A stretch of 64,000 nucleotides of DNA from Caryophanales bacterium (GTDB lineage Bacteria; Bacillota; Bacilli; Exiguobacteriales; Exiguobacteriaceae). This document shows positions 1-64,000 of the stretch, piece after piece. The DNA lies in the NCBI GenBank assembly GCA_902363455.1, contig CABJAC010000002.1, forward strand, positions 176,502-240,501, given 5' to 3'. The translations under genes were made by a program, and so were the position numbers. The notes beneath the pieces are model-generated. The model saw nothing but the letters and a program-made list of their open reading frames with translations. It made no database searches and was not told where the DNA came from. How positions within the stretch are numbered: the first letter of the stretch is position 1; each line of letters starts with the position of its first letter.

Positions 1-128
1 AGGATGAGAATATTTTACAAATTTTAAAGTTCGATCGTATTCAAGGAGCATTCGTATTAGAGACAATTGAAATTTCTGATGGCGGAGACTCTGTTGTAAA
101 TATTGAATCTGAAGATGATGATTTTTAA
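1..128 (+). CDS. C-terminal end of a gene cut by the window edge (dptF position)
   Basis: Reading from base 3, an open frame of 41 codons runs to a TAA at 126-128 and ends in the acidic residues ESEDDDF. Only the tail is present, so no domain can be read. It is on the same strand as the dptG-like gene and ends about 30 bases before that gene's start, so the two probably share a transcript. In phosphorothioation restriction loci the gene before dptG is normally dptF (also called sspF), a P-loop protein. That identity is inferred from position only. Confidence 0.5.
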   Translation, partial: DENILQILKFDRIQGAFVLETIEISDGGDSVVNIESEDDDF

Positions 129-161
129 ATCTAAGCAAAAGTAATTGAAAGGGTGTTAGAT

Positions 162-1781
162 ATGCAAGAAGAAAGTGCAAAATTTTCTAGCAAGATTGGT
201 GCTGAAATATGGGGACATCGGTTTAAAGATGGTCAGCGTGGACCAGAGTATACTTTAGAGTTTTTAAATGTGTTTGCTGGAACAGGTTTTAGCTTGGAAA
301 AGAAGTATTATGATCGAAGAAAAATGATTGAATTTCGTCAGTTTGTCTATGAAGGAGAAAAAGAAGGTGCGAAAGGTTATACTGCAATTTTCGAAGAAAA
401 GAAAAAAGATGTAATTCGAAAGAAGCTTGGAGTAAGCGAAAAACAATTAGAAGATTTACAGGTGTTCTTTAAAAATTTAACTATACCTCTAATGACACCG
501 ATGGGAAAACCAGTTGATCGCTCGTGGTACGCTCAAATGATGTATCCTCTCCACGAATCGTTGCTTTTTTCTGAAGTTCGTGTAAATAGAGATAAAGGCA
601 ATTCGAAAAATTTAACAATTAATTATGAACGTAATTTTTTTGCTCGTGGCGGAGAACTGTACTTTTTAATGTTGCATTATGGAACATTAAATAATCCTGA
701 ATTAAGAATTAATATCGAGAAAAATATGAAAACTCTATTATCTAGTTCTAGTGGAGTAATTGCTGTCATTAATCAAATTAACGAAGCATTTAGTGAGTAC
801 AGTACTGGAGATCAGCCTGCACCACTAATCAAAGATGAAGAGTTATCAACTGTCATTACTAGTTGGGAAAGCAGTGAATACCCAACATTACCAAATACAG
901 ATTTAGCATTGTATAAAGAATTTGCAGAGGAACTTAATGCATTGCTTATGCTAAATATTGATATTTATGAAATGTTTGATATTTTAACTTCGCTCATAAC
1001 ATTCCAACTTCATCGTTATATGATTTTTCAATCAGAACAAATTATTGGTGAAACGAGTAATTATTTCATTGATTGCTTAGAAGGTCAAAATAAATCAATT
1101 AAATTTTTAGCACAAGATTCTTATCGGATTCACGAAACTATAGTAAGAGAAGCCTATAAAACTTTTGTAGAAGACCGAGTAGAAGAAATATTCTCTGAAG
1201 TCAAAGCAGAAGAAAAAATTTATTCTTGGAGAAATAGCCTTGATAGCTTTGAAAAAGATAAAGTGAAGGGCTATTCTGGATTTTTTAACGAATTAAATTT
1301 TACTAGTCTTCAAGCAGCCAAAAAGAAAAAACTTATAGAGGCATTAGAGACTGAAGATATTAATAACGCTAAAAAGTTACTTAGATTACGCATCGTAGAA
1401 CTTTATATGGAGGATTTATCGAAAACACAAGTTCCTATTATGAAAACTTTAGCTCGTGATGGTCAGTTCATCGTTTCGGGAAAAGGATCTAAAGCTCGAT
1501 ATGTACTACATGATAATGTCTTAAGTGCTTTAGTGTATGCAACACTTAATGGTCAGAATAATTTACCGTATGATGATTTTCTAAATGAATTATTCCAAAA
1601 ATACCGCATTATTATTGGAGAAGATGCCGCTAAAAATTCTGGGTTATATTCAAAAGAAGGAATCAATCTAACTCATTTTAGAAGTAATGAGAAAAAAATG
1701 AGACAAAAATTAAAACAAAATGGGCTTCTCCAAGAATACTCAGATGCAACAGCACTAGTTACAAACCCTTATTTTAATTAA
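162..1781 (+). CDS. dptG: DptG/SspG-like phosphorothioation-dependent restriction protein
   Basis: The product has 539 residues if translation starts at the ATG at 162, which has AAAGGGTG six bases upstream. A GTG at 153 is in frame but overlaps that ribosome binding site. The protein is soluble, lysine- and glutamate-rich, with no signal peptide or membrane segment and no catalytic motif that I can see. I assign it to DptG/SspG by size, by its place directly before a 1.7-kilocodon FtsK/HerA-type protein, and by the sspBC genes that follow. In characterised loci DptFGH or SspFGH damages DNA that lacks phosphorothioate marks; the role of the G subunit is not clear. The gene is very AT-rich. 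It lies 29 bases before dptH. Confidence 0.6.
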   Translation: MQEESAKFSSKIGAEIWGHRFKDGQRGPEYTLEFLNVFAGTGFSLEKKYYDRRKMIEFRQFVYEGEKEGAKGYTAIFEEKKKDVIRKKLGVSEKQLEDLQVFFKNLTIPLMTPMGKPVDRSWYAQMMYPLHESLLFSEVRVNRDKGNSKNLTINYERNFFARGGELYFLMLHYGTLNNPELRINIEKNMKTLLSSSSGVIAVINQINEAFSEYSTGDQPAPLIKDEELSTVITSWESSEYPTLPNTDLALYKEFAEELNALLMLNIDIYEMFDILTSLITFQLHRYMIFQSEQIIGETSNYFIDCLEGQNKSIKFLAQDSYRIHETIVREAYKTFVEDRVEEIFSEVKAEEKIYSWRNSLDSFEKDKVKGYSGFFNELNFTSLQAAKKKKLIEALETEDINNAKKLLRLRIVELYMEDLSKTQVPIMKTLARDGQFIVSGKGSKARYVLHDNVLSALVYATLNGQNNLPYDDFLNELFQKYRIIIGEDAAKNSGLYSKEGINLTHFRSNEKKMRQKLKQNGLLQEYSDATALVTNPYFN

Positions 1782-1810
1782 TTCAAAGTACTGGGAGGGA
1801 GCATTAAGAA

Positions 1811-4800
1811 ATGATTGCAAGAATTACTCAAAAAGAAAAAATAATAGGCAGCTGGATTGCACAACACTTACTTAATTATCTTAAAGATCATAAAAATAAA
1901 AATGCTGAAAAAGTATTAGTAAAAATAGAAGGAATTAATGAAGAATACTTTCCAGCCATCTTGAACGCTCTATTAGAAAATCAAGCTCAACTCAAAAGCT
2001 TTTATGAACCAGTGATACGAACTATAAAACAAATTGATGGTTATGATTCCTTTGTTTTAAATGAAAATGAAAATGGAGTATGGTTGCGAAATAATGTAAA
2101 AACGAATGAAGCATTAATTTTATTGATGAATGAACGAACACCAGAAGCTCAAAGCTTAAAAGATATTGTTTCTATTGATGAAACACAGTTACTATCATCA
2201 GATGGCTTTTTCAGTTTAGATCAATCTCTTCAAGAAAGAGGATATTTAGAACCACATCAGATAAAAGACTTACTCAAACTAATTGGAGCATATCAACATA
2301 GAGGAGAACTTGATTTACAACTTTCGATGCTTATTGCTTATATTGAAAGTGTGTTACAAGAGAAAGAAATATCCAATGACACATTTAAAGAGATTTTAGG
2401 GAAATCTTTACCTCATTTTCGATTATTTAAAGACGAGCATTTAAAGTTTGAGTCGTTAGAGGGACTTCGTAATCAGCTTAGAAAAAACTTTTTATTAAGT
2501 CACTTAAGAAAAAGTTTGGTAAATTATTTAGATACAGAAAAATTGATAAAAAATGTGGATAATTTCATTCGTAATGAAGAAAAAAATAATTTTTCAAGTG
2601 AAGTTTGGAAAAATTTTAATAACGATAAAATATTATTTTTAGAAAAAACAATGGAGTTTGTTGAAAGACGAAATAATGATCTTTTAAGTCTAGTTTCTTA
2701 CAATGATGCAGAACGAATTTTTGGTTTTAAAGTGTCTAATTCTTTAAAAGATAAATTAAATAACACAAGAGATATAATTTTAGACAATTTTGCAGAAAAA
2801 ATTAGAGAAGCAAAAAATATTGAAGAAGAGAACCAGTTAAAACAAGAAAAAATGGAAGATGAAAGTCGCTTTGATCGTGGTGTTGAAGCCGTAAATAGTA
2901 AAAATGATATTGAGGCAATTCGAGAATTTCGAGAAGAATATGAACAAGAACTTGAGAAAGAAGATATATTGAAAAAAATTATTAATATTGAAAATAAGCT
3001 TGAAAATCCATCTGAGTATATTGATATTTTTGAAGCGATTTTATCTGAAACCTTAGTGATGTTAGAGGAAATAGAACATGAAGAATTCAATGGTAACCTC
3101 TCCTTTGAAATTTCAATTGATCAAAACATAGAAGTTTCTGAAGAACAAGCTAGATTCTTTAATTTCCATCTGAAATCTTTATCAATGCTATCTTCAAACG
3201 TAATTGTTCTTTCTGAATTGAAAAGTTCCAATGAAGCATCAAAAGACATCGATGTAATTCCTGTTAAATTAAGACTCTTAAAAAATGAAAATTCGATATC
3301 GAAATCTATCGTCAAGGTCGATGCTAGTAGAATGTTAATTGAAACGAGTTTCTCAAAGTTTATTAATCAAATTCAAAACGGATTTTTACAGTCTATTGTT
3401 ACGAAAAAGGGTACGCCAGTTGAAGAAGATTTTAATGAGTATTTGAATGAACAACAACATTATACTTTGATGTCTGATAAACGATTGTTAGAACCCATCG
3501 AGCAATTTAAAAAATACAATACAGAATACACTAGTATTCTTAAATCTATTATCGACGAAAATAGAGGAATAACCACTGAAGATTTAAATCGAGTAGCTGC
3601 CCTTAGCGAATCATTTCTAAAGTGTTCTGATCATGATGTAGATAGTGTTAGAAAAATATACTCACTTCTGAATGAAATTGGAACAATAAAGATTTTTGAA
3701 ACTAAAAATGTTAAACAATCAGAAGTTGAACGGAAAATAGTATCTGTGTTCAATCCTATTAGATTTATTGCTTATGGATTTAAACTTATTCATTTTGGAA
3801 ATTTACTCTCTAATATTTCTGATACGTCTGAACAACGTAATAAAATCCAAGATGTAGAAGATTTAAAGCAGTACAAAGAGTATCTAAGAGGATCGTTTAC
3901 TAACTTAGCACCATCTTATTACGTATCTAAGAATGGTAATCATCTATTTGCACAAGATGAACTATACGGTCAGGGAACGTATATCGAGGGTGGAGAAGTT
4001 GAGAGTGTTTCTTCCCAAGCAACTTCCTTTGCGAAAGAAATTGAAAAAGTTACGAACGATTATGTTCGAGTTTATCCATATGCTGCCGATTGTTTAGATA
4101 TTTTATTCTTATATGTTACCAATTTAGAGTTTGTAAAAAAGAGTGTGGAACAAATTTTGAGAAATGATAGTTTAAAAAAGTTAAACATAACAATTCACAG
4201 TCCTGCGAGAGCTGCAATGCTTTATGATGAGATCAATCAATGGATTCAATCGCAAGAAGAGTACATTAACGCTGTGGATTCGTTTGGTGAATTTCCTAGA
4301 TTAGAAATCAATGTATTACCATTTAGCGATCCTAAAACACTTGAGGAAAAGATAGATACATCCATGCTAGACTTTGATTTAGCAGTGTTTATTGATTACT
4401 TCGGTCAAAGTGACAATTTAAAAATTCCACATCAATTTTACTCAGAAAGCTACAAAGAATGTGAGCTTACAGATAAAAATTGGGTCTTTTATGAGAATCG
4501 TGAATTTAAAGCTGTCAAAGAAGGTACTCGATTAATCAACTATGTTTCACCTAACCAACCAAAGTTGATGCAACAATTTTATAATATGCAAGCGATTTTG
4601 AAAGACGGATTAGTCATCGAACCTAACAAGATTGGTCTATTAAAAGGTAGATTATCTGTAACACGTACAGAAACAAATACACTATATAAACTTGCACATG
4701 AAAAGTTTAATTGGGTTGTCACTTACGATAGATTTATGGATCCTTTATTAATGAAACAAGTAGCCGAAGGATCGAATATTATTCGTTATCATGTAAATCG

Positions 4801-7006
4801 ATTAGGAAAAGAAGAAATTAAAGTTCTTGTTTCCTCTTCAGACTCAATTAGAAGATCTTCAAAAGTGGATATGGAAGTCAATTATTACCGTGATCGTCTC
4901 CATAGTAGGTTAAAAGATCAGTTGAAAGTTAGTAGTATAGACATACAACAGGTTGATAAAGCTCTTAAAGTTGTAAAAGAATTATCCGGTGGTCTAGTGC
5001 TAAGAGCATTAGGACCTGGGAAATTTGTTAACGAATTTTTATCAGTATATTTAACTGTTCTACAGGATGGAAAGTCTGATGATACAGTAGTTTTATGGGA
5101 TATGTGTGATGAATTAGAGTGGTTTAGAACCCGGCAAAAACGTCCGGATTTATTAAAAACAACCATTCAATATTTTCCTGAAACAGAAACGTATAATGTT
5201 AAATTTGATTTAATAGAATTAAAGCTTATACAGGAACAAAGTTATGTTAGTGAAGTAACTGACGCTAAAGTTCAATTAATATCAGGTGAGAAAACGTTGA
5301 AAAAATTCTTTAGAAGATTCGATTCGGCACTCGAAAGAAATCTATATTTAAATTCATTTTTGCTTCATTTGGAAGACAAACGTGCATATGAAGAATTTGA
5401 ACTAGCGATACTACATGAATTAAGAAACAATGAAAATATCCAAATCAATTTTGAATTTACAAAGTCAATTTATGCTTATATTCATAATAAAAATATTGAA
5501 TTTGAAGGTCGTTCAGAACTTTCACCTGGACATTATTACGAAAGAGAAGACGAAAATGAAATAGCAGTAAATACTTTTACTAGATCATACATTTTATCTG
5601 AAATGAATGTTCCTGATCATGAAGTAAATAATGAACTGCAGGACGAAGAAGCATTATTAGAACAGGTTGCTATAACTGATGATAGTGAATACTTTAGTCA
5701 CTATACCCAAATAGATAACAGCAATCTTATTTTGACTGAAATACCGAAGGACAAAGTTATAGAGGAAAGCGACTTACAGAAGCAAAGTGAATCGAATATA
5801 AAAAATGAAATACGAGATATCGAATTAGTTAAAGATATTGAGGAATCTCAATACCCAGAAGATCACGCATTAAAGAACGTTCAAGCTCTACAAACAGAAT
5901 CACTTGATGAAGCATTGAAAAAACAAGGGGATAGTTACGCGGACACTCTACAGACTAAACTTAGAATAAACAATGTTCAGTTTACAGTAGAACGAACTAT
6001 CGTAGGTGCTAGTGTCATTCGTATTATTGGTAGAATTCCGTCGGATCAGAGTATTACAGCAGTTGAAAAGAAGGCTAAAGATATGCCTTTATGGCTGCAT
6101 ATCGATTCGCCACCAACTATTTTTAGTGATCGAAATGGTATCAATATAGACATTAATCGTAATGATCCTGATACAATTTTCTTCTCACAGTTCATGAAGT
6201 ATGTTCGAAGAGATATCACAGAAACAGAACTGAAAAATGGTTTTCTTGTTCCTATTGGACTAAATCCTTTAAATGAGGTGATGTCAGTTGATTTTAACGG
6301 TACAGAACCTCATATGTTAGTCGCCGGATCAACAGGAAGTGGAAAAAGCGTAAGTTTGAATTCCATTGTCATGTCTATGATGTGTCTATACACACCCGAA
6401 GAATTGAAATTTGTATTTATAGATCCAAAACAAGTTGAATTCTCTATGTTTGAAGATGTTCAGCATACTGATAAAGTATTGTTAGATTTAATGGATTCTG
6501 CTGATTATTTAGATGTTATGATTATAGAAATGGAAAATCGATATAGTAAATTTAAAGATGCTTATGCAAAAAATCTGAAAGAATATAATGAAACGCTAAT
6601 TGAAGAAAATAAATCATCAGAAGTTTTACCTCGTATTGTTATTGTTTTTGATGAATTTGCTGACTTCATGATGCAGGATAAAGAATTTGCACAACGCATC
6701 GAAACTGCAATCAAAAGGATCGGTCAAAAAGGACGAGCTGCGGGAATTCATATGATAGTTTGTACACAATCGCCTAAGGCGGAGATTATTAGTACTACTA
6801 TTAAAAATAATTTACTAGCACGCTTAGGATTAAAAGTAACAGACGCAGTTGCATCGAATGTTGTATTAGATACAAGTGGTGCAGAAAATTTAGCAGGAAA
6901 AGGTGATTACCTATTAAAGAAAGATAGAGAACCAGTTAGAGGGAAAAGTCCTTATTTAGAACCACAATCTTTACGAGCTTTAATGAGGTTCTTTAAAAAT
7001 AACTAA
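1811..7006 (+). CDS. dptH: DptH/SspH-like restriction protein with FtsK/HerA-type ATPase domain
   Basis: This 1731-residue protein starts at an ATG preceded by GGGAGGGAG. Residues 1 to about 1450 are charged and partly coiled-coil (for example around 340-440) without a recognised motif. The C-terminal quarter is a DNA-translocase motor: Walker A GSTGSGKS near residue 1506, Walker B IVIVFDEFAD near 1610, then GRAAGIHMIVCTQ and a GAENLAGKGDYLL stretch, all typical of FtsK/SpoIIIE-like pumping ATPases. DptH is the large subunit of phosphorothioation-dependent restriction and its size fits. The likely job is to translocate along or unwind unmodified DNA as part of an FGH complex. A hairpin terminator follows directly. 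High A+T content suggests horizontal acquisition. Confidence 0.72.
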   Translation: MIARITQKEKIIGSWIAQHLLNYLKDHKNKNAEKVLVKIEGINEEYFPAILNALLENQAQLKSFYEPVIRTIKQIDGYDSFVLNENENGVWLRNNVKTNEALILLMNERTPEAQSLKDIVSIDETQLLSSDGFFSLDQSLQERGYLEPHQIKDLLKLIGAYQHRGELDLQLSMLIAYIESVLQEKEISNDTFKEILGKSLPHFRLFKDEHLKFESLEGLRNQLRKNFLLSHLRKSLVNYLDTEKLIKNVDNFIRNEEKNNFSSEVWKNFNNDKILFLEKTMEFVERRNNDLLSLVSYNDAERIFGFKVSNSLKDKLNNTRDIILDNFAEKIREAKNIEEENQLKQEKMEDESRFDRGVEAVNSKNDIEAIREFREEYEQELEKEDILKKIINIENKLENPSEYIDIFEAILSETLVMLEEIEHEEFNGNLSFEISIDQNIEVSEEQARFFNFHLKSLSMLSSNVIVLSELKSSNEASKDIDVIPVKLRLLKNENSISKSIVKVDASRMLIETSFSKFINQIQNGFLQSIVTKKGTPVEEDFNEYLNEQQHYTLMSDKRLLEPIEQFKKYNTEYTSILKSIIDENRGITTEDLNRVAALSESFLKCSDHDVDSVRKIYSLLNEIGTIKIFETKNVKQSEVERKIVSVFNPIRFIAYGFKLIHFGNLLSNISDTSEQRNKIQDVEDLKQYKEYLRGSFTNLAPSYYVSKNGNHLFAQDELYGQGTYIEGGEVESVSSQATSFAKEIEKVTNDYVRVYPYAADCLDILFLYVTNLEFVKKSVEQILRNDSLKKLNITIHSPARAAMLYDEINQWIQSQEEYINAVDSFGEFPRLEINVLPFSDPKTLEEKIDTSMLDFDLAVFIDYFGQSDNLKIPHQFYSESYKECELTDKNWVFYENREFKAVKEGTRLINYVSPNQPKLMQQFYNMQAILKDGLVIEPNKIGLLKGRLSVTRTETNTLYKLAHEKFNWVVTYDRFMDPLLMKQVAEGSNIIRYHVNRLGKEEIKVLVSSSDSIRRSSKVDMEVNYYRDRLHSRLKDQLKVSSIDIQQVDKALKVVKELSGGLVLRALGPGKFVNEFLSVYLTVLQDGKSDDTVVLWDMCDELEWFRTRQKRPDLLKTTIQYFPETETYNVKFDLIELKLIQEQSYVSEVTDAKVQLISGEKTLKKFFRRFDSALERNLYLNSFLLHLEDKRAYEEFELAILHELRNNENIQINFEFTKSIYAYIHNKNIEFEGRSELSPGHYYEREDENEIAVNTFTRSYILSEMNVPDHEVNNELQDEEALLEQVAITDDSEYFSHYTQIDNSNLILTEIPKDKVIEESDLQKQSESNIKNEIRDIELVKDIEESQYPEDHALKNVQALQTESLDEALKKQGDSYADTLQTKLRINNVQFTVERTIVGASVIRIIGRIPSDQSITAVEKKAKDMPLWLHIDSPPTIFSDRNGINIDINRNDPDTIFFSQFMKYVRRDITETELKNGFLVPIGLNPLNEVMSVDFNGTEPHMLVAGSTGSGKSVSLNSIVMSMMCLYTPEELKFVFIDPKQVEFSMFEDVQHTDKVLLDLMDSADYLDVMIIEMENRYSKFKDAYAKNLKEYNETLIEENKSSEVLPRIVIVFDEFADFMMQDKEFAQRIETAIKRIGQKGRAAGIHMIVCTQSPKAEIISTTIKNNLLARLGLKVTDAVASNVVLDTSGAENLAGKGDYLLKKDREPVRGKSPYLEPQSLRALMRFFKNN

Positions 7007-7011
7007 ACTTA

Positions 7012-7049
7012 CAAAGTAGCCAAGAGTAATCTGGCTACTTTGCTTTGTT
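7012..7049 (+). terminator. Terminator or attenuator between dptH and sspB
   Basis: CAAAGTAGCCA (7012-7022) pairs perfectly with TGGCTACTTTG (7032-7042), followed by CTTTGTT. It lies 6 bases after the dptH stop and only 21 bases before the sspB start, so it may separate or modulate the restriction and modification transcripts. Confidence 0.65.
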
Positions 7050-7069
7050 AAAATTAAGGTGGGTTACGA

Positions 7070-7936
7070 ATGGGTTTTGGACAGCATCAGAGTTTTTACT
7101 TACGTCCGCATTGGCTGTATAAAGGATTAAATGAAATTAAAAGCGATACTCGCTTTTTTTATAATGACACACATTTTGAACAACTAGGTTTAGGGAAAAA
7201 CATGGCGAAGTCAGCGAAGTATTGGTTACTCTCAACGGGTCTCATGGAAGAAAAAAAACAATCAGGAAAAACGGAACATCACCTTACTTCTTTGGGAGAA
7301 TTAGTTGATAAGCATGATAAATATATTCAACATCCCGTTACAAAAAGTGTTCTGCATTATACTTTAGCCTCTGATCCAAAAATCGCAACAAGTTGGTATT
7401 GGTTTTTTAATGTGTTTAGAGAATCAATTTTCGACAAATCGATATTGATAGAAACGTTAGAAACCTGGGTCAGTCATACACTAGAAAAATCAGTGTCTTC
7501 TAATTCACTAAAAAGAGATATTGATTGTCTCATTCAGATGTATAGTCCAAATAATCTTTCTTCTACTCCTGAAGATGTTATCAAAAGTCCGTTCGAAGAG
7601 TTAGGGTTGATAAGCAATACAGTTAAAGGTACTTATAAAAAAACACCATTAGATACGGCATTTAAGCTTGAAGTACTTTATATCACTTTTTTGATCTATA
7701 CAGAAAGAAATGAACTCAATGAAGTGAGTCTTGATGAATTAATAGATGGTGAGAATCTATGGGGGAAAATTTTTAATCTTTCAAGGTCTGAAATTGTCAA
7801 CTGTCTAGAGGAGATGCAAAAAAGGTATCCAATAATTTTTACTAGAACGAACCGTCTCGATGTAGTTAGAGTTACTGATAAAACTAGTTACTTAGATTAT
7901 ATGGAACGATTTTTTGAAAATGAGGTAGTGCTATGA
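7070..7936 (+). CDS. sspB: SspB-like DUF4007 protein (phosphorothioation nickase)
   Basis: The 288-residue product opens with a GQHQSFYLRPHWLYKG stretch and an N-terminal region rich in winged-helix-like segments, which I recognise as the DUF4007 family. The length equals that of known SspB proteins. In SspABCD systems SspB nicks DNA so that sulfur can be inserted into one strand. The start ATG has AAGGTGGG upstream. The gene overlaps sspC by four bases (ATGA), so the two are translationally coupled. Family assignment is by motif and context; the catalytic residues were not mapped. Codon use is AT-rich like its neighbours. Confidence 0.72.
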   Translation: MGFGQHQSFYLRPHWLYKGLNEIKSDTRFFYNDTHFEQLGLGKNMAKSAKYWLLSTGLMEEKKQSGKTEHHLTSLGELVDKHDKYIQHPVTKSVLHYTLASDPKIATSWYWFFNVFRESIFDKSILIETLETWVSHTLEKSVSSNSLKRDIDCLIQMYSPNNLSSTPEDVIKSPFEELGLISNTVKGTYKKTPLDTAFKLEVLYITFLIYTERNELNEVSLDELIDGENLWGKIFNLSRSEIVNCLEEMQKRYPIIFTRTNRLDVVRVTDKTSYLDYMERFFENEVVL

Positions 7937-10900
7937 AAAAGTTTCAACCTAGTATCAATGTAGTGTACGACACAGGAAAGTCCGAACTGTTTGATATGTT
8001 TGTTCCTAACAATGATCAGTTAGAAATTATGGAGAATATAATATCAAGTCTATCCAAAAAAAGCTTAGTCAATTCTCATCTTATGATTGGTCCATATGGA
8101 GCAGGAAAATCCATGGTTGGGGCAATTACCGCCTCGTTAATAACGGCAAGAAAAAACAGTAAAAATGTAAAATCGTTCTTATACAACGTGAGAGGTTTGA
8201 ACAATGATTTATCGGATAAAATTAGAAATAATTTATACGAGAACAGTATCAAGTGGATTCCGATTACAATTACAGGTAAAAATGGACGAGTTGACGAAAT
8301 CATTTTAGAAGCTATTCAGTTGAAATTAAAGTCAGAAGGAATTGTTTTATCTCTTAAAGGAGATAGTGAGCAAATTCTTCAAACGATTGAACTGTGGAAG
8401 AATGACTATAAAGATACGTATTTGAAATTAGTAAATTTGTGTACATCTTTTGGATGTACTATAGAGGAATTGATTCAAGGAATTACTATAAATGATGAAA
8501 GATTTATAGTGGAATTTAAAAAAATGTATGGTACTTTGACTTCTGGAGCTACATATATTTCAGAATCGAAAGCATCATTTGTTGAAAAAATTCAACACCT
8601 AACTAATCAATTATCTATAAAGAAAATGGGACTTTTTATTATTTATGATGAGTTTGGAAGGTTTCTTCAAGGTGTAAATCAGTCGTTGATTTTTCAAACC
8701 ATGCAAGATTTACAAGATATCGCTGAATTTGCAAACCGGTCTTCGAACTTAGGCTTACTTTTTATTACTCATACAGGTCTTCGACAGTATTCAACAGAAA
8801 GTAATAACTTATCTAAAGAAGAATTAGAAAGAGTTGAAAAAAGATTTGAATCGCATCGGTTAGATAGTGATCCGTCTTTATTTTATAGAACAGCATTTAA
8901 AATACTTGAGATTGTTAAAGAAGATAATACACCAAACTTATTTTTATTAAACGATATAGAAAGAATAAAAAACGATTTAAAAAAGTATAATCTTTTTCCG
9001 GATATGGAAGTATCTGAAGTTGAGAACTTTATTTTAGAGAAGTGCCAGCCTATACATCCATTAACAATTAGATTATTACCTATTCTTTCAAATATGCTAG
9101 GACAAAACGATCGAACATTATATACATTTTTATCTCAATTTGATGAGACTAGTTTAGAGACTGATTGGTATTATGCGGATCAGTTATTTAATTATTTTTA
9201 TCCAGATGAATCTTCATTTTATCTAATTGATGATTTAAAGTATTATCGACTATCAATGAGTTACCAAATATCAAACGAAGCAAAAAGACTAGTAAAGTTA
9301 ATGACTTTATTGAATATATCTAATAAGCCTTTTAAACTTTCTGTAGATTTTTTATCCTTTGCACTAGGTAGCAATGAGATGAAAATACGCGAAAGCATAG
9401 AAGAACTTAAAAAAATAAAGATTATAAGATACAATCCGCTAGCTTCATCATATGAGTTATATAGTGGATCTATACTCTCTTTAGAATTCCTAATAGAAGA
9501 ATATCGTTCTAAAACAGTTATAAATGATGGAACTAGAATTAAATTTTTAAATGATTTTTTACCTAACAAATATTTTCTACCTCATGAGTATAATAGCGTT
9601 AAAAGTATGACCCGTTTTGTGGAATCCCAATTTGCCTGGGGAAACGTTTTAAATTTAGATACCCCTATTGGTGATGGAATGATACTATATATGATCTATA
9701 AAAATGATCAAGAATTAAAAAATATCCAGGACTTCGTAATAAATCCCGAAAGAAAAGATATCTTAGTATGCATTACGAAGTTAAACACTAAAGATTTAAT
9801 TATTAAATTAGATGAATTTATGATCTTAGATCTTCTATTAAATACTTCAGAACTAATGCAACAAGATGAGAATTTAGAAGCGGAAATTTTGATTCATTTA
9901 GAGAATATAAGATTTGAAATCGAAAAACTTTTACGACCAATTAGGCAATTTGAGAAAGGTAATTTAACTTGGTATATCAATAATGATGTTGTCAAAATCG
10001 ATTCCAAGAATGCACTCGAAAAGAAAATTTCAAATTGGATGTTCGAGAGATTCCCAGCAACGCCGGAAATTAGAAATGAAGGATTCAACAAAAAGAATGT
10101 TACATCTATTCAAAAGAAAGCTGCTAAAAGTATCTTGTCTCAATTACTCTCACCTACATTTTCAGGTAGGTTTGATATCCAAGGTTTTGGTCCGGATTAT
10201 TTAATTTATGCAACTATGTTTAAAAATACAGGAATTGATACAAATAATCTAAGTCAAATACCTGATGATAATCTGCTGAAATTAAGGTACGATTTACTCT
10301 CGTATCTCAAACAGAATAGAAGAGGTAAAATTGTTGGTTTATACGATTTATTGAGACATGAACCCTATGGCATTAGAGAACCACTAATACCACTATTACT
10401 AATAGCTCTATTAAAAGACATTTGGCATCAGATGGCGTTTTATTCAAATGATTTTTACATCCATGAATTGAATGCAGATATGCTATATGAGATTTTAGAG
10501 TTAAGAGCAGATTTTTATGAATACGAACTATACGAATTATCTTCAGCAAACTTAAATCTACTCAAAGATTTAAATACTACTTTCTTTGATGGTACTTTAT
10601 CAGAACAGCCTGTAATAATTTTTACAGAGCTAACCCGATGGTTACGGAACTTGCCAAGGTATACTCAAGTAACTGACCAGTTAACTAATGCTGAAAATCA
10701 ATTCAAAGAAATTATTCGACATAGTGAAACCGACCCCCTTGCATCGATTAATAATCTAGCAAAAATTATTGAAGATAGTCGTGATTTAAAGATTTTAAAA
10801 TCACGACTAGAAAACCATTTAAGCCTTTTGACAGAACAGATTAAAAAAGAAGTTTTTCTTAAGATGGAAATCGAATCAAACGAAGACATCCAGAAGTGGG

Positions 10901-11280
10901 CTGATAGCAATAAAGAACTTGTATTAAATAGCTCAATATTAGCTGGATTCGTTTCAGAGTATGCTCAGAATAAAGACTGGTTAGCATATTTGATTGAAAA
11001 AATTGTCGGAGTTGCATTAAAAGATTGGTCAGATGTCACATATGATTCGTTTTGGATGAACTTCAAGCAGTTATTGATGATAAATCAAAATCAAGATGGA
11101 TTAATAAAAATAGTGACCGACAATCAAACCATTATGGAAATTAAAGAAGTCGAGCTCTCTGTTAAAGGTAAGACTATCTATAACAATGTAAGCAGAATCG
11201 TAAACGCTGGTAGTAGAACGATGTCGGATGATGAAATTCGCTTCGTTGTGTATAAGATTTTAAGTGAGTTAGAATCTTGA
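7933..11280 (+). CDS. sspC: SspC-like P-loop ATPase of the phosphorothioation system
   Basis: The 1115-residue protein carries a Walker A motif GPYGAGKS near residues 52-59 and a Walker B with the DE pair (FIIYDEFGRF) near residue 237, so it is a large AAA/STAND-like NTPase. The remaining two thirds is helical with no motif I recognise. Size and the coupling to sspB fit SspC, the ATPase required for single-strand phosphorothioation. It probably supplies energy for strand handling at SspB nicks. The gene ends in TGA about 50 bases before a perfect bidirectional terminator. The next gene, sspD, converges on it rather than following on the same strand. Confidence 0.7.
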   Translation: MKKFQPSINVVYDTGKSELFDMFVPNNDQLEIMENIISSLSKKSLVNSHLMIGPYGAGKSMVGAITASLITARKNSKNVKSFLYNVRGLNNDLSDKIRNNLYENSIKWIPITITGKNGRVDEIILEAIQLKLKSEGIVLSLKGDSEQILQTIELWKNDYKDTYLKLVNLCTSFGCTIEELIQGITINDERFIVEFKKMYGTLTSGATYISESKASFVEKIQHLTNQLSIKKMGLFIIYDEFGRFLQGVNQSLIFQTMQDLQDIAEFANRSSNLGLLFITHTGLRQYSTESNNLSKEELERVEKRFESHRLDSDPSLFYRTAFKILEIVKEDNTPNLFLLNDIERIKNDLKKYNLFPDMEVSEVENFILEKCQPIHPLTIRLLPILSNMLGQNDRTLYTFLSQFDETSLETDWYYADQLFNYFYPDESSFYLIDDLKYYRLSMSYQISNEAKRLVKLMTLLNISNKPFKLSVDFLSFALGSNEMKIRESIEELKKIKIIRYNPLASSYELYSGSILSLEFLIEEYRSKTVINDGTRIKFLNDFLPNKYFLPHEYNSVKSMTRFVESQFAWGNVLNLDTPIGDGMILYMIYKNDQELKNIQDFVINPERKDILVCITKLNTKDLIIKLDEFMILDLLLNTSELMQQDENLEAEILIHLENIRFEIEKLLRPIRQFEKGNLTWYINNDVVKIDSKNALEKKISNWMFERFPATPEIRNEGFNKKNVTSIQKKAAKSILSQLLSPTFSGRFDIQGFGPDYLIYATMFKNTGIDTNNLSQIPDDNLLKLRYDLLSYLKQNRRGKIVGLYDLLRHEPYGIREPLIPLLLIALLKDIWHQMAFYSNDFYIHELNADMLYEILELRADFYEYELYELSSANLNLLKDLNTTFFDGTLSEQPVIIFTELTRWLRNLPRYTQVTDQLTNAENQFKEIIRHSETDPLASINNLAKIIEDSRDLKILKSRLENHLSLLTEQIKKEVFLKMEIESNEDIQKWADSNKELVLNSSILAGFVSEYAQNKDWLAYLIEKIVGVALKDWSDVTYDSFWMNFKQLLMINQNQDGLIKIVTDNQTIMEIKEVELSVKGKTIYNNVSRIVNAGSRTMSDDEIRFVVYKILSELES

Positions 11281-11328
11281 CAGATACTATGATTATCTAG
11301 GTACTAAAGTACGTTTATTTATCAAGTT

Positions 11329-11386
11329 AAACTATACAAAAAAGGTAGCGGATTTTATCCACTACCTTTTTTGTATAGTTTTTATT
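11329..11386. terminator. Bidirectional terminator between convergent sspC and sspD
   Basis: A perfect 20-base-pair stem joins 11329-11348 and 11362-11381, with the inner loop able to form a further GGAT/ATCC pair. The stem begins with AAA and ends with TTT on both strands, so it can stop transcription from either side. It lies between the sspC stop and the sspD stop. Confidence 0.85.
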
Positions 11387-12270
11387 TATGAGAAAGAACA
11401 TACGCAAGGAATAGTATCGTCTTTTTCACTTAAATATTTTTCAATTCCATCTCTATCCATCAGTTCTCTGTATTCACGCAATGTGAATGGTCCGCCATTT
11501 CTCTTTAAAATAGAAACATCTTTCTCAAACTTACTACGGAAGCGTTCTTCCATAGCTTCTTGCTCCGCGTATTGCTCAGGCCAGACATTATATAAAAGAG
11601 CATAATGACCTAGGCCTCCTCTGACACATCGACCAGCACAGTTCGCGTGTGAAAAACCTAGACCATACATTCGCGGCAATGCAATTTTCCATTCGTCACG
11701 AATAATCTCTTTCGTATCAAGATCGCCTTTAAAAGTTTCAATCATAGGAAAACGTGTTTCGATCGGTTCAATTGGGTTATGCTCGTAGAAATTTTGAAGG
11801 TTGATAGCTCGATGTTGCTCATGAGGTCCAATACCGAAATAAAGTATTGGTTCAAGATTATGCTCATCTCGGAGTTCTTCTAAATAAATCATTGTTTGAC
11901 GAACCTTTAACTCCTCTGAGCATTTAGCCATACGAGAATTACCTAAGAATTTAACATCGTGGAAAACTTCATCAGGTGTTCTTCCATCTATTCGAGTAGT
12001 AATCTCCATACCGATATATTCTGCTACTTCATCCATGAATCGATAGTTATCGATATCTTCCCAAAGTGTATCAGTGAAAAAGAGTACACAGTTCTCTTTT
12101 CCATATTTCTGAACGATATGATAAGCAACATATGCTGACGATGCACCGCCACTAAACATTGCTACGTGCACTGGCTTTCTACCAGATAATGAAGGAGTAG
12201 TACCTGCTTTTAATACACCTAGTGCTGATCGATCAGAGGTTTTTTGAGTTTTTACGTTATTCATATTCAT
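11386..12270 (-). CDS. sspD: SspD-like PAPS-reductase/ATP-pyrophosphatase family protein
   Basis: This 294-residue protein has the PP-loop ATP-pyrophosphatase signature FSGGASSAY near residues 38-46, after a short basic tail. Cysteines at MAKCSEE (about 118), NCAGRC (about 211-215) and the C-terminal CVC could hold an iron-sulfur cluster, as known for the related DndC. The family activates substrates by adenylation; in SspABCD systems SspD works in sulfur transfer to the DNA backbone. It is transcribed toward sspC, not in the usual sspB-C-D order. A purine-rich ribosome binding site (AGAGAGGTG) lies just upstream of the ATG. A second ATG two codons in (MNM) is an alternative start. Confidence 0.75.
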   Translation of the reverse strand: MNMNNVKTQKTSDRSALGVLKAGTTPSLSGRKPVHVAMFSGGASSAYVAYHIVQKYGKENCVLFFTDTLWEDIDNYRFMDEVAEYIGMEITTRIDGRTPDEVFHDVKFLGNSRMAKCSEELKVRQTMIYLEELRDEHNLEPILYFGIGPHEQHRAINLQNFYEHNPIEPIETRFPMIETFKGDLDTKEIIRDEWKIALPRMYGLGFSHANCAGRCVRGGLGHYALLYNVWPEQYAEQEAMEERFRSKFEKDVSILKRNGGPFTLREYRELMDRDGIEKYLSEKDDTIPCVCSFS

Positions 12271-12315
12271 TTAAAACACCTCTCTCTCGAAAACAAAATA
12301 TCCATTTATTTTCTA

Positions 12316-12344
12316 ATTATAAGTATAAAGCTCATTTCTAATAA
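12316..12344 (-). promoter_or_regulatory. Candidate sspD promoter
   Basis: On the minus strand a perfect -10 box TATAAT (12316-12321) lies 17 bases from a weak -35 TTATTA (12339-12344), about 45 bases before the sspD start. This would give sspD its own transcription start. Confidence 0.45.
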
Positions 12345-12368
12345 AAAACAATGATATGTTTTGTGGCT

Positions 12369-12674
12369 TCAATTATCTAGTAGATACTTCTCTCCATTCT
12401 TCCTAATCTTATCTACCACAATCTCTTCCACATCTACATTCAATTCACTACATAAAGTCAGCGCATAAATCAACACATCGGCAATTTCTTCTTTGATATT
12501 TTCCTGATTTTCTTCCCACGCTTCTTCGCTGGTTCGCCACTGGAAGGCTTCAAGTAACTCGGATGCCTCGATGGACAAAGAAATCGCTAAGTCTTTTGGA
12601 TTATGGTGTGGTCGCCAGTTTCGTTCATCACGGAAGTCATCGATTTTTTGTATTAATGCTTTGATTTCGTTCAT
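12369..12674 (-). CDS. MazG-like nucleotide pyrophosphohydrolase
   Basis: The 101-residue product shows the MazG/all-alpha NTP pyrophosphatase pattern: LSIEASELLEAF (about 32-43) followed by KEEIADVLIYAL (about 60-72), the EExxE...ExxD metal-binding arrangement. Members hydrolyse (d)NTPs to monophosphates. The ATG overlaps the stop of the upstream DUF2075 helicase gene by four bases, so the two proteins are made together. Next to a phage-defence locus, a plausible role is lowering or cleaning nucleotide pools when the helicase/nuclease partner acts; that is inference. A housekeeping role in removing damaged nucleotides is the alternative. Confidence 0.85.
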   Translation of the reverse strand: MNEIKALIQKIDDFRDERNWRPHHNPKDLAISLSIEASELLEAFQWRTSEEAWEENQENIKEEIADVLIYALTLCSELNVDVEEIVVDKIRKNGEKYLLDN

Positions 12675-14305
12675 AGCTGTGTCTCCTTTAGTTGTAATAA
12701 TCGTGCGCGTAATTGAGGATTTGTTGCGTACAGATAAAGGCCTTTGACGCCACGCTTCAGCAGAACGTTTAGGGAGTTCAAAATGATTTCTTCCTTGGCA
12801 CGCTCGTTTTCTGACCGACTCAAATCTTGGCGGGAAACAAAGGCTCCGGTGTCTTTGTATGACGTTGGATCGAGCTTCAATTGTTGAGTCGTTTCATCAT
12901 ACTGAATCGACGGACCGAGGACGACACCGACGTAGTTTAAATCAAATCCTTGAATGGTATAGATCGATCCGACTTCTCGAATCGTTTCCGGTTGTTCTGC
13001 CCATGTTGTATGGGTATAAGTACGATTCCACGGAAGATTGATTCCGCCTTCGTCAACAAAGTAGTCGGCACCATCTTTTTTATGCAGGTAGTCAAATGTC
13101 GAGACGATTCGTGATAGTCCGTGCTGTTCGTTTTTCGAGAAAATCGCCTGCTTAAAGACTTCCGGATCCTCGAAGATCTGTAAATCATAATTTGAATCAC
13201 TCGGAATCGGTAAGAGCTCGCGTTCCACCAAACGATTGATCCAGTGCAATGTCTGCGGACTCGCTTGCATCCTGAATTGATTGGATAATTGCAGCGTCTT
13301 TGTCGAAAAGGTACCGACGATGTCCTGCAAGGTCGTACGTCCCCAGTGACTTTTAATCTTGAGGACTTGTTTTGGATCAAAGATCAGAATCGTGATTTTA
13401 CTGCGTGTAATGATTTCATGCAGCTGATTTTGTTGGTGAAAGTTATTGTAGGCATCTTCTTTTGTGAGTAACAGATGGGCTTCGTCCACGAGCACGATGT
13501 CAGCAGTCCGCTTTTGTTTATCCAATGTATTTAAGAAGGGGGTTGGCTTTTGAAACTGCTTTTTCTTTAAGTTCGGTAGGCTGCTGGCAATCGATTTATA
13601 CGTCTTGAGCATTTCACCATGGTTAACGAGCAGATAGTTATCCGTCTGATACAGTGCAGAATCGGTTTCTTTCGTCAAATCCTGGATCGTATTGAACAAG
13701 GAGCTGAGTAGCACACTTTTTCCTGTTCCGGCGTCACCTTCGACAATGAAGACATGGTGCCCCGTTTCGGTGATTTTGGTTTTACAAAATTTTAAGATTT
13801 CCTCTTTGACTTCTAGTTGTTGCTCAGACAATTCACGAAACGGAGAGAGTTTGTAGACGTCTTTGTTTCGTAATTGATCGAGTGTTCCTTCCGCAATCTG
13901 CTCCTCTCGTAACTGTTGCCAGATGTTTTCAAAAACCGTCTCATTGAAAAAATCTTTTCGGAAATAGTTGTGCATCTGACGGGAAACAGTTTGGCTGACA
14001 TTTTGCAGTGTATAGCGACCATCTGCAATTAAAAAGTTAATCAAATTGGATTCGATATTGTAAGTAGCCGATTGGTTAAACTGTTCATGCCCAATTAAAA
14101 TCGATTCGTCGAGCTGCTTCCGACGAGGATCTTTTAAATGGGCTTTTAACCGTTGATTTTTTTGAACCGTTTGTCCGACGTAAGCTTGTGCTTTTGACCG
14201 ATTATACAACAGATAAACGATTGGATAATTGTCTATGTAGAGCGTTCGACTACGCGTTAAATCAGCGTAGTTAAACCGGTACTTTTCAAAATAAAGTTTC
14301 TCCAA
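12671..14305 (-). CDS. GIY-YIG domain fused to DUF2075 SF1-type helicase
   Basis: The 544-residue protein begins with a compact GIY-YIG-like nuclease domain (PIVYLLY then AYVGQT, about residues 28-52, with basic RLKAHLKDPRRK after it). From about residue 170 it is a DUF2075 helicase-like ATPase: Walker A EGDAGTGKS near 195, Walker B IVLVDEAH near 271, FDPKQ motif III, NQFR motif IV, IQGFD motif V and KGLYLY motif VI. The start appears to be TTG at 14305, with GGAAGGATGG upstream at a long spacing. It overlaps the mazG-like gene. Such proteins are probably DNA or RNA processing enzymes in defence or repair; the substrate is unknown. Confidence 0.8.
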   Translation of the reverse strand: MEKLYFEKYRFNYADLTRSRTLYIDNYPIVYLLYNRSKAQAYVGQTVQKNQRLKAHLKDPRRKQLDESILIGHEQFNQSATYNIESNLINFLIADGRYTLQNVSQTVSRQMHNYFRKDFFNETVFENIWQQLREEQIAEGTLDQLRNKDVYKLSPFRELSEQQLEVKEEILKFCKTKITETGHHVFIVEGDAGTGKSVLLSSLFNTIQDLTKETDSALYQTDNYLLVNHGEMLKTYKSIASSLPNLKKKQFQKPTPFLNTLDKQKRTADIVLVDEAHLLLTKEDAYNNFHQQNQLHEIITRSKITILIFDPKQVLKIKSHWGRTTLQDIVGTFSTKTLQLSNQFRMQASPQTLHWINRLVERELLPIPSDSNYDLQIFEDPEVFKQAIFSKNEQHGLSRIVSTFDYLHKKDGADYFVDEGGINLPWNRTYTHTTWAEQPETIREVGSIYTIQGFDLNYVGVVLGPSIQYDETTQQLKLDPTSYKDTGAFVSRQDLSRSENERAKEEIILNSLNVLLKRGVKGLYLYATNPQLRARLLQLKETQL

Positions 14306-14418
14306 AACATGTGTCCATCCTTCCAGTGATGTTACAAGGTATGTAAAAAGTAATTCTTGTTAAATATAGCATGACACATGAGTAATTGTTATTTAAAGGG
14401 AATTTGATTTGGGAAAAT

Positions 14419-14451
14419 AAAAGGAACAGCCCGTTGTGGACTGTTCCTTTT
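14419..14451 (-). terminator. Terminator of the helicase-Vsr gene
   Basis: AAAAGGAACAG (14419-14429) pairs with CTGTTCCTTTT (14441-14451). Read on the minus strand it begins two bases after the stop codon of the helicase gene and runs into TTTTATTTT. Confidence 0.8.
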
Positions 14452-14453
14452 AC

Positions 14454-17400
14454 TTATACATATTCAACTAGTGAAGGTTTAATCTCCATCTCTTCAAGCG
14501 TCGTCCATAGTGATTCCATTGCACGATCTGCGTCTTGATAGAAATGACGGCCACGTACACGCCAGAAGTTCCAACCCGCCCGCTCCAAGACTTTTTGCCG
14601 GAACATGTCCGCTTCATACGCATCTGGTCCGTGCCAACGTTCACCATCACATTCGACGGCGAGTCGGTTGTGTTCGCCTTCGACGACAAGGTCAATCCGG
14701 TAGCCGTTGACTTGGACTTGAGGCGTGACGAGGTATCCCCGTGCGACAAGACGACGGTAGACGGCTTCTTCGAATGGTGAGTCAAAGCGATGTTTGACGC
14801 TCTCGAAGGAAGCTTGGTCACCAAGTGGATTTTGACAATAACCGAGCAACTTATAACGCATACAGTTGCTATTGCCGATGTCATTTAATGAGACCGAGTG
14901 GAACAGAATCATTTGATCGCGGGCCCGACTCGCTGCGACATTAAAGCGTTGACTATCGGTTTCTTTTGTCATCGCCATGAAGCGCTTATTCGGAGCGACG
15001 ACCATTGAGAGTAACATGACGTCACGCTCGTCTCCTTGGAAAGTGTAGGCATCCCCGAAGCGGACTTGATGCTGCATCAACGTCTCGATTCCGATTTCGG
15101 CCGTCGCGATCCGTTCAATCTGATTAGCCTGGGCGTTACCGAGTAAGGAGACGACACCAAACGTCCGATTTTGATAAAGCGGATCTTGCATCATTCGTTT
15201 CAGTTCAGCGACGATGGCACGTGCTTCCGGTAAGTTCACCTTGTCCATCGTCGTCTCGTCGACGTATCCATCATGAACAAAATGATTTTTGACGGCTGGA
15301 TTCAGTCGTTCAGCACGTTGGGGCAAGCGGAGCGGGACAATCGTTCCGTCATAGACGTGAGCGTTGCTGAAGCCAATGATTTCCGGTACACAGCGGAAGT
15401 GTTCCCGTAAGCCGACTTTCGTACTGAACTTGACGGAGGCAAGGGAATAGAGACTACTTGTCCCATCGAACAAGGTCATCGTCGAATCATCTCCGAAATA
15501 CGTTTTTCGCTTTTCTTCGACATTATCGCGGTTATCGAAGCTCGTCGGACTGATTTGACGGTCATCGCCGACGATGATCGCTTTTCGTGCCCGCGACAGG
15601 AGCGAAATCGCATCCATCGTACTTTGCGAACTTTCATCAAAAATGATGACATCAAAAAGATCGCTCGCGGCCTTAAAGGATTCAAGGACACGGTTGACCG
15701 GCATGATCCAGACCGGAATCGCGTCCTGAGCCTGCATCATTTGTTTGGCAGCTTCTTTCCGGTAACGTGGTGCATGTTTACCCGTTCCTTTTCCGACTTT
15801 GCGAATCAAGGTTGCCCAACTGTTGAGCTGTTCTTGTTTCGAAGGCGTCATCCGTTTGAGCTGTTCTTTCCAAGCGAGTGTCGCACAGAGACGGGCGACA
15901 GTCTGTCCTTCTTCTTGCTCAAGACGATGGAGCTGCTCGCGTTCGTCTGCATCACTCAAAGCTTCAAGTCGACTCTTGACGTAGGCAAGGTGCCACGCGT
16001 CACGAAGTTCGAGCGCATGAAACGTGGGAGCACTGTTCGTTCGTAATGCCGTGAGCCAGTTCGGGGCAGCTTGTTCTAATGTCTTACTGAGTGCTTGTAG
16101 GCGACTCGCTCGGTGCTCATTCGTTTCCAGGAGTCGTAGTTCTTTATAAATCGCTGTATAGCGAGTAGCATCCCAATCACGAATCGCTTGCTGGAGCTGA
16201 ATGGTGATGGGGTGGGTGAGTTCTGCTACGTTGAGTAGAGATAACCATTGTTGTTGCTGCCCGTTCAGTTCGTCCAAACGCTTCAGTTCAAAGAGTGCCT
16301 CTAGGGCATTGGTTTGAAGCTCGAACCACTCTGCTTCATACGTGAAGTCATGATTTTCATAACTTGCGTGTAATGGACGGAGGACTTGCGTAAAGTGTTG
16401 AATGATACTGTCAAGTTTGCGGAAAACATCGAGCGCTTTTCGGTACGTCGTTAAAGGACCAACCGGAATTTCAATGGAATGATGTTCAAAGCGATGCTTA
16501 AAAGTCCGATCGAGTTTCCGAAGTGATTCCGTATACGTCAACTGTTGCAAGAGTAACGTAACATCTGCGGCACTCGCCATCTTCTTCCCGTCAATCGTCA
16601 CTTCATCTAAAAGAAGGGCGTATTTTTTTCGTTTTGTCCATTTAAAGAACATCCCATCGACCTTGTTTGCTTCAAACAGTGGCAAGAGTTCCGTTGCGAG
16701 TACAGATAAATCTTGATCTGTTGTCGGAAGAGCGAAATCATGCAACAAAACGGTCCGCTCGAGTTGTTCAATCTCAAGAAGTGTCTGTTCGAACGCCAAC
16801 CGATCTTGCCCGAGCTCATCAAAATCAGAAGGATGCGTCAGCCAATGACGATATAAGGCAAGCGTCCATTCTTCAAGGTTCGTATATTGCTGAACGGATT
16901 GCTGGAGCCAGTCGCGAAATTGTTGTTTGGTCTCATCAGACGCCGATTTCATCCATGCAACTGGTAAAGCAGTCGGTTCGATGAGTCGGAGTGCTGTTAC
17001 TTCGGCGACGAGTTCTTCGAAGATCAGTGGTTCCGCAAACGCCGTCCGTGTTGGTCGACGACCGAGAATCTTGAGTTCGGCAAGTGCTTCTTGATCCTGC
17101 ATCAATTCATACAGTTCCTGAATATCGACGGCACTCATCGGTGCTTCTTCAGACAAAAGTGGTGTCGGAATCTGTGTCGAAATCGTGGATTGACTCATCC
17201 ATTTTGCCCACTCGAGTGGCGTCTTCGTTTCTTGACCAATCGTCAGACCGTCGTGTTCGAGAATGGCTTGATCAAGCATCATCCGACGCGTCGATGCAAT
17301 TTCACGACGAATCGTTTCGAGATGATTCCGAATCGTTGTGGCACTTGCTTCTAGTTCTTCAGCTGACGTCTTATTCAAATAGCTTGAGATACCATGTAAA

Positions 17401-18638
17401 GATGTTTCTGTTTGTTTGATCGTCTTGGAATCAGCGCCTAAAACAGAGACCGCCAGTTCACGGATTTCAGCAGGCAATTTATCGCGGAGGACCGTTAAGG
17501 CATGTTCTTTTTCACTTGTGACAAGGACTCGTTTCCCGTGAGCGAGAAGATGCGAAATCAAGTTGGAAATCGTGTGGCTCTTTCCGGTACCCGGTGGTCC
17601 CTGAACGACGACACCTGCGTTGTTACTTAACTGCTGAAGAATTCGTTTTTGTTCTTCATTGTAAGGAAGCGGGAATAAAATCTCTTCGCCGACAGCCTGC
17701 CACTCGGTACGATCTTGTTGATCAAGAGCAGCAATCGCTGCATCGTCTGAAGTAAAGAACTGTTCGAGAGCAGGCGACAACGGTAATTCCTGTTCGATCG
17801 CTTCCGCAAGGTGTTCATGCTCTTCGACCCAACTGTGATTGGATTTCGGACGCCGATAAAGGCGGACACTTGGCATGACGTAAACGTCAGCTTCTTGTCC
17901 ATAAGCATGGTCCGCATGTAACAGCCGAAGTACTTGTTCGCTTCGTTCTTGGAGTTGCGTTTCGTCCCAAGGATTAAAGTCGAAGGCGTGATCTTCCTTG
18001 AAATCGAGTTCGTATTCCGAAAGCTCTGCTTTCATCCAGACACTGTCCCAGTTCAACATATCCAACTCAAGTTTCGGAAGAGTCGGTGTCGTTTCAATAC
18101 GGAACACACTTTTTTCAGTATCAAACTCAATGACGGCTGGTCGGACGAAAAGTGGTCGTTGAATAGATTGTGTTGGCCAGTGCAGGTGACCGAAGGACCA
18201 AACGATTTCATGGGTATCATTATCAGTCGTCTGGAACTGATACATCTGGTACATCAAGTCATAGAGTGATTGTGCCTTTTCATGCTGACGTTTTTTCTCT
18301 TTCCAGTCACGAATCGCTAATTCATAGGTCGTCCAAAGTGACGTTAATTCTTCTGGAAGAGAAGCCTTGGGTGTAACGTCGTCACCGGTCGTCACAGTCC
18401 ATTCGCTTAATTTACTCGGGAGGGCAGGACGATCGATTGTGAAGGCAGGATGAAACTTTACTTCGACGATGGTTTGCTGACTGTCATCGCTTGTTGAAGT
18501 GACGTTCGGAAAGTTCATTGTCGTCTCATCTAAAATCGTAGTATACGTTTTGGTATCTCGTTGTGTTTTTAAGCCAAGCTTCTTGACGGAAGCCATGAAT
18601 TGAAAAAGGTTGATTGCTTTTGAACGGGTAGTGCTCAT
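14454..18638 (-). CDS. Large SF1 helicase with C-terminal Vsr-like nuclease domain
   Basis: This 1394-residue protein has an N-terminal region of about 330 residues without a known domain, then a UvrD/UPF1-like SF1 helicase split by a long helical insert: Walker A QGPPGTGKS near residue 347, Walker B VIIFDESSQ near 998, GDDRQISP, FQGDERDV near 1200 and NVAASRARD. The final 80 residues (VECDGERWHGP near 1333, then WRVRGRHFY) match a Vsr/PD-(D/E)XK-type nuclease fold. The order resembles helicase-Vsr defence proteins, but I do not see the N-terminal DUF4011 hallmark. It has its own terminator and is divergent from nothing in the Ssp locus. Likely antiviral; target unknown. Confidence 0.78.
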   Translation of the reverse strand: MSTTRSKAINLFQFMASVKKLGLKTQRDTKTYTTILDETTMNFPNVTSTSDDSQQTIVEVKFHPAFTIDRPALPSKLSEWTVTTGDDVTPKASLPEELTSLWTTYELAIRDWKEKKRQHEKAQSLYDLMYQMYQFQTTDNDTHEIVWSFGHLHWPTQSIQRPLFVRPAVIEFDTEKSVFRIETTPTLPKLELDMLNWDSVWMKAELSEYELDFKEDHAFDFNPWDETQLQERSEQVLRLLHADHAYGQEADVYVMPSVRLYRRPKSNHSWVEEHEHLAEAIEQELPLSPALEQFFTSDDAAIAALDQQDRTEWQAVGEEILFPLPYNEEQKRILQQLSNNAGVVVQGPPGTGKSHTISNLISHLLAHGKRVLVTSEKEHALTVLRDKLPAEIRELAVSVLGADSKTIKQTETSLHGISSYLNKTSAEELEASATTIRNHLETIRREIASTRRMMLDQAILEHDGLTIGQETKTPLEWAKWMSQSTISTQIPTPLLSEEAPMSAVDIQELYELMQDQEALAELKILGRRPTRTAFAEPLIFEELVAEVTALRLIEPTALPVAWMKSASDETKQQFRDWLQQSVQQYTNLEEWTLALYRHWLTHPSDFDELGQDRLAFEQTLLEIEQLERTVLLHDFALPTTDQDLSVLATELLPLFEANKVDGMFFKWTKRKKYALLLDEVTIDGKKMASAADVTLLLQQLTYTESLRKLDRTFKHRFEHHSIEIPVGPLTTYRKALDVFRKLDSIIQHFTQVLRPLHASYENHDFTYEAEWFELQTNALEALFELKRLDELNGQQQQWLSLLNVAELTHPITIQLQQAIRDWDATRYTAIYKELRLLETNEHRASRLQALSKTLEQAAPNWLTALRTNSAPTFHALELRDAWHLAYVKSRLEALSDADEREQLHRLEQEEGQTVARLCATLAWKEQLKRMTPSKQEQLNSWATLIRKVGKGTGKHAPRYRKEAAKQMMQAQDAIPVWIMPVNRVLESFKAASDLFDVIIFDESSQSTMDAISLLSRARKAIIVGDDRQISPTSFDNRDNVEEKRKTYFGDDSTMTLFDGTSSLYSLASVKFSTKVGLREHFRCVPEIIGFSNAHVYDGTIVPLRLPQRAERLNPAVKNHFVHDGYVDETTMDKVNLPEARAIVAELKRMMQDPLYQNRTFGVVSLLGNAQANQIERIATAEIGIETLMQHQVRFGDAYTFQGDERDVMLLSMVVAPNKRFMAMTKETDSQRFNVAASRARDQMILFHSVSLNDIGNSNCMRYKLLGYCQNPLGDQASFESVKHRFDSPFEEAVYRRLVARGYLVTPQVQVNGYRIDLVVEGEHNRLAVECDGERWHGPDAYEADMFRQKVLERAGWNFWRVRGRHFYQDADRAMESLWTTLEEMEIKPSLVEYV

Positions 18639-18783
18639 TACTAGGTAGCTCCTTATATGTAAATTTAAAAGTTAGGAAATTAGAGGTGGTTTATTGAAAA
18701 ACGAGGCACTTAATTCCTAGTTTTTAGGACACTATTAGTATACAAGGAAACAGGATGAAGAGAACAGTAGGGAGCAGAAAAAA

Positions 18784-18811
18784 GACTTTCCGAATGGGTC
18801 TTCGGAAAGTC
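18784..18811 (-). terminator. Terminator overlapping the stop of the next minus-strand gene
   Basis: GACTTTCCGAA (18784-18794) pairs perfectly with TTCGGAAAGTC (18801-18811); on the minus strand TTTTTTC follows. The TGA stop at 18810-18812 lies in the base of the stem. Confidence 0.85.
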
Positions 18812-20024
18812 AATTTAGAGGGATAGTGATTGCATTATTGGTAGAAGAATCGACAGGGTTACCTGTAGCAGGATCGGTCGGTAAACCAATCAGAAAATCA
18901 AAGGAATCGAGAGTATCTGCAGATTCTTCCATAAAAACATAGTAGCTACCTCGATCTTTCGTACCTGAGCGAAGAAGTGGAAGGTCCGCGTTTGGATCGT
19001 AGCTTCGATTTAACGTAAACTTTCCGACGGGATTATATTCATTTGTTCCATTGTTAATAAAGGTACTAGCAAAAGAATAGTAGTAATCTTGTGAGGTGTC
19101 ATTTTGAACGGTCACAGATACTTTCAACACAGAGATAGGTTCGGCATCAAACATGAATTTCTTCACGAATGGTTCATAGGCAGTGACTTCGCCAACTTCA
19201 ATTTGATTGATTTCATAAAAGAAGTTTGGAGCAAGTTCGATTTTTTCATTAACATTTTGAAGGTTTACCGGGGTATAGGAAGCGTAATACTTTTTAGTTT
19301 GATCATAGACCTTTTCTTTTGGGGCTTCTGCTGCATCATCTGAAGTTTCTTGTACAGATTCATCTTCTGCCTCTTCTATGATAGGCTCCTCGACAGGTTC
19401 TTCAGAAATTGGTTCATTTTCAGTGTCGGCATCAGTATCGGTAGAAGCGGGAGCTGCTGTTGATTCTGAATTCGTTGTGGGAGGAGCAGATGAAATGATT
19501 TCGTACGAAAGTAAGATAAATAAAATACCAAAGGGTAATGCGTACTTCCAGATACGGGGCATTGCCTGAAAGGACTGATACTTTAATAAAAACAGTCCGC
19601 TAACAAAAATGCTAAGGATACCAAGACAGAGTACGATATAGAACATATTTTCAAAATGAAACAGAGTCGCAAATGCGGTTAGTAAGTATAGAAGTAACAA
19701 AATGGCTGTAGGAATGACAATCTGAGGTGAGAGGCGGCGTTTCGAATATTTATAGAGACAGTAAAAAATCCATAAAAACAAAGAGAAAACCGTTAAAAAT
19801 AAGAGCGGCAGCAGTATGATTTCGAATTGACCGTTTTGACGATAGAGGATGTAACTATTCAAGAGAGAAATCAGAAACAAAATGCTACTTAACCAGAGTA
19901 GAAGCGTCGCGTCAGTTAATTTTTCAGGAGGTCTCTCACCTTTGACGACTTGCAGGCGATAAATGATAGTGGCAACGAGGATAGCTAAAGATATGGAGTG
20001 CAAAATCTGAACTAGGTACTGCAT
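18810..20024 (-). CDS. Membrane protein with acidic linker and extracytoplasmic domain
   Basis: The 404-residue product has about six hydrophobic segments in residues 1-180, then a Thr/Asp/Glu/Pro-rich linker (about 185-245) and a C-terminal domain of about 150 residues. That domain looks like a beta-rich DUF4352-type module (LKVSVTVQNDTSQDYYY) that would lie outside the membrane. I do not recognise a specific function. It has its own start with an AAAGGAG-like site and its own terminator, so it seems to be a single-gene unit. DUF4352-like domains are often found in lipoproteins and immunity-type proteins; nothing here proves such a role. Confidence 0.65.
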   Translation of the reverse strand: MQYLVQILHSISLAILVATIIYRLQVVKGERPPEKLTDATLLLWLSSILFLISLLNSYILYRQNGQFEIILLPLLFLTVFSLFLWIFYCLYKYSKRRLSPQIVIPTAILLLLYLLTAFATLFHFENMFYIVLCLGILSIFVSGLFLLKYQSFQAMPRIWKYALPFGILFILLSYEIISSAPPTTNSESTAAPASTDTDADTENEPISEEPVEEPIIEEAEDESVQETSDDAAEAPKEKVYDQTKKYYASYTPVNLQNVNEKIELAPNFFYEINQIEVGEVTAYEPFVKKFMFDAEPISVLKVSVTVQNDTSQDYYYSFASTFINNGTNEYNPVGKFTLNRSYDPNADLPLLRSGTKDRGSYYVFMEESADTLDSFDFLIGLPTDPATGNPVDSSTNNAITIPLN

Positions 20025-20340
20025 GCTAATCTCCTTTCTATACGGAAAAACAGCGAAGAACCATTAGTAATATTTCCCCGTATTTTACTAAAAACAATCA
20101 ACTTACATATATTAAATTAAAATAGGAAGGGAAGTTTATATTGTATTATTTATTTTTGTGGTTTATTGAAATCTAGTTGCTAAAGTTTAATGAATCTTTT
20201 TGAGTAATGGTATTTTACAATTTTTCAGTTTACTGTTCAGCGTGGTAATAAAAAAAGAAACGGATCAACTGACCCATTCCCGATATGAAAAGAAAATTAT
20301 CTAATTAGAAGAAGAAACATGTCATCTTTCATTAAGAAAG
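20025..20340. other. AT-rich intergenic region without a gene
   Basis: No open frame with a ribosome binding site is visible. It should hold the minus-strand promoter of the membrane-protein gene and the end of the 158-residue gene, but I see no convincing terminator hairpin or conserved element. Confidence 0.5.
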
Positions 20341-20817
20341 TCATTTCGCTAATGCTTTTACTTTCACAAGGAGGTCGTCAGAATAAGCTCCTTTGGAGAT
20401 GGAATTGATTAACTCCACAAATGACGCAGCTGCTTGTTGGAAAGCGCGAATAAACTCCGTTGTCTCATAGACGACTTCATCTTGATCGATTCTCAGTGAC
20501 AAGCTGTGACTCGAGTGCTTTTTGAACGTAACCTCTATGGGCGTGTTGGGATAATAGAAGGTAGCATAATCTTTTTTCAGGTAGCAATCTAGAGCTTCTG
20601 TATAGTACTGCCAAAGAGGCGCAAGTTCATCCGAGGTATCCATACCTTGTATCGAGTCGTTTCGGTCGTTTGAGAAAGCGATGATACCTTCTAGATTTAA
20701 AAATCCGTCTTCGAGCCAATTTTCTTTTTTGTTTACATAAGATTGAATCCGTTCACGTTCCTCAATACTGAGATGATATTGTTCATTTTCTAAAAAAATA
20801 AGAGTTTGAATGTTCAA
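20341..20817 (-). CDS. Hypothetical 158-residue cytosolic protein
   Basis: The product is acidic, has no signal peptide and no membrane segment, and reads as an alpha/beta protein with aromatic-rich middle (EALDCYLKKDYATFYYP) and a C-terminal helical part. No family is recognised. The ATG is preceded by AAAGGAGG, which supports that it is a real gene. It is transcribed away from the LytTR-ABC locus, from which it is separated by about 130 bases holding both promoters. Confidence 0.6.
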   Translation of the reverse strand: MNIQTLIFLENEQYHLSIEERERIQSYVNKKENWLEDGFLNLEGIIAFSNDRNDSIQGMDTSDELAPLWQYYTEALDCYLKKDYATFYYPNTPIEVTFKKHSSHSLSLRIDQDEVVYETTEFIRAFQQAAASFVELINSISKGAYSDDLLVKVKALAK

Positions 20818-20951
20818 GCAGTATCCTCCTTTTAATTAGTAAGTGCAATCAATCTTGATATGGTCCTGCTTTTTGATTGTAAAAGACATTGCATGAAATA
20901 ATAGGTAAAATATTCCTTGAGTCGGATTAAAGAGAGGGTGGATACCTGTAT

Positions 20952-21950
20952 ATGTTCAAGGATGTAGCTTTAAAAACTTCTTCAACAGCAAATCGCCTTG
21001 AAGTCCGCATGGGCGAATCTATATCTATTCAAACAAGTCGAGAAGAACAGGAACAGATTTTAGAGCGTCTTCAATCGCGAGAAAAACGGACGGGTTATCA
21101 GGAAATTCAGATTGATTTCCCGGGGAATCAATTATTGAATCTATCGGATATCGGATTTTGTTTTTTAGCGCTCGATTCCTATCCGCGACTAACGGTACAA
21201 GAGCAGTTGAAATTTTTTAAGCAACTCTATCAGAATGAGAATTCGATTGAGGAGTTGCTTGAACGGCTCCATTTGACGGAACGGGCCCGGACAAAAGGAA
21301 AAGATTTAACCTACTCGGAACAAAAACGACTAGTACTCGGTCGTCTCCTATTACAAAATCCGCGTGTTTTGATGATGGAAGAGCCGATTCAAAATGTCGA
21401 CTGGCAGACCAAACAACTGATCCTTCGCTTCGTTCAAGAAGCAGAACAAGATGGAAAATCGATAGTTCTTCTGACGGAAAGTTTAGAGAATGCGATGTTA
21501 CTGTCACGGTCTGTGTACCAATGGCGAAACGGAAACCTGCAGTTTGTGGAACCAGAAATCACAGTTGAACCAGAGGAAGAAACAGCCGTTCCAACCGATA
21601 TCTCTCCGGGACAACAGACACTTCGAAAAATTGCGACGAAAGTCGATAAAAATATCGTGTTGCTGGATATAGCGGAGTTAGATTATTTGGAGAGTATTGC
21701 TGGCACAGTTCAAGTGAATATCGATCATAACCAGTATCCAGGTCTGTATACGTTGCAAGAATATGAGCAACGGTTGCAAGCCTATCCTTTCTTTCGGTGT
21801 CACCGCTCTTACTTGGTTAATCTCGAAAAAGTAGCAGAAGTGATGATGTGGACACGAAACAGCTATAGCCTGCTGTTGAAAAATGGCAAGGAAGTACCGT
21901 TATCGAAAAATCGGGTTGCCCTCTTAAAAGAGATATTGGGTCTTCAATGA
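20952..21950 (+). CDS. Degenerate ABC ATPase domain fused to LytTR DNA-binding domain
   Basis: The 332-residue protein has an ABC-ATPase-like fold in residues 1-200 that has lost its nucleotide site: no Walker A glycine/lysine, signature changed to TYSEQKRLVLGRLLLQNP, Walker B VLMMEEP, and LLTES where the H-loop TH would be. Residues about 225-332 are a LytTR DNA-binding domain with the hallmark FFRCHRSYLVNLEKV. It starts at an ATG after GAGGGTGG and precedes an ABC-2 exporter by about 120 bases. It probably regulates that exporter, perhaps sensing it by contact through the pseudo-ATPase domain. The function is inferred from architecture and neighbours. Confidence 0.78.
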   Translation: MFKDVALKTSSTANRLEVRMGESISIQTSREEQEQILERLQSREKRTGYQEIQIDFPGNQLLNLSDIGFCFLALDSYPRLTVQEQLKFFKQLYQNENSIEELLERLHLTERARTKGKDLTYSEQKRLVLGRLLLQNPRVLMMEEPIQNVDWQTKQLILRFVQEAEQDGKSIVLLTESLENAMLLSRSVYQWRNGNLQFVEPEITVEPEEETAVPTDISPGQQTLRKIATKVDKNIVLLDIAELDYLESIAGTVQVNIDHNQYPGLYTLQEYEQRLQAYPFFRCHRSYLVNLEKVAEVMMWTRNSYSLLLKNGKEVPLSKNRVALLKEILGLQ

Positions 21951-22074
21951 CGTTCCGTTAAGTGGGTACCAGACGCCAGTCGACGGATCGGATGCTCCTG
22001 TCAGCTACTTTTTAAGGTATTCACGTTCTCTAGGTTCTATGCTGAGCGTAGAACAGATGAAGGGAGTTTATAGG

Positions 22075-22917
22075 ATGCCGATTATTGAAGTGGATCAGAT
22101 TACGAAAGAGTTTTCAGGTCAGGTTGCCTTAAACAAGATTAGTTTTTCGATACAGCAAGGGGAAGTGTTTGGGTTAGTTGGACCGAGTGGAGCTGGCAAG
22201 ACAACATTACTTCAATTACTGACAGGGCAAGTCAAAGCCGACACGGGTCAGGCCAAAGTGCTCGGACATACGACGAATCGGTTGCGGGCAGAACAGTTAC
22301 AAGAAATCGGAATCATGACAGATAACAGCGGTCTGTATGATCGTTTAAGTATTTACGATAATCTTAAGCTCTATTGCCGATTATATGGTTGTTCTTTAAA
22401 ACGGGTCGAAGAAGTTCTCATGATTGTCCATCTCGGTGCAGAACAAAAGAAAAAAGTGCAGCATTTATCGAAAGGGATGCGCCAACGCGTGTTGTTGGCT
22501 CGCGCCTTGTTACATGAACCTCGGCTTCTTTTTTTGGATGAACCGACATCGGCGCTTGATCCGATGAATACCTATTATATTCATCAAGGATTACGCACGT
22601 TAAATCAAAAGGGAACGACTATTTTTTTGACGACACACGATATGCGCGAAGCAGAAGCACTTTGTCACCGGGTAGCATTTTTACATGAAGGGAAGTTGCC
22701 GTTAATGGGTTCACCAACCAAGTTACGCGAACGGTTTTCTGACGCAACCGTAACAGTACGTTTGACAGGGAGGGAACCAATGATTTTGCAAAATGGACCG
22801 GAGGATGCCAAAAAGATATATGACTACTTTTGTTCAAATCAAGTCGTTACGATTCATTCAAACGAACCGACACTGGACGAAATCTTTATTCATGTCACGG
22901 GGAGGGGACTCGTATGA
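22075..22917 (+). CDS. ABC transporter ATP-binding protein
   Basis: The product is a 280-residue ATPase with Walker A GPSGAGKTT near residues 38-46, signature LSKGMRQRVLLARAL, Walker B LLFLDEPTSALD and H-loop TTHD, all intact. I prefer the ATG at 22075, which has AAGGGAG eight bases before it, over the in-frame ATG at 22039. The C-terminal 60 residues form the extra domain usual in ABC-2 (drug/antimicrobial peptide) exporters. It overlaps the permease start by four bases (ATGA). With the LytTR regulator it forms a three-gene exporter locus, probably for a peptide or antibiotic. Confidence 0.9.
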   Translation: MPIIEVDQITKEFSGQVALNKISFSIQQGEVFGLVGPSGAGKTTLLQLLTGQVKADTGQAKVLGHTTNRLRAEQLQEIGIMTDNSGLYDRLSIYDNLKLYCRLYGCSLKRVEEVLMIVHLGAEQKKKVQHLSKGMRQRVLLARALLHEPRLLFLDEPTSALDPMNTYYIHQGLRTLNQKGTTIFLTTHDMREAEALCHRVAFLHEGKLPLMGSPTKLRERFSDATVTVRLTGREPMILQNGPEDAKKIYDYFCSNQVVTIHSNEPTLDEIFIHVTGRGLV

Positions 22918-23621
22918 ATCTGTCCATCCAGCGAACACTTGCAATCTTTTTGAAGGATGTTAAAGATGTGACCCGGAATCTCTTCGTCACGACAACGTTA
23001 TTAGTTCCGATTCTGTTAGCCATTGCCTATAGAAATCTTGGCGACATCACACTTGAGATTCATTACACCGTGATCAATCTGACGTTTTCTTCTGTCACAG
23101 CGTTTGTTCAGTGCACACTGATTGCAGAAGAAAAAGAAAAAAATACGTTACGGACACTCATGTTGTCGCCTGCGACTACAAGTGAAATCTTACTTGGGAA
23201 AAGTCTTTTGAGTTTGTTGATCACACTCATAACAATTCTGCTGTGCATTCAAATTACAGGATACGTTCCGGAACACGTTGGACTGTTTGCTCTTGCGATA
23301 ATTGGATCCTGTTTGTTTTATCTTGCACTCGGAACAGTACTTGGTTTAATCACAAAGTCAGTCATGGAAGCATCGGTTGTTGTCCTCCCGATCATGTTTT
23401 TATTTGGTTTTGGCACGATGCTTGAGACATTGGCTTCAAATAACGCCTACTTGAAGCTGCTTGAATATTTACCGAACTTACAGCTGTTACGATTCGCTGA
23501 GCTTTTGGAACAACAAAAGTTCACATCAATTGGACTGCCGCTTTTAGTGATTGGAATCTGGAGTTTACTAGGTGCTTTGCTGGCAGTGATGGTCTATCGG
23601 AAACAACTACAGAAACGATGA
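22914..23621 (+). CDS. ABC-2 type transporter permease
   Basis: This 235-residue protein has six hydrophobic segments and the ABC-2 permease pattern, with the AEEKEKNTLRTLMLSP coupling region after the second segment. The ATG at 22914 has AGGGG close by and overlaps the stop of the ATPase gene; a longer reading from 22830 lacks a ribosome binding site and would lie entirely inside the ATPase gene. It should pair with the ATPase as an efflux pump in the cytoplasmic membrane. The substrate cannot be read from the sequence. Confidence 0.88.
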   Translation: MNLSIQRTLAIFLKDVKDVTRNLFVTTTLLVPILLAIAYRNLGDITLEIHYTVINLTFSSVTAFVQCTLIAEEKEKNTLRTLMLSPATTSEILLGKSLLSLLITLITILLCIQITGYVPEHVGLFALAIIGSCLFYLALGTVLGLITKSVMEASVVVLPIMFLFGFGTMLETLASNNAYLKLLEYLPNLQLLRFAELLEQQKFTSIGLPLLVIGIWSLLGALLAVMVYRKQLQKR

Positions 23622-23673
23622 CTGGTATATCTTTTTGAAAGACAATTCAGACGACATATGAGCTTAAATAGCA

Positions 23674-23772
23674 GTGAAAGCAGGTGACGGGATTCATACC
23701 GGCTATTACATAGTTGCAAAAAATGCTCAAGGTTCAACTGGTGAAGAAAATCCAACGTATCAAGCAAACATA
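23674..23772 (+). pseudogene. Possible remnant of a toxin or surface protein C terminus
   Basis: A short frame opened by GTG reads VKAGDGIHTGYYIVAKNAQG and continues to IGGQNG, after which it runs into the next gene's ribosome binding site. A stop lies three codons upstream and there is no ribosome binding site of its own. The phrase looks like the end of a larger protein. Being directly before an immunity-like gene, it may be the last piece of a lost toxin. This is a weak inference. Confidence 0.2.
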
Positions 23773-23782
23773 GGAGGTCAAA

Positions 23783-24456
23783 ATGGAAAAACATCAAGTT
23801 TCAGATTCAGGATGGAAAAGCCAAGCGGTATGGGAAGGATGCATGCTCGCCTCCATCGCTCACGCTATCTTTGTCGCGAGTAATCCTGACTTTGCGTATG
23901 AACATTCCTGGGATGGTAACAATTACAGTACAAATGATGGTCAAGGTAGCAGAGGGACAGTTACATTTGGTCAAGATTTTTTTGTCGGAGGATTTAGAAA
24001 TGAAGAATTCTCTGTGGAGACGACAGAAGCAAAAGAATTGTTAAGCCAAGCTCCACAATTCGTACAAGAAACAGCTGAGCAAGATACCTTTCAATACTTG
24101 TTAGATGAGGTTAATGGCGCAGCTCTTCCAATCGTCACTACTGTCGTGTGGGGGAATGATGATCAAGTTTTTTCTAGTCATCCATATGACGACATGATTG
24201 AACAAGGGGCACACCTTTTAGAAATACAGGCATCGGAGTACGAAACTGAAGTTGAATATTGGGAAGAGTATTACGAACTAACAGAACAACAGCTGACTTT
24301 ATTAAAAAACTGTATCACTTAAAGTTGGAAAATACCGCGCGAACTATCACTTTATCCGGAGAGGATATTCAAGCATTAGATGCCATTGACATCGAAGGGA
24401 TGGAAGAGAGTAAAGTTTCTTTCTCTGAAATGGGTTTTGAGTGGCCAAGTAAATGA
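23783..24456 (+). pseudogene. Frameshifted hypothetical (immunity-like) gene
   Basis: A gene with a strong AGGAGG site and ATG at 23783 encodes 179 residues and stops at 24322. A second frame overlaps its end and continues to 24456. Adding one A to the run of six A at about 24304-24309 would join them into one protein of about 224 residues (LTLLKK then LYHLKLENTAR...). The joined product is acidic, aromatic-rich and has a helical tail, as in many small immunity proteins, but I recognise no family. It may be a pseudogene, a slippage-expressed gene or a sequencing error. Confidence 0.5.
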
Positions 24457-24590
24457 ATACGCATTGAACCACTATCACTTACGTTACGCTTAGAAATGAA
24501 GGATTCCTGGATTATTCGATTAACTCTACGTGACAAATGGCGTTGCCTTCAGACGTTTGGACAATGAGGGAGCTGAATCTTGGAGATTTG

Positions 24591-24998
24591 TCAGTTTTCC
24601 AACTGGATAACAATCTGTGCAAATGTTAAGAAATCAACTATGTGCTTCTCTAAAATAGCCTGGAGAACATTTAAATCAAGTGACGGGTAGTCATGGATTG
24701 CGATAGTACAAAATCCCATCATATTCATTAGACTGGTAGATAGGGAAGAATTGATAAAGTCTGCTTCCTCTAATAGTTTAAATCCATCCTGACTTGCTTT
24801 AGGTAATCCCAGTTTTCGTGTACTTACGACATACATCGCCATATCGATAGAAGCTTGGCAGATCCGTTGCAAATTTAAGATGATGCTATCTTGTCTGGTT
24901 AAATCACTTAAATTTTTGGAGTCATTATTGTAGACTTCGTTCATTCTAGTGATGCAACGTTTGATCGTCGCTTGTTTTTGTAAAAGAATCTCGTTCAT
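24591..24998 (-). CDS. HepT-like (DUF86) HEPN protein lacking the catalytic Arg
   Basis: From the ATG at 24998 (AAAGGAGG upstream) the product has 135 residues and matches the HepT/DUF86 HEPN family: a helical protein starting MNEILLQKQATIKRCI and ending in GFCTIAIHDYPSLD. In active HepT toxins this motif is R-x4-H-x-Y (GFRNIAIHDY); here the Arg position is Cys97 while His102 and Tyr104 are kept. HepT normally pairs with an MntA nucleotidyltransferase that AMPylates it. No such gene is next to it. It may be an inactive or repurposed orphan. A longer reading from 25055 lacks a ribosome binding site. Confidence 0.75.
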   Translation of the reverse strand: MNEILLQKQATIKRCITRMNEVYNNDSKNLSDLTRQDSIILNLQRICQASIDMAMYVVSTRKLGLPKASQDGFKLLEEADFINSSLSTSLMNMMGFCTIAIHDYPSLDLNVLQAILEKHIVDFLTFAQIVIQLEN

Positions 24999-25132
24999 TT
25001 CTTGAGACGCCTCCTTTCTTACACAGTAGATAATGGTACATCTGATTTTAACCATTCTATAACACCTTGAAAAAAATCGGTATGATCTAAAAAAAGTAAC
25101 ACCCGACGAAATCCGTCACTCTTCCGTTTAAA

Positions 25133-25312
25133 TTAACGCTTTTTAAAGAAGACCCGTGAAATAACATTCGTGATTGTTCCCGCAATGAATGCTTCAAGCG
25201 TAGCAGCTATAAAAATAGCGAGTATTTCCTTCCAATCCGGCGTCCCAAGGAAATTTAAAAGGTTCAATAAGAAAAATAAAATGAAAAAGATAACGTAATC
25301 GATTTTACGCAT
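25133..25312 (-). CDS. Small membrane protein (59 residues)
   Basis: An ATG at 25312 with GGAGGAGA upstream opens a 59-codon frame. The product has a hydrophobic segment in residues 7-22 (VIFFILFFLLNLLNFL), a polar turn (GTPDWKE) and a second hydrophobic stretch 30-47, ending in basic FFKKR. It looks like a two-helix membrane protein of unknown function. It lies upstream of and on the same strand as the HepT-like gene, about 135 bases away. Confidence 0.6.
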   Translation of the reverse strand: MRKIDYVIFFILFFLLNLLNFLGTPDWKEILAIFIAATLEAFIAGTITNVISRVFFKKR

Positions 25313-25482
25313 AGATTCTCCTCCTTCTTTATCATCTAATAAAAATATTGGTATGTAGTGTCCTGAAAACTAATATGACAACTATTCTGCCAACAAAAAG
25401 CTAATAGAACCTAAAATGATGAAGCAGTTTTATAAGTTTGTCATCTTACACTCTTGAAAGACAAAGAAAATTGATTTTACAT

Positions 25483-25519
25483 AAAAAATCCTCCTCTGCT
25501 CATTTGAGCAGGGGAGGTT
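25483..25519 (-). terminator. Terminator of the VOC gene
   Basis: CCTCCTCTGCTCA (25490-25502) pairs with TGAGCAGGGGAGG (25505-25517) with one G-U pair; on the minus strand ATTTTTT follows the stem. Confidence 0.85.
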
Positions 25520-25524
25520 GTGGT

Positions 25525-25953
25525 TTAAGCCGTCACTTCACTCACTTCATGGTTGAGCTGCCACTGCACACCAAACGGATCTTCGACAATACCGTAAGCT
25601 TCACTCCAAAATGTTTTTTGAATCGGCATGATGACATTGCCGTCTTGCGCGAGCTTGTCGAATGTCTCGTGAATGACTTGGATGTCCGGCAGATGCAGAG
25701 CCAGCGTGACATTTTGTCCGATTGCCACCGGATCATGTGGCATGGCGTCGGAAAACATGACGCGTGTGTCGTGAATAATTAATTGCGAATGCAGGACAAG
25801 CGACTGGACGTCTGTTGTGAACGGTTGACCGTCCGGATCGTTGCCGGGACCAAACTCCATGATCTCGGGGATGTCTTGACCAAAGACTTTGGCATAATAA
25901 TGGATTGCCTCACGGGTAGTGCCGTTAAAAACAAGATAAGGGGTAATCGGCAT
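25525..25953 (-). CDS. VOC/PhnB-like glyoxalase-fold protein
   Basis: The 142-residue product starts MPITPYLVFNGTTREAI with AGGAG seven bases upstream; the longer reading from 26007 has no such site. It has the PhnB-type vicinal-oxygen-chelate pattern: an N-terminal FNGTTREAIHYYAKVFG motif, the central LALHLPDIQVIHETFDKLA helix and the C-terminal WSEAYGIVEDPFGVQWQLN stretch. Such proteins bind a divalent metal and act as isomerases, dioxygenases or resistance proteins, but the specific substrate is not known for this group. It is a single-gene unit with its own terminator. Confidence 0.85.
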   Translation of the reverse strand: MPITPYLVFNGTTREAIHYYAKVFGQDIPEIMEFGPGNDPDGQPFTTDVQSLVLHSQLIIHDTRVMFSDAMPHDPVAIGQNVTLALHLPDIQVIHETFDKLAQDGNVIMPIQKTFWSEAYGIVEDPFGVQWQLNHEVSEVTA

Positions 25954-26096
25954 GTGAATTCTCCTCTCCATTGTAAGCATGGCTGACTGATGTTTATAGT
26001 ATACCAAACATTTGTTCTTATTTAAAAGTCTTTCTAATTAAAAATGAAAGCGGTATCATTTATTTTTTAAATTCCAAATCAAATCGTAAATAATAG

Positions 26097-26125
26097 TTGC
26101 GTCTTTCCAGATTCCCACCTATACT
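26097..26125 (+). promoter_or_regulatory. Promoter of the LacI-family regulator gene
   Basis: TTGCGT (26097-26102) and TATACT (26120-26125) are separated by exactly 17 bases. The predicted start of transcription falls in the operator palindrome that follows. Confidence 0.65.
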
Positions 26126-26131
26126 AAATTT

Positions 26132-26149
26132 ATCGAAAGCGCTTTCGAT
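26132..26149. promoter_or_regulatory. LacI-type operator at the regulator gene
   Basis: ATCGAAAGCGCTTTCGAT is a perfect 18-base palindrome between the promoter and the regulator start. The same CGAAAGCGCTTTCG core recurs before the binding-protein gene, which points to autoregulation. It also resembles a cre site for CcpA. Confidence 0.75.
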
Positions 26150-26165
26150 GAAATGGAGTGGTTAC

Positions 26166-27179
26166 ATGGGTACAATTTATGATTTAGCGAAAATAACTGG
26201 TTTTTCGATCACGACGGTCTCAAAAGCCTTAAACAATTATTCCGACGTCAGTGAGAAGACAAAAGCGAAAATCGTTCAGGCAGCAGCCGATATGGGCTAC
26301 TTGCCGAACGCCCACGCCCAGTCGCTCTCGACGAAACGATCCTGGACGATCGGCGTCATGTTCTCGGAAGCACATGGAGTCGGGATGATGCATCCGTTTT
26401 TCAATGCGATCATCGAAAGTTTCCGGAAAGCAACAGAACAACAAGGTTATGACTTGATCTTCGCCTCGCGGAATCTCCGCAATCGGGACATGAGTTACCT
26501 CGAGCATTTCCGGCATCGGGCGGTCGACGGCATCGTCGTCATCTGTTCCGATCAAATGGACAAGCATGTTCAGGAACTGATTCAAAGTTCGATTCCAATC
26601 GTTGTTGTCGACATGGACAGCACCGATTGCAGTGTCGTCTTCTCGGATAATCTGACCGGCGGCGAACTTGCCGTCAATCACTTATACCAATTGGGTCATC
26701 GATTAATCGCCCATATTGCAGGGGATAATACGACTGACGCAGGATCTGCCAGGATTGAAGGGTATAAGCAAGCAATGAAACGTTTAGCACTACCGATTCC
26801 TGACGGGTATATCGTCAACGGAGGATTCTTTTCGGTTGAAGAAGGAAAACAGGCGATGCAGACGTTGCTTGCCTTACCGAAACGTCCAACCGCTGTTTTC
26901 GTCGCAGGTGACCAAATGGCGATCGGGGCGATTGATGCGATTCATGAAGCCGGTTTACGGATTCCGGAAGATCTTTCGGTTGTTGGATATGATGACATCG
27001 AACTGGCTAAGTTTATTACACCTAAGCTAACGACGGTCCGGCAAGATACGGAAACAATCGGGCAGCATGCAGCAGAACTGTTAATTGAACAAATCGTCAA
27101 CAAACGACGTGTCATGACGACGGATATCATTCCAGTCGATTTGATCGTCCGTCAGTCGACAGGACCCGTAAAGCCATAA
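26166..27179 (+). CDS. LacI-family transcriptional regulator of the glucoside cluster
   Basis: From ATG 26166 the product has 337 residues, with a LacI helix-turn-helix at the start (TIYDLAKITGFSITTVSKALN) and a periplasmic-binding-like sugar-sensing domain over the rest (AFVAGDQMAIGAIDAI, VVGYDDIE). The in-frame ATG at 26097 lies in the promoter's -35 region and is rejected. Its promoter carries a perfect palindromic operator, and two related palindromes lie before the next gene, so it most likely represses itself and the uptake/GH1 genes until a beta-glucoside binds. Confidence 0.88.
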   Translation: MGTIYDLAKITGFSITTVSKALNNYSDVSEKTKAKIVQAAADMGYLPNAHAQSLSTKRSWTIGVMFSEAHGVGMMHPFFNAIIESFRKATEQQGYDLIFASRNLRNRDMSYLEHFRHRAVDGIVVICSDQMDKHVQELIQSSIPIVVVDMDSTDCSVVFSDNLTGGELAVNHLYQLGHRLIAHIAGDNTTDAGSARIEGYKQAMKRLALPIPDGYIVNGGFFSVEEGKQAMQTLLALPKRPTAVFVAGDQMAIGAIDAIHEAGLRIPEDLSVVGYDDIELAKFITPKLTTVRQDTETIGQHAAELLIEQIVNKRRVMTTDIIPVDLIVRQSTGPVKP

Positions 27180-27190
27180 GTTTTTTTCGG

Positions 27191-27233
27191 AATCGCTCTC
27201 GCAGGTTGTCTTCGAGAAAACGCGAGAGCGGTT
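27191..27233 (+). terminator. Hairpin after the LacI-family gene
   Basis: AATCGCTCTCGC (27191-27202) pairs with GCGAGAGCGGTT (27222-27233) with one G-U pair. The U tract is weak, so it may be a terminator or an RNA-stabilising stem. Confidence 0.45.
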
Positions 27234-27263
27234 TCGAAATACATGATATTTTTTTGTACGTTT

Positions 27264-27279
27264 CCGAAAGGGCTTTCGG
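27264..27279. promoter_or_regulatory. Second LacI-type operator
   Basis: CCGAAAGGGCTTTCGG is a near-palindrome related to the operator at 26132, about 120 bases before the binding-protein gene. Confidence 0.55.
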
Positions 27280-27299
27280 AACTTTTTTTAGACCATTTA

Positions 27300-27313
27300 C
27301 GAAAGCGCTTTCG
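27300..27313. promoter_or_regulatory. Third LacI-type operator
   Basis: CGAAAGCGCTTTCG is a perfect palindrome identical in its 14-base core to the operator at the regulator gene. It lies about 70 bases before the binding-protein start, in the likely promoter region; a GATAAT box follows at 27323. Confidence 0.7.
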
Positions 27314-27381
27314 ATATTTTTGGATAATAAATGAGACCGCTTACTTAATAGACTACCAACAGACGAGAAGGATGGGATGAC

Positions 27382-28689
27382 ATGAAGAAGAAGTTAGTCA
27401 GCGTGTTAACAGTCGGCGCATTAACAGCAAGCGTTTTAGCAGGATGTTCAGGCGGCGAAGAGGAAAAAACGAGCGGCGGCAAGGAAGTCCTGAAAATTTG
27501 GTCGTTCACGGATGAGTTAAAAGAACCCATCAAAAAGTTCGAAGAGAAAAACGGCGTGAAAGTCGAATTGACGATCGTTCCGATCGCAGACTACCCGACG
27601 AAGTTAAAGCCGGCACTTGAGAGCGGCGTCGGTGCACCGGATATTTTCACAGGTGAAATCGCCTTCTTAAAACAATGGGTTGATGCCGGCTACTGGGCGA
27701 ACCTGTCGGAAAAACCATTTAATGCGGGTGACGTCAAAGACGACTATATCCCGTATGTCTATGACATGGGGAAAGACAAAGACGGTAACGTTCGTGCCCT
27801 TTCATGGCAAACGACACCGGGTGGCGTCTACTACAAACGAAGCATCGCGAAAAAAGTTCTCGGCACAGATGATCCAAAAGAAATCGGTGCGATGATGAAC
27901 TCGATGGACGGCGTCTTCGAAGTCGCTGAGAAGATGAAAGGCAAAGGCTACAAAATGTTCCCGGATGAAGGATCAATCCGTTGGTTCGCACAAGGAAATG
28001 AGCCGGAAGCTTGGGTCAACGACAAACAGGAACTCGTCGTGACGGAAGACAAGAAAAACTACATGGATTACGCGAAAGAATTACGGACAAAACAATACAC
28101 GGCACTTGCGCCGGAGTGGTCACCATCATGGTTCGCCGGGATGGACAAGCCGGTTAAAGTCAAAGAAAACGGTAAAGAAACTGAAACAGAAATCTTCTCG
28201 TATGTCCTTCCAACATGGGGCTTACACAGTGTCCTAAAAGAAAACGCGAAGAAATCAGCCGGTGACTGGGCTGTCACAAGCGGACCAAGCCCATACTTCT
28301 GGGGCGGTACTTGGTTAGGTGTCTACAAGGATTCGAAGAAACAAAAACTTGCGTATGATTTCGTTAAGATGATGACGCAAGACGAAGCGTTCTTGACAGA
28401 CTGGGCGAAAGAAACAGGGGATGTCCTGGCTTACAAACCGGTTACGGACAAAATCAAAACCGACTTCAAAGATGAGTTCCTCGGCGGACAGAACAACTAC
28501 GAGTTCTTCCTCGATCAAGCAGACAAGATCACACCGGGAATCGTGACGAAGTACGACCAGCAGCTTGATACGTTATACGGTGCGTCGGTCATGGAATATG
28601 TCCAAGGCAAAAAATCAAAAGACGAAGCACTTGCTGAATTCTACAAAAAAGTCAAAAATGCGTATCCGGACGTAAAAGTACCGGAATAA
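27382..28689 (+). CDS. Sugar ABC transporter substrate-binding lipoprotein
   Basis: The 435-residue product has a lipoprotein signal peptide with lipobox LAGC (Cys22) and then a family-1 (MalE-like) solute-binding fold: KIWSFTDELKEPIKKFEEKNG, APDIFTGEIAFLKQW and a tryptophan-rich ligand region (APEWSPSWFAG). It should be anchored outside the membrane and deliver an oligosaccharide to the two permeases that follow. The GH1 gene at the end of the cluster suggests a beta-glucoside such as a cello-oligosaccharide. Two operators precede it, and an intercistronic hairpin follows. Confidence 0.9.
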   Translation: MKKKLVSVLTVGALTASVLAGCSGGEEEKTSGGKEVLKIWSFTDELKEPIKKFEEKNGVKVELTIVPIADYPTKLKPALESGVGAPDIFTGEIAFLKQWVDAGYWANLSEKPFNAGDVKDDYIPYVYDMGKDKDGNVRALSWQTTPGGVYYKRSIAKKVLGTDDPKEIGAMMNSMDGVFEVAEKMKGKGYKMFPDEGSIRWFAQGNEPEAWVNDKQELVVTEDKKNYMDYAKELRTKQYTALAPEWSPSWFAGMDKPVKVKENGKETETEIFSYVLPTWGLHSVLKENAKKSAGDWAVTSGPSPYFWGGTWLGVYKDSKKQKLAYDFVKMMTQDEAFLTDWAKETGDVLAYKPVTDKIKTDFKDEFLGGQNNYEFFLDQADKITPGIVTKYDQQLDTLYGASVMEYVQGKKSKDEALAEFYKKVKNAYPDVKVPE

Positions 28690-28696
28690 GGAGTCT

Positions 28697-28721
28697 AGGT
28701 GGGGCGGTCCTCGCTTCACCT
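28697..28721 (+). other. Intercistronic hairpin after the binding-protein gene
   Basis: AGGTGGGGCG (28697-28706) pairs with CGCTTCACCT (28712-28721) with two G-U pairs and a five-base loop. A stem here can protect the abundant binding-protein mRNA and reduce permease expression; its T-rich tail could also act as a weak terminator. Confidence 0.55.
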
Positions 28722-28749
28722 CTTCTTGTTTAAGAAAGGGGTTTGACCT

Positions 28750-29646
28750 GTGAAAAAACTTGATCGCCATGGTTATCTGTTCATCGCACCGTTTTGGATC
28801 GTCTTCTTGATCTTCAGCATCTATCCGGTTGCCTTGACGTTCTATTACAGTTTCACCAACTACACAGGCGCAGAAGGCGAACAACTCGTCGGACTCGCGA
28901 ACTATACGCGTTTGCTCGGAGATACGTACTTCATTGAAGCGTTCTTCAATACGATCAAGATTTGGGGACTGAACTTCATCCTGCAAATCGGGGGAGCCTT
29001 GATGCTCGCTTTACTGTTCTCGGATTTACAGCTCAAGATGAAAGGGCTCGCGTTTTTCCGCGCGACATTCTACTTGCCGAACTTGATCACAATCAGCTCG
29101 GTGGCCTTATTGTTCGGTATCCTGCTCGACTGGCAGCACGGTTCACTCAACATGATGTTGCTCAAAATCGGTATCATCTCGGAGCCGATCAACTGGTTGA
29201 CACAACCGGTCACAGCACAGATTTCCGTCTCCCTCATCCTGACTTGGATGTGGCTCGGTCACTCGTTCATCGTCGTCATGGCCGGCGTATCGGGCATCTC
29301 GAAGGATTATTTCGAAGCGGCACTGATTGACGGTGCGACACGCTGGCAAATCTTCTCGCGGATCACATTGCCGCTCTTAAAACCAATTCTGCTCTATATC
29401 ATGATCACGTCACTGATCGGCGGACTGCAATTGTTCGATTTACCGATGTTGATCACGGACGGTGTCGGTGCGCCGGATGGTGCCCTGAACACGATGGTCC
29501 TGTATCTCTACAACCAAGCCTTTAAATACAACAACTATGGCTACGCCGCTGCGGTCGCATACGGATTGTTTGCCATCACGCTCGTCTTTTCAATCATCGT
29601 CTTCAAAGGGATGTTCCGAAAAGAACGTTCAGCGAAAGGAGCCTGA
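28750..29646 (+). CDS. Sugar ABC transporter permease (MalF type)
   Basis: The 298-residue membrane protein begins at a GTG with AAAGGGG eight bases upstream. It has six hydrophobic segments, and the cytoplasmic EAA loop is seen as EAALIDGATRWQIFSRITLPLLKP, the contact site for the ATPase subunit. It lies between the binding protein and the second permease and ends three bases before the latter's start, so the two permeases are co-expressed and should form a heterodimer. Confidence 0.9.
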   Translation: MKKLDRHGYLFIAPFWIVFLIFSIYPVALTFYYSFTNYTGAEGEQLVGLANYTRLLGDTYFIEAFFNTIKIWGLNFILQIGGALMLALLFSDLQLKMKGLAFFRATFYLPNLITISSVALLFGILLDWQHGSLNMMLLKIGIISEPINWLTQPVTAQISVSLILTWMWLGHSFIVVMAGVSGISKDYFEAALIDGATRWQIFSRITLPLLKPILLYIMITSLIGGLQLFDLPMLITDGVGAPDGALNTMVLYLYNQAFKYNNYGYAAAVAYGLFAITLVFSIIVFKGMFRKERSAKGA

Positions 29647-29649
29647 CCG

Positions 29650-30573
29650 ATGGAACGAAATGCAGAAGCACGTCGGATCGTGCCACAAACGGAAGATCAA
29701 CCGGAACGTTCAGAACGTCCACTGAAGTTGACACCACCCCCGAAGCAGAAAAAAGCCTGGTTCGGGAAAAGTCTGATCTACGTCGGACTGATTGCTTTGA
29801 CGATCGCTTGTATCATTCCGTTTTTGATGATGATCATCAACGCGACCCGCTCGAACGAAGAAGTGTTATCCGGTTTCTCATTGATTCCCGGGAACTCGCT
29901 CGCTGAAAACTATGCCGCCTTAAGCTCTTACGTCAACATCTGGTCCGGCTTCAAGAACAGTCTGATCATCGCCGTCCTCGTCACCGTCCTATCGGGATAT
30001 TTCTCGGCGATGACAGCATTCGGATTTGCCTTCTACCAGTTCAAAGGAAAAAACGTCCTGTTCGTCTTCATGCTCGTCATGATGATGATCCCAGGACAAC
30101 TCGGATTGATCGGGTTCTACGAGCTCAGTAAAAACCTTGGCTTACTCGACAGCTTCATCCCGTTGATCGTGCCGGCGATTGCCAGTCCGTTCACCGTGTT
30201 CTTTGTCCGTCAGTACTTACAGACGGTCATGCACCCGAGTTTGATTGAGGCAGCACGGATGGATGGCGCAAGCGAAATGCGGATCTTCCACACGATTGCT
30301 TTGCCGATGATGATGCCGGCAATCGCCACGATGTCGATCTTTACGTTCATCGGTTCATGGAATAACTACATCATGCCGCTCGTCTTGCTGTTCTCACCGG
30401 AAAAGTATACGTTACCGGTCTTGATGGGCTTCCTCAAAGGATCACAAGTTGCCGAAAACCTCGGTTCGCTCTATCTTGGAATCGCGATTTCCGTCGTACC
30501 AATTATGATCGCCTTCTTGTTCCTCTCGAAATACATCGTCAGCAGCATCTCAGCTGGTGCCGTCAAAGAATAA
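29650..30573 (+). CDS. Sugar ABC transporter permease (MalG type)
   Basis: The 307-residue protein has a charged, proline-rich N-terminal tail of about 35 residues and then six membrane segments. Its EAA motif reads EAARMDGASEMRIFHTIALP. GGAG precedes the ATG. It pairs with the MalF-type permease encoded just upstream. No ABC ATPase gene is present in the cluster, so the pair must use an ATPase from elsewhere, as known for MsmX in Bacillus subtilis. Confidence 0.9.
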   Translation: MERNAEARRIVPQTEDQPERSERPLKLTPPPKQKKAWFGKSLIYVGLIALTIACIIPFLMMIINATRSNEEVLSGFSLIPGNSLAENYAALSSYVNIWSGFKNSLIIAVLVTVLSGYFSAMTAFGFAFYQFKGKNVLFVFMLVMMMIPGQLGLIGFYELSKNLGLLDSFIPLIVPAIASPFTVFFVRQYLQTVMHPSLIEAARMDGASEMRIFHTIALPMMMPAIATMSIFTFIGSWNNYIMPLVLLFSPEKYTLPVLMGFLKGSQVAENLGSLYLGIAISVVPIMIAFLFLSKYIVSSISAGAVKE

Positions 30574-30595
30574 ACTGGTAAAGGAGCTTACATCT

Positions 30596-31942
30596 ATGAA
30601 ATTTGCACCGAACTTCGTCTTCGGGACGGCGACGTCCTCGTACCAAATCGAAGGCGCACACGACGAGGGTGGTCGTACGCCGTCGATCTGGGATACATTC
30701 TGCGATACGGACGGAAAAGTTTTTGAAAAACACAACGGCGATGTCGCCTGCGACCATTACCACCGGTTTGAAGAAGATATTCAACACATCAAACAACTGG
30801 GCGTCGATACGTACCGCTTCTCGATTGCCTGGCCACGGATCTTCCCGAGCAAAGGGCAGTTCAATCCGGAAGGGATGGCATTTTATAAGACACTGGCAAC
30901 ACGTCTGCAGGAAGAAGGCATCAAACCGGCCGTTACCCTCTACCACTGGGATCTCCCGATGTGGGCGCATGAAGAAGGCGGTTGGGTCAACCGCGACTCG
31001 GTTGACTGGTTCCTCGACTTCGCCCGCGTCTGCTTCGAAGAGCTCGACGGCATCGTCGACTCGTGGATCACGCACAACGAACCATGGTGTGCCGGCTTCT
31101 TGAGCTATCACCTCGGGCAACATGCACCGGGACATACGGACATGAACGAAGCAGTCCGGGCTGTCCACCACATGTTGTTGTCACACGGTAAAGCCGTGGA
31201 ACTGCTGAAAGGGGAATTCCAGTCCACGACGCCGATCGGCATCACGCTGAACTTGGCACCGAAGTACGCGAAGACGGATTCCGTTAACGATCAGATTGCA
31301 ATGAACAATGCCGACGGGTACGCGAATCGCTGGTTCCTTGATCCGATCTTCAAAGGACAATATCCGGTCGATATGATGAACCTGTTCTCGAAATACGTTC
31401 ATACGTACGACTTCATCCATGCGGGAGACCTCGCGACGATTTCGACGCCGTGTGATTTCTTCGGGATCAACTTCTACAGCCGGAACTTGGTTGAGTTCAG
31501 TGCTGCGAGTGACTTCTTACATAAAGACGCCTACTCGGATTACGACAAAACCGGCATGGGCTGGGATATCGCACCAAGTGAGTTCAAAGACTTGATCCGT
31601 CGCCTGCGTGCCGAGTACACGGATTTACCGATCTACATCACAGAAAATGGTGCCGCGTTTGACGACCAGCTCGTCGACGGGAAAATTCACGATCAAAACC
31701 GGATCGATTACGTTGCGCAGCATTTGCAAGCCGTGTCTGATCTGAACGAGGAAGGCATGAACATCGCCGGTTATTACCTCTGGTCGTTACTCGACAACTT
31801 CGAGTGGAGCTTCGGGTACGACAAACGATTCGGCATCATCTACGTCGATTTCGATACACAGGAACGAATCTGGAAAGACAGCGCGCATTGGTATGCGAAT
31901 GTCATCCAGACGCATAAGGCAGCACTTCCACAAGAAGCGTAA
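30596..31942 (+). CDS. Glycoside hydrolase family 1 beta-glucosidase
   Basis: The 448-residue enzyme starts at the ATG with AAAGGAG upstream; a longer frame from 30557 lacks a site. It has the GH1 N-terminal signature FVFGTATSSYQIEGA, the acid/base THNEPW (Glu about 161) and the nucleophile motif YITENGAA (Glu about 352), so both catalytic glutamates are present. There is no signal peptide, so it acts in the cytosol on imported glucosides. Unlike PTS-linked 6-phospho-glucosidases it sits with an ABC importer, which favours unphosphorylated beta-glucosides as substrate. Confidence 0.93.
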   Translation: MKFAPNFVFGTATSSYQIEGAHDEGGRTPSIWDTFCDTDGKVFEKHNGDVACDHYHRFEEDIQHIKQLGVDTYRFSIAWPRIFPSKGQFNPEGMAFYKTLATRLQEEGIKPAVTLYHWDLPMWAHEEGGWVNRDSVDWFLDFARVCFEELDGIVDSWITHNEPWCAGFLSYHLGQHAPGHTDMNEAVRAVHHMLLSHGKAVELLKGEFQSTTPIGITLNLAPKYAKTDSVNDQIAMNNADGYANRWFLDPIFKGQYPVDMMNLFSKYVHTYDFIHAGDLATISTPCDFFGINFYSRNLVEFSAASDFLHKDAYSDYDKTGMGWDIAPSEFKDLIRRLRAEYTDLPIYITENGAAFDDQLVDGKIHDQNRIDYVAQHLQAVSDLNEEGMNIAGYYLWSLLDNFEWSFGYDKRFGIIYVDFDTQERIWKDSAHWYANVIQTHKAALPQEA

Positions 31943-31950
31943 CGTCGTCG

Positions 31951-31989
31951 AACAGGCAAGGTCGAATTCATCGCCCTTGCCTGTTTTTC
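31951..31989 (+). terminator. Terminator of the glucoside operon
   Basis: AACAGGCAAGG (31951-31961) pairs perfectly with CCTTGCCTGTT (31975-31985), followed by a T run. Confidence 0.88.
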
Positions 31990-32110
31990 ATTTAATAGGG
32001 GTAGAGAAAACGTACGTTTTTTGTTAAGGTGAAAAAAGGGATTTACATCCAATTAATGAATGTGAAGTATGAGAGCAGAGAATGTCACTAAAACTAGGGG
32101 GAATACAGTC

Positions 32111-32584
32111 ATGGTTCGTTCGATGAAACAATACCTCGTATGGTTTACCATACTTTTACTTGGGTCAATCGGCATCAATGTCTCCTCGGCGAGTATGTAT
32201 CCGGACGGTTCGATTGGTTTGCTTCAACTGGGAGCGTCATGTATCTGGCTCATGTTTTTAATTGGTTCGGTTGTGTTTATTCGTGAAGAAAAGACACTTT
32301 TGTTTGTTTTTAATTATCTGCGCTTCGGATTTATTGCAGGAATTGTTGTGTACGTAGTGACGTTTTTTGGAAGGTACTGGTTAGGTTATTCTTGGTTTGA
32401 TATCCTATCAGGCATTCAATATCCGTTTTACTATCTGTTCGTTGTACCGTTATTTGGCTTTAATACATGGCTCAATATTATGTACGCACATTTTGCGCTG
32501 TTTGCCGGGTTTGCTTATATTCTGATGGCAATCGGATTAAGTGTCCGGTACAAAAAACTAGAGACGAAGCGATTGCGGTACTGA
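32111..32584 (+). CDS. Small integral membrane protein (157 residues)
   Basis: From ATG 32111, nine bases after AGGGGG, the product is very hydrophobic with four or five membrane segments and a short basic C terminus (RYKKLETKRLRY). No family is recognised. The longer reading from 32069 places the ribosome binding site inside the gene and is rejected. It is flanked by terminators on both sides, so it is a single-gene unit. Confidence 0.65.
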   Translation: MVRSMKQYLVWFTILLLGSIGINVSSASMYPDGSIGLLQLGASCIWLMFLIGSVVFIREEKTLLFVFNYLRFGFIAGIVVYVVTFFGRYWLGYSWFDILSGIQYPFYYLFVVPLFGFNTWLNIMYAHFALFAGFAYILMAIGLSVRYKKLETKRLRY

Positions 32585-32630
32585 TGTGCATGAATCGACT
32601 TCGTTTTGAACATATCGTATGAATTAAAAG

Positions 32631-32690
32631 ATCTCTATGAAGACAGACTGGTTGTCGTTCAACCAGTTTGCCTGTGCATAGAGATTTTTT
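32631..32690 (+). terminator. Long hairpin terminator
   Basis: ATCTCTATG (32631-32639) pairs with CATAGAGAT (32677-32685), an inner stem CTGGTTG/CAACCAG extends it, and six T follow. Confidence 0.88.
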
Positions 32691-32810
32691 AATAGTGAAA
32701 TGATGGGAAATATAGTGCGGAAATTGAAAATAAAGACTATTTTCTAAACAAATCCTCTATAATTGAATTATCATTAAATCTTGGTATTTCAAAAATAGGG
32801 AGGGATTACC

Positions 32811-33110
32811 ATGAACAAAGCAGTGAAACTCATTTTGACAGGTGTACTTAGTGTTTCTTTAATCGGTGTAACGTCCACTGAAGGTCATGCGGCAACAAAA
32901 GCAAAAGCTTTTAAAAACTGTACGGAGATGCAAAAAACGTATAAAGGCGGTGTCGCCAATAAAAAAGGTCTGAAGAACCGGACGGGTTACGACAAAAATG
33001 GAAAACCCATTTACAAAAAGACACAATATACGGCATATGTCAGCTTAGCAACATATAACCTCAACAAATCAAAGGACCGTGACAAAGACGGCATCGCCTG
33101 CGAACGCTAA
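32811..33110 (+). CDS. Secreted Excalibur-domain protein
   Basis: The 99-residue product has a Sec signal peptide (about residues 1-28, cleavage after GHAA) and a C-terminal Excalibur calcium-binding motif, DRDKDGIACE, preceded by FKNCTEM. The domain is usual in Gram-positive secreted proteins and is often linked to surface nucleases. Here it stands alone, so it is probably a small secreted or wall-associated calcium-binding protein. A TATAAT box lies at 32758-32763 and GGGAGGG precedes the ATG. Confidence 0.85.
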   Translation: MNKAVKLILTGVLSVSLIGVTSTEGHAATKAKAFKNCTEMQKTYKGGVANKKGLKNRTGYDKNGKPIYKKTQYTAYVSLATYNLNKSKDRDKDGIACER

Positions 33111-33114
33111 AAAA

Positions 33115-33144
33115 AGACCCACTTCCATTTTGGAAAGTGGGTCT
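33115..33144. terminator. Bidirectional terminator between Excalibur and thioredoxin genes
   Basis: AGACCCACTT (33115-33124) pairs perfectly with AAGTGGGTCT (33135-33144). An A run precedes it, giving a U tract for the minus-strand gene. Confidence 0.85.
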
Positions 33145-33152
33145 TCGTCTGT

Positions 33153-33476
33153 TTAGTTGAAGTTTTTCTTGAGGAAGTCTGTGACTTCTTCCGGAGTTTT
33201 TGCATTGGCGCTGTGCAAGTGACCGAGTTTCTCGTTATTTTGGAAAACGAGCAGGCTTGGAATCCCCATGACGACGTTGTCCGATGCGATTTCAGGGAAC
33301 TCGTCTTTGTCGATCGTATAGATCGGCAATTCTTTAAATTGTGCTTCAACGTCCGGCATAAAGTAATCCATCCGTTTGCAGTCCGGGCACCAGTCGGCTT
33401 CGAACTTGATGATGACCGGTGTCTTGCTCGCAATCAATTCTTTAAACGTATCTTCACTCTTAATGTAGTTACTCAT
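33153..33476 (-). CDS. Thioredoxin-family protein
   Basis: The 107-residue cytosolic protein has a single thioredoxin fold with the active site ADWCPDCKRM (Cys30 and Cys33) and the cis-proline segment GIPSLLVF. The CPDC rather than CGPC site is typical of thioredoxin-like proteins such as YtpP of Bacillus subtilis rather than TrxA. It probably reduces disulfides or bacillithiol mixed disulfides. GGGGGAAC precedes the ATG. It is divergent from the CDF exporter across a 300-base region that contains several palindromes. Confidence 0.88.
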   Translation of the reverse strand: MSNYIKSEDTFKELIASKTPVIIKFEADWCPDCKRMDYFMPDVEAQFKELPIYTIDKDEFPEIASDNVVMGIPSLLVFQNNEKLGHLHSANAKTPEEVTDFLKKNFN

Positions 33477-33600
33477 GTGTTAGTTCCCCCTGTTGGTGTG
33501 TGTATCTTTAGTCTACTGATTCCAGGCGCAAGATGCACGAATTATGATTACACGATAAGTATTTTTAGCAAAATTGTTGGAGAAGAGTACTTCTGAAGTA

Positions 33601-33615
33601 TGTGCAAATTGCACA
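33601..33615. promoter_or_regulatory. Palindromic candidate operator in divergent region
   Basis: TGTGCAAATTGCACA is a perfect inverted repeat of two seven-base arms around one base. A further TTGC...GCAA repeat follows at 33620-33630. The position between divergent promoters suggests a regulator site; the regulator is unknown. Confidence 0.35.
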
Positions 33616-33643
33616 AGAATTGCTGTGCAACAACAAAAGATGA

Positions 33644-33659
33644 TTTGCCTTCAGGAAAC
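33644..33659. promoter_or_regulatory. MntR box upstream of the CDF exporter
   Basis: TTTGCCTTCAGGAAAC differs by one base from the Bacillus subtilis MntR consensus TTTGCCTTAAGGAAAC. It lies about 120 bases before the exporter start. MntR is known to activate the manganese exporters mneP and mneS in B. subtilis, which fits this gene. Confidence 0.75.
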
Positions 33660-33777
33660 ATTATTGGTCTTTTGTTAATTAACTAGTTTTAAGCAAAATG
33701 ATTTCTATAGACCCACTTGATTTCGACCTGTTACGATGAGGTTTGCTAATCGACAGAGCGAGTGGGGGCGACTACAA

Positions 33778-34647
33778 ATGGATCAACAAAAATACGATAA
33801 TTTAAAGCTTGGCGAGCGCGGTGCCATCATCAGCATCGTTGCTTATATTGTCTTATCCGTCATTAAATTGATTGTCGGCTACACAGCCGATTCCGCTGCC
33901 TTACGGGCAGATGGTTTAAACAATACGACCGATATCATCGCATCGATTGCCGTCTTAATCGGATTACGGATCTCAAGACGTCCGGCAGACGATGATCATA
34001 AATACGGGCACTGGAAAAGTGAGACGATTGCTTCGATGGTCGCTTCCTTCATTATGATGGCAGTTGGTCTGCAAGTCTTGATTGATACGATTTCGACGTT
34101 ATTCGAAGGCAAACAGGAGTCGCCGGATTTGATTGCTGCCTATGTCGGGATCGGTTCTGCCATCGTGATGTACTTCGTCTATCGTTACAACCGGAACTTG
34201 TCGCGTAAAATCGACAGCAAGGCGGTCATGGCGGCCGCCAAGGATAACTTATCCGATGCCTGGGTCAGTATCGGGACGACAGTCGGTATCATCGGTTCCC
34301 AGTTCGGGATGCCGTGGCTCGATGTCGTGACAGCGATCATCGTCGGGTTCTTGATCTGTAAGACTGCATGGGACATCTTCTCGGAAGCGTCTCATGAGCT
34401 GTCGGACGGGTTTGATGAACATAAACTTAAAATGTATGAAGATGTGATTTATGATCTTGACGGCGTCAAAGGGATTAAATCGATCAAAGGCCGGAATTAT
34501 GGCAACAATGAAGTCGTCGATGTCGTCATTCTCGTCAACTCCCAGTTAAACGTCCATCAAGCACACGATATCGCGACGAAGGTCGAGGATACGTTGACCA
34601 ATGAGTACGGCGTCTACGACATTCATGTTCATATCGAGCCGGAATGA
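33778..34647 (+). CDS. Cation diffusion facilitator, probable manganese exporter
   Basis: From ATG 33778 the product has 289 residues, six membrane segments and a cytosolic C-terminal domain. The transport site reads ADGLNNTTD, with the NxxxD pattern (not HxxxD) associated with manganese-type CDF proteins, and a HKYGHWKSE loop follows the third segment. It closely resembles MneS/MneP (YeaB/YdfM) of Bacillus subtilis as I recall them. An MntR-like box in its promoter region supports control by manganese. A longer frame from 33736 precedes the GGGGG ribosome binding site and is rejected. Confidence 0.88.
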   Translation: MDQQKYDNLKLGERGAIISIVAYIVLSVIKLIVGYTADSAALRADGLNNTTDIIASIAVLIGLRISRRPADDDHKYGHWKSETIASMVASFIMMAVGLQVLIDTISTLFEGKQESPDLIAAYVGIGSAIVMYFVYRYNRNLSRKIDSKAVMAAAKDNLSDAWVSIGTTVGIIGSQFGMPWLDVVTAIIVGFLICKTAWDIFSEASHELSDGFDEHKLKMYEDVIYDLDGVKGIKSIKGRNYGNNEVVDVVILVNSQLNVHQAHDIATKVEDTLTNEYGVYDIHVHIEPE

Positions 34648-34678
34648 CTGTTTATTTCTAACTTCAAAAATAGTTTGA

Positions 34679-34708
34679 AAGTCCAATTTTGATTGGGCTT
34701 TTTTTTAT
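34679..34708 (+). terminator. Terminator of the CDF gene
   Basis: AAGTCCAAT (34679-34687) pairs with ATTGGGCTT (34692-34700), one G-U pair, followed by eight T. Confidence 0.85.
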
Positions 34709-34843
34709 GATATTTTCCGTAAAACATTATGTGCATTTTCACATTGTTTATTCGTTGACATTCTGAACTAATCGGCGTAATTTAGTTTATGTAGATAATC
34801 GTTCGATATGGAACGATTCGAAATGGAACATGGAGGTGGAAGG

Positions 34844-35332
34844 ATGGAAACGGAACAACGTGAGCCAGTGCGCTCGACAGCCATGATGCAATCCTTTTGG
34901 AATGTCCAGCGGCATCTTGTCCGGGCAGCCCATCAGACGGCACAGGAAAATGGACTGAGCTTACCACAATTCCATAGCCTGATGACGATGGCGCCAAGGA
35001 ACCCGATCACCCAAAAGGAGCTTGCCGCACATACGCATCTCCCGAAAAGCACGCTCAGTCAGTCGATTGAAGGACTCGTCCAATCAGGCTGGGTCATTCG
35101 GGAAACAAATCCGGATAACCGGCGGGAAGTCGTCCTGACGCTTAGTAAACAGGGAGAAACATTCATCACGGACATCAAACAGCAGGAAGCGGGCATGCAA
35201 CAGCAGCTCGAACAAGTCCTTGATCAAATTGATCCGATTGTCTTTGAACAGATGTTAGAGACACATGCTCAGATTGCAGACGGATTAAAAAACATCTTGT
35301 CACCAGGAAACGGAGGCTGTGCAGATGATTAA
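34844..35332 (+). CDS. MarR-family transcriptional regulator
   Basis: The 162-residue protein has the MarR winged-helix core (TQKELAAHTHLPKSTLSQSIEGLVQSGWVIRE, then the wing NPDNRREVVLTLSKQG). ATG 34844 has GGAGGT six bases before it; the in-frame ATG at 34808 does not. It overlaps the first ABC exporter gene by eight bases, so it is the local regulator of the exporter pair, most likely a repressor released by a drug or lipid ligand. Confidence 0.9.
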   Translation: METEQREPVRSTAMMQSFWNVQRHLVRAAHQTAQENGLSLPQFHSLMTMAPRNPITQKELAAHTHLPKSTLSQSIEGLVQSGWVIRETNPDNRREVVLTLSKQGETFITDIKQQEAGMQQQLEQVLDQIDPIVFEQMLETHAQIADGLKNILSPGNGGCADD

Positions 35333-37049
35333 GTTACTCAAAAATTTGACGACCTATAAATGGGCCGTCTTCGCCGTTTTGATTCTCGTCTTCGCCCAAT
35401 CGATGTCCGATTTGTATTTACCGACCTTGATGGCGGACATCATCGATAAAGGGGTTGTGACGGGCGATACGGCGTACATTTGGAAAATCGGTGCGGTCAT
35501 GCTCGGGATTACCGGACTCGGTGCACTCGCAGCGATTGCCGCCAGCTACTATTCCTCAAAAGCCGCGATGGGACTTGGACGCGATATTCGCCGAAAAGTC
35601 TTTAACCACGTCGAACGCTTTACACTACAAGAGTTTGATCAAGTCGGAACGGCTTCCTTGATTACGCGGACGACGAACGATATCACGCAAGTCCAGCAGG
35701 TTGTCATCATGATGTTGCGGATGGTCGTCAGTGCGCCGATCATGTTTGTCGGGGGTCTGATCATGGCCGTCTCGAAAGACGCCAAACTGTCACTCGTCAT
35801 CGTCGCCGCGATGCCGGTTTTGGTCGTGTCGATTCTGTTGATCCTTTGGAAAGGGGTTCCGCTGTTTGGACAAGTCCAAAAACGGCTCGACCGCTTGAAT
35901 CTCGTCTTACGGGAAAATCTGACCGGGATTCGTGTCATCCGGGCCTTTAACCGGGAATCGGAAGAAAAGGTCCGTCTGACAAAAGCAAATGCCGATTTGA
36001 CGGACGTCTCGATCAAAGTCAATAAAATCATGGCCTTTTTGATGCCGGTCATGATGCTCGTCATGAACTTAACCGTCGTCGGTGTGATTTGGTTCGGTGG
36101 CATCCGGATCAACAACGGCGGAATGCAGATCGGTGACTTGATGGCCTTTATTCAATACGTCATGCAAATCATGTTTGCCCTCGTCATGGCATCCGTCATG
36201 TTTGTCATGATTCCCCGGGCGGCCGTCTCGGCGAAACGGATTAATGAAGTCCTCGAGATGGAGCCGACGATGGTTGATGCCGGAACAGATTCCGCTGACC
36301 GCGAACGCGGCACACTGGTTTTTGACCAGGTGACATTCAGTTATCCAGGGGCGGAAGCGCCAGTCTTATCGGATATCAGTTTTACCGCCCGACCGGGTGA
36401 AATCACGGCTGTGATTGGCGGGACCGGCTCCGGGAAATCGACGCTCGTCAATCTGATTCCGCGGTTTTATGACGTGACGAACGGCAGCATTCAAGTCAAC
36501 GGCGTCGACAGTCAAGCTGTCCCGCAGGAAGAATTACGCTCCAAAATCGGCTTTGTGCCGCAAAAAGCGTTATTGTTTACGGGAACGATCGCGGACAACA
36601 TCCGCTTCGGGAAAGAGGACGCGACGGACGAGGAAATCAAACATGCGGCGCGTGTCGCCCAAGCGACGGATTTCATTGAACGGATGCCGAGTCAGTATGA
36701 CTCGATCATCGAACAAGGTGGATCGAACGTCTCCGGTGGTCAAAAACAACGCTTGTCGATTGCCCGGGCGCTTGTCCGCAAACCCGACATCTATGTCTTT
36801 GATGACAGTTTCTCGGCGCTTGATTTTAAAACCGATGCAACTTTACGCAAAGCCTTGAAGCAGGAAACCGAGGACGCAACCGTCTTGATCGTCGCCCAGC
36901 GTGTCAGCACAGTCATGGATGCTGATCAGATCATCGTTCTCGAAGAAGGGAAAATTGCCGGAATCGGAACACATGACGAACTGTATGCAACAAACGACGT
37001 CTATCAAGAAATCGTCAAATCCCAACTGTCAGAGGAGGAGATCGCATGA
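35325..37049 (+). CDS. Heterodimeric ABC exporter, subunit 1 (degenerate ATP site)
   Basis: The 574-residue half-transporter has six membrane segments (1-300) and a C-terminal ATPase. Walker A GGTGSGKST and the signature VSGGQKQR are intact, but Walker B ends FDD (Asp in place of the catalytic Glu) and the H-loop reads VAQRVST (Gln for His). This is the degenerate half of a heterodimeric multidrug exporter such as YfiBC or BmrCD. ATG 35325 is eight bases after GGAGG; a GTG at 35319 is too close. It overlaps the next gene by four bases. Confidence 0.9.
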   Translation: MIKLLKNLTTYKWAVFAVLILVFAQSMSDLYLPTLMADIIDKGVVTGDTAYIWKIGAVMLGITGLGALAAIAASYYSSKAAMGLGRDIRRKVFNHVERFTLQEFDQVGTASLITRTTNDITQVQQVVIMMLRMVVSAPIMFVGGLIMAVSKDAKLSLVIVAAMPVLVVSILLILWKGVPLFGQVQKRLDRLNLVLRENLTGIRVIRAFNRESEEKVRLTKANADLTDVSIKVNKIMAFLMPVMMLVMNLTVVGVIWFGGIRINNGGMQIGDLMAFIQYVMQIMFALVMASVMFVMIPRAAVSAKRINEVLEMEPTMVDAGTDSADRERGTLVFDQVTFSYPGAEAPVLSDISFTARPGEITAVIGGTGSGKSTLVNLIPRFYDVTNGSIQVNGVDSQAVPQEELRSKIGFVPQKALLFTGTIADNIRFGKEDATDEEIKHAARVAQATDFIERMPSQYDSIIEQGGSNVSGGQKQRLSIARALVRKPDIYVFDDSFSALDFKTDATLRKALKQETEDATVLIVAQRVSTVMDADQIIVLEEGKIAGIGTHDELYATNDVYQEIVKSQLSEEEIA

Positions 37050-38917
37050 GTACAAGTACAACAAAACGTCCTGCTGGTGGTCCTCCAGGTGGACCGGGTG
37101 GTGGTCCCGGCGGCGGGAACATGATGATGATGGGCGAAAAACCAAAAAACTTCAAAGCGACGTTCCGCCGGTTGCTCGGCTATCTGAAACCCCGCCGGAC
37201 GGCACTGATTGCCGTCTTCATCGCCGCAATTCTCAGTACGGTCTTCATGATTGCCGGACCGAAAATCATGGGAACGGCGATCACGGAACTGTTTGAAGGG
37301 GCTTATGCCAAGTTCCAAGGAGTACCCGGTGCTGAAATCGACTTTACGAAAATCGGACAGATTCTGTTATTACTCGCCGGACTGTATGTCATCAGCAGTC
37401 TGTTCAGTTACATCCAGCAATACATCATGTCGAGTGTCGCCCAAAAGACGGTCTATGATTTGCGCGAAGACGTCAATCAGAAACTCGAGCGGTTACCACT
37501 CAAGTATTATGACGGCCGTCCGAACGGAGAGACGCTCAGTCGGGTCACGAATGACATCGATACGATCGGCAGTACGTTGCAGCAAAGTGTGACGTCGTTC
37601 ATCACATCGATCGTGACGATTGTCGGTATTTTGATCATGATGTTGACGATCAGTCCGCTCTTGACGTTAATCTCGCTCGTCTCATTGCCCATCTCGATTT
37701 TTGCCATCCGTCCAATCTTGAAACGGTCACAAAAATACTTTGCCGATCAACAACGGACCCTCGGACAATTAAACGGACACGTCGAAGAGATGTATACCGG
37801 TCATCCCGTCGTCAAAGCGTTTGGACACGAACGGAAAGCCGTTGAACAGTTTGATGCTGTCAACGACGAGTTGTATGAGGCGGGACGAAAAGCCCAGTTC
37901 ATCTCCGGGATCATCATGCCGATGATGATGTTCATCGGCAATATCAGTTACGTCTTGATCAGTGTCGTCGGGGGGATTCTCGTCACTCAGCGCAGTATCT
38001 CGATCGGGGACATTCAAGCGTTCATCACCTATACTCGCCAGTTCACACAACCGATCACTCAGACGGCGAACATCGCGAACATCGTCCAGTCGACGGTCGC
38101 CGCTGCCGAACGGGTCTTTGAACTGTTAGATGAAGAAGAGGAAGTCAAAGAAATAACGACGCATCAGTTGGTAAAAGCTGACGGAGCAGTTGCGTTTGAA
38201 CACGTCGACTTCGGTTACGGCGAGCAACTGTTGATCGAAGACATGAACATCGACGTTAAACCGGGTCAAACGGTTGCGATTGTTGGTCCGACCGGTGCCG
38301 GGAAAACGACATTGATCAACTTGTTGATGCGGTTTTATGAACTCAACCGCGGTGTCATCCGCATCGATGGCATCGATACGCGGAAGATGTCACGGGAGGA
38401 TTTACGGACGACGTTCGGGATGGTGTTGCAAGATACGTGGCTCTTTAACGGGACGATCCGTGACAATCTCGCTTACGGGAAAATTGGCGCGACGGAAGAG
38501 GAAATCGTCGAAGCAGCGAAAACGGCTCATGCCGATCACTTCATCCGGACGTTACCGGACGGCTACGATACGGTTTTAAATGAAGAAGCGTCGAACATCT
38601 CGCAAGGACAAAAACAGTTGTTGACGATTGCCCGTGCAGTGCTCGCCGATCCGCCCATCATGATTCTCGATGAAGCGACGTCAAGCGTCGATACACGGAC
38701 GGAAATCTTCATTCAGAAAGCGATGAAACGATTAATGGAAGGACGGACGAGTTTTGTCATCGCCCACCGTCTCTCGACGATCAAAGATGCCGATTTGATT
38801 TTAGTGATGGATCAGGGACGTGTCATCGAGCAGGGGACACACGAAGCGTTGCTTGCAGCAAACGGGTTCTATGCTGATCTTTACAACAGTCAATTCTCGG
38901 AAAAAGAAGTGGTCTAA
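37046..38917 (+). CDS. Heterodimeric ABC exporter, subunit 2
   Basis: The 623-residue partner starts with a Gly/Pro-rich, Met-rich tail of about 30 residues (PGGPGGGPGGGNMMMMG), then six membrane segments and an ATPase. Walker A GPTGAGKTT, Walker B ILDEATSSVD and H-loop IAHRLST are canonical, whereas the signature is NISQGQKQ, with Gln in place of Gly. Together with subunit 1 it forms one good and one poor ATP site, as in known heterodimers. It overlaps subunit 1 and ends the MarR operon before a strong terminator. Confidence 0.9.
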   Translation: MSTSTTKRPAGGPPGGPGGGPGGGNMMMMGEKPKNFKATFRRLLGYLKPRRTALIAVFIAAILSTVFMIAGPKIMGTAITELFEGAYAKFQGVPGAEIDFTKIGQILLLLAGLYVISSLFSYIQQYIMSSVAQKTVYDLREDVNQKLERLPLKYYDGRPNGETLSRVTNDIDTIGSTLQQSVTSFITSIVTIVGILIMMLTISPLLTLISLVSLPISIFAIRPILKRSQKYFADQQRTLGQLNGHVEEMYTGHPVVKAFGHERKAVEQFDAVNDELYEAGRKAQFISGIIMPMMMFIGNISYVLISVVGGILVTQRSISIGDIQAFITYTRQFTQPITQTANIANIVQSTVAAAERVFELLDEEEEVKEITTHQLVKADGAVAFEHVDFGYGEQLLIEDMNIDVKPGQTVAIVGPTGAGKTTLINLLMRFYELNRGVIRIDGIDTRKMSREDLRTTFGMVLQDTWLFNGTIRDNLAYGKIGATEEEIVEAAKTAHADHFIRTLPDGYDTVLNEEASNISQGQKQLLTIARAVLADPPIMILDEATSSVDTRTEIFIQKAMKRLMEGRTSFVIAHRLSTIKDADLILVMDQGRVIEQGTHEALLAANGFYADLYNSQFSEKEVV

Positions 38918-38986
38918 AGTAAGCCGGAACTTCTGAATCTTCACGAAATCATGACGGTAAAATACTGAAAATGCATAGTTTGTTCG

Positions 38987-39026
38987 AAATGGATGGTTCT
39001 AACTAGAATCATCCATTTTTTTTAAT
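38987..39026 (+). terminator. Terminator of the MarR-ABC operon
   Basis: A 15-base stem (38987-39001 with 39004-39018, one G-U pair) has a two-base loop and eight T after it. Confidence 0.88.
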
Positions 39027-39061
39027 ACTATTCACAAACTCCCACATTCAGGTTAAATGTG

Positions 39062-39088
39062 GTTTAGTAATTTCTTTAGCGGGGGAAA
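39062..39088 (+). promoter_or_regulatory. Sigma-B-like promoter
   Basis: GTTTAG (39062-39067) and GGGAAA (39083-39088) are 15 bases apart, matching the general stress sigma-B pattern GTTT-N13-15-GGGWAW. It lies about 55 bases before the CmpX-like gene. Confidence 0.5.
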
Positions 39089-39143
39089 TTAAAGAAGTGT
39101 CGGAGATATATTAATTTATTTAGAGATGAAGGAGCGTGGCAGG

Positions 39144-40949
39144 ATGAACAACTTTTGGAACACGACGTCATTTGACGTCAACGGGATCCTTGGGACTCTC
39201 GGTAACATTTTAGGAGCACTTATCGTATTCCTGATCGGATGGCTGATTGCGAAGCTGATCGCAAACGGTATTCAAAAAGCATTGGAAAAATCGGGTGTCG
39301 TCAATAAGCTGTCACCGCAAAAAGAAGGTACGCCACCACAAAAGAAAAAGTGGACGCCTGAAAAAATTATCGGAACTGTCGTTTTCTGGGTCTTGATGGT
39401 ATTTGTCTTAATCTTAGTCTTTAACATCTTGAACCTGAACATCATCGCAGGACCACTCGCGGATACGATGAGCACATTGCTCGCAGCAATCCCGAACATC
39501 TTGAAAGCAGCATTGATTCTACTTCTTGCATATGTCATCGCAGTTGTTCTCCGTATGGTCATTGTCAAAGGTGGAACGAAGTTGATGTCGAATGAAAAAA
39601 TTCGTTCGAACAAAATGCTTCAAGGTCAAACGGATCTGTCGAACTATCCGAAGATTGCAGGCGAAATCGTCTTCTATCTTGTCTTGTTACTGTTCTTACC
39701 AGGTGTACTCGGTGCGCTTAACATTGAAAGTGTTTCGGAGCCGTTCAGTCAATTGTTGTCATCGTTCCTTGGGTTCATCCCACGTCTGATCGCTGCAGCA
39801 GCCATCTTCTTCGTCGGATTCCTCGTGGCGAAAATCGTCCGAGATATCGTGACGAACTTCCTGCATGCTGTCGGGACAGACAAATTTGCTTCACGCTTCA
39901 ATATTGGTACAAACGAACAAAAAGATACAAAATCACTTTCTTCCATCCTTGGTACAGTCGTCTTCATCCTGATCTTAATTCCGATCACGATTTCGGCACT
40001 GGATCAACTCAACATTAAAGGAATCACAGGACCAGCCATCAACATGCTCAACGATGTTCTCGGTATGATTCCAAACATCATCATCGGCGTCGTCTTGATC
40101 CTTGTTGGTCTTTACGTTGGTCGTTTCGTCAAGAAATTCGTTGCGGACCTCTTGTCACGCCTCGGATTCAACAACTTAACACGTCACTTGAAAATCGGTA
40201 GCTGGGATGCGAACAATGCTTCGACATCACCGTCATCGATCGTTGGATCACTTGTTGAAATCGTCATCGTCGTCTTGTTCGTCGTTGAAGCATTCAACTT
40301 GATTGGTCTTGACTTCATGGTTGACCTCGGTCGCGCAGTCCTTGCGTTCCTTCCAAGTGTCTTGACGGCAATCGTCATCTTGGCAATCGGTATCATCATC
40401 AGCAACTTGGTGAAACGTACAATGGACAGCCTGTTCGCGAACTCAGACTTAAAAGTTCTTTCAAGCGTCGCGAAATATGCCATCCTTGCTCTTGCTGTCT
40501 TCATGGCACTTGATCAGCTTGGTGTAGCAGCGACAATCGTTAACTCAGCGTTCATCTTGATCCTCGGTGCTGTTGCACTTGCTTTCGGACTGGCGTTTGG
40601 TTTAGGTGGTCGTGATAACGCATCACGTTACCTCGATCGTCTCCAGAAAAAAGCAGAAAATGCAGACATCGACACATCGAACCTGCCATCAAACAACACG
40701 TCGTCTGCTTCAACAAAGCCGAGCTTAAAAGAAGCAGCAAAAGGTGCAGCGTCAAAAGCAGCGGATGACGTCACACCAGATCAAGCACCAAAAGCTTCTA
40801 AACCATCATCTTCTACGAACGTGAACCCGACACATGGTACACCAAAGGGTGCACTTCCTGAAAATGATTTAGCACAACAAGACGATTACCCGATCGATCC
40901 GGACGCCAATCGTGGTCCGAATTTAGATCATCCAAATGATCGTCCGTAA
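39144..40949 (+). CDS. CmpX-like membrane protein with TM-helix repeats (mechanosensitive-channel type)
   Basis: From ATG 39144 (GAAGGAG nine bases upstream) the product has 601 residues. It contains about twelve hydrophobic segments arranged as repeats of a helix pair (LGALIVFLIGWLIAKLI, LIAAAAIFFVGFLVAKIV, GVVLILVGLYVGRFV), the TM_helix repeat related to MscS channels. A final domain of about 110 residues is Ser/Pro/Asp-rich and disordered. It probably lies in the cytoplasmic membrane and responds to osmotic or envelope stress. The sigma-B-like promoter agrees with that. Confidence 0.8.
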   Translation: MNNFWNTTSFDVNGILGTLGNILGALIVFLIGWLIAKLIANGIQKALEKSGVVNKLSPQKEGTPPQKKKWTPEKIIGTVVFWVLMVFVLILVFNILNLNIIAGPLADTMSTLLAAIPNILKAALILLLAYVIAVVLRMVIVKGGTKLMSNEKIRSNKMLQGQTDLSNYPKIAGEIVFYLVLLLFLPGVLGALNIESVSEPFSQLLSSFLGFIPRLIAAAAIFFVGFLVAKIVRDIVTNFLHAVGTDKFASRFNIGTNEQKDTKSLSSILGTVVFILILIPITISALDQLNIKGITGPAINMLNDVLGMIPNIIIGVVLILVGLYVGRFVKKFVADLLSRLGFNNLTRHLKIGSWDANNASTSPSSIVGSLVEIVIVVLFVVEAFNLIGLDFMVDLGRAVLAFLPSVLTAIVILAIGIIISNLVKRTMDSLFANSDLKVLSSVAKYAILALAVFMALDQLGVAATIVNSAFILILGAVALAFGLAFGLGGRDNASRYLDRLQKKAENADIDTSNLPSNNTSSASTKPSLKEAAKGAASKAADDVTPDQAPKASKPSSSTNVNPTHGTPKGALPENDLAQQDDYPIDPDANRGPNLDHPNDRP

Positions 40950-40956
40950 TCCAAAC

Positions 40957-40991
40957 AAAACTCCTTCACCCACCGGTGGAGGAGTTTTTTT
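40957..40991 (+). terminator. Terminator of the CmpX-like gene
   Basis: AAAACTCCTTCACC (40957-40970) pairs with GGTGGAGGAGTTTT (40975-40988), one G-U pair, and a T run continues. Confidence 0.9.
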
Positions 40992-41173
40992 AGTGCGTTA
41001 ATGCATAGCTACATACTTGTATTGTAGTAAAATAACAAAACTGGTTTGACCATTTTGTGAAAAAAAACAGAAACTAGTGCTTATAAAAGCTGACATCGTT
41101 TGTTATGATGAAAAGGTCAATTAATAAAATGATTTGAATATTCAGAAAAAAGAGAAAGTTCGGAGGGTGTTTT

Positions 41174-42562
41174 ATGAGTTTGCTTCGTAAGAAAGACGTC
41201 AGTGTCATGATGGATCAAAAAAGTCATTCCAAACTGGCACGGCATTTATCAGGTTTTGATCTTGTCTTACTCGGGATTGGTGCCATTATCGGGACAGGAA
41301 TCTTTGTCCTAACAGGAACAGGAGCGCTGTATGCAGGACCAGCTTTACCGGTTGCCTTTATTATTTCTGCTATTGTCTGTGCATTAGCTGCTCTCTGTTA
41401 TGCGGAATTTTCATCGATGATTCCTGTGTCGGGTAGTGTCTACACCTACACGTACGCAACGATCGGGGAACTCGTTGCCTGGATCATCGGTTGGTGTCTC
41501 ATCTTGGAATATGGTTTAGCATCGAGCGCCGTGGCAACAGGCTGGTCCGGTTATTTCCAGTCGTTATTAGCCGGATTCGGTGTCAATCTTCCGACAGCGT
41601 TAACAGCAGCACCTGGTGCTGTACCAGGAAGTGAAACGTTCTTCAACTTACCGGCATTCTTGATCTTAATGGTCATCACGCTGTTACTCTCAATGGGAAT
41701 TAAAGAAACAAAACGCGTCAACAATATCATGGTTCTTGTCAAAGTAGCGGTCGTCATCTTGTTCATCGTCGTCGGAATCTGGTACGTTGAGCCAGGAAAC
41801 TACACACCGTTCGCACCGTTCGGTATCAGTGGTGTGTTACAAGCTTCCGCCATTGCCTTCTTTGCTTACCTGGGTTTTGATGCCGTCACATCGGCAGCAG
41901 AAGAAGTGAAAGATCCAGGTCGTAACTTGCCGATCGGAATTTTAGGATCACTTGGAATCGTTACCGTATTGTACGTTGTCGTATCTGCCATCATGGTCGG
42001 AATCGTCCCGTTCAAACAATTTGAAGGGGTCGACAGCCCGGTTTCACTTGCGTTAAAAGTAGCCGGTCAAGACTGGGTCGCAGGATTCGTTGACTTAGGT
42101 GCGATCGTCGGGATGACAACGGTTATCCTCGTCATGACATTTGGTCTTGTTCGTCTCTTGTTCGCAATGAGCCGTGATGGCTTGTTGCCAAAAGTTTTCT
42201 CGGACGTGAACGAAAAGTCGCATACGCCGGTGAAAGCAACATGGATTTTAGGAACAACAGCCGGATTGATTGCCGGATTCGTTCCACTCGGTACGCTCGC
42301 GGAATTGATCAATATCGGGACTCTCGCAGCATTTGCCCTGATTTCAATTGCCGTCGTCATCTTACGGAAAACACGTCCCGACTTGAAACGTGCGTTCAAA
42401 GTGCCATTGGTTCCATTCTTACCGATTCTTTCGGTCTTCGCCTGTATCATGTTGATGTTGAACCTTCAGACATTCACATGGATCGCTTTCTTCATCTGGA
42501 CAGCGATCGGACTCGCAGTGTACTTCCTATACGGAAGAACACGTTCAAAATTACATCAATAA
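41174..42562 (+). CDS. APC-family amino acid permease
   Basis: The 462-residue protein has twelve membrane segments and the APC pattern near its start, LLGIGAIIGTGIFVLTG, plus SGSVYTYTY and the mid-protein AFFAYLGFDAVTSAAEE stretch. It belongs to the cationic-amino-acid/YfnA-like group. GGAGGGTG precedes the ATG. It is a single-gene unit between two terminators. The substrate cannot be decided: close relatives carry branched or cationic amino acids, or methylthioribose in the case of B. subtilis YfnA. No riboswitch was seen in the 180-base leader. Confidence 0.9.
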   Translation: MSLLRKKDVSVMMDQKSHSKLARHLSGFDLVLLGIGAIIGTGIFVLTGTGALYAGPALPVAFIISAIVCALAALCYAEFSSMIPVSGSVYTYTYATIGELVAWIIGWCLILEYGLASSAVATGWSGYFQSLLAGFGVNLPTALTAAPGAVPGSETFFNLPAFLILMVITLLLSMGIKETKRVNNIMVLVKVAVVILFIVVGIWYVEPGNYTPFAPFGISGVLQASAIAFFAYLGFDAVTSAAEEVKDPGRNLPIGILGSLGIVTVLYVVVSAIMVGIVPFKQFEGVDSPVSLALKVAGQDWVAGFVDLGAIVGMTTVILVMTFGLVRLLFAMSRDGLLPKVFSDVNEKSHTPVKATWILGTTAGLIAGFVPLGTLAELINIGTLAAFALISIAVVILRKTRPDLKRAFKVPLVPFLPILSVFACIMLMLNLQTFTWIAFFIWTAIGLAVYFLYGRTRSKLHQ

Positions 42563-42567
42563 GATCC

Positions 42568-42599
42568 AGCCATTCAGAAGCTTTTCTGAATGGCTTTTT
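42568..42599 (+). terminator. Terminator of the amino acid permease gene
   Basis: AGCCATTCAGAA (42568-42579) pairs perfectly with TTCTGAATGGCT (42584-42595), followed by T. Confidence 0.9.
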
Positions 42600-42665
42600 G
42601 TTTGGTCACCGGCAGGAATGAACATCGGAAAAAGCGAATGATTGTAGAGAAAGGGGCGATCCGAG

Positions 42666-43445
42666 ATGATTCATATTAAACGGGCACCTGATACAGAAAC
42701 CGCATTTTTAGCGATGCAAGAAGGATTCAGTGATTACATGATTCCATTAGGTCTTTCACGTGAGGTGTTTCAAGAACGAATCCTGGAACGCGACTGGAAT
42801 CAACTCGAGCATTCGTTTATTGCCTATCACGGCGAACAACCAGTCGGCATTTGGTTGAACGGGCTGAAGACCATTAAGAAAAAGACTGTCATGCGCTGTG
42901 GAGGACTGGCAGTCGATCCCCAGTACCGACGACTTGGGATTGCGAAAGCCCTCTATGGTGCACAACTAAGTTATGCCAAATCATTAAAGGTCGACTGCCT
43001 GACGCTTGAAGTCATTCAAGGAAATCAGTCGGCGATTTCGCTCTACCAGAAATTCGGTTATCGCACAGTCGACGAGCTCGGTTATTTTCTTCGGGAAGAA
43101 CCCGACCAGACGGAGCCGCTTATCGAGATTGATGCTGTTGCATTTGAGCGACGCTACATACAGCAAGGGGAATATATCTGGCAACAAGACCAGACGGTAA
43201 TGAAGCAGGCACAAGCACAGTACTATGAACTCGACGGTGCGTTCATTGCGACCGCCCATGAGTCGATTTTTGCGATTATAACGGAAGAGAAAGACGTAGC
43301 GCGGATCGCGACAGAAGCGACACGCCGTTTGACGGGAACCCGTTATCAGTTGCAGTCGACCAATCAACAAGTGTGGGAAGACTTACGGCAAGCCGGCTGG
43401 AAGCAGCGGGAATTGAAGCAATTCGTCATGAGTCAAACCATCTGA
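42666..43445 (+). CDS. GNAT-family N-acetyltransferase
   Basis: The 259-residue protein has a GNAT domain in its first 145 residues, with the acetyl-CoA site CGGLAVDPQYRRLGIAKALYG (Q/RxxGxG/A type) and the following NQSAISLYQKFGYRTV motif. The C-terminal 100 residues may be a second, degenerate GNAT-like domain. AAAGGGG precedes the ATG. The substrate is unknown. Confidence 0.87.
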   Translation: MIHIKRAPDTETAFLAMQEGFSDYMIPLGLSREVFQERILERDWNQLEHSFIAYHGEQPVGIWLNGLKTIKKKTVMRCGGLAVDPQYRRLGIAKALYGAQLSYAKSLKVDCLTLEVIQGNQSAISLYQKFGYRTVDELGYFLREEPDQTEPLIEIDAVAFERRYIQQGEYIWQQDQTVMKQAQAQYYELDGAFIATAHESIFAIITEEKDVARIATEATRRLTGTRYQLQSTNQQVWEDLRQAGWKQRELKQFVMSQTI

Positions 43446-43448
43446 TAC

Positions 43449-43507
43449 AAAAAAAGCCATGATGTGTGGAAGTCCCACGGAGGGAACGCCACACATCACG
43501 GCTTTTT
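43449..43507. terminator. Bidirectional terminator
   Basis: AAAAAGCC(A)TGATGTGTGG and CCACACATCACGGCTTTTT form a long stem with one mismatch and a 19-base loop, serving the GNAT gene and the convergent small gene. Confidence 0.85.
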
Positions 43508-43508
43508 G

Positions 43509-43601
43509 TCAGGTCCATAAACTGATCATGACAAGAATGGCAAAAATCACAAACAGGATTCCGGTGCCACCAAGCATGATCAGCATGATTTTGTTCATCA
43601 T
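43509..43601 (-). CDS. 30-residue membrane peptide
   Basis: Two consecutive ATG codons at 43601 and 43598 follow GAGG with seven bases between. The 30-residue product is one long hydrophobic helix (GILFVIFAILVMISLW) after a short MMNK start. Its stop is two bases from a terminator stem that works on this strand, and the ribosome binding site is well placed, so it is probably a genuine small membrane protein. No function is known. Confidence 0.6.
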   Translation of the reverse strand: MMNKIMLIMLGGTGILFVIFAILVMISLWT

Positions 43602-43633
43602 GGAACAACCTCAAATCTGTAGAAAACTACGAT

Positions 43634-44320
43634 TTATTTTACGAAGTAATTTAAGCTTGCACTATATTTCTCCCATTCGTCCAGTCCTTTGTCATATGTT
43701 TTACTGTTAAAACTACGCGAAAGGTAACTGTGGGATTCCTTTTCGACTAATTTATTTTTTACCAAAGAAAAATCGTGGAAAATAAAGCCGACTTTTTCGC
43801 CACCGTTCACATAGATCGGTGTCTGGATCAGGTTTTTATTCATTTTAGGGCGCATACCGTAAGAAACAATCGAACCAGGATGACGCACTAATTTTTTATC
43901 TACAATCGAATACGTTTTTAAACTAATCAGGGATGAAGTTTCTCGAGTTGATAAGGAAAACACGTTGGGTGATCCTGTCGTATTCTTTAATTGTGCACTC
44001 GTTCTGAAATCATGTGCCGCTCTGACATACGGATTATCTTTTGTATAGTTGTAGGAATAGTTGGTTGCTTTGCCGTTGAGATATAACGTGAACTTTCCGG
44101 TACAAAGTTCATCTTTTCCTTTTAACCAGAAGGAATCATTTGATGTAGCCTTATGACAAGATGCCTTTGTAGAGCGGACAGAAACGGTGTATTTTTTGTT
44201 TTTAGTGTCTACGATTGTATAAGCTTGATCGATTTTCTTTGAGGTGGTAGCCGCTTCCGTAGAAAGTGGTAAGAAATTAATTAACGTCACGGCACAGGTG
44301 GTAATAAGTAGTTTTTTCAA
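43634..44320 (-). CDS. Secreted hypothetical protein (TTG start)
   Basis: A TTG at 44320, eight bases after GGAG, opens a 228-residue product. It has a short Sec signal peptide (MKKLLITTCAVTLINFLPLSTEAA) and a polar, Ser/Thr/Lys-rich beta-type body with two cysteines (SCHKA, LCTGK) that could form a disulfide. It looks like a secreted or cell-surface protein. No family is recognised. Confidence 0.7.
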   Translation of the reverse strand: MKKLLITTCAVTLINFLPLSTEAATTSKKIDQAYTIVDTKNKKYTVSVRSTKASCHKATSNDSFWLKGKDELCTGKFTLYLNGKATNYSYNYTKDNPYVRAAHDFRTSAQLKNTTGSPNVFSLSTRETSSLISLKTYSIVDKKLVRHPGSIVSYGMRPKMNKNLIQTPIYVNGGEKVGFIFHDFSLVKNKLVEKESHSYLSRSFNSKTYDKGLDEWEKYSASLNYFVK

Positions 44321-44461
44321 AGTATAGTCTCCTTTTCATAATATGTCCTCCTTCCATTTTATAACATTTAAAGGGCAATCAGTTAAAAAAATAAAACCAA
44401 AAACGCCTTTCTTTCGTTTACTGAAGAAGGCGTATGGTCATTCACTTTATAGCGACGTAGG

Positions 44462-44908
44462 TCAACTTTGGTTTTGGTAGTCTTCAATCATCACACGATG
44501 CGATCCGACGATGTTGTCCGGTAATTCCGTTAGCGGGAAATAGGTCAACGCAAAACTTTCCTCGCTGATCCGTAACGTACCGGACGTTTCCGTTGTCACG
44601 TAAGCGAGGGTCACGCTTTGAAAGACATCACCATTCGCAAGCGTCGTGACGTAATTTTTTCCGGAATAGACACCAAGCAATGTCAGCTGTTCCGCGACGA
44701 GACCTGTTTCTTCGAACAGCTCACGACGGGCCGTTTCTTCCGTTGATTCGGCCCATTCCATTAATCCGCCGGGCAGTCCAAACCGCGCCTGCGATTCGTT
44801 GCGTTGTTCGAGCAGGATGTACCCGTTGTTAATGACAAGCACGACGGCACCGACCAAGATCAACGGCGTTTGTCCGACTTGATCCCGCAGCGTCTTGACG
44901 TAATTCAT
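44462..44908 (-). CDS. Nudix hydrolase
   Basis: The 148-residue protein has a Nudix box, GGLMEWAESTEETARRELFEETGL, matching GX5EX7REUXEEXGU in all key glutamates. I choose ATG 44908, which has AGGAGGT six bases upstream and overlaps the stop of the nitric oxide synthase gene (ATGA). The enzyme should cleave a nucleoside diphosphate linked to another group. Coupling to nos suggests a role in cleaning nucleotides damaged during nitrosative or oxidative stress, but that is inference. Confidence 0.92.
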   Translation of the reverse strand: MNYVKTLRDQVGQTPLILVGAVVLVINNGYILLEQRNESQARFGLPGGLMEWAESTEETARRELFEETGLVAEQLTLLGVYSGKNYVTTLANGDVFQSVTLAYVTTETSGTLRISEESFALTYFPLTELPDNIVGSHRVMIEDYQNQS

Positions 44909-46005
44909 CGGGAGACCTCCTGATGGAACGGACAACCGGTGTGGGCAGTTGTTTTTTCCGCCGGAGCAATACCGGGAAAGAAGTTAGGCCGTTTAATCGT
45001 CGGATCAAAGTCTTTATGAAACAGGTGCGTCGCGGCACCGCTCATCGGCGGTACAAGCCAGGACCATTCTCCGGTTACGTCCCGTTCGCAGGCTGCTTCA
45101 TTTTTTTCGAATCGGGCAAACTGTTTGGCAGCTGTATGGTGATCGACGATTGTTACGCCGGCCCGTTCAAACGAATCGAGAACGGCCAGATTCAATTCGA
45201 CGAGGGCACGATCTTTCCATAAGGAACGTTCCCGTGATGTATTGAGCCCGAGTTGTCTGGCAACAAGCGGCAAGAGGTCATAACGATCGGTATCCGCTAA
45301 ATTACGGGCGCCGATTTCTGTTTCCATGTACCAGCCGTTAAACGGCGCACACGGATACAAGATGCCGCCGATTTCGAGCCGCATATCGGAAATCATCGGT
45401 ACGGCGTACCATTTGATGGTCTGGTCGCCGAATAAGTCGTAGTCAGGATGGGTGATTGTTACTTCGAGCACCAGTTCGTCCGGCAGCGGATGCAGGCTGA
45501 CGTGCCCGTCGAGTTCAATTAACAACGGTAAGACATCAAAAGCGGTTCTTTGACCGGACCAACCGAGTGACTGGCACTGTTTGGTGAAGGCAACGGAGTT
45601 CGGATCTCCGAGGATACCGTCCTGGGTTTCATATCCGGCATAACGAATCAGCTGATGATTCAAGACGCGGACGCGGTCCGGATGGAAAATCGTAATCGTC
45701 GAGCGCACACGACCGTCATTCGTCGCATACTTGATATGCTCAAATAAAGCATCGCGAATCGTCTCGATGGTTAAAGCATCCCGTGCGTCGATGACGTGGA
45801 GCTGATCCCAAAAGAGGCGGCCGATACAGCGGTTGCTGTTACGCCACGCGAGTTTTGCCCCATACGCTAACTCTTGTGACGTTTGTTCATATGTCCCTGT
45901 CCGTGAAATTTCATTTCGGACTTCATACAGGCGATTACTGTCCTGCGGGTATTGTTCTATATAATCAGTTAAGAAGCGTTCGGCTTCGGCAAGTAAAGTA
46001 GGCAC
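44905..46005 (-). CDS. nos: Bacterial nitric oxide synthase oxygenase
   Basis: This 366-residue protein is the oxygenase domain of nitric oxide synthase. The heme-thiolate motif WRNSNRCIGRLFW places the ligand at Cys60. The arginine-binding region reads WYMETEIGARNLAD, with the conserved Glu. There is no attached reductase domain, as usual in Firmicutes, so electrons come from general flavodoxin reductases. It makes NO from L-arginine in the cytosol, which protects against oxidative stress and some antibiotics. It is the first gene of a two-gene unit with the Nudix gene, and is divergent from the BrkB-like gene. Confidence 0.95.
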   Translation of the reverse strand: MPTLLAEAERFLTDYIEQYPQDSNRLYEVRNEISRTGTYEQTSQELAYGAKLAWRNSNRCIGRLFWDQLHVIDARDALTIETIRDALFEHIKYATNDGRVRSTITIFHPDRVRVLNHQLIRYAGYETQDGILGDPNSVAFTKQCQSLGWSGQRTAFDVLPLLIELDGHVSLHPLPDELVLEVTITHPDYDLFGDQTIKWYAVPMISDMRLEIGGILYPCAPFNGWYMETEIGARNLADTDRYDLLPLVARQLGLNTSRERSLWKDRALVELNLAVLDSFERAGVTIVDHHTAAKQFARFEKNEAACERDVTGEWSWLVPPMSGAATHLFHKDFDPTIKRPNFFPGIAPAEKTTAHTGCPFHQEVSR

Positions 46006-46189
46006 GGCGTAGAATCCTTTCTTTTATCCAACACAATAATGTTCTTGTTTCAGTGTACCGCCTGCTTCAGCTTTCTGCCAATCGATAATCGTTAAACGCT
46101 TACTTATGAGTTCAAAAGACTACAAAAGTTTAAAAGTAGTACCGAAAGGGGGATAGAAAAAGGAATCATTCGAAAGTGAGGAAATAGTT

Positions 46190-47047
46190 ATGTCATTATT
46201 AAAACCTGTATTTGCCCGTTTTTTCGGCGAAGCCTTCTTTGATAAGTCGGCGCAACTCGCCTATTATCTGATGTTGTCCTTATTCCCGTTTTTATTATTT
46301 GTTGTGGGACTGGTGTCCTTTTTACCGTTTACGTCCGGAGACGTACTCGATTTGATCCGTCCGTTTGCACCGGCAGAGACGTATGAGTTGATCCGGAGAA
46401 ATGTCGTCGGAATTTTTGATGACGGTGGGTTAAAACTCGCCTCGATCAGTTTCCTGGCCGCCTTTTGGCTTGCTTCGATGTCGGTCCAGTCACTGGTCCG
46501 TTCGTTAAATGATGCGCTCGAAGTGACACGAAAAGTACCGTTTTGGAGAGGGTTGTTGCAGGACTTTGGTTTTACGATCGGAATGATGGTCATCTTACCG
46601 ATGTCACTTCTCGTTCCGGTGGCGGAAAAGCTGACGCGCCGCTTCATCACGCATTTTGCCCTCGTCAATGACTTTGTCACCAACTATTCGTGGGTCTGGT
46701 TTCTGTTCCGCTGGGGACTCGGTTCGTTGTTCCTGTTGATGTTCTTCATCTTGCTCTACCGCGTGCTGCCGAGTGTCCGGCTGACGGTACGTCAAGTGTT
46801 ACCGGGTGCCGTTTTTGCAACGATTGCCTGGCAGGCGGTATCGGAGTTCTTCTCCTACTATGCAGAATTCGGCAGTTATGACCGTCTGTACGGACAACTC
46901 GCCGGGATCATCGTCTTGATGACATGGTTTTATCTTTCGTCGGTCGTCTTGATGCTCGGCGGGTTGATGAATGCTGAACGGATGCGTCAAAAGAAGGAAG
47001 ACAAAGTTTTAAAACCTGAAAAAATCAAACAAGAGACTGTCCGTTAA
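46190..47047 (+). CDS. YihY/BrkB-family membrane protein
   Basis: The 285-residue protein has six hydrophobic segments and the YihY/BrkB family pattern: SAQLAYYLMLSLFPFLLF at the start, FLAAFWLASMSVQSLVRSLNDAL in the middle and GQLAGIIVLMTWFYLSSVVLMLGG near the end. The family is widespread but its function is not settled. GAGG precedes the ATG. Its stop codon overlaps that of the convergent TauE gene within a terminator loop. Confidence 0.88.
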   Translation: MSLLKPVFARFFGEAFFDKSAQLAYYLMLSLFPFLLFVVGLVSFLPFTSGDVLDLIRPFAPAETYELIRRNVVGIFDDGGLKLASISFLAAFWLASMSVQSLVRSLNDALEVTRKVPFWRGLLQDFGFTIGMMVILPMSLLVPVAEKLTRRFITHFALVNDFVTNYSWVWFLFRWGLGSLFLLMFFILLYRVLPSVRLTVRQVLPGAVFATIAWQAVSEFFSYYAEFGSYDRLYGQLAGIIVLMTWFYLSSVVLMLGGLMNAERMRQKKEDKVLKPEKIKQETVR

Positions 47048-47060
47048 GGGCAGTCTTTTA
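47034..47060. terminator. Bidirectional terminator holding two overlapping stop codons
   Basis: AGACTGTCC (47034-47042) pairs with GGGCAGTCT (47048-47056), one G-U pair. The loop GTTAA contains the TAA stops of both convergent genes. Confidence 0.8.
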
Positions 47061-47910
47061 TTTGACGTTGAAATGTTTTTTGATAGAAAAACAGACCAAT
47101 CAATCCGGTCGTGAACAAAGCGAGCAGGAGTAACGAAAGTTGTTCATGGTGTGTCGTTTTCAAGAAAACACTCGTGGCGATGGCTGCATAAAAACCCCCT
47201 AAACTCTTTTTGACAAAGTGTGTACTGAAGAGGTTGAGAAAGGAAGCGCCGAGCGGTGAGCCGATCAGTGCTCCGATAATCAAAACAACTCCTAAACCGA
47301 GCGGAGCCTGCGTCCCCGAGATGAAGTAACTCGTGATCCCACCGAGGACAATTAACGTAGCCGCCGCGATACTGGTTCCGATGGCTTGTTTGAGCGGGAA
47401 ACGAACCCATCCCATCAGAAGCGGGGTGAGTAAAAAGCCACCGCTGACGCCCATCAAGGACGACAGAATTCCGGCGGCTCCACCGATTGCGACCAATTTA
47501 TAAACCGAAGCGTGCACAACAGGCGTCTCGCGGATGATTTTTTTGGTCGGTTTTAAAAATTGAATCGCAAACAGAAGCAACAGGACGATGTATAGCGTGG
47601 AGATGACGATATCTGCTCCGCTGTGTTGTTCCATCCAAAAAACGACAGGCGTAACGGCAGCGGACCCGATGATCCCTGCCAGCCCAATCGTACCCGCATC
47701 CCGAAGATGAAAGTTGTTCTGGCGGAGGTGGGCAAAGGTGCCGGTCACCGTCGAACCAAGCGTCAACAGTAAACTTAAGAGGATCGCTGTGCTGGGGGCG
47801 TACCCTAAGATCAATAAAAGAGGGGTCAGAATGATGCCTCCACCGATTCCGAAAAAGCCGGAAAGAATGCCGATCGCGGCGCCGAGTAAAAGAAAAAGTA
47901 ATAGTTCCAA
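47044..47910 (-). CDS. TauE/SafE-family sulfite/anion exporter
   Basis: The 288-residue protein has eight or so membrane segments and the TauE/SafE pattern in both halves: GILSGFFGIGGGIILTPLLL near the start and GAAGILSSLMGVSGGFLLTPLL at about residue 155. The family moves sulfite, sulfoacetate or related anions. It is divergent from a LysR regulator, 112 bases away, which probably controls it. A second TauE gene of a different subgroup lies at 52.6 kb in the cst operon. Confidence 0.9.
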   Translation of the reverse strand: MELLLFLLLGAAIGILSGFFGIGGGIILTPLLLILGYAPSTAILLSLLLTLGSTVTGTFAHLRQNNFHLRDAGTIGLAGIIGSAAVTPVVFWMEQHSGADIVISTLYIVLLLLFAIQFLKPTKKIIRETPVVHASVYKLVAIGGAAGILSSLMGVSGGFLLTPLLMGWVRFPLKQAIGTSIAAATLIVLGGITSYFISGTQAPLGLGVVLIIGALIGSPLGASFLNLFSTHFVKKSLGGFYAAIATSVFLKTTHHEQLSLLLLALFTTGLIGLFFYQKTFQRQIKDCP

Positions 47911-47984
47911 GAGGTGTTCCTTCTTTCTGTGAAGTGATACAGATGACTCTACGGGGAAAGTCTTAATCAGGAAAATGAATTATA

Positions 47985-48001
47985 CTGATACTAAAGATCA
48001 G
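47985..48001. promoter_or_regulatory. Candidate LysR operator
   Basis: CTGAT-N7-ATCAG is a T-N11-A type inverted repeat about 20 bases before the LysR start in the divergent TauE/LysR region. A further ATCAG half lies near 47966. Confidence 0.45.
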
Positions 48002-48022
48002 AAAAATAAATGAGGTGAAGAA

Positions 48023-48871
48023 ATGAATTTTAATGAACTGAAGACATTTGTTACGTTAGTCGAAACAAAACACTTTACGAAAACAGCTGAACGGCTGTAT
48101 ATTTCACAGCCGACGGTCAGTCTTCATTTAAAGCATCTCGAAGAACATTTCGGGCAAAGTCTGATTCATCGGCATACCTTTAATAAGACGATTGAAATCT
48201 CAGAAGCCGGACGGATTGTGTATCGCCATGCCAAAGAAATTCTGCACCAGACGGTACGCTTGGAACAAGAAATGGATGAATTAGAAGGGATTACCCGAGG
48301 GACGTTAAGAATCGCCGCGACGCATACCATCTATGAAGCAATGTTAGAACAAATGATCCACGACTTTCTTGTCGCTTATCCGGACGTGTCAGTGGATGCC
48401 AGGGTGATGAACCAAGAACAAGTCGAGCAGGCATTACTTCATCACGAAATCGATTTAGGGATGGTGGAAGGACCACATCATTCTCATCAAATCGAGGCGA
48501 TTCCTTTTGCGACCGACCGATTACGGATCATCGGTCACGAAAGCCTTGTTTTGGAGCAGGCGACGTGGATCTACCGGGAAGAAGGGTCAGCCGCCCGGTT
48601 CGCACTGGAAACATGGTTAGTTACGCAAGCGATTGTTCCAAGACGGATCATTACCGTGTATTCCAATCGGCTGATTAAACAATTGATCACGAACGGGACA
48701 GGAATTTCGATTCTCTCGGAACGTTTGGCGGGTACTTTACTCGATTCGGAAAGATTTAAGACACATGATGATTCCCGAATCGACCAACGCGTTTTTCAAT
48801 TTATTACGTTAAAAGGGGAGACGACCCGTCTGTCTCACAAGTGGATGAATGAACACTCCGGATCAGATTAA
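48023..48871 (+). CDS. LysR-family transcriptional regulator
   Basis: The 282-residue protein has the LysR helix-turn-helix (FTKTAERLYISQPTVSLHLKHLEEHFGQSLIHR) and an effector-binding domain after residue 90. TGAGGTGAAG precedes the ATG. It is divergent from a TauE anion exporter, so it likely controls that exporter and senses a sulfur or nitrogen anion; CysL-type regulators have the same context. A T-N11-A palindrome lies in the intergenic region. Confidence 0.9.
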   Translation: MNFNELKTFVTLVETKHFTKTAERLYISQPTVSLHLKHLEEHFGQSLIHRHTFNKTIEISEAGRIVYRHAKEILHQTVRLEQEMDELEGITRGTLRIAATHTIYEAMLEQMIHDFLVAYPDVSVDARVMNQEQVEQALLHHEIDLGMVEGPHHSHQIEAIPFATDRLRIIGHESLVLEQATWIYREEGSAARFALETWLVTQAIVPRRIITVYSNRLIKQLITNGTGISILSERLAGTLLDSERFKTHDDSRIDQRVFQFITLKGETTRLSHKWMNEHSGSD

Positions 48872-48882
48872 AAACTTTTTCG

Positions 48883-48911
48883 TTGACTTATACCCCTATA
48901 GGTATTATTGT
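48883..48911 (+). promoter_or_regulatory. cstR promoter with operator in the spacer
   Basis: TTGACT (48883-48888) and TATTGT (48906-48911) are 17 bases apart. The spacer holds the palindrome ATACCCCTATAGGTAT (48890-48905), a CsoR/CstR-type site, so bound repressor would block RNA polymerase directly. Confidence 0.75.
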
Positions 48912-48970
48912 ATGGAATGTAGCCAATGAATATGACGCAGGTCACACGAAAAAGGGAGCGTGTTCTTCAC

Positions 48971-49234
48971 ATGGAAAAAACATACGAAAATAAAATCATT
49001 CACCGGATGAACCGGATTGAAGGGCAACTTCACGCCATCACCCGGATGATGAGAGAAGAAGCATCCTGCAAAGATGTTGTCACTCAACTGAGTGCGACAC
49101 GCAGTGCGATTGATCGTGTCATTGGGCTGGTCGTGAGTGAAAATCTCATCGACTGTGTGACGAACGATGACACGGCAGACAATCACGAACAGGCCGTAGC
49201 AGAAGCCGTTCAACTGTTATTGAAAAGCAGATAA
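48971..49234 (+). CDS. cstR: CstR-type persulfide-sensing repressor (CsoR family)
   Basis: From ATG 48971 the product has 87 residues and the all-helical DUF156/CsoR fold (HRMNRIEGQLHAITRMM). Two cysteines are present, Cys33 and Cys62. The His that CsoR uses for copper, four residues before the second Cys, is Asn58, so this is not a copper sensor and matches CstR, which senses persulfides by forming Cys-Cys links. It is followed by sulfur-handling genes and has operator-like palindromes at its own promoter and twice downstream. An upstream ATG at 48926 lacks a ribosome binding site. Confidence 0.85.
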   Translation: MEKTYENKIIHRMNRIEGQLHAITRMMREEASCKDVVTQLSATRSAIDRVIGLVVSENLIDCVTNDDTADNHEQAVAEAVQLLLKSR

Positions 49235-49254
49235 AAAATTTTTAAAATAAAATA

Positions 49255-49268
49255 TACCCCTTAGGGTA
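49255..49268. promoter_or_regulatory. Second CstR-type operator
   Basis: TACCCCTTAGGGTA is a palindrome of the same type as at 48890, located between cstR and the DsrE gene. Confidence 0.7.
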
Positions 49269-49291
49269 AAATAATCGGAGGAATTATTCAG

Positions 49292-49771
49292 ATGTCAGAG
49301 ATAAAAAAAACAACGATTGTATTGTTCAGTGGAGATTACGATAAAGTCATGGCAGCATATATCATTGCCAACGGTGCAGCGGCTTACGACCATGAAGTGA
49401 CGATTTTTCATACGTTCTGGGGATTAAACGCGATGCGCAAGGACGAACCGATTCAGCCCGATAAAACGTTGCTTGAAAAAATGTTCGGGAAATTCATGCC
49501 GCGCGGTGCCGACAAGATGCCGCTCTCGAAAATGAACTTTGGCGGTGCCGGTCAGAAGATGATCAAAAACGTCATGAAAAAACACAATGCGATGCCGCTT
49601 CCTGATTTAATTGAACTGGCAAAAGAACAAGACATAAAACTGGTCGCGTGTACGATGACGATGGATTTGCTCGGATTAAAACAAGAAGAATTGCATGACG
49701 GAATCGAATATGCCGGCGTCGCTGCATATCTTGCCGATGCCGAAGACGGAAACGTCAACCTGTTCATCTAA
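49292..49771 (+). CDS. DsrE/DsrF-like sulfur-relay protein
   Basis: The 159-residue protein has the DsrE/DsrF/DrsH fold: TTIVLFSGDYDKVMAAYIIANGAAAYDHEVTIF at the start and a conserved cysteine in LVACTMTMDLLGLK, which would carry the persulfide. GGAGG precedes the ATG. It lies between two CstR-type sites and before two rhodanese genes. It probably moves sulfane sulfur between the rhodanese and TusA proteins of this operon. Confidence 0.85.
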   Translation: MSEIKKTTIVLFSGDYDKVMAAYIIANGAAAYDHEVTIFHTFWGLNAMRKDEPIQPDKTLLEKMFGKFMPRGADKMPLSKMNFGGAGQKMIKNVMKKHNAMPLPDLIELAKEQDIKLVACTMTMDLLGLKQEELHDGIEYAGVAAYLADAEDGNVNLFI

Positions 49772-49792
49772 TCTCGAGGAGGGATGATACAA

Positions 49793-50152
49793 ATGGATAT
49801 CTTGACCATCGTATTTCTAATCATCGTTGCGTTTCTAGCTTATCGGATGTTTGCCCCAACAAAAGGTGTCAACAAATGGTCGACGTCGGACTTAAAACAG
49901 AAGTTAGGCGACCGCAACCGATTTTATTTGGACGTTCGGACACCGGGTGAATTCAAAGGAAATCACATTAAAGGCTTCAAAAACATTCCGCTTCAAGTAT
50001 TGCCGACACAACTCGACAAGATTCCGAAAGACAAAGAAGTCATCGTAATCTGTCAGAGCGGCATGCGTAGTAAACAGGCGGTCAAACAATTAAAAAAGGC
50101 GGGTTATGCCCAGGTTACAGAAGTGTCGGGTGGAATGAACGCTTGTCGTTAA
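49793..50152 (+). CDS. Membrane-anchored rhodanese
   Basis: From ATG 49793, nine bases after GAGGAGGG, the 119-residue product has one N-terminal membrane helix (LTIVFLIIVAFLAYRMF) and a rhodanese domain with active-site loop CQSGMRS. An ATG at 49784 is too close to the ribosome binding site. It should transfer sulfane sulfur at the inner face of the membrane, perhaps handing it to the soluble partners that follow. Confidence 0.85.
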   Translation: MDILTIVFLIIVAFLAYRMFAPTKGVNKWSTSDLKQKLGDRNRFYLDVRTPGEFKGNHIKGFKNIPLQVLPTQLDKIPKDKEVIVICQSGMRSKQAVKQLKKAGYAQVTEVSGGMNACR

Positions 50153-50173
50153 CACTAGGAGGAGGAATCATAG

Positions 50174-50470
50174 ATGAAACGATTCACGGCAAAAGAAGTA
50201 CAGGAAAAGCTTGAAAACGGGGAACAACTCAACATCATTGATGTCCGCGAAGTGGATGAAGTCAAAGAAGGCAAGATCCCGGAAGCGATTCATATTCCAC
50301 TTGGTCTCGTCGAGTTTAAAATGAACGAACTCGATAAGAAAAAACAATATGTCATGGTCTGCCGTTCTGGTGCAAGAAGTGGTCGTGCCGCAACGTATCT
50401 CGAAGGACAAGGATTTGATGTCATCAACATGGATGGCGGCATGATGGCGTACGAAGGTAAAACCAACTAA
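50174..50470 (+). CDS. Single-domain rhodanese
   Basis: The 98-residue protein is a bare rhodanese domain with the catalytic loop VCRSGARSG and LNIIDVREVDEV at the start. AGGAGGAA precedes the ATG. It is soluble and sits between the membrane rhodanese and the TusA-rhodanese fusion, so it is likely one link of the sulfur relay under CstR. Confidence 0.9.
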   Translation: MKRFTAKEVQEKLENGEQLNIIDVREVDEVKEGKIPEAIHIPLGLVEFKMNELDKKKQYVMVCRSGARSGRAATYLEGQGFDVINMDGGMMAYEGKTN

Positions 50471-50487
50471 AAATTTTAACATTAAAT

Positions 50488-50502
50488 ATACCCCTACAGG
50501 TA
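50488..50502. promoter_or_regulatory. Third CstR-type operator
   Basis: ATACCCCTACAGGTA lies 18 bases after the rhodanese stop and directly before the ribosome binding site of the TusA-rhodanese gene, suggesting an internal CstR-controlled promoter. Confidence 0.65.
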
Positions 50503-50520
50503 AAAAAGGAGCGAATACTT

Positions 50521-51087
50521 TTGCAGACAATCAAAACAGATATCGTACTCGACGCACGTGGCTTAGCGTGCCCGATGCCGATCGTCCGGACAAAAAAGAC
50601 AATGAAGACGCTGGAACCGGGTCAAGTCGTGGAAGTTCAGGCCACTGACAAAGGATCAACAGCCGATCTCCGGGCCTGGGCGAACAGTACTGGGAATCAA
50701 TATCTTGGAACGATCGAAGAAGGAGATGTCTTACGGCATTACGTCCGTAAATCTTCCAGTGACGAGCAAGAAGCACCGGCATTTAAATCGGTTGTTACGA
50801 ACGAGACCGTTGAAACGGTTCGCAACAATCCGGATACGCTCATTTTGGACGTCCGGGAAACGGCTGAATATGCGTTCTCCCATATCCCGAATGCCGTCAA
50901 CATTCCGCTCGGTGAACTGGAGACGCGAATCGGAGAACTCGACACATCGAAAACGATTTATGTCGTCTGTCGGACAGGCAGTCGGAGTGATTTAGCTTGC
51001 CAACAACTCGATGCAAAAGGATTCAACGTTCAAAACGTGATCCCCGGCATGAGTGACTGGAAGTATGACACGAATCAAACCGTTTAA
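50521..51087 (+). CDS. TusA-rhodanese fusion (CstA-like)
   Basis: A TTG start after AAAGGAG gives 188 residues. Residues 1-76 are a TusA sulfur-carrier domain ([16 protein letters not shown], Cys about 17); residues about 95-188 are a rhodanese with active loop VCRTGSRS (Cys about 149). In Staphylococcus aureus CstA has similar rhodanese and TusA parts and handles persulfides, but with an added N-terminal rhodanese. Here the separate rhodanese gene upstream could supply that part. Confidence 0.85.
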
Positions 51088-51119
51088 TCCGTAAATTACG
51101 ATCAGGAGGAATCAATCAG

Positions 51120-52256
51120 ATGGCACACGCAATGACAACAAAAGAAGTCACGCAAAAAATCATTCATCGTGAAAAAATATTTATCTTGGATGTCCGAAAT
51201 GAAGAGGCATTTCAAGACTGGAAAATTGAAGGCGAACAGTTTTCGTATCTCAATGTTCCGTATTTCGATTTACTCGACGGTGTCGAAGAAATTTTAGGTC
51301 AACTGCCGACGGACCAACCTGTTCTCGTCGTCTGTGCAAAAGAAGGGTCGTCGATTTTTGTAGCGGATTTATTAGAAGAAGCAGGACGGACTGTCTCGTA
51401 TCTTTCAGGAGGCATGAAAGCCTGGAGCGAACACTTGGAGCCGATTTCACTTGGATCATTAAATGAAACCGGAGCCGATCAAGGGGAAGTCGTTCAATTC
51501 GTCCGGATCGGGAAAGGCTGTTTATCGTACATGATCATCTCAGAAGGCGAAGCCGTCCTCGTGGATGCAACACGGATGACAGATGTTTATCTCGATTATG
51601 CCAACGAACGTCAACTGACCATCACGCACGTCTTTGATACACACCTTCATGCCGATCACATTTCCGGCGGACGTGAGATTGCTGAAAAAACGGGAGCGAC
51701 TTACTGGTTGCCACCAAAAGACGCGACAAATGTCACATTTGATTATGCAGCACTCGAGGACGGAAGCCGTGTTCAAGTAGGCGATACAAAAATCGATGTC
51801 CGGGCACTGTATTCCCCGGGACATACAATCGGTTCCACGTCGTTTATTGTCGACAATCGATATCTCTTAACGGGTGATATTTTGTTCATCGATTCGATTG
51901 GCCGTCCGGATTTAGCCGGTTTGGCAGAAGACTGGGTCGGCGATCTGCGGGAGTCGCTTTACAAAACGTACCGCGAACTCGCAAAAGATCTGATTGTCTT
52001 ACCGGCCCATTTCATGCTGATTGAAGAGTTAAATGAAGACGGCAGTGTCGCAGAAAAACTCGACATTTTACTCGCAAACAATCACGGATTGAACATCGAA
52101 GATGAAGAAACATTCCGGAAGATGGTGACCGAAAATCTTCCGCCGCAACCAAATGCCTATCAGGAAATTCGCGAAACCAACATGGGGAAACAGACGCCTG
52201 ATCTCGAAGCACAACGCGAGATGGAAGTCGGACCCAACCGTTGCGCTGTTCGTTAA
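51120..52256 (+). CDS. Rhodanese-persulfide dioxygenase fusion (CstB-like)
   Basis: The 378-residue protein has an N-terminal rhodanese-like domain ([10 protein letters not shown], putative Cys71 in VVCAKEGSS) and, from about residue 125, a metallo-beta-lactamase persulfide dioxygenase with THLHADH near 174, SPGHTIGS and [16 protein letters not shown]. The dioxygenase oxidises low-molecular-weight persulfide to sulfite. In S. aureus CstB the rhodanese is at the C terminus; here it is at the N terminus. AGGAGGAA precedes the ATG. Sulfite made here could leave through the TauE exporter downstream. Confidence 0.88.
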
Positions 52257-52291
52257 ATAAAAAACCACTTACTTCAGGAGGAATCACAATC

Positions 52292-52519
52292 ATGAAATCA
52301 GAACTCGTACTCGACGCAAAAGGGCTTGCCTGCCCAATGCCGATCGTCAAAACAAAAAAAGCCATTTTCGGACTCGAATCCGGTCAAATCCTTGAAGTCC
52401 ATGCAACGGACAAAGGGGCAAAAAACGATTTACAGGCGTGGGCAAAATCAGGTGGCCATGAACTTGTGAAACACGAAGAAGAGGCCAGTGTCTTAAAATT
52501 CTGGATCCAAAAAGGGTAA
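52292..52519 (+). CDS. TusA-family sulfur carrier
   Basis: The 75-residue protein has the CPMP motif ([17 protein letters not shown]) of TusA sulfur carriers. ATG 52292 has CAGGAGG upstream. It is almost a copy of the N-terminal part of the TusA-rhodanese fusion 1.8 kb upstream, which suggests a duplication within the operon. It shuttles persulfide sulfur between partners in the cytosol. Confidence 0.92.
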   Translation: MKSELVLDAKGLACPMPIVKTKKAIFGLESGQILEVHATDKGAKNDLQAWAKSGGHELVKHEEEASVLKFWIQKG

Positions 52520-52531
52520 TTCAAGTTGAAG

Positions 52532-52558
52532 GAGGGCTGGCGACAGTCCTCTTTTTTT
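52532..52558 (+). terminator. Internal terminator in the cst operon
   Basis: GAGGGCTG (52532-52539) pairs with CAGTCCTC (52544-52551), one G-U pair, with seven T following. It lies between tusA and tauE and may lower exporter expression. Confidence 0.75.
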
Positions 52559-52573
52559 AAAGGAGTGAATCAA

Positions 52574-53350
52574 ATGGAACTCGGTTTTATCATTACGATT
52601 TTTTTAATTGGGTTTGTTGGATCATACATCTCGGGCATGGTCGGAATTGGCGGCTCGATCATCAAATATCCAATGCTACTCTACATTCCACCACTGCTCG
52701 GATTTGCTGCTTTTTCTGCGCATGAAGTCGCGGGAATCAGCGCGATCCAAGTCTTTTTTGCGACGATTGGTGGTGTCTGGGCCTATCGAAAAGGCGGTTT
52801 CTTAAATAAGTCGCTGATTCTGTATATGGGCGGAGCAATTCTGATCGGGAGCTTCATCGGCGCTTATGGCTCAAACGTCCTCGCGGAAGATACAATCAAT
52901 CTTGTCTACGGCGTGTTGGCACTGACTGCAGCCGTGATGATGTTCATTCCGCGAAAAGGCATCGATGATATCCCGCTGGATCAAGTTCGTTTCAATAAAG
53001 GGATTGCGGCAAGTGCTGCGTTTATCGTCGGAGTGGGGGCAGGAATCGTCGGTGCGGCCGGAGCTTTTTTACTCGTTCCAATCATGCTCGTCATTCTAAA
53101 GATCCCGACCCGGATGACGATTGCTTCGTCTCTTGCCATTACCTTTATCTCGTCGATTGGTGCAACGGTCGGGAAGATTACGACAGGACAAGTCGATTGG
53201 GGTCCTGCTGCCATCATGGTCGTCGCCAGTCTGATTGCGGCACCGCTCGGCGCGCTTGCCGGAAAAAAGATGAACACGAAGATTTTACAAATCATTTTGG
53301 CGGTCCTGATTTTAGCGACAGCAATCAAAATCTGGATTGATATTCTCTAA
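52574..53350 (+). CDS. TauE/SafE-family sulfite exporter of the cst operon
   Basis: From ATG 52574 (AGGAGTGAATCAA upstream) the product has 258 residues and about eight membrane segments, with the family motif [20 protein letters not shown] near the start and [20 protein letters not shown] in the second half. In S. aureus the cst operon also has a TauE that exports sulfite produced by CstB. Here it is the last gene of the operon, behind an internal terminator. Confidence 0.9.
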
Positions 53351-53385
53351 GGAAAAGACACGCAAAAAATAGACAGCTTCAAAAA

Positions 53386-53537
53386 GGAATCACTTTTTCG
53401 TTCACGTGCTTTCCTCAGGCGAGACACAAGCCAATTTTCCTGCCTAATGGAGGCAGGAACACGGGTCTTGTCTGTCTCTGACAGCGCAAGTCGACTTGCG
53501 CTTTTTCCTGTAGGAGTCACGCGAAGCAAGTGATTCC
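53386..53537. repeat. Folded intergenic repeat element
   Basis: The roughly 150-base stretch is framed by GGAATCACTT...TTCG and CGAAG...AAGTGATTCC as imperfect inverted ends. Inside are stems TTCCTGCC/GGCAGGAA (53437-53459) and the 20-base palindrome at 53483-53502 (AGCGCAAG...CTTGCGCT). It has no open frame. Its layout resembles the repeated non-coding elements common between genes of Bacillales; copies elsewhere in the genome are expected but not in this window. Confidence 0.5.
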
Positions 53538-53547
53538 ACTTGAACGA

Positions 53548-53583
53548 GATGAGGGTGGCAGATTAAAATCTGTCACCCTCATC
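53548..53583. repeat. Long perfect-type hairpin after the cst region
   Basis: A 17-base stem (53548-53564 with 53567-53583, one G-U pair) has a two-base loop and no clear U tract. It lies between the convergent tauE and DUF302 genes and may act as a terminator or RNA-stability stem. Confidence 0.5.
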
Positions 53584-53617
53584 TGTGTAAAACATAACTT
53601 TTGACTACCCGCCGGTT

Positions 53618-54004
53618 TTACATCCGGCTTTTTTCGATGACATCAACAAGTTTTTGTTCGACATCGAGTGCGACTTGCTTCAGTTCGTCGTCTTCGACCA
53701 AACCGATCAGTGAGGTCGGCCGCGGCATGCCGATTTTCGTTTGTCCATCTTCCGTATAAACAGCGAGCTTACACGGTAAGAAGTAGCCGGCCCGCCGTTC
53801 CGCCGATACAACACGATGGGCTTCTTTCGGGTTACAGACTTCAAGGATCTGATACTGATCGTCAAACGGTAACTCTTTTTCTTTGAATTTCTTGGCTAAA
53901 TCAAACTCCCATAAAACGCCGAATGAAATCTCGGCAAGTTCTGTTTTGAGCCGTTCGATTGTTTTCTCTATTGAATGATTGGAGTTGACGGTGTAGTCAA
54001 ACAT
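53618..54004 (-). CDS. DUF302 family protein
   Basis: From ATG 54004 (AGGAGGGG upstream) the product has 128 residues and the DUF302 pattern: FDYTVNSNHSIEKTIERLKTEL, FGVLWEFDLAKKF, then ILEVCNPKEAH and LPCKLAVY with two cysteines. The longer reading from 54082 has no ribosome binding site. Proteins of this family are small cytosolic homodimers of unknown function, often found near sulfur and redox genes, as here between the cst operon and msrAB. Confidence 0.85.
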   Translation of the reverse strand: MFDYTVNSNHSIEKTIERLKTELAEISFGVLWEFDLAKKFKEKELPFDDQYQILEVCNPKEAHRVVSAERRAGYFLPCKLAVYTEDGQTKIGMPRPTSLIGLVEDDELKQVALDVEQKLVDVIEKSRM

Positions 54005-54187
54005 AAATACCCCTCCTGGTTTTTTGGATTCTTTTACCTTATTCCCGGTCTGAATAAGATGAATCGTTTTTGAATGTGCCAAATGAAGGCGGACCGGGCG
54101 ACAAACTGTGGGAAATCAAGGTACATTAGAAAAAAGACATCTGCCCGCGGGTGAACGACGTAAGCTTAAAAAAGGAGGCGGAGGGAG

Positions 54188-55288
54188 ATGAAGAAACGAA
54201 TGTTGACGATTCTTTCGGTCGTAGCATTGATTGCGATCATGTTTGGCGGCTACTTTGTTTTCCAACAGCAACAGGCAAAATCGAGCGGAAGCAAAGAGTT
54301 GTCGTATACAAAAGAAGAAACGGCGATTCTCGCCGGAGGATGTTTCTGGTGTATGGAACCGCCGTTTGAAGAGTTAAAAGGTGTGAAATCAGTCATCTCC
54401 GGCTATACCGGTGGAGATGTTGAAAATCCGACGTATAACCAAGTATCGGCGGAGACGACCGGTCACCGGGAAGCAGTCCTGATCACGTTTGATCCATCGG
54501 TCATCTCGTACAAGCAACTTCTGGATGTTTACTGGCGTCAAGTGGATCCGACTGATCCGAACGGTCAGTTCGTCGACCAGGGGGAATCGTATACGACGGC
54601 AATCTTCTATACGAACGCCGAGCAAAAACAGATTGCGGAACAATCGAAGAAGGATTTGGCAGCCAGCGGCATCTTTGATGAAAAGATCGTCACGCCGTTG
54701 ATTGAAGCCGGTCCGTTTTATGAGGCGGAAGACTACCATCAAGATTATTACTTGAAAAGCGAAAAGAAATACAAATTCTACCGCGCTGCGTCCGGGCGTG
54801 ATGACTTCATTAACCAATACTGGAATGATCAACCAAAACTTGATTTACCCAAGTATACGAAGTTAACGGACGAACAAATTAAAGCGAAATTGACGGATAT
54901 TCAGTACAAAGTCACCCAAGAAGACGGGACAGAACCGGCATTTGATAATCCGTACCATGATTTGAAAGCGGACGGGATTTATGTCGATCTGATTTCCGGT
55001 GAACCGTTATTTTCTTCCAATGATAAATACGATTCGAAAACCGGATGGCCGAGTTTTATTCGACCGTTGGAAAAAGGAAATATCATTGAAAAAAGTGACT
55101 TTGCTTTAGGAATGAAGCGGATGGAAGTCAGAAGTCGGCACGGGAATGCCCATCTCGGTCATGTTTTTAATGACGGACCTGAACCGACAGGCTTACGGTA
55201 CTGTATGAACTCAGCCGCATTACGTTTTGTTCCGAAAGTCGATCTTGAAAAAGAAGGATACGGACAATACGTCTCTGAATTCAAATAA
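54188..55288 (+). CDS. msrAB: Membrane-anchored methionine sulfoxide reductase MsrAB
   Basis: The 366-residue fusion has an N-terminal membrane anchor ([19 protein letters not shown]), an MsrA domain with [11 protein letters not shown] (catalytic Cys near 51) and an MsrB domain with TGWPSF and the catalytic [11 protein letters not shown] (Cys about 338). The zinc-binding CxxC pairs of many MsrB are absent. It should repair both stereoisomers of oxidised methionine in proteins outside the membrane. GGAGGGAG precedes the ATG. It is a single-gene unit next to redox and sulfur genes. Confidence 0.93.
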
Positions 55289-55296
55289 ATAGATGA

Positions 55297-55331
55297 AAAG
55301 GTACTTTTCACTTTCGTGGAAGGTATTTTTT
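55297..55331 (+). terminator. Terminator of msrAB
   Basis: GTACTTTTCAC (55301-55311) pairs with GTGGAAGGTAT (55316-55326) with several G-U pairs and a flanking A/T run. Confidence 0.55.
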
Positions 55332-55434
55332 CTTTCGAAAATGTAAGGTACTCTTTCTGAAAATAACTATCCATTTTATCCAAAAATTGTTTATACTATA
55401 AACAATGTAAGATTACATCTTGAGGAGGAACATC

Positions 55435-58347
55435 GTGAAAAAACTAACGATTTGGCTGATGCTGAGCTGTTTGATTCTGACACTCGGAATCGGACCATCC
55501 GCTGTGAAAACAGCAGCAGCAAGTGCATTATCAGAAGCCGTATTATTAAAGGCAGGACAAGAAACCGTACTCGAAACAGGAACGGAAGAAACGAATACAT
55601 ATTGGTATAAGGTCGATCATCAAGCCGGGATCGAAAAAACAGCGACACATTTTGAATTATCGATCGACACGGATCAGCCGATTGAAGTAACAGCTTATCC
55701 AAGTCAAGAGATGGCTTCAAAAGATGAGACGTTTGACCGTTACCGCGGATCTGTAGAACCAAATACAAAAGACGTGACGAAGATTTCTGTTCCCTATGCA
55801 TGGGACGGACCGTACTACGTCAAAGTCGATTATTATCCAAGCATTGAAGAAGGCAAAGCAACCAAAGCAGCCCGTGTCAATTTGACTTACAATAATGTCA
55901 AATTAGCCGTTGAATACGAGCCGATCAGTGATATGAGTTGTATGGCGGAAGAAGCACTCAAACAAACAGCGGACGAGAAACCCTTACTTGCGTTGATGCA
56001 CGCCATTCAAAAACAAGTATTGAGCCAGTCGGAAGAAGGACGGAGCTTGACGTCGTTGTACTATAAAGCGTCACCATACGTCGTCAAAACACTTTTATTC
56101 AATAAAGATAAGCGCACACAAACATATGAAGACTTAAAAACGTTGAAACCAGCCATGACGGCTCTCGTCAACGGAACGAAGTATACGTTAACAAAAGAGG
56201 ATGAAGCGGCGGTCAATCGGTTACATGCCTTGACACGTGACGCTTCTCCAGAAGTCATCGCAACCGAAATCAATCAAGTCGCAAAAAAAGCCAGTATCGA
56301 AACGATTGGTGGTTCAGACTTGAGTAAAGCCTTTAAGCCGTTTGGCATTCAAGTCAAATCTGAAGCAAAAACACGATTTATCGTCAAACTGAAGCCAGGT
56401 CACACAGAGCGGACAATGAGAATTGCCGGTACAGAAGCACCGGACGTCGAGAAATTGTCGCTTGGCAAAACAGGTGAGTTTGTTATCGTCACGGAAGATC
56501 CGACAGCCAAGAAACAGTCGGCAGCAGTCCTTAAACAATCATTAAAGACATCACGTGCGGTTGAGTATGTCGAAGAAGTTCAGACATACCGTGCGACAGG
56601 TGATATCAACTACGATTATCAATGGTCACTCAATCAGAAATCGAACGTTGAACCGTTTCCGAATGCAGGAATTGGTTTTGAACAATTTCAAAAGAACCAA
56701 GCCGGGAAAAAACTAAACCCGGTCACGATTGCAGTCATTGACTCAGGTGTGGATTATCGTCTCAAGGATTTACAAGGTAAAGTCGATATTGCCCAGGAAA
56801 AGAACTTTGTTGATGTAAATGGAAAGGGAGATGCACTCGACGATAACGGTCACGGCACACACGTGTCAGGCGTTATCGCGGCAGCCCTTGAAAACAGCTA
56901 CGGTATTCGCGGTATTCATCAGTCGGCGAAGATTCTTCCGATTAAAGTATTGAATGCGAATGGAGAAGGCGAGACGGATGCAATCGCACTCGGAATCAAA
57001 TACGCGGTCGACCACGGAGCAAAAGTCATCAATATGAGCCTTGGCGGCGGCGAAAGCCGGACGATGGCCTACATGATGAAATATGCAGCTGATCGTGGTG
57101 TAACAGTTGTTGCCGCTTCCGGAAATGAATACGATTCAACAGTCGGTTTCCCGGCTAATTCTGAATACGCCATTTCTGTCGGGGCAACAAATCCACTCGG
57201 TATGGTTGCTGACTACTCAAACTATGGCATCGGACTTGATGTTGTAGCGCCCGGGTCGAAAATTGCAAGTCTCGTTCCGGACGGCAATACGGTCTATATG
57301 GACGGAACAAGTATGGCAGCACCTCACGTTGCAGCTGTTGCAGGGATTTTAGCATCAATGGATTCGAAATTGACACCTAAACAAATCGAAGCAATTTTAC
57401 AAACGAGCGCAGAGCCGCTTGCTTTTGAAAATCCGAATGATTGGTACGATGAAGAAGCTGACATGGAAGGCGAGTATCCGCCCGGCTATGAACCCGATAA
57501 AAAGCCGGCCTTTAAAGCATTCGTCAGCCCGGTATCCGGATATGGAAAAGTTAACGTTGCACGTGCTGTTTCCCAGCTGCATTTAAAAGGACAAGTCAAT
57601 CCGGTCTATGACAACCAACTTGTTGTCAGCGGACAAGTGAAGACCGGCACGAAAGTTGAAGTATGGTCAACGAAAAAATTGACTGATACAAAAGATACTT
57701 CAAAAATGTTAGGAAAAACAACGGCAAAAGCCGGTAAATACAGTGTAACGATTCCACGCCAAGAAAAAGAATCGGTGTTGACGATTCGTTATACGAACGG
57801 CGTTGATGTAACATCAGAACGGACAGAAGTGTTAGCAGGAAAAGCACCGGCAGCACCAAAAGTCAACCGTATACTTGCGGGCGCAACGAAAGTAACGGGA
57901 ACAGCAATTGCGAATGGTAAGATCACGATTAAAGATGCAAAAAATAAAGTGGTCGGAACAGCGTCTGTTGACAGTAAAGGGAAATTTACCGTCAAAGTCA
58001 CCAAACAGGCACCGAAAGCCCGTCTCTCTGTTTCAGTGAAAGACATTGCCAACCGTTCAAGTAAAGCGACGGTTGTCACGGTTCTCGCTCCGCCAGCTGC
58101 ACCGAAAGTTAAACCGGTGACAGCCGGTCAAACGAAAATCACCGGGACAGGTGAGAAAAAAGCGCGCGTGTATGTCCAAAATGCTAAGAAAAAAGTAATT
58201 GGCAAAGGAACGGTCACTTCAAAAGGCACGTTCGCAGTTAAGATTGCCAAACAAAAAGCAGGAACAAAGCTTTCTGTCTATGTCGAAAACAGCTTGAAAC
58301 AAAAAAGTAAGAGTGTTGTGGTCACCGTCAAAAAAGCTAAAAAATAA
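55435..58347 (+). CDS. Secreted subtilisin-family (S8) protease
   Basis: From the GTG at 55435, six bases after GAGGAGG, the product has 970 residues with a Sec signal peptide. The first 400 residues are a propeptide-like region with an inhibitor_I9-like part (RFIVKLKPG...AVEYVEEVQTY). The catalytic triad is complete: Asp in IDSGVDYR (about 436), His in GHGTHVSG (about 472) and Ser in DGTSMAAPH (about 624). From about residue 720 three Ig-like repeats follow, each with G-x-A-x-V-x-G and lysine-rich ends. It is an extracellular protease, possibly wall-associated through the repeats. Confidence 0.92.
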   Translation: MKKLTIWLMLSCLILTLGIGPSAVKTAAASALSEAVLLKAGQETVLETGTEETNTYWYKVDHQAGIEKTATHFELSIDTDQPIEVTAYPSQEMASKDETFDRYRGSVEPNTKDVTKISVPYAWDGPYYVKVDYYPSIEEGKATKAARVNLTYNNVKLAVEYEPISDMSCMAEEALKQTADEKPLLALMHAIQKQVLSQSEEGRSLTSLYYKASPYVVKTLLFNKDKRTQTYEDLKTLKPAMTALVNGTKYTLTKEDEAAVNRLHALTRDASPEVIATEINQVAKKASIETIGGSDLSKAFKPFGIQVKSEAKTRFIVKLKPGHTERTMRIAGTEAPDVEKLSLGKTGEFVIVTEDPTAKKQSAAVLKQSLKTSRAVEYVEEVQTYRATGDINYDYQWSLNQKSNVEPFPNAGIGFEQFQKNQAGKKLNPVTIAVIDSGVDYRLKDLQGKVDIAQEKNFVDVNGKGDALDDNGHGTHVSGVIAAALENSYGIRGIHQSAKILPIKVLNANGEGETDAIALGIKYAVDHGAKVINMSLGGGESRTMAYMMKYAADRGVTVVAASGNEYDSTVGFPANSEYAISVGATNPLGMVADYSNYGIGLDVVAPGSKIASLVPDGNTVYMDGTSMAAPHVAAVAGILASMDSKLTPKQIEAILQTSAEPLAFENPNDWYDEEADMEGEYPPGYEPDKKPAFKAFVSPVSGYGKVNVARAVSQLHLKGQVNPVYDNQLVVSGQVKTGTKVEVWSTKKLTDTKDTSKMLGKTTAKAGKYSVTIPRQEKESVLTIRYTNGVDVTSERTEVLAGKAPAAPKVNRILAGATKVTGTAIANGKITIKDAKNKVVGTASVDSKGKFTVKVTKQAPKARLSVSVKDIANRSSKATVVTVLAPPAAPKVKPVTAGQTKITGTGEKKARVYVQNAKKKVIGKGTVTSKGTFAVKIAKQKAGTKLSVYVENSLKQKSKSVVVTVKKAKK

Positions 58348-58355
58348 GTCTTCAG

Positions 58356-58396
58356 ACAAGCCTTTTTCGGGTAAAACCGAAAAGGCTTGTTTTTTA
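58356..58396 (+). terminator. Terminator of the subtilase gene
   Basis: ACAAGCCTTTTTCGG (58356-58370) pairs with CCGAAAAGGCTTGT (58377-58390), one bulged base, followed by T. Confidence 0.9.
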
Positions 58397-58492
58397 TTTT
58401 TAAAGTATTTTTTTTGAAATTATGATATTTTTAAGTGATTACAATAATTTCAAAAAAGCATCATCCTAACGGAATGATGAGGAGGATATTTC

Positions 58493-61030
58493 ATGATTAA
58501 ATGGATTCGGAGGCGGATCGGACGGCAGTTGCTAGCGGTCTTTTACACCGTACTCGTATTAGTTTCAGTTACTTCGTTTTTTGTCTATGACTATATGGAA
58601 AACAGGATCGAGTTGTCGCGTAATAACTTGGAGGTCATCAGTGAGCAAAATCGACGAGCGGATACGTTGTGGGATAATTGGCAGACTGTTCAATTTGGTC
58701 TCCGAGGATTCGTTATCTTTGGGAATCAAGACCGCTTTGATGAAGTCGAGGATTTACGAACTGAAATCAAGAGTGAGACCGATTGGTTTTCCCGTAAAGC
58801 CAAGACGGATGAAGAAGAAGAATTTGCTGCACAAATGACGAACTTGTATGACCTATATTATGGGGCGCTGTTTCCGGTTACACAATCATACGTCAACGGG
58901 AAAAAAGACAATACAATCAATGAAGATTTTCTACAAGGGGACAGCTTATTTTCATTACCGGTTGCGAAACGACTGGTGGAACAGGGACAGTTAAAACCTT
59001 CAGCAGACGGATCGATTGACATCACACCGGACATTGAACGGGCATCCGTGGCACTTGAAGACTATCGCGATAATTTACAAGTACAACAGGAAAATGCTGT
59101 TATGAATCTGCGCAATGAAGTCGCGAAAACACAGTGGATTTGGATTTCGAGCATCTTAGTGTTGGTCGGGTTTATTTTATTGTTTGTGCATCCGTTTATC
59201 CGACGCATGACCAAACAACTGTTACGTCTGATTGATGACAATCAAAAGTTATCACGGAACGAATCGATTGAAATGGATTTAGATGAACAACGTACCGATG
59301 AAATTGGAATGCTCCGTTCATCTTTTAACCAAATGGCAGTGACAACCGGTTCCTATACAGAAGCGATGCAAGGAAAAAATGAGGAGTTGCAAGCACAAAG
59401 TGAAGAATTGCTTGCGCAACAAGAAGAACTGCAAGCACAGCAAGAAGAACTCGAAGAAGCATACCAAACGACGAAGCAAAACGAAGAAAAGCTGAAAATG
59501 CGAAGCGAGTTGACAGAAGCGCTTGCAGTTCGTGAAACGGTCGAATCGTACCCGGCTATCGTGCGGAAGATGCTTGAAATCACTTCTTCGGAGTACGGTG
59601 CCTTGTTGTTATACGAAGGTGGTGCTTATATCGGCGCTACGACGAATGGCATGAAGATGCAACAGATCGAAGCGTTATTAGCAGATGAAACATCTGTCCT
59701 CAACCGGATGATGCTTACGAATCAAGTGATTCAGTCGGAGAAGCGGGTAGCCCGCACAAATGATTCACCGTATAGCTTCAGTACCCACGAAGTGGCATTA
59801 CCGATTTACGATCCGTCAACGAATCAGTTGATGGCTGCGATCTATATGGTCCGTTACAAATCCACGTACAAGTCACAACAACTGGCAGATATGCGTGAGT
59901 TTTCGCAACAGATGACGTTGTCCCTGCTTCGGACACGTTCTTATGAAGAGATGAAGCAAGAGAAACAAAAAACGGAGCAGGTCCTTGATTCAATTCGAGA
60001 GGCAATCATCTATCTGGAAGATGGAAATGACGAGTTGTATGTGAACCGACCCTTGTTTGAACTCGTACCGGAATTACAATCCGAGTTCACGGAGGACCGG
60101 ACATTGTCGTCCGGCAGTTATGTCATCGAAGTCATGCGCAATATCGTGGATGACACCGACCGCTTTAATGACTATTTAGCCTTGATCCGGTCCGGAGACG
60201 TTTCACCGGATAAAGTCCAATTTGATGTCAGAAATAATACCGCGCATCTCGAAGTATATGCAGAGCGGATTGATATTGAGGGAGGATGGAAAGGCGTCAT
60301 CCTGGTCATCCGGGATATTACCCGGGAAACGGAAGCCGATCGTCTGAAGACCGAACTGGTTTCAACCGTGTCGCATGAATTACGCACACCGTTATCGTCG
60401 ATTTATGGATTTACGGAATTGATGCTGAATCGTGAAGTCGATCAAATGAAGCAACGGAAATATTTATCGACGATTCATACGGAAACGGAACGGCTTGCGA
60501 ATCTGGTGACGGATTTCTTGGATGTCCAGCGGATGCAATCTGGAGGTCAACTCTATCAGATGGCCCATCTCGATTTATGGACGGTCGTTCAACAAGTCGT
60601 TTCTTTATACGATGTCTCGAATGGTCACCACGCTATTCAAATGCAGCAATTAGGAACAGATCGACCAACGATCATAGGGGATGAAGATCGAATCAAACAA
60701 TTGCTGAACAATCTGGTGAATAACGCGATTAAGTATTCACCGGACGGAGGGCCAGTTGAAATCAGTATCGGCACCGATCAGGAGAATGCCACGATTCGGA
60801 TCACCGATCACGGAATTGGTATTCCACATTATGCATTTGCACAATTATTTGATAAGTTTTATCGGGTCGATAATTCAGATACAAGGCGGATTGGCGGAAC
60901 AGGTCTTGGTCTGTCCATCTGTAAGGAGATTGTTAAAGAACACGACGGTGTGATTCATGTCGAGTCAGTGGAAGGACAAGGAAGTACATTTACGGTTCAG
61001 TTACCGTTACACGTTACTGAAAATATGTAA
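58493..61030 (+). CDS. Membrane histidine kinase with CHASE3-like, HAMP, GAF and PAS regions
   Basis: The 845-residue kinase has a membrane helix at 10-30, an extracytoplasmic CHASE3-like helical domain to about 215, a second membrane helix and a HAMP region. A striking coiled coil follows (AQSEELLAQQEELQAQQEELEEA, about 300-325). Then come a GAF-like domain (about 340-500), a PAS-like domain (about 505-615), the HisKA H-box VSHELRTPLSS (His about 627) and an HATPase with NNAIKYS, DHGIGIP and GGTGLGLSI. No response regulator gene is adjacent, so its partner is unknown. GAGGAGG precedes the ATG. Confidence 0.9.
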   Translation: MIKWIRRRIGRQLLAVFYTVLVLVSVTSFFVYDYMENRIELSRNNLEVISEQNRRADTLWDNWQTVQFGLRGFVIFGNQDRFDEVEDLRTEIKSETDWFSRKAKTDEEEEFAAQMTNLYDLYYGALFPVTQSYVNGKKDNTINEDFLQGDSLFSLPVAKRLVEQGQLKPSADGSIDITPDIERASVALEDYRDNLQVQQENAVMNLRNEVAKTQWIWISSILVLVGFILLFVHPFIRRMTKQLLRLIDDNQKLSRNESIEMDLDEQRTDEIGMLRSSFNQMAVTTGSYTEAMQGKNEELQAQSEELLAQQEELQAQQEELEEAYQTTKQNEEKLKMRSELTEALAVRETVESYPAIVRKMLEITSSEYGALLLYEGGAYIGATTNGMKMQQIEALLADETSVLNRMMLTNQVIQSEKRVARTNDSPYSFSTHEVALPIYDPSTNQLMAAIYMVRYKSTYKSQQLADMREFSQQMTLSLLRTRSYEEMKQEKQKTEQVLDSIREAIIYLEDGNDELYVNRPLFELVPELQSEFTEDRTLSSGSYVIEVMRNIVDDTDRFNDYLALIRSGDVSPDKVQFDVRNNTAHLEVYAERIDIEGGWKGVILVIRDITRETEADRLKTELVSTVSHELRTPLSSIYGFTELMLNREVDQMKQRKYLSTIHTETERLANLVTDFLDVQRMQSGGQLYQMAHLDLWTVVQQVVSLYDVSNGHHAIQMQQLGTDRPTIIGDEDRIKQLLNNLVNNAIKYSPDGGPVEISIGTDQENATIRITDHGIGIPHYAFAQLFDKFYRVDNSDTRRIGGTGLGLSICKEIVKEHDGVIHVESVEGQGSTFTVQLPLHVTENM

Positions 61031-61039
61031 TTCAAAAAG

Positions 61040-61072
61040 AGTACCATTTTGCCTAGGCAATGGTACTTTTTT
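61040..61072 (+). terminator. Terminator of the histidine kinase gene
   Basis: AGTACCATT-TT-GCC and GGC-AATGGTACT form a stem with a small internal loop, followed by six T. Confidence 0.85.
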
Positions 61073-61234
61073 GATCTAAATCAGTAAAAAAGTGAACTCA
61101 ACCCGTCAATGAAAATGACAGGGTACACTCAAAAATATTTAAATATAATGAAAAGGGACTAAAAAAAGAACAAGATTTGCCGATAAACATATAGGACAAA
61201 CGAACTAGGTAAAGAAAAGGGAAGGGCGTGACGG

Positions 61235-62755
61235 ATGAATAAACGAATTTATGCCATCATTGGTGGATGGGTTCTGTCTCATACATTATGGTTAGGAATC
61301 ATCGGCACGTCATCAGAACTTTCGAGAATCGGAAACAGTTTGTTTATGATTTTAGGCACTGTCGTCTCCACATTGTTTTTAATGACGTCGATTCGCCGTC
61401 ATCCGAATCGACCGTTCACCCAACGTCTTTTTTTACTGTTGTTGTTTGGAAATGTGTCGTTAGCAGTTGGAGAGACGGCACAATTGATTGTAGAGAGGCG
61501 TCATCTGGAACGTTCAAGACCGTTTGATGGAATCGATTTAGTATTCAGTCTGCAAATTGTTTTTTATTTGCTAGCGTTTTGTTATTTTTTACTTAATCGT
61601 CGTTCGCAAATCAATCTGCGGTTCTTTTTATTTGATGAATTGATTATCTTGATTGTAACCGGTGCTATTTCTTGGCACTATCTCGTCACACCTTATTTAA
61701 AACAAATGGAATTACTCAGTTTCAATACATTATTATTACTTCGTTATCCCCTCGGCGACTTATTGTTGCTTGGTGGAATGATTATCTTGTTTTTTGGTGT
61801 TATGAAACGCGGAAACAGTATTCCGTTGTTCATGATTTTGATCGGATTCCATCTGCAACTCATTGCAGATGTCTTGTATGTCGTGTTGTACCGTACTGAT
61901 TTTCCAATCTCTGTGATGTGGCTAGATCCACTTTGGCTCGCGACGGTCCTGTTGATTGGTGGAGCCGCCATCTTGTTTGATGTCGATGAGCGTCCACTCA
62001 TCGGGAAGGGCAACCGCCAAATTCTAGACGGGATTCGTCTCGTGACACCTTATATCTTTCTCTTGATTTTATTTGTGACGATGGCACAACAAGCCGTCAG
62101 CTGGAATGGGTTGACGATTGGCTTAATGATTGCGATCCCGTTATTGATCTCGAGACAGGTTCGAATTGTCATGGATAATCAACGTTTGCGTGAAAATCTG
62201 GAAGCTAAGGTCGAAGAGCGGACGGCCGCTCTCGAACAAGCACTCGAAGAGATGGAGCATATGGCTTACCATGATGCATTGACGAATTTACCGAACCGGT
62301 ATTTGTTTGCCCGGTTATTTAAAGAAGAATTACGGCGCGCAGAAATTCACCAACGTTTTGTGGGTTTATATTTTATTGATATTGATCATTTTAAGCAGGT
62401 GAATGATACCTACGGACACCATATTGGAGATCAATTAATTATTGATATTTCCAGTCGTTTAGAAAAAAGGTTGCCGCATAATACAGTCATCTCACGACAA
62501 GGCGGCGATGAATTTGTTGTGTTGTTGTTTGATGTAAAAGAAGAGTCAGAAATTGAGGCATGCGGTCAACAGCTGATTGATTTGTTCGAACGGCCGTTCA
62601 TTCTTCAGGAGACACCAGTCTTCATGACCGCGAGTATCGGTGGTGCGATTTATCCGACGCATGCCACATCCCGCACAGCATTGATTGAGCAAGCAGATGT
62701 CGCGATGTATGAAGCGAAACGCCGTGGAAAAAATCAGTTTCATGTGGAAGTCTGA
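61235..62755 (+). CDS. Membrane-bound GGDEF diguanylate cyclase
   Basis: The 506-residue protein has about nine hydrophobic segments (1-310), a short coiled coil (LEAKVEERTAALEQALEEME) and a C-terminal GGDEF domain with an intact active site RQGGDEF near residue 423 and HDALTNLPNR before it. The RxxD inhibitory site normally five residues before GGDEF is not present (PHNT instead). It should make cyclic di-GMP in response to a membrane signal. No EAL or HD-GYP partner is in the window. GGGAAGGGCG precedes the ATG. Confidence 0.92.
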   Translation: MNKRIYAIIGGWVLSHTLWLGIIGTSSELSRIGNSLFMILGTVVSTLFLMTSIRRHPNRPFTQRLFLLLLFGNVSLAVGETAQLIVERRHLERSRPFDGIDLVFSLQIVFYLLAFCYFLLNRRSQINLRFFLFDELIILIVTGAISWHYLVTPYLKQMELLSFNTLLLLRYPLGDLLLLGGMIILFFGVMKRGNSIPLFMILIGFHLQLIADVLYVVLYRTDFPISVMWLDPLWLATVLLIGGAAILFDVDERPLIGKGNRQILDGIRLVTPYIFLLILFVTMAQQAVSWNGLTIGLMIAIPLLISRQVRIVMDNQRLRENLEAKVEERTAALEQALEEMEHMAYHDALTNLPNRYLFARLFKEELRRAEIHQRFVGLYFIDIDHFKQVNDTYGHHIGDQLIIDISSRLEKRLPHNTVISRQGGDEFVVLLFDVKEESEIEACGQQLIDLFERPFILQETPVFMTASIGGAIYPTHATSRTALIEQADVAMYEAKRRGKNQFHVEV

Positions 62756-62763
62756 TCCATCAA

Positions 62764-62804
62764 AAGAGGAGCGCCGATTCAACTCGGTCCGCTCCTCTTG
62801 TTTT
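62764..62804. terminator. Terminator between GGDEF and FusB-like genes
   Basis: AAGAGGAGC (62764-62772) pairs with GCTCCTCTT (62791-62799), extended by CCGA/TCGG, followed by GTTTTGTTGTT. Confidence 0.8.
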
Positions 62805-62808
62805 GTTG

Positions 62809-63441
62809 TTACCTTATTTTAGCTAAAAATTTTTCGAGAGACGTAGGATCGGTCACTTGCTCATTACAATGGTCACTGTCGATACAAATGTAGTTTCCGA
62901 CAGCCCGGTAATGGTCAGCAGACTGATGTGTCCGGGCAGAGACCAAAGTGACATCGCTGTACTGATGACAGACCGTGCAGATACCTTTTTTAATCGTTGG
63001 AACATAATGACTTTCGACGCCGACCCATTCTCCTTGTAGCGGATAAACAAAAAACTTCTTTTTGTTTCCGGTATCATTCCAGCTTAAATAGGTCGTCTTA
63101 AGAAAATCGAAGGAATGAAGCGGTGGATTCCGTAACTTCTTTGTTTTTCGAAACAGTTGTTGAAGTTGTGACTCTGTAATGGACGGGAAAGACGCGACGA
63201 GCGGTTGGATCTTCTCAATATAACGGATTAAATCAGCTTCTGATTTTACATTTCGCACGAGCATCAGCAATGCTTCTTGCTCTGACGTCAGAACCGGGAT
63301 TAAATCAAAAATCTTTTGAGCGGCACTGTAGATGACAGCATCCAGCACATCCGGATCATGGACCGTCGTCAGTTGTTGCGTCAACCAATCGACTTGGCCC
63401 CGGATGAAATTGTATTGAAAGGGTTTAATGAATGGTTCCAT
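62809..63441 (-). CDS. FusB/FusC-like EF-G-binding protein
   Basis: The 210-residue protein matches the FusB family: a helical N-terminal half that starts MEPFIKPFQYNFIRGQVDWL, and a C-terminal treble-clef zinc domain with CTVC (about 153-156) and YICIDSDHCN (about 185-194). Such proteins bind elongation factor G and free it from the ribosome in the presence of fusidic acid. Chromosomal homologues in Bacillales may confer low-level fusidic acid tolerance or serve translation under stress. A GGAG-like site precedes the ATG. It converges on the GGDEF gene. Confidence 0.88.
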   Translation of the reverse strand: MEPFIKPFQYNFIRGQVDWLTQQLTTVHDPDVLDAVIYSAAQKIFDLIPVLTSEQEALLMLVRNVKSEADLIRYIEKIQPLVASFPSITESQLQQLFRKTKKLRNPPLHSFDFLKTTYLSWNDTGNKKKFFVYPLQGEWVGVESHYVPTIKKGICTVCHQYSDVTLVSARTHQSADHYRAVGNYICIDSDHCNEQVTDPTSLEKFLAKIR

Positions 63442-63556
63442 ACGACATCGCTCCTTTGTAGTCCTATATTCACTGAATCTTTGTTATCAAAACGACATTT
63501 TCCTTGTTTCCGTCATTCGACAGGCGGGAAATAAATACCAGAGGAGGTGTCCAGTC

Positions 63557-64000
63557 ATGCAACCGTTAACCGCACTTCGCTTGTTGAACCTGATCAGTTT
63601 TTTATTTGTCCTCTTGGCCCGTGTCGTCTGGTATGAAGCACCGGCGGGAGAACGTCTCGCCATCATGCCGGCACCGTTCATCGATGCAATTTTCGGCGTC
63701 GTCTATACAACCTTATTGATTTGGTGTATCCGACCGGTTCAGTCTTATCCGGCCGACCGGACATTGATTCTTGATATGAGCGGATGGTTCATGCTGACGA
63801 TGATCGGCTATGGTGCGAGCAGCATCATCGGACCGCCGTGGGAACTTGTTTTGACGACGATTTCTTTTATTGCTTTATGCATCCTTTATATGAAAATTCA
63901 ACATCATCCGAACCGTTCCCCCTGGATGCGTTCACCATTCTCAGTGTTTCTTGCCTGGTCGAGTATTCAGATTTTAGTGCTGCCCTTTCGGATCTTACGT
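63557..64000 (+). CDS. Membrane protein, cut by the window end
   Basis: An ATG at 63557, eight bases after GAGGAGGT, opens a frame that stays open to the window end (148 codons). It holds about four hydrophobic segments, the first LLNLISFLFVLLARVVW, the next around IDAIFGVVYTTLLIW. The pattern loosely recalls TspO/MBR-like proteins, but this is not certain. The C terminus is missing. Confidence 0.6.
   Translation, partial: MQPLTALRLLNLISFLFVLLARVVWYEAPAGERLAIMPAPFIDAIFGVVYTTLLIWCIRPVQSYPADRTLILDMSGWFMLTMIGYGASSIIGPPWELVLTTISFIALCILYMKIQHHPNRSPWMRSPFSVFLAWSSIQILVLPFRILR

Follow-up and report, generated by a model that had tools for sequence, protein, structure and literature searches.

The first 12.3 kb of the window, the 64,000-nucleotide stretch of DNA analysed here, are filled by the tail of sspF and by sspG, sspH, sspB, sspC and sspD (Table 1). 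The five complete frames have no internal stops and are intact. They lie where the initial annotation had placed its open frames, the 539-residue (from ATG 162) and 1731-residue proteins included. The sspD gene is convergent with sspC on the minus strand, a point absent from the initial annotation, and a scan picked up the hairpin between them on the minus strand, in three registers. For the hairpin where the two modules meet, the same scan chose the minus strand, and a separate script put it on the plus strand and saw a T-rich tail. By a criterion of our own this H/B hairpin is present in 17 of 34 rows and is thus not a general feature; L018 and L023 (broken frames) and L037 (gene order) were set apart, and the scan passed over the 10 rows in which the gap does not exceed 30 bases.

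Table 1. Genes and hairpins in the first 12.3 kb of the window.
Feature	Position	Strand	Product or size	Remarks
3' end of sspF	3..128	+	last 41 codons and TAA	remainder lies left of base 1
sspG	153..1781	+	542 aa from GTG or 539 aa from ATG 162	
sspH	1811..7006	+	1731 aa	PADLOC SspH and Pfam FtsK_SpoIIIE matches
Hairpin	7011..7043	not assigned		between sspH and sspB, at the two-module junction
sspB	7070..7936	+	288 aa	DUF4007
sspC	7933..11280	+	1115 aa	P-loop ATPase
Long hairpin	11332..11378	not assigned	20 pairs	between convergent sspC and sspD
sspD	11386..12270	-	294 aa	PAPS-reductase/ATP-pyrophosphatase type

The window holds only the 41-codon tail of sspF, whose reading frame (frame 3 at the left edge) resembles the carboxyl terminus of Exiguobacterium antarcticum SspF (L006). 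The full-length proteins of E. antarcticum, L008 and L009 match the PADLOC SspF profile (7.6e-245, 4e-245 and 6e-252, respectively), and the relatives' full SspF features a GNAGDGKT Walker A motif. The gene precedes sspG in all three Exiguobacterium relatives, coding 578 residues in G010 and G007, while its frame is broken near the end in G003. Since a profile-matching sspF lies upstream of sspG in relatives, F is most probably missing only through the window edge, as had been supposed at the outset. Note that sspF (5523-7300) and sspC (15074-18420) of G003 (L007) are each broken at an A-run, through either true decay in the two modules or errors in sequencing. The SspF proteins of L016 (7566-9968) and L017 (7587-9968) carry an amino-terminal extension of about 220 residues past the SspF profile that recalls the variable amino-terminal fusions described for DndF.

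For the motifs of the other subunits, common designations (PD-(D/E)xK, Walker A) are used. SspG matches its PADLOC profile over residues 18-540 (2e-143); its sequence finds no credible match among solved structures, and its fold is predicted to be DndG-like. SspH matches PADLOC SspH (2.8e-93), and its carboxyl terminus matches Pfam FtsK_SpoIIIE (3e-43), with the Walker A (1506) and DEFAD (1614) motifs of the FtsK ATPase intact. Residues from about 730 to 1012 adopt a methyltransferase fold according to fold matches, and no SAM motif was seen there. The conserved residues E1075, D1100, P1112-D1113, E1136-x-K1138 and Q1155 that follow compose a PD-(D/E)xK motif. This motif and the alignment to DndH place the putative nuclease site at E1136/K1138. 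Pfam gave no match to the middle pieces of SspH, including that with the PD-(D/E)xK motif, and the top 50 fold matches of a larger piece were of methyltransferase and other types, with no nuclease noted. Two MADS proteins are also matched, NCBIfam MAD7 weakly by SspG (20 bits against a cut-off of 410) and PADLOC mad8 by the FtsK part of SspH (3e-21); the MADS system may have the same machine.

The writer genes had been named sspB, sspC and sspD in the initial annotation, and the profile search bore this out for all three. SspB matches DUF4007 (Pfam 6e-70), PADLOC SspB (2e-56) and, among solved structures, SspB 6juf (2.6e-15). SspC matches PADLOC SspC (4.6e-96) with its Walker A (residue 53) and DEFG (239) motifs in place and finds no match among solved structures. 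The PADLOC match of SspD is moderate only (2.8e-12), accompanied by Pfam PAPS_reduct (3e-5), an SGG motif at 40 and cysteines 117, 211, 215, 289 and 291 conserved over 36 rows. Its nearest solved relative is a protein named PptA (21fy, 3e-17), on which a literature search found nothing useful. A DUF4007 SspB, a P-loop ATPase SspC and a PAPS-reductase/ATP-pyrophosphatase type SspD are the features of an SspBCD modification module. SspB is described as a nickase (PMC8092258) or, more broadly in the literature, as a nickase/DNA-binding subunit, and SspD as an ATP pyrophosphatase (PMC8092258). The role of SspA is expected to be taken by a housekeeping cysteine desulfurase: three relatives each have five Aminotran_5 matches, all of them more than 80 kb away from the locus.

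SspG shares 99% identity with a protein of Exiguobacterium sp. S22-S28, and an alignment of 12,260 bp links the stretch to E. antarcticum DSM 14480 (G010) at 97.3% identity. Within the genus SspG was found in 3 of 19 genomes, the same three having a close SspD; a fourth has an SspD-like match at 38% only. A plasmid origin was rejected, as the plasmid collection gave no match at megablast sensitivity and three relatives carry the locus on contigs of 1.9-3.2 Mb. Genome contigs were scanned with two peptide patterns from an SspG alignment, a search that misses relatives lacking both patterns. It yielded 42 loci, 34 of them from Bacilli. F, G, H, B, C and D are all present in the 34 Bacilli loci, with broken frames in L018 (sspB) and L023 (sspH), and the six-gene module is spread across many Bacilli genera. 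The 8 non-Bacilli loci all have F and G and seven have H, in some cases fragmented or truncated where a contig ends; two of these loci include B-C and one includes C alone, and no SspD relative was found at E 1e-8 in the seven searched (L049 left out). In a class-wide sample of 398 genomes SspG occurs in 10 and SspB in 14, all 10 inside the 14 and with both genes on one contig at most 15 kb apart (naive hypergeometric 4e-17, kinship ignored). In four of the 10 genomes SspG is matched weakly (E 2e-21 to 4e-19). G055, G182, G222 and G275, from other Bacilli, carry a divergent second SspG type, with E values in this same range, at most 15 kb from SspB. In E. chiriqhucha (L009, 15075-17216) sspC is followed by a GmrSD-type (DUF262-like) gene whose top PADLOC match is PDC-M55C (2e-21), with weak SspE likeness (1e-7); it is a possible candidate for a second effector.

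This distribution bears on the assignment of SspD. The opposite orientation of its gene, with a hairpin of its own, the modest profile score and an identity above that of its neighbours (99% versus 92% for SspC between L007 and L008) could indicate an unrelated PAPS-reductase gene, sulfur being inserted by another protein or not at all. This is very improbable given that an SspD homologue adjoins the operon in 34/34 Bacilli loci, immediately 3' of sspC on the same strand in 26 of them, and that SspD tree distances go with those of B-C, at a partial rank correlation of 0.77 once F-G is accounted for, and not with those of F-G (-0.08). The inverted sspD is a property of the window's BCD clade: it is opposite to the operon in all 8 database loci of this clade, convergent after sspC in six and before sspF in two, and in none of the 26 other Bacilli loci.

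The initial annotation had called the restriction genes DptFGH-type. At the family level this label fails, as no NCBIfam Dpt profile matches and the SspF, SspG and SspH profiles match instead. The identity of the 539- and 1731-residue proteins with DptG and DptH was rejected because TIGR03236 and TIGR03237 gave no match to SspG or SspH at E 0.001, the outcome that the annotation itself had named as speaking against its proposal; TIGR03238 does not match a relative's SspF at E 1. What stands of the name is a remote likeness. Profile-profile comparison, with controls, points to SspF and SspH as remote relatives of DndF and DndH, while for SspG the comparison with DndG is not significant (E 0.26 and 0.025, with 5 or 35 DndG rows) and the relationship is visible in the predicted fold only. 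These data suggest that SspFGH is a remote relative of DndFGH. Both share the F-G-H gene order. SspF and DndF each have a P-loop with an Asn at the Walker B place (N139 of SspF in L008; N309 of DndF in L105), preceded at an aligned position by an acidic residue. SspH and DndH both combine a methyltransferase fold, a REase motif and a HerA/FtsK motor, but the motor families differ, the SspH carboxyl terminus matching FtsK_SpoIIIE and L105 DndH matching HerA-type families. The primary SspFGH paper reports no sequence homology to DndFGH, whereas one review terms the two homologs in passing. Evidence on their kinship is given here subunit by subunit, and it predicts the position of the nuclease site.

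The partners also differ. DndFGH acts with DndBCDE, while the right-hand neighbours here are SspB, SspC and SspD; no DndBCDE was found left of the locus in the stretch read in relatives (the window ends before that side). DndFGH does, according to PMC10853773, often occur without DndBCDE, and other Exiguobacterium genomes have DndFGH at the same site. The genes could thus be imagined, on the strength also of the DndF and DndH likeness, as a DndFGH system working without or independently of SspBCD, brought next to it by an accident of defence-island assembly. This is very unlikely considering the lack of an NCBIfam Dpt match for SspG, SspH and a relative's SspF, the adjacency of FGH to BCD in 34/34 Bacilli loci and the presence of SspB in all 10 SspG genomes of the class-wide sample.

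The occupation of one chromosomal site by either system is seen in two genera. G004 (DndFGH) and G003 (SspFGH-BCD), of the same genus, have common flanking genes coding 129 (94.6% identity), 229 (96%) and 383 (92%) residues on one side and 284 (86%) on the other; the 129- and 284-residue genes are also matched in G007. In the sister genus G024 (DndFGH) and G022 (SspFGH-BC) are flanked by common genes of 512 (92.7%) and 784 (93%) residues. Among 38 genomes of the family DptG is found in 7, SspC in 5 and both in none, an absence of overlap that is not beyond chance (p 0.34), and mutual exclusion is not supported. DndBCDE was not recognised by eye among the listed frames of the DndFGH loci L104 and L105. 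A PLD-nuclease/helicase gene adjoins DndFGH in both Exiguobacterium genera (L104 2964-5318; L105 13534-15858; 51% identical).

SspBCD thus adjoins a three-gene restriction module, as first proposed, with PADLOC matches for SspB, SspC, SspD, SspG and SspH in the window and for F in relatives. The locus reads, with a probability of about 0.87, as a complete SspBCD-SspFGH phosphorothioate restriction-modification system in which only sspF is cut, by the window edge. What the sequences show is the gene set, a family match for every subunit, motifs that are intact, the joint occurrence of FGH with BCD, module exchange and a remote kinship with DndFGH (SspF and SspH by profile, SspG by fold); the biochemical steps, the E1136/K1138 nuclease assignment and the target motif are inferred. 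A housekeeping cysteine desulfurase would supply SspD with sulfur, SspB and SspC would locate a short motif, in studied cases 5'-CCA-3', and open it, with SspD inserting sulfur into the backbone of one strand. SspFGH would then scan DNA, with SspG as DNA-reading subunit, SspF as NTP-binding regulator and SspH as a nuclease whose FtsK motor pumps DNA and which damages DNA without the mark. This scheme draws on homology and on what has been published for the Vibrio and E. coli systems.

This type of anti-phage system is already known. Vibrio anguillarum FF-93 SspABCD-SspFGH (PMC8092258) shares, by its described features, the DUF4007 SspB, P-loop SspC, SspD and a three-gene FGH module with Walker A SspF (here seen in relatives) and FtsK-like SspH carboxyl terminus, but here the host is Gram-positive, the order is F-G-H-B-C and sspD is convergent on the other strand. 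The initial expectation of a complete Gram-positive example holds apart from the window edge; it is a further example and not a sole case, considering the 34/34 Bacilli loci and a Peribacillus strain for which PMC10740426 lists PT SspABCD and PT SspFGH. The locus adds well-placed Gram-positive examples to a system whose published tests, as found, concern Vibrio and E. coli genes. BREX type 4 (BrxP, BrxC) resembles it in DUF4007, PAPS reductase and a BrxC/SspC-like ATPase (PADLOC BrxC 4e-28, BrxP 1e-10), but DUF4007 and PAPS reductase are separate genes here. SspABCD-SspE has the same modification module; SspE requires the mark while SspFGH attacks unmarked DNA (PMC8092258). A scan of the eight proteins encoded in 153-18638 gave no PglZ, BrxL or SspE, and the BREX 4 and SspE readings were dropped on this ground. 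Most published sspBCD lack FGH (PMC8092258) and single frames are broken in some relatives (G003 sspF and sspC, L023 sspH, L018 sspB), as would be expected if SspBCD served another role, such as regulatory marking, next to a decayed or silent FGH. All visible frames and checked motifs of the window are intact, and we give this alternative very little weight compared with a working SspBCD-SspFGH system.

Trees of 37 Bacilli rows (36 for D; quick searches with SH-aLRT as only support) show one history common to F, G and H and another common to B, C and D. The ratio of B-C to F-G distances over 630 pairs has a median of 1.14 and a 95% point of 1.94. Of the top ten ratios (4.6-7.9), eight link a member of Exiguobacterium I (window, L015, L007, L008) with one of II (L016, L017), and the other two pair Jeotgalibacillus L027 with L023 and with L031. 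In L027 the FGH belongs to the large clade (76% identity to L023 over F-G columns) and the BCD to that of the window. The tests reject a tree that puts its FGH with the window's clade, at F-G p 1.4e-5 and H p 1e-4; keeping it outside the window's B-C clade is weakly rejected by BC (p 0.039) and B (0.045) and not rejected by C (0.079) or D (0.143). Between the window and L016 identity is 82% for F (E. antarcticum F), 77% for G, 75% for H and 83% for D, with 48% for B and 45% for C. Within Exiguobacterium II, B (99%) and C (96%) exceed F (84%), G (92%) and H (94%). The AU test does not reject a single B-C clade of Exiguobacterium I and II (BC p 0.255, B 0.211, C 0.305, D 0.321), so that the Exiguobacterium B-C replacement rests on distances and not on topology. 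Gottfriedia L037 has the gene order B-C-D-F-G-H. Altogether, trees and distances suggest that the writer (BCD) and reader-cutter (FGH) halves of Ssp have been exchanged in evolution.

A joint reading, which we favour by a modest margin over its negation, is that a single ancient restriction machine underlies both SspFGH and DndFGH and has been coupled to two different sulfur writers. Ssp BCD and FGH would reassort at the H/B boundary, the reader not being matched to a particular writer, and the PD-(D/E)xK site in SspH would cut. To the same modest degree, F would be the NTP-binding subunit of this machine, G the DNA-reading one and H a combination of inactive methyltransferase, REase and FtsK. 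With a natural swap of the writer next to a retained reader, it becomes possible to test if SspFGH recognises a single fixed sulfur motif or every Ssp mark.

Beyond sspD, the region 12337-25525, which leads up to a conserved LacI-type regulator, differs from E. antarcticum and aligns with it in parts only, indicating a variable island. A MazG-like nucleotide pyrophosphohydrolase gene (12369-12674, minus strand) adjoins sspD upstream on the same strand. The minus-strand frame 14454-18638 codes a 1394-residue helicase with a carboxyl-terminal MTES_1575 REase domain. This helicase is like PADLOC PDC-S37 and, below cut-offs, like NCBIfam ProA/Hhe anti-phage proteins, and its gene is likely another defence gene of the same island. 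Between them lies a Schlafen group 3 helicase gene (12671-14305, minus strand; Pfam 2e-100), whose product has an amino terminus resembling a GIY-YIG nuclease (motif by eye); G004 (L105) has an 81% relative of it next to DndFGH, at the same site in the chromosome.
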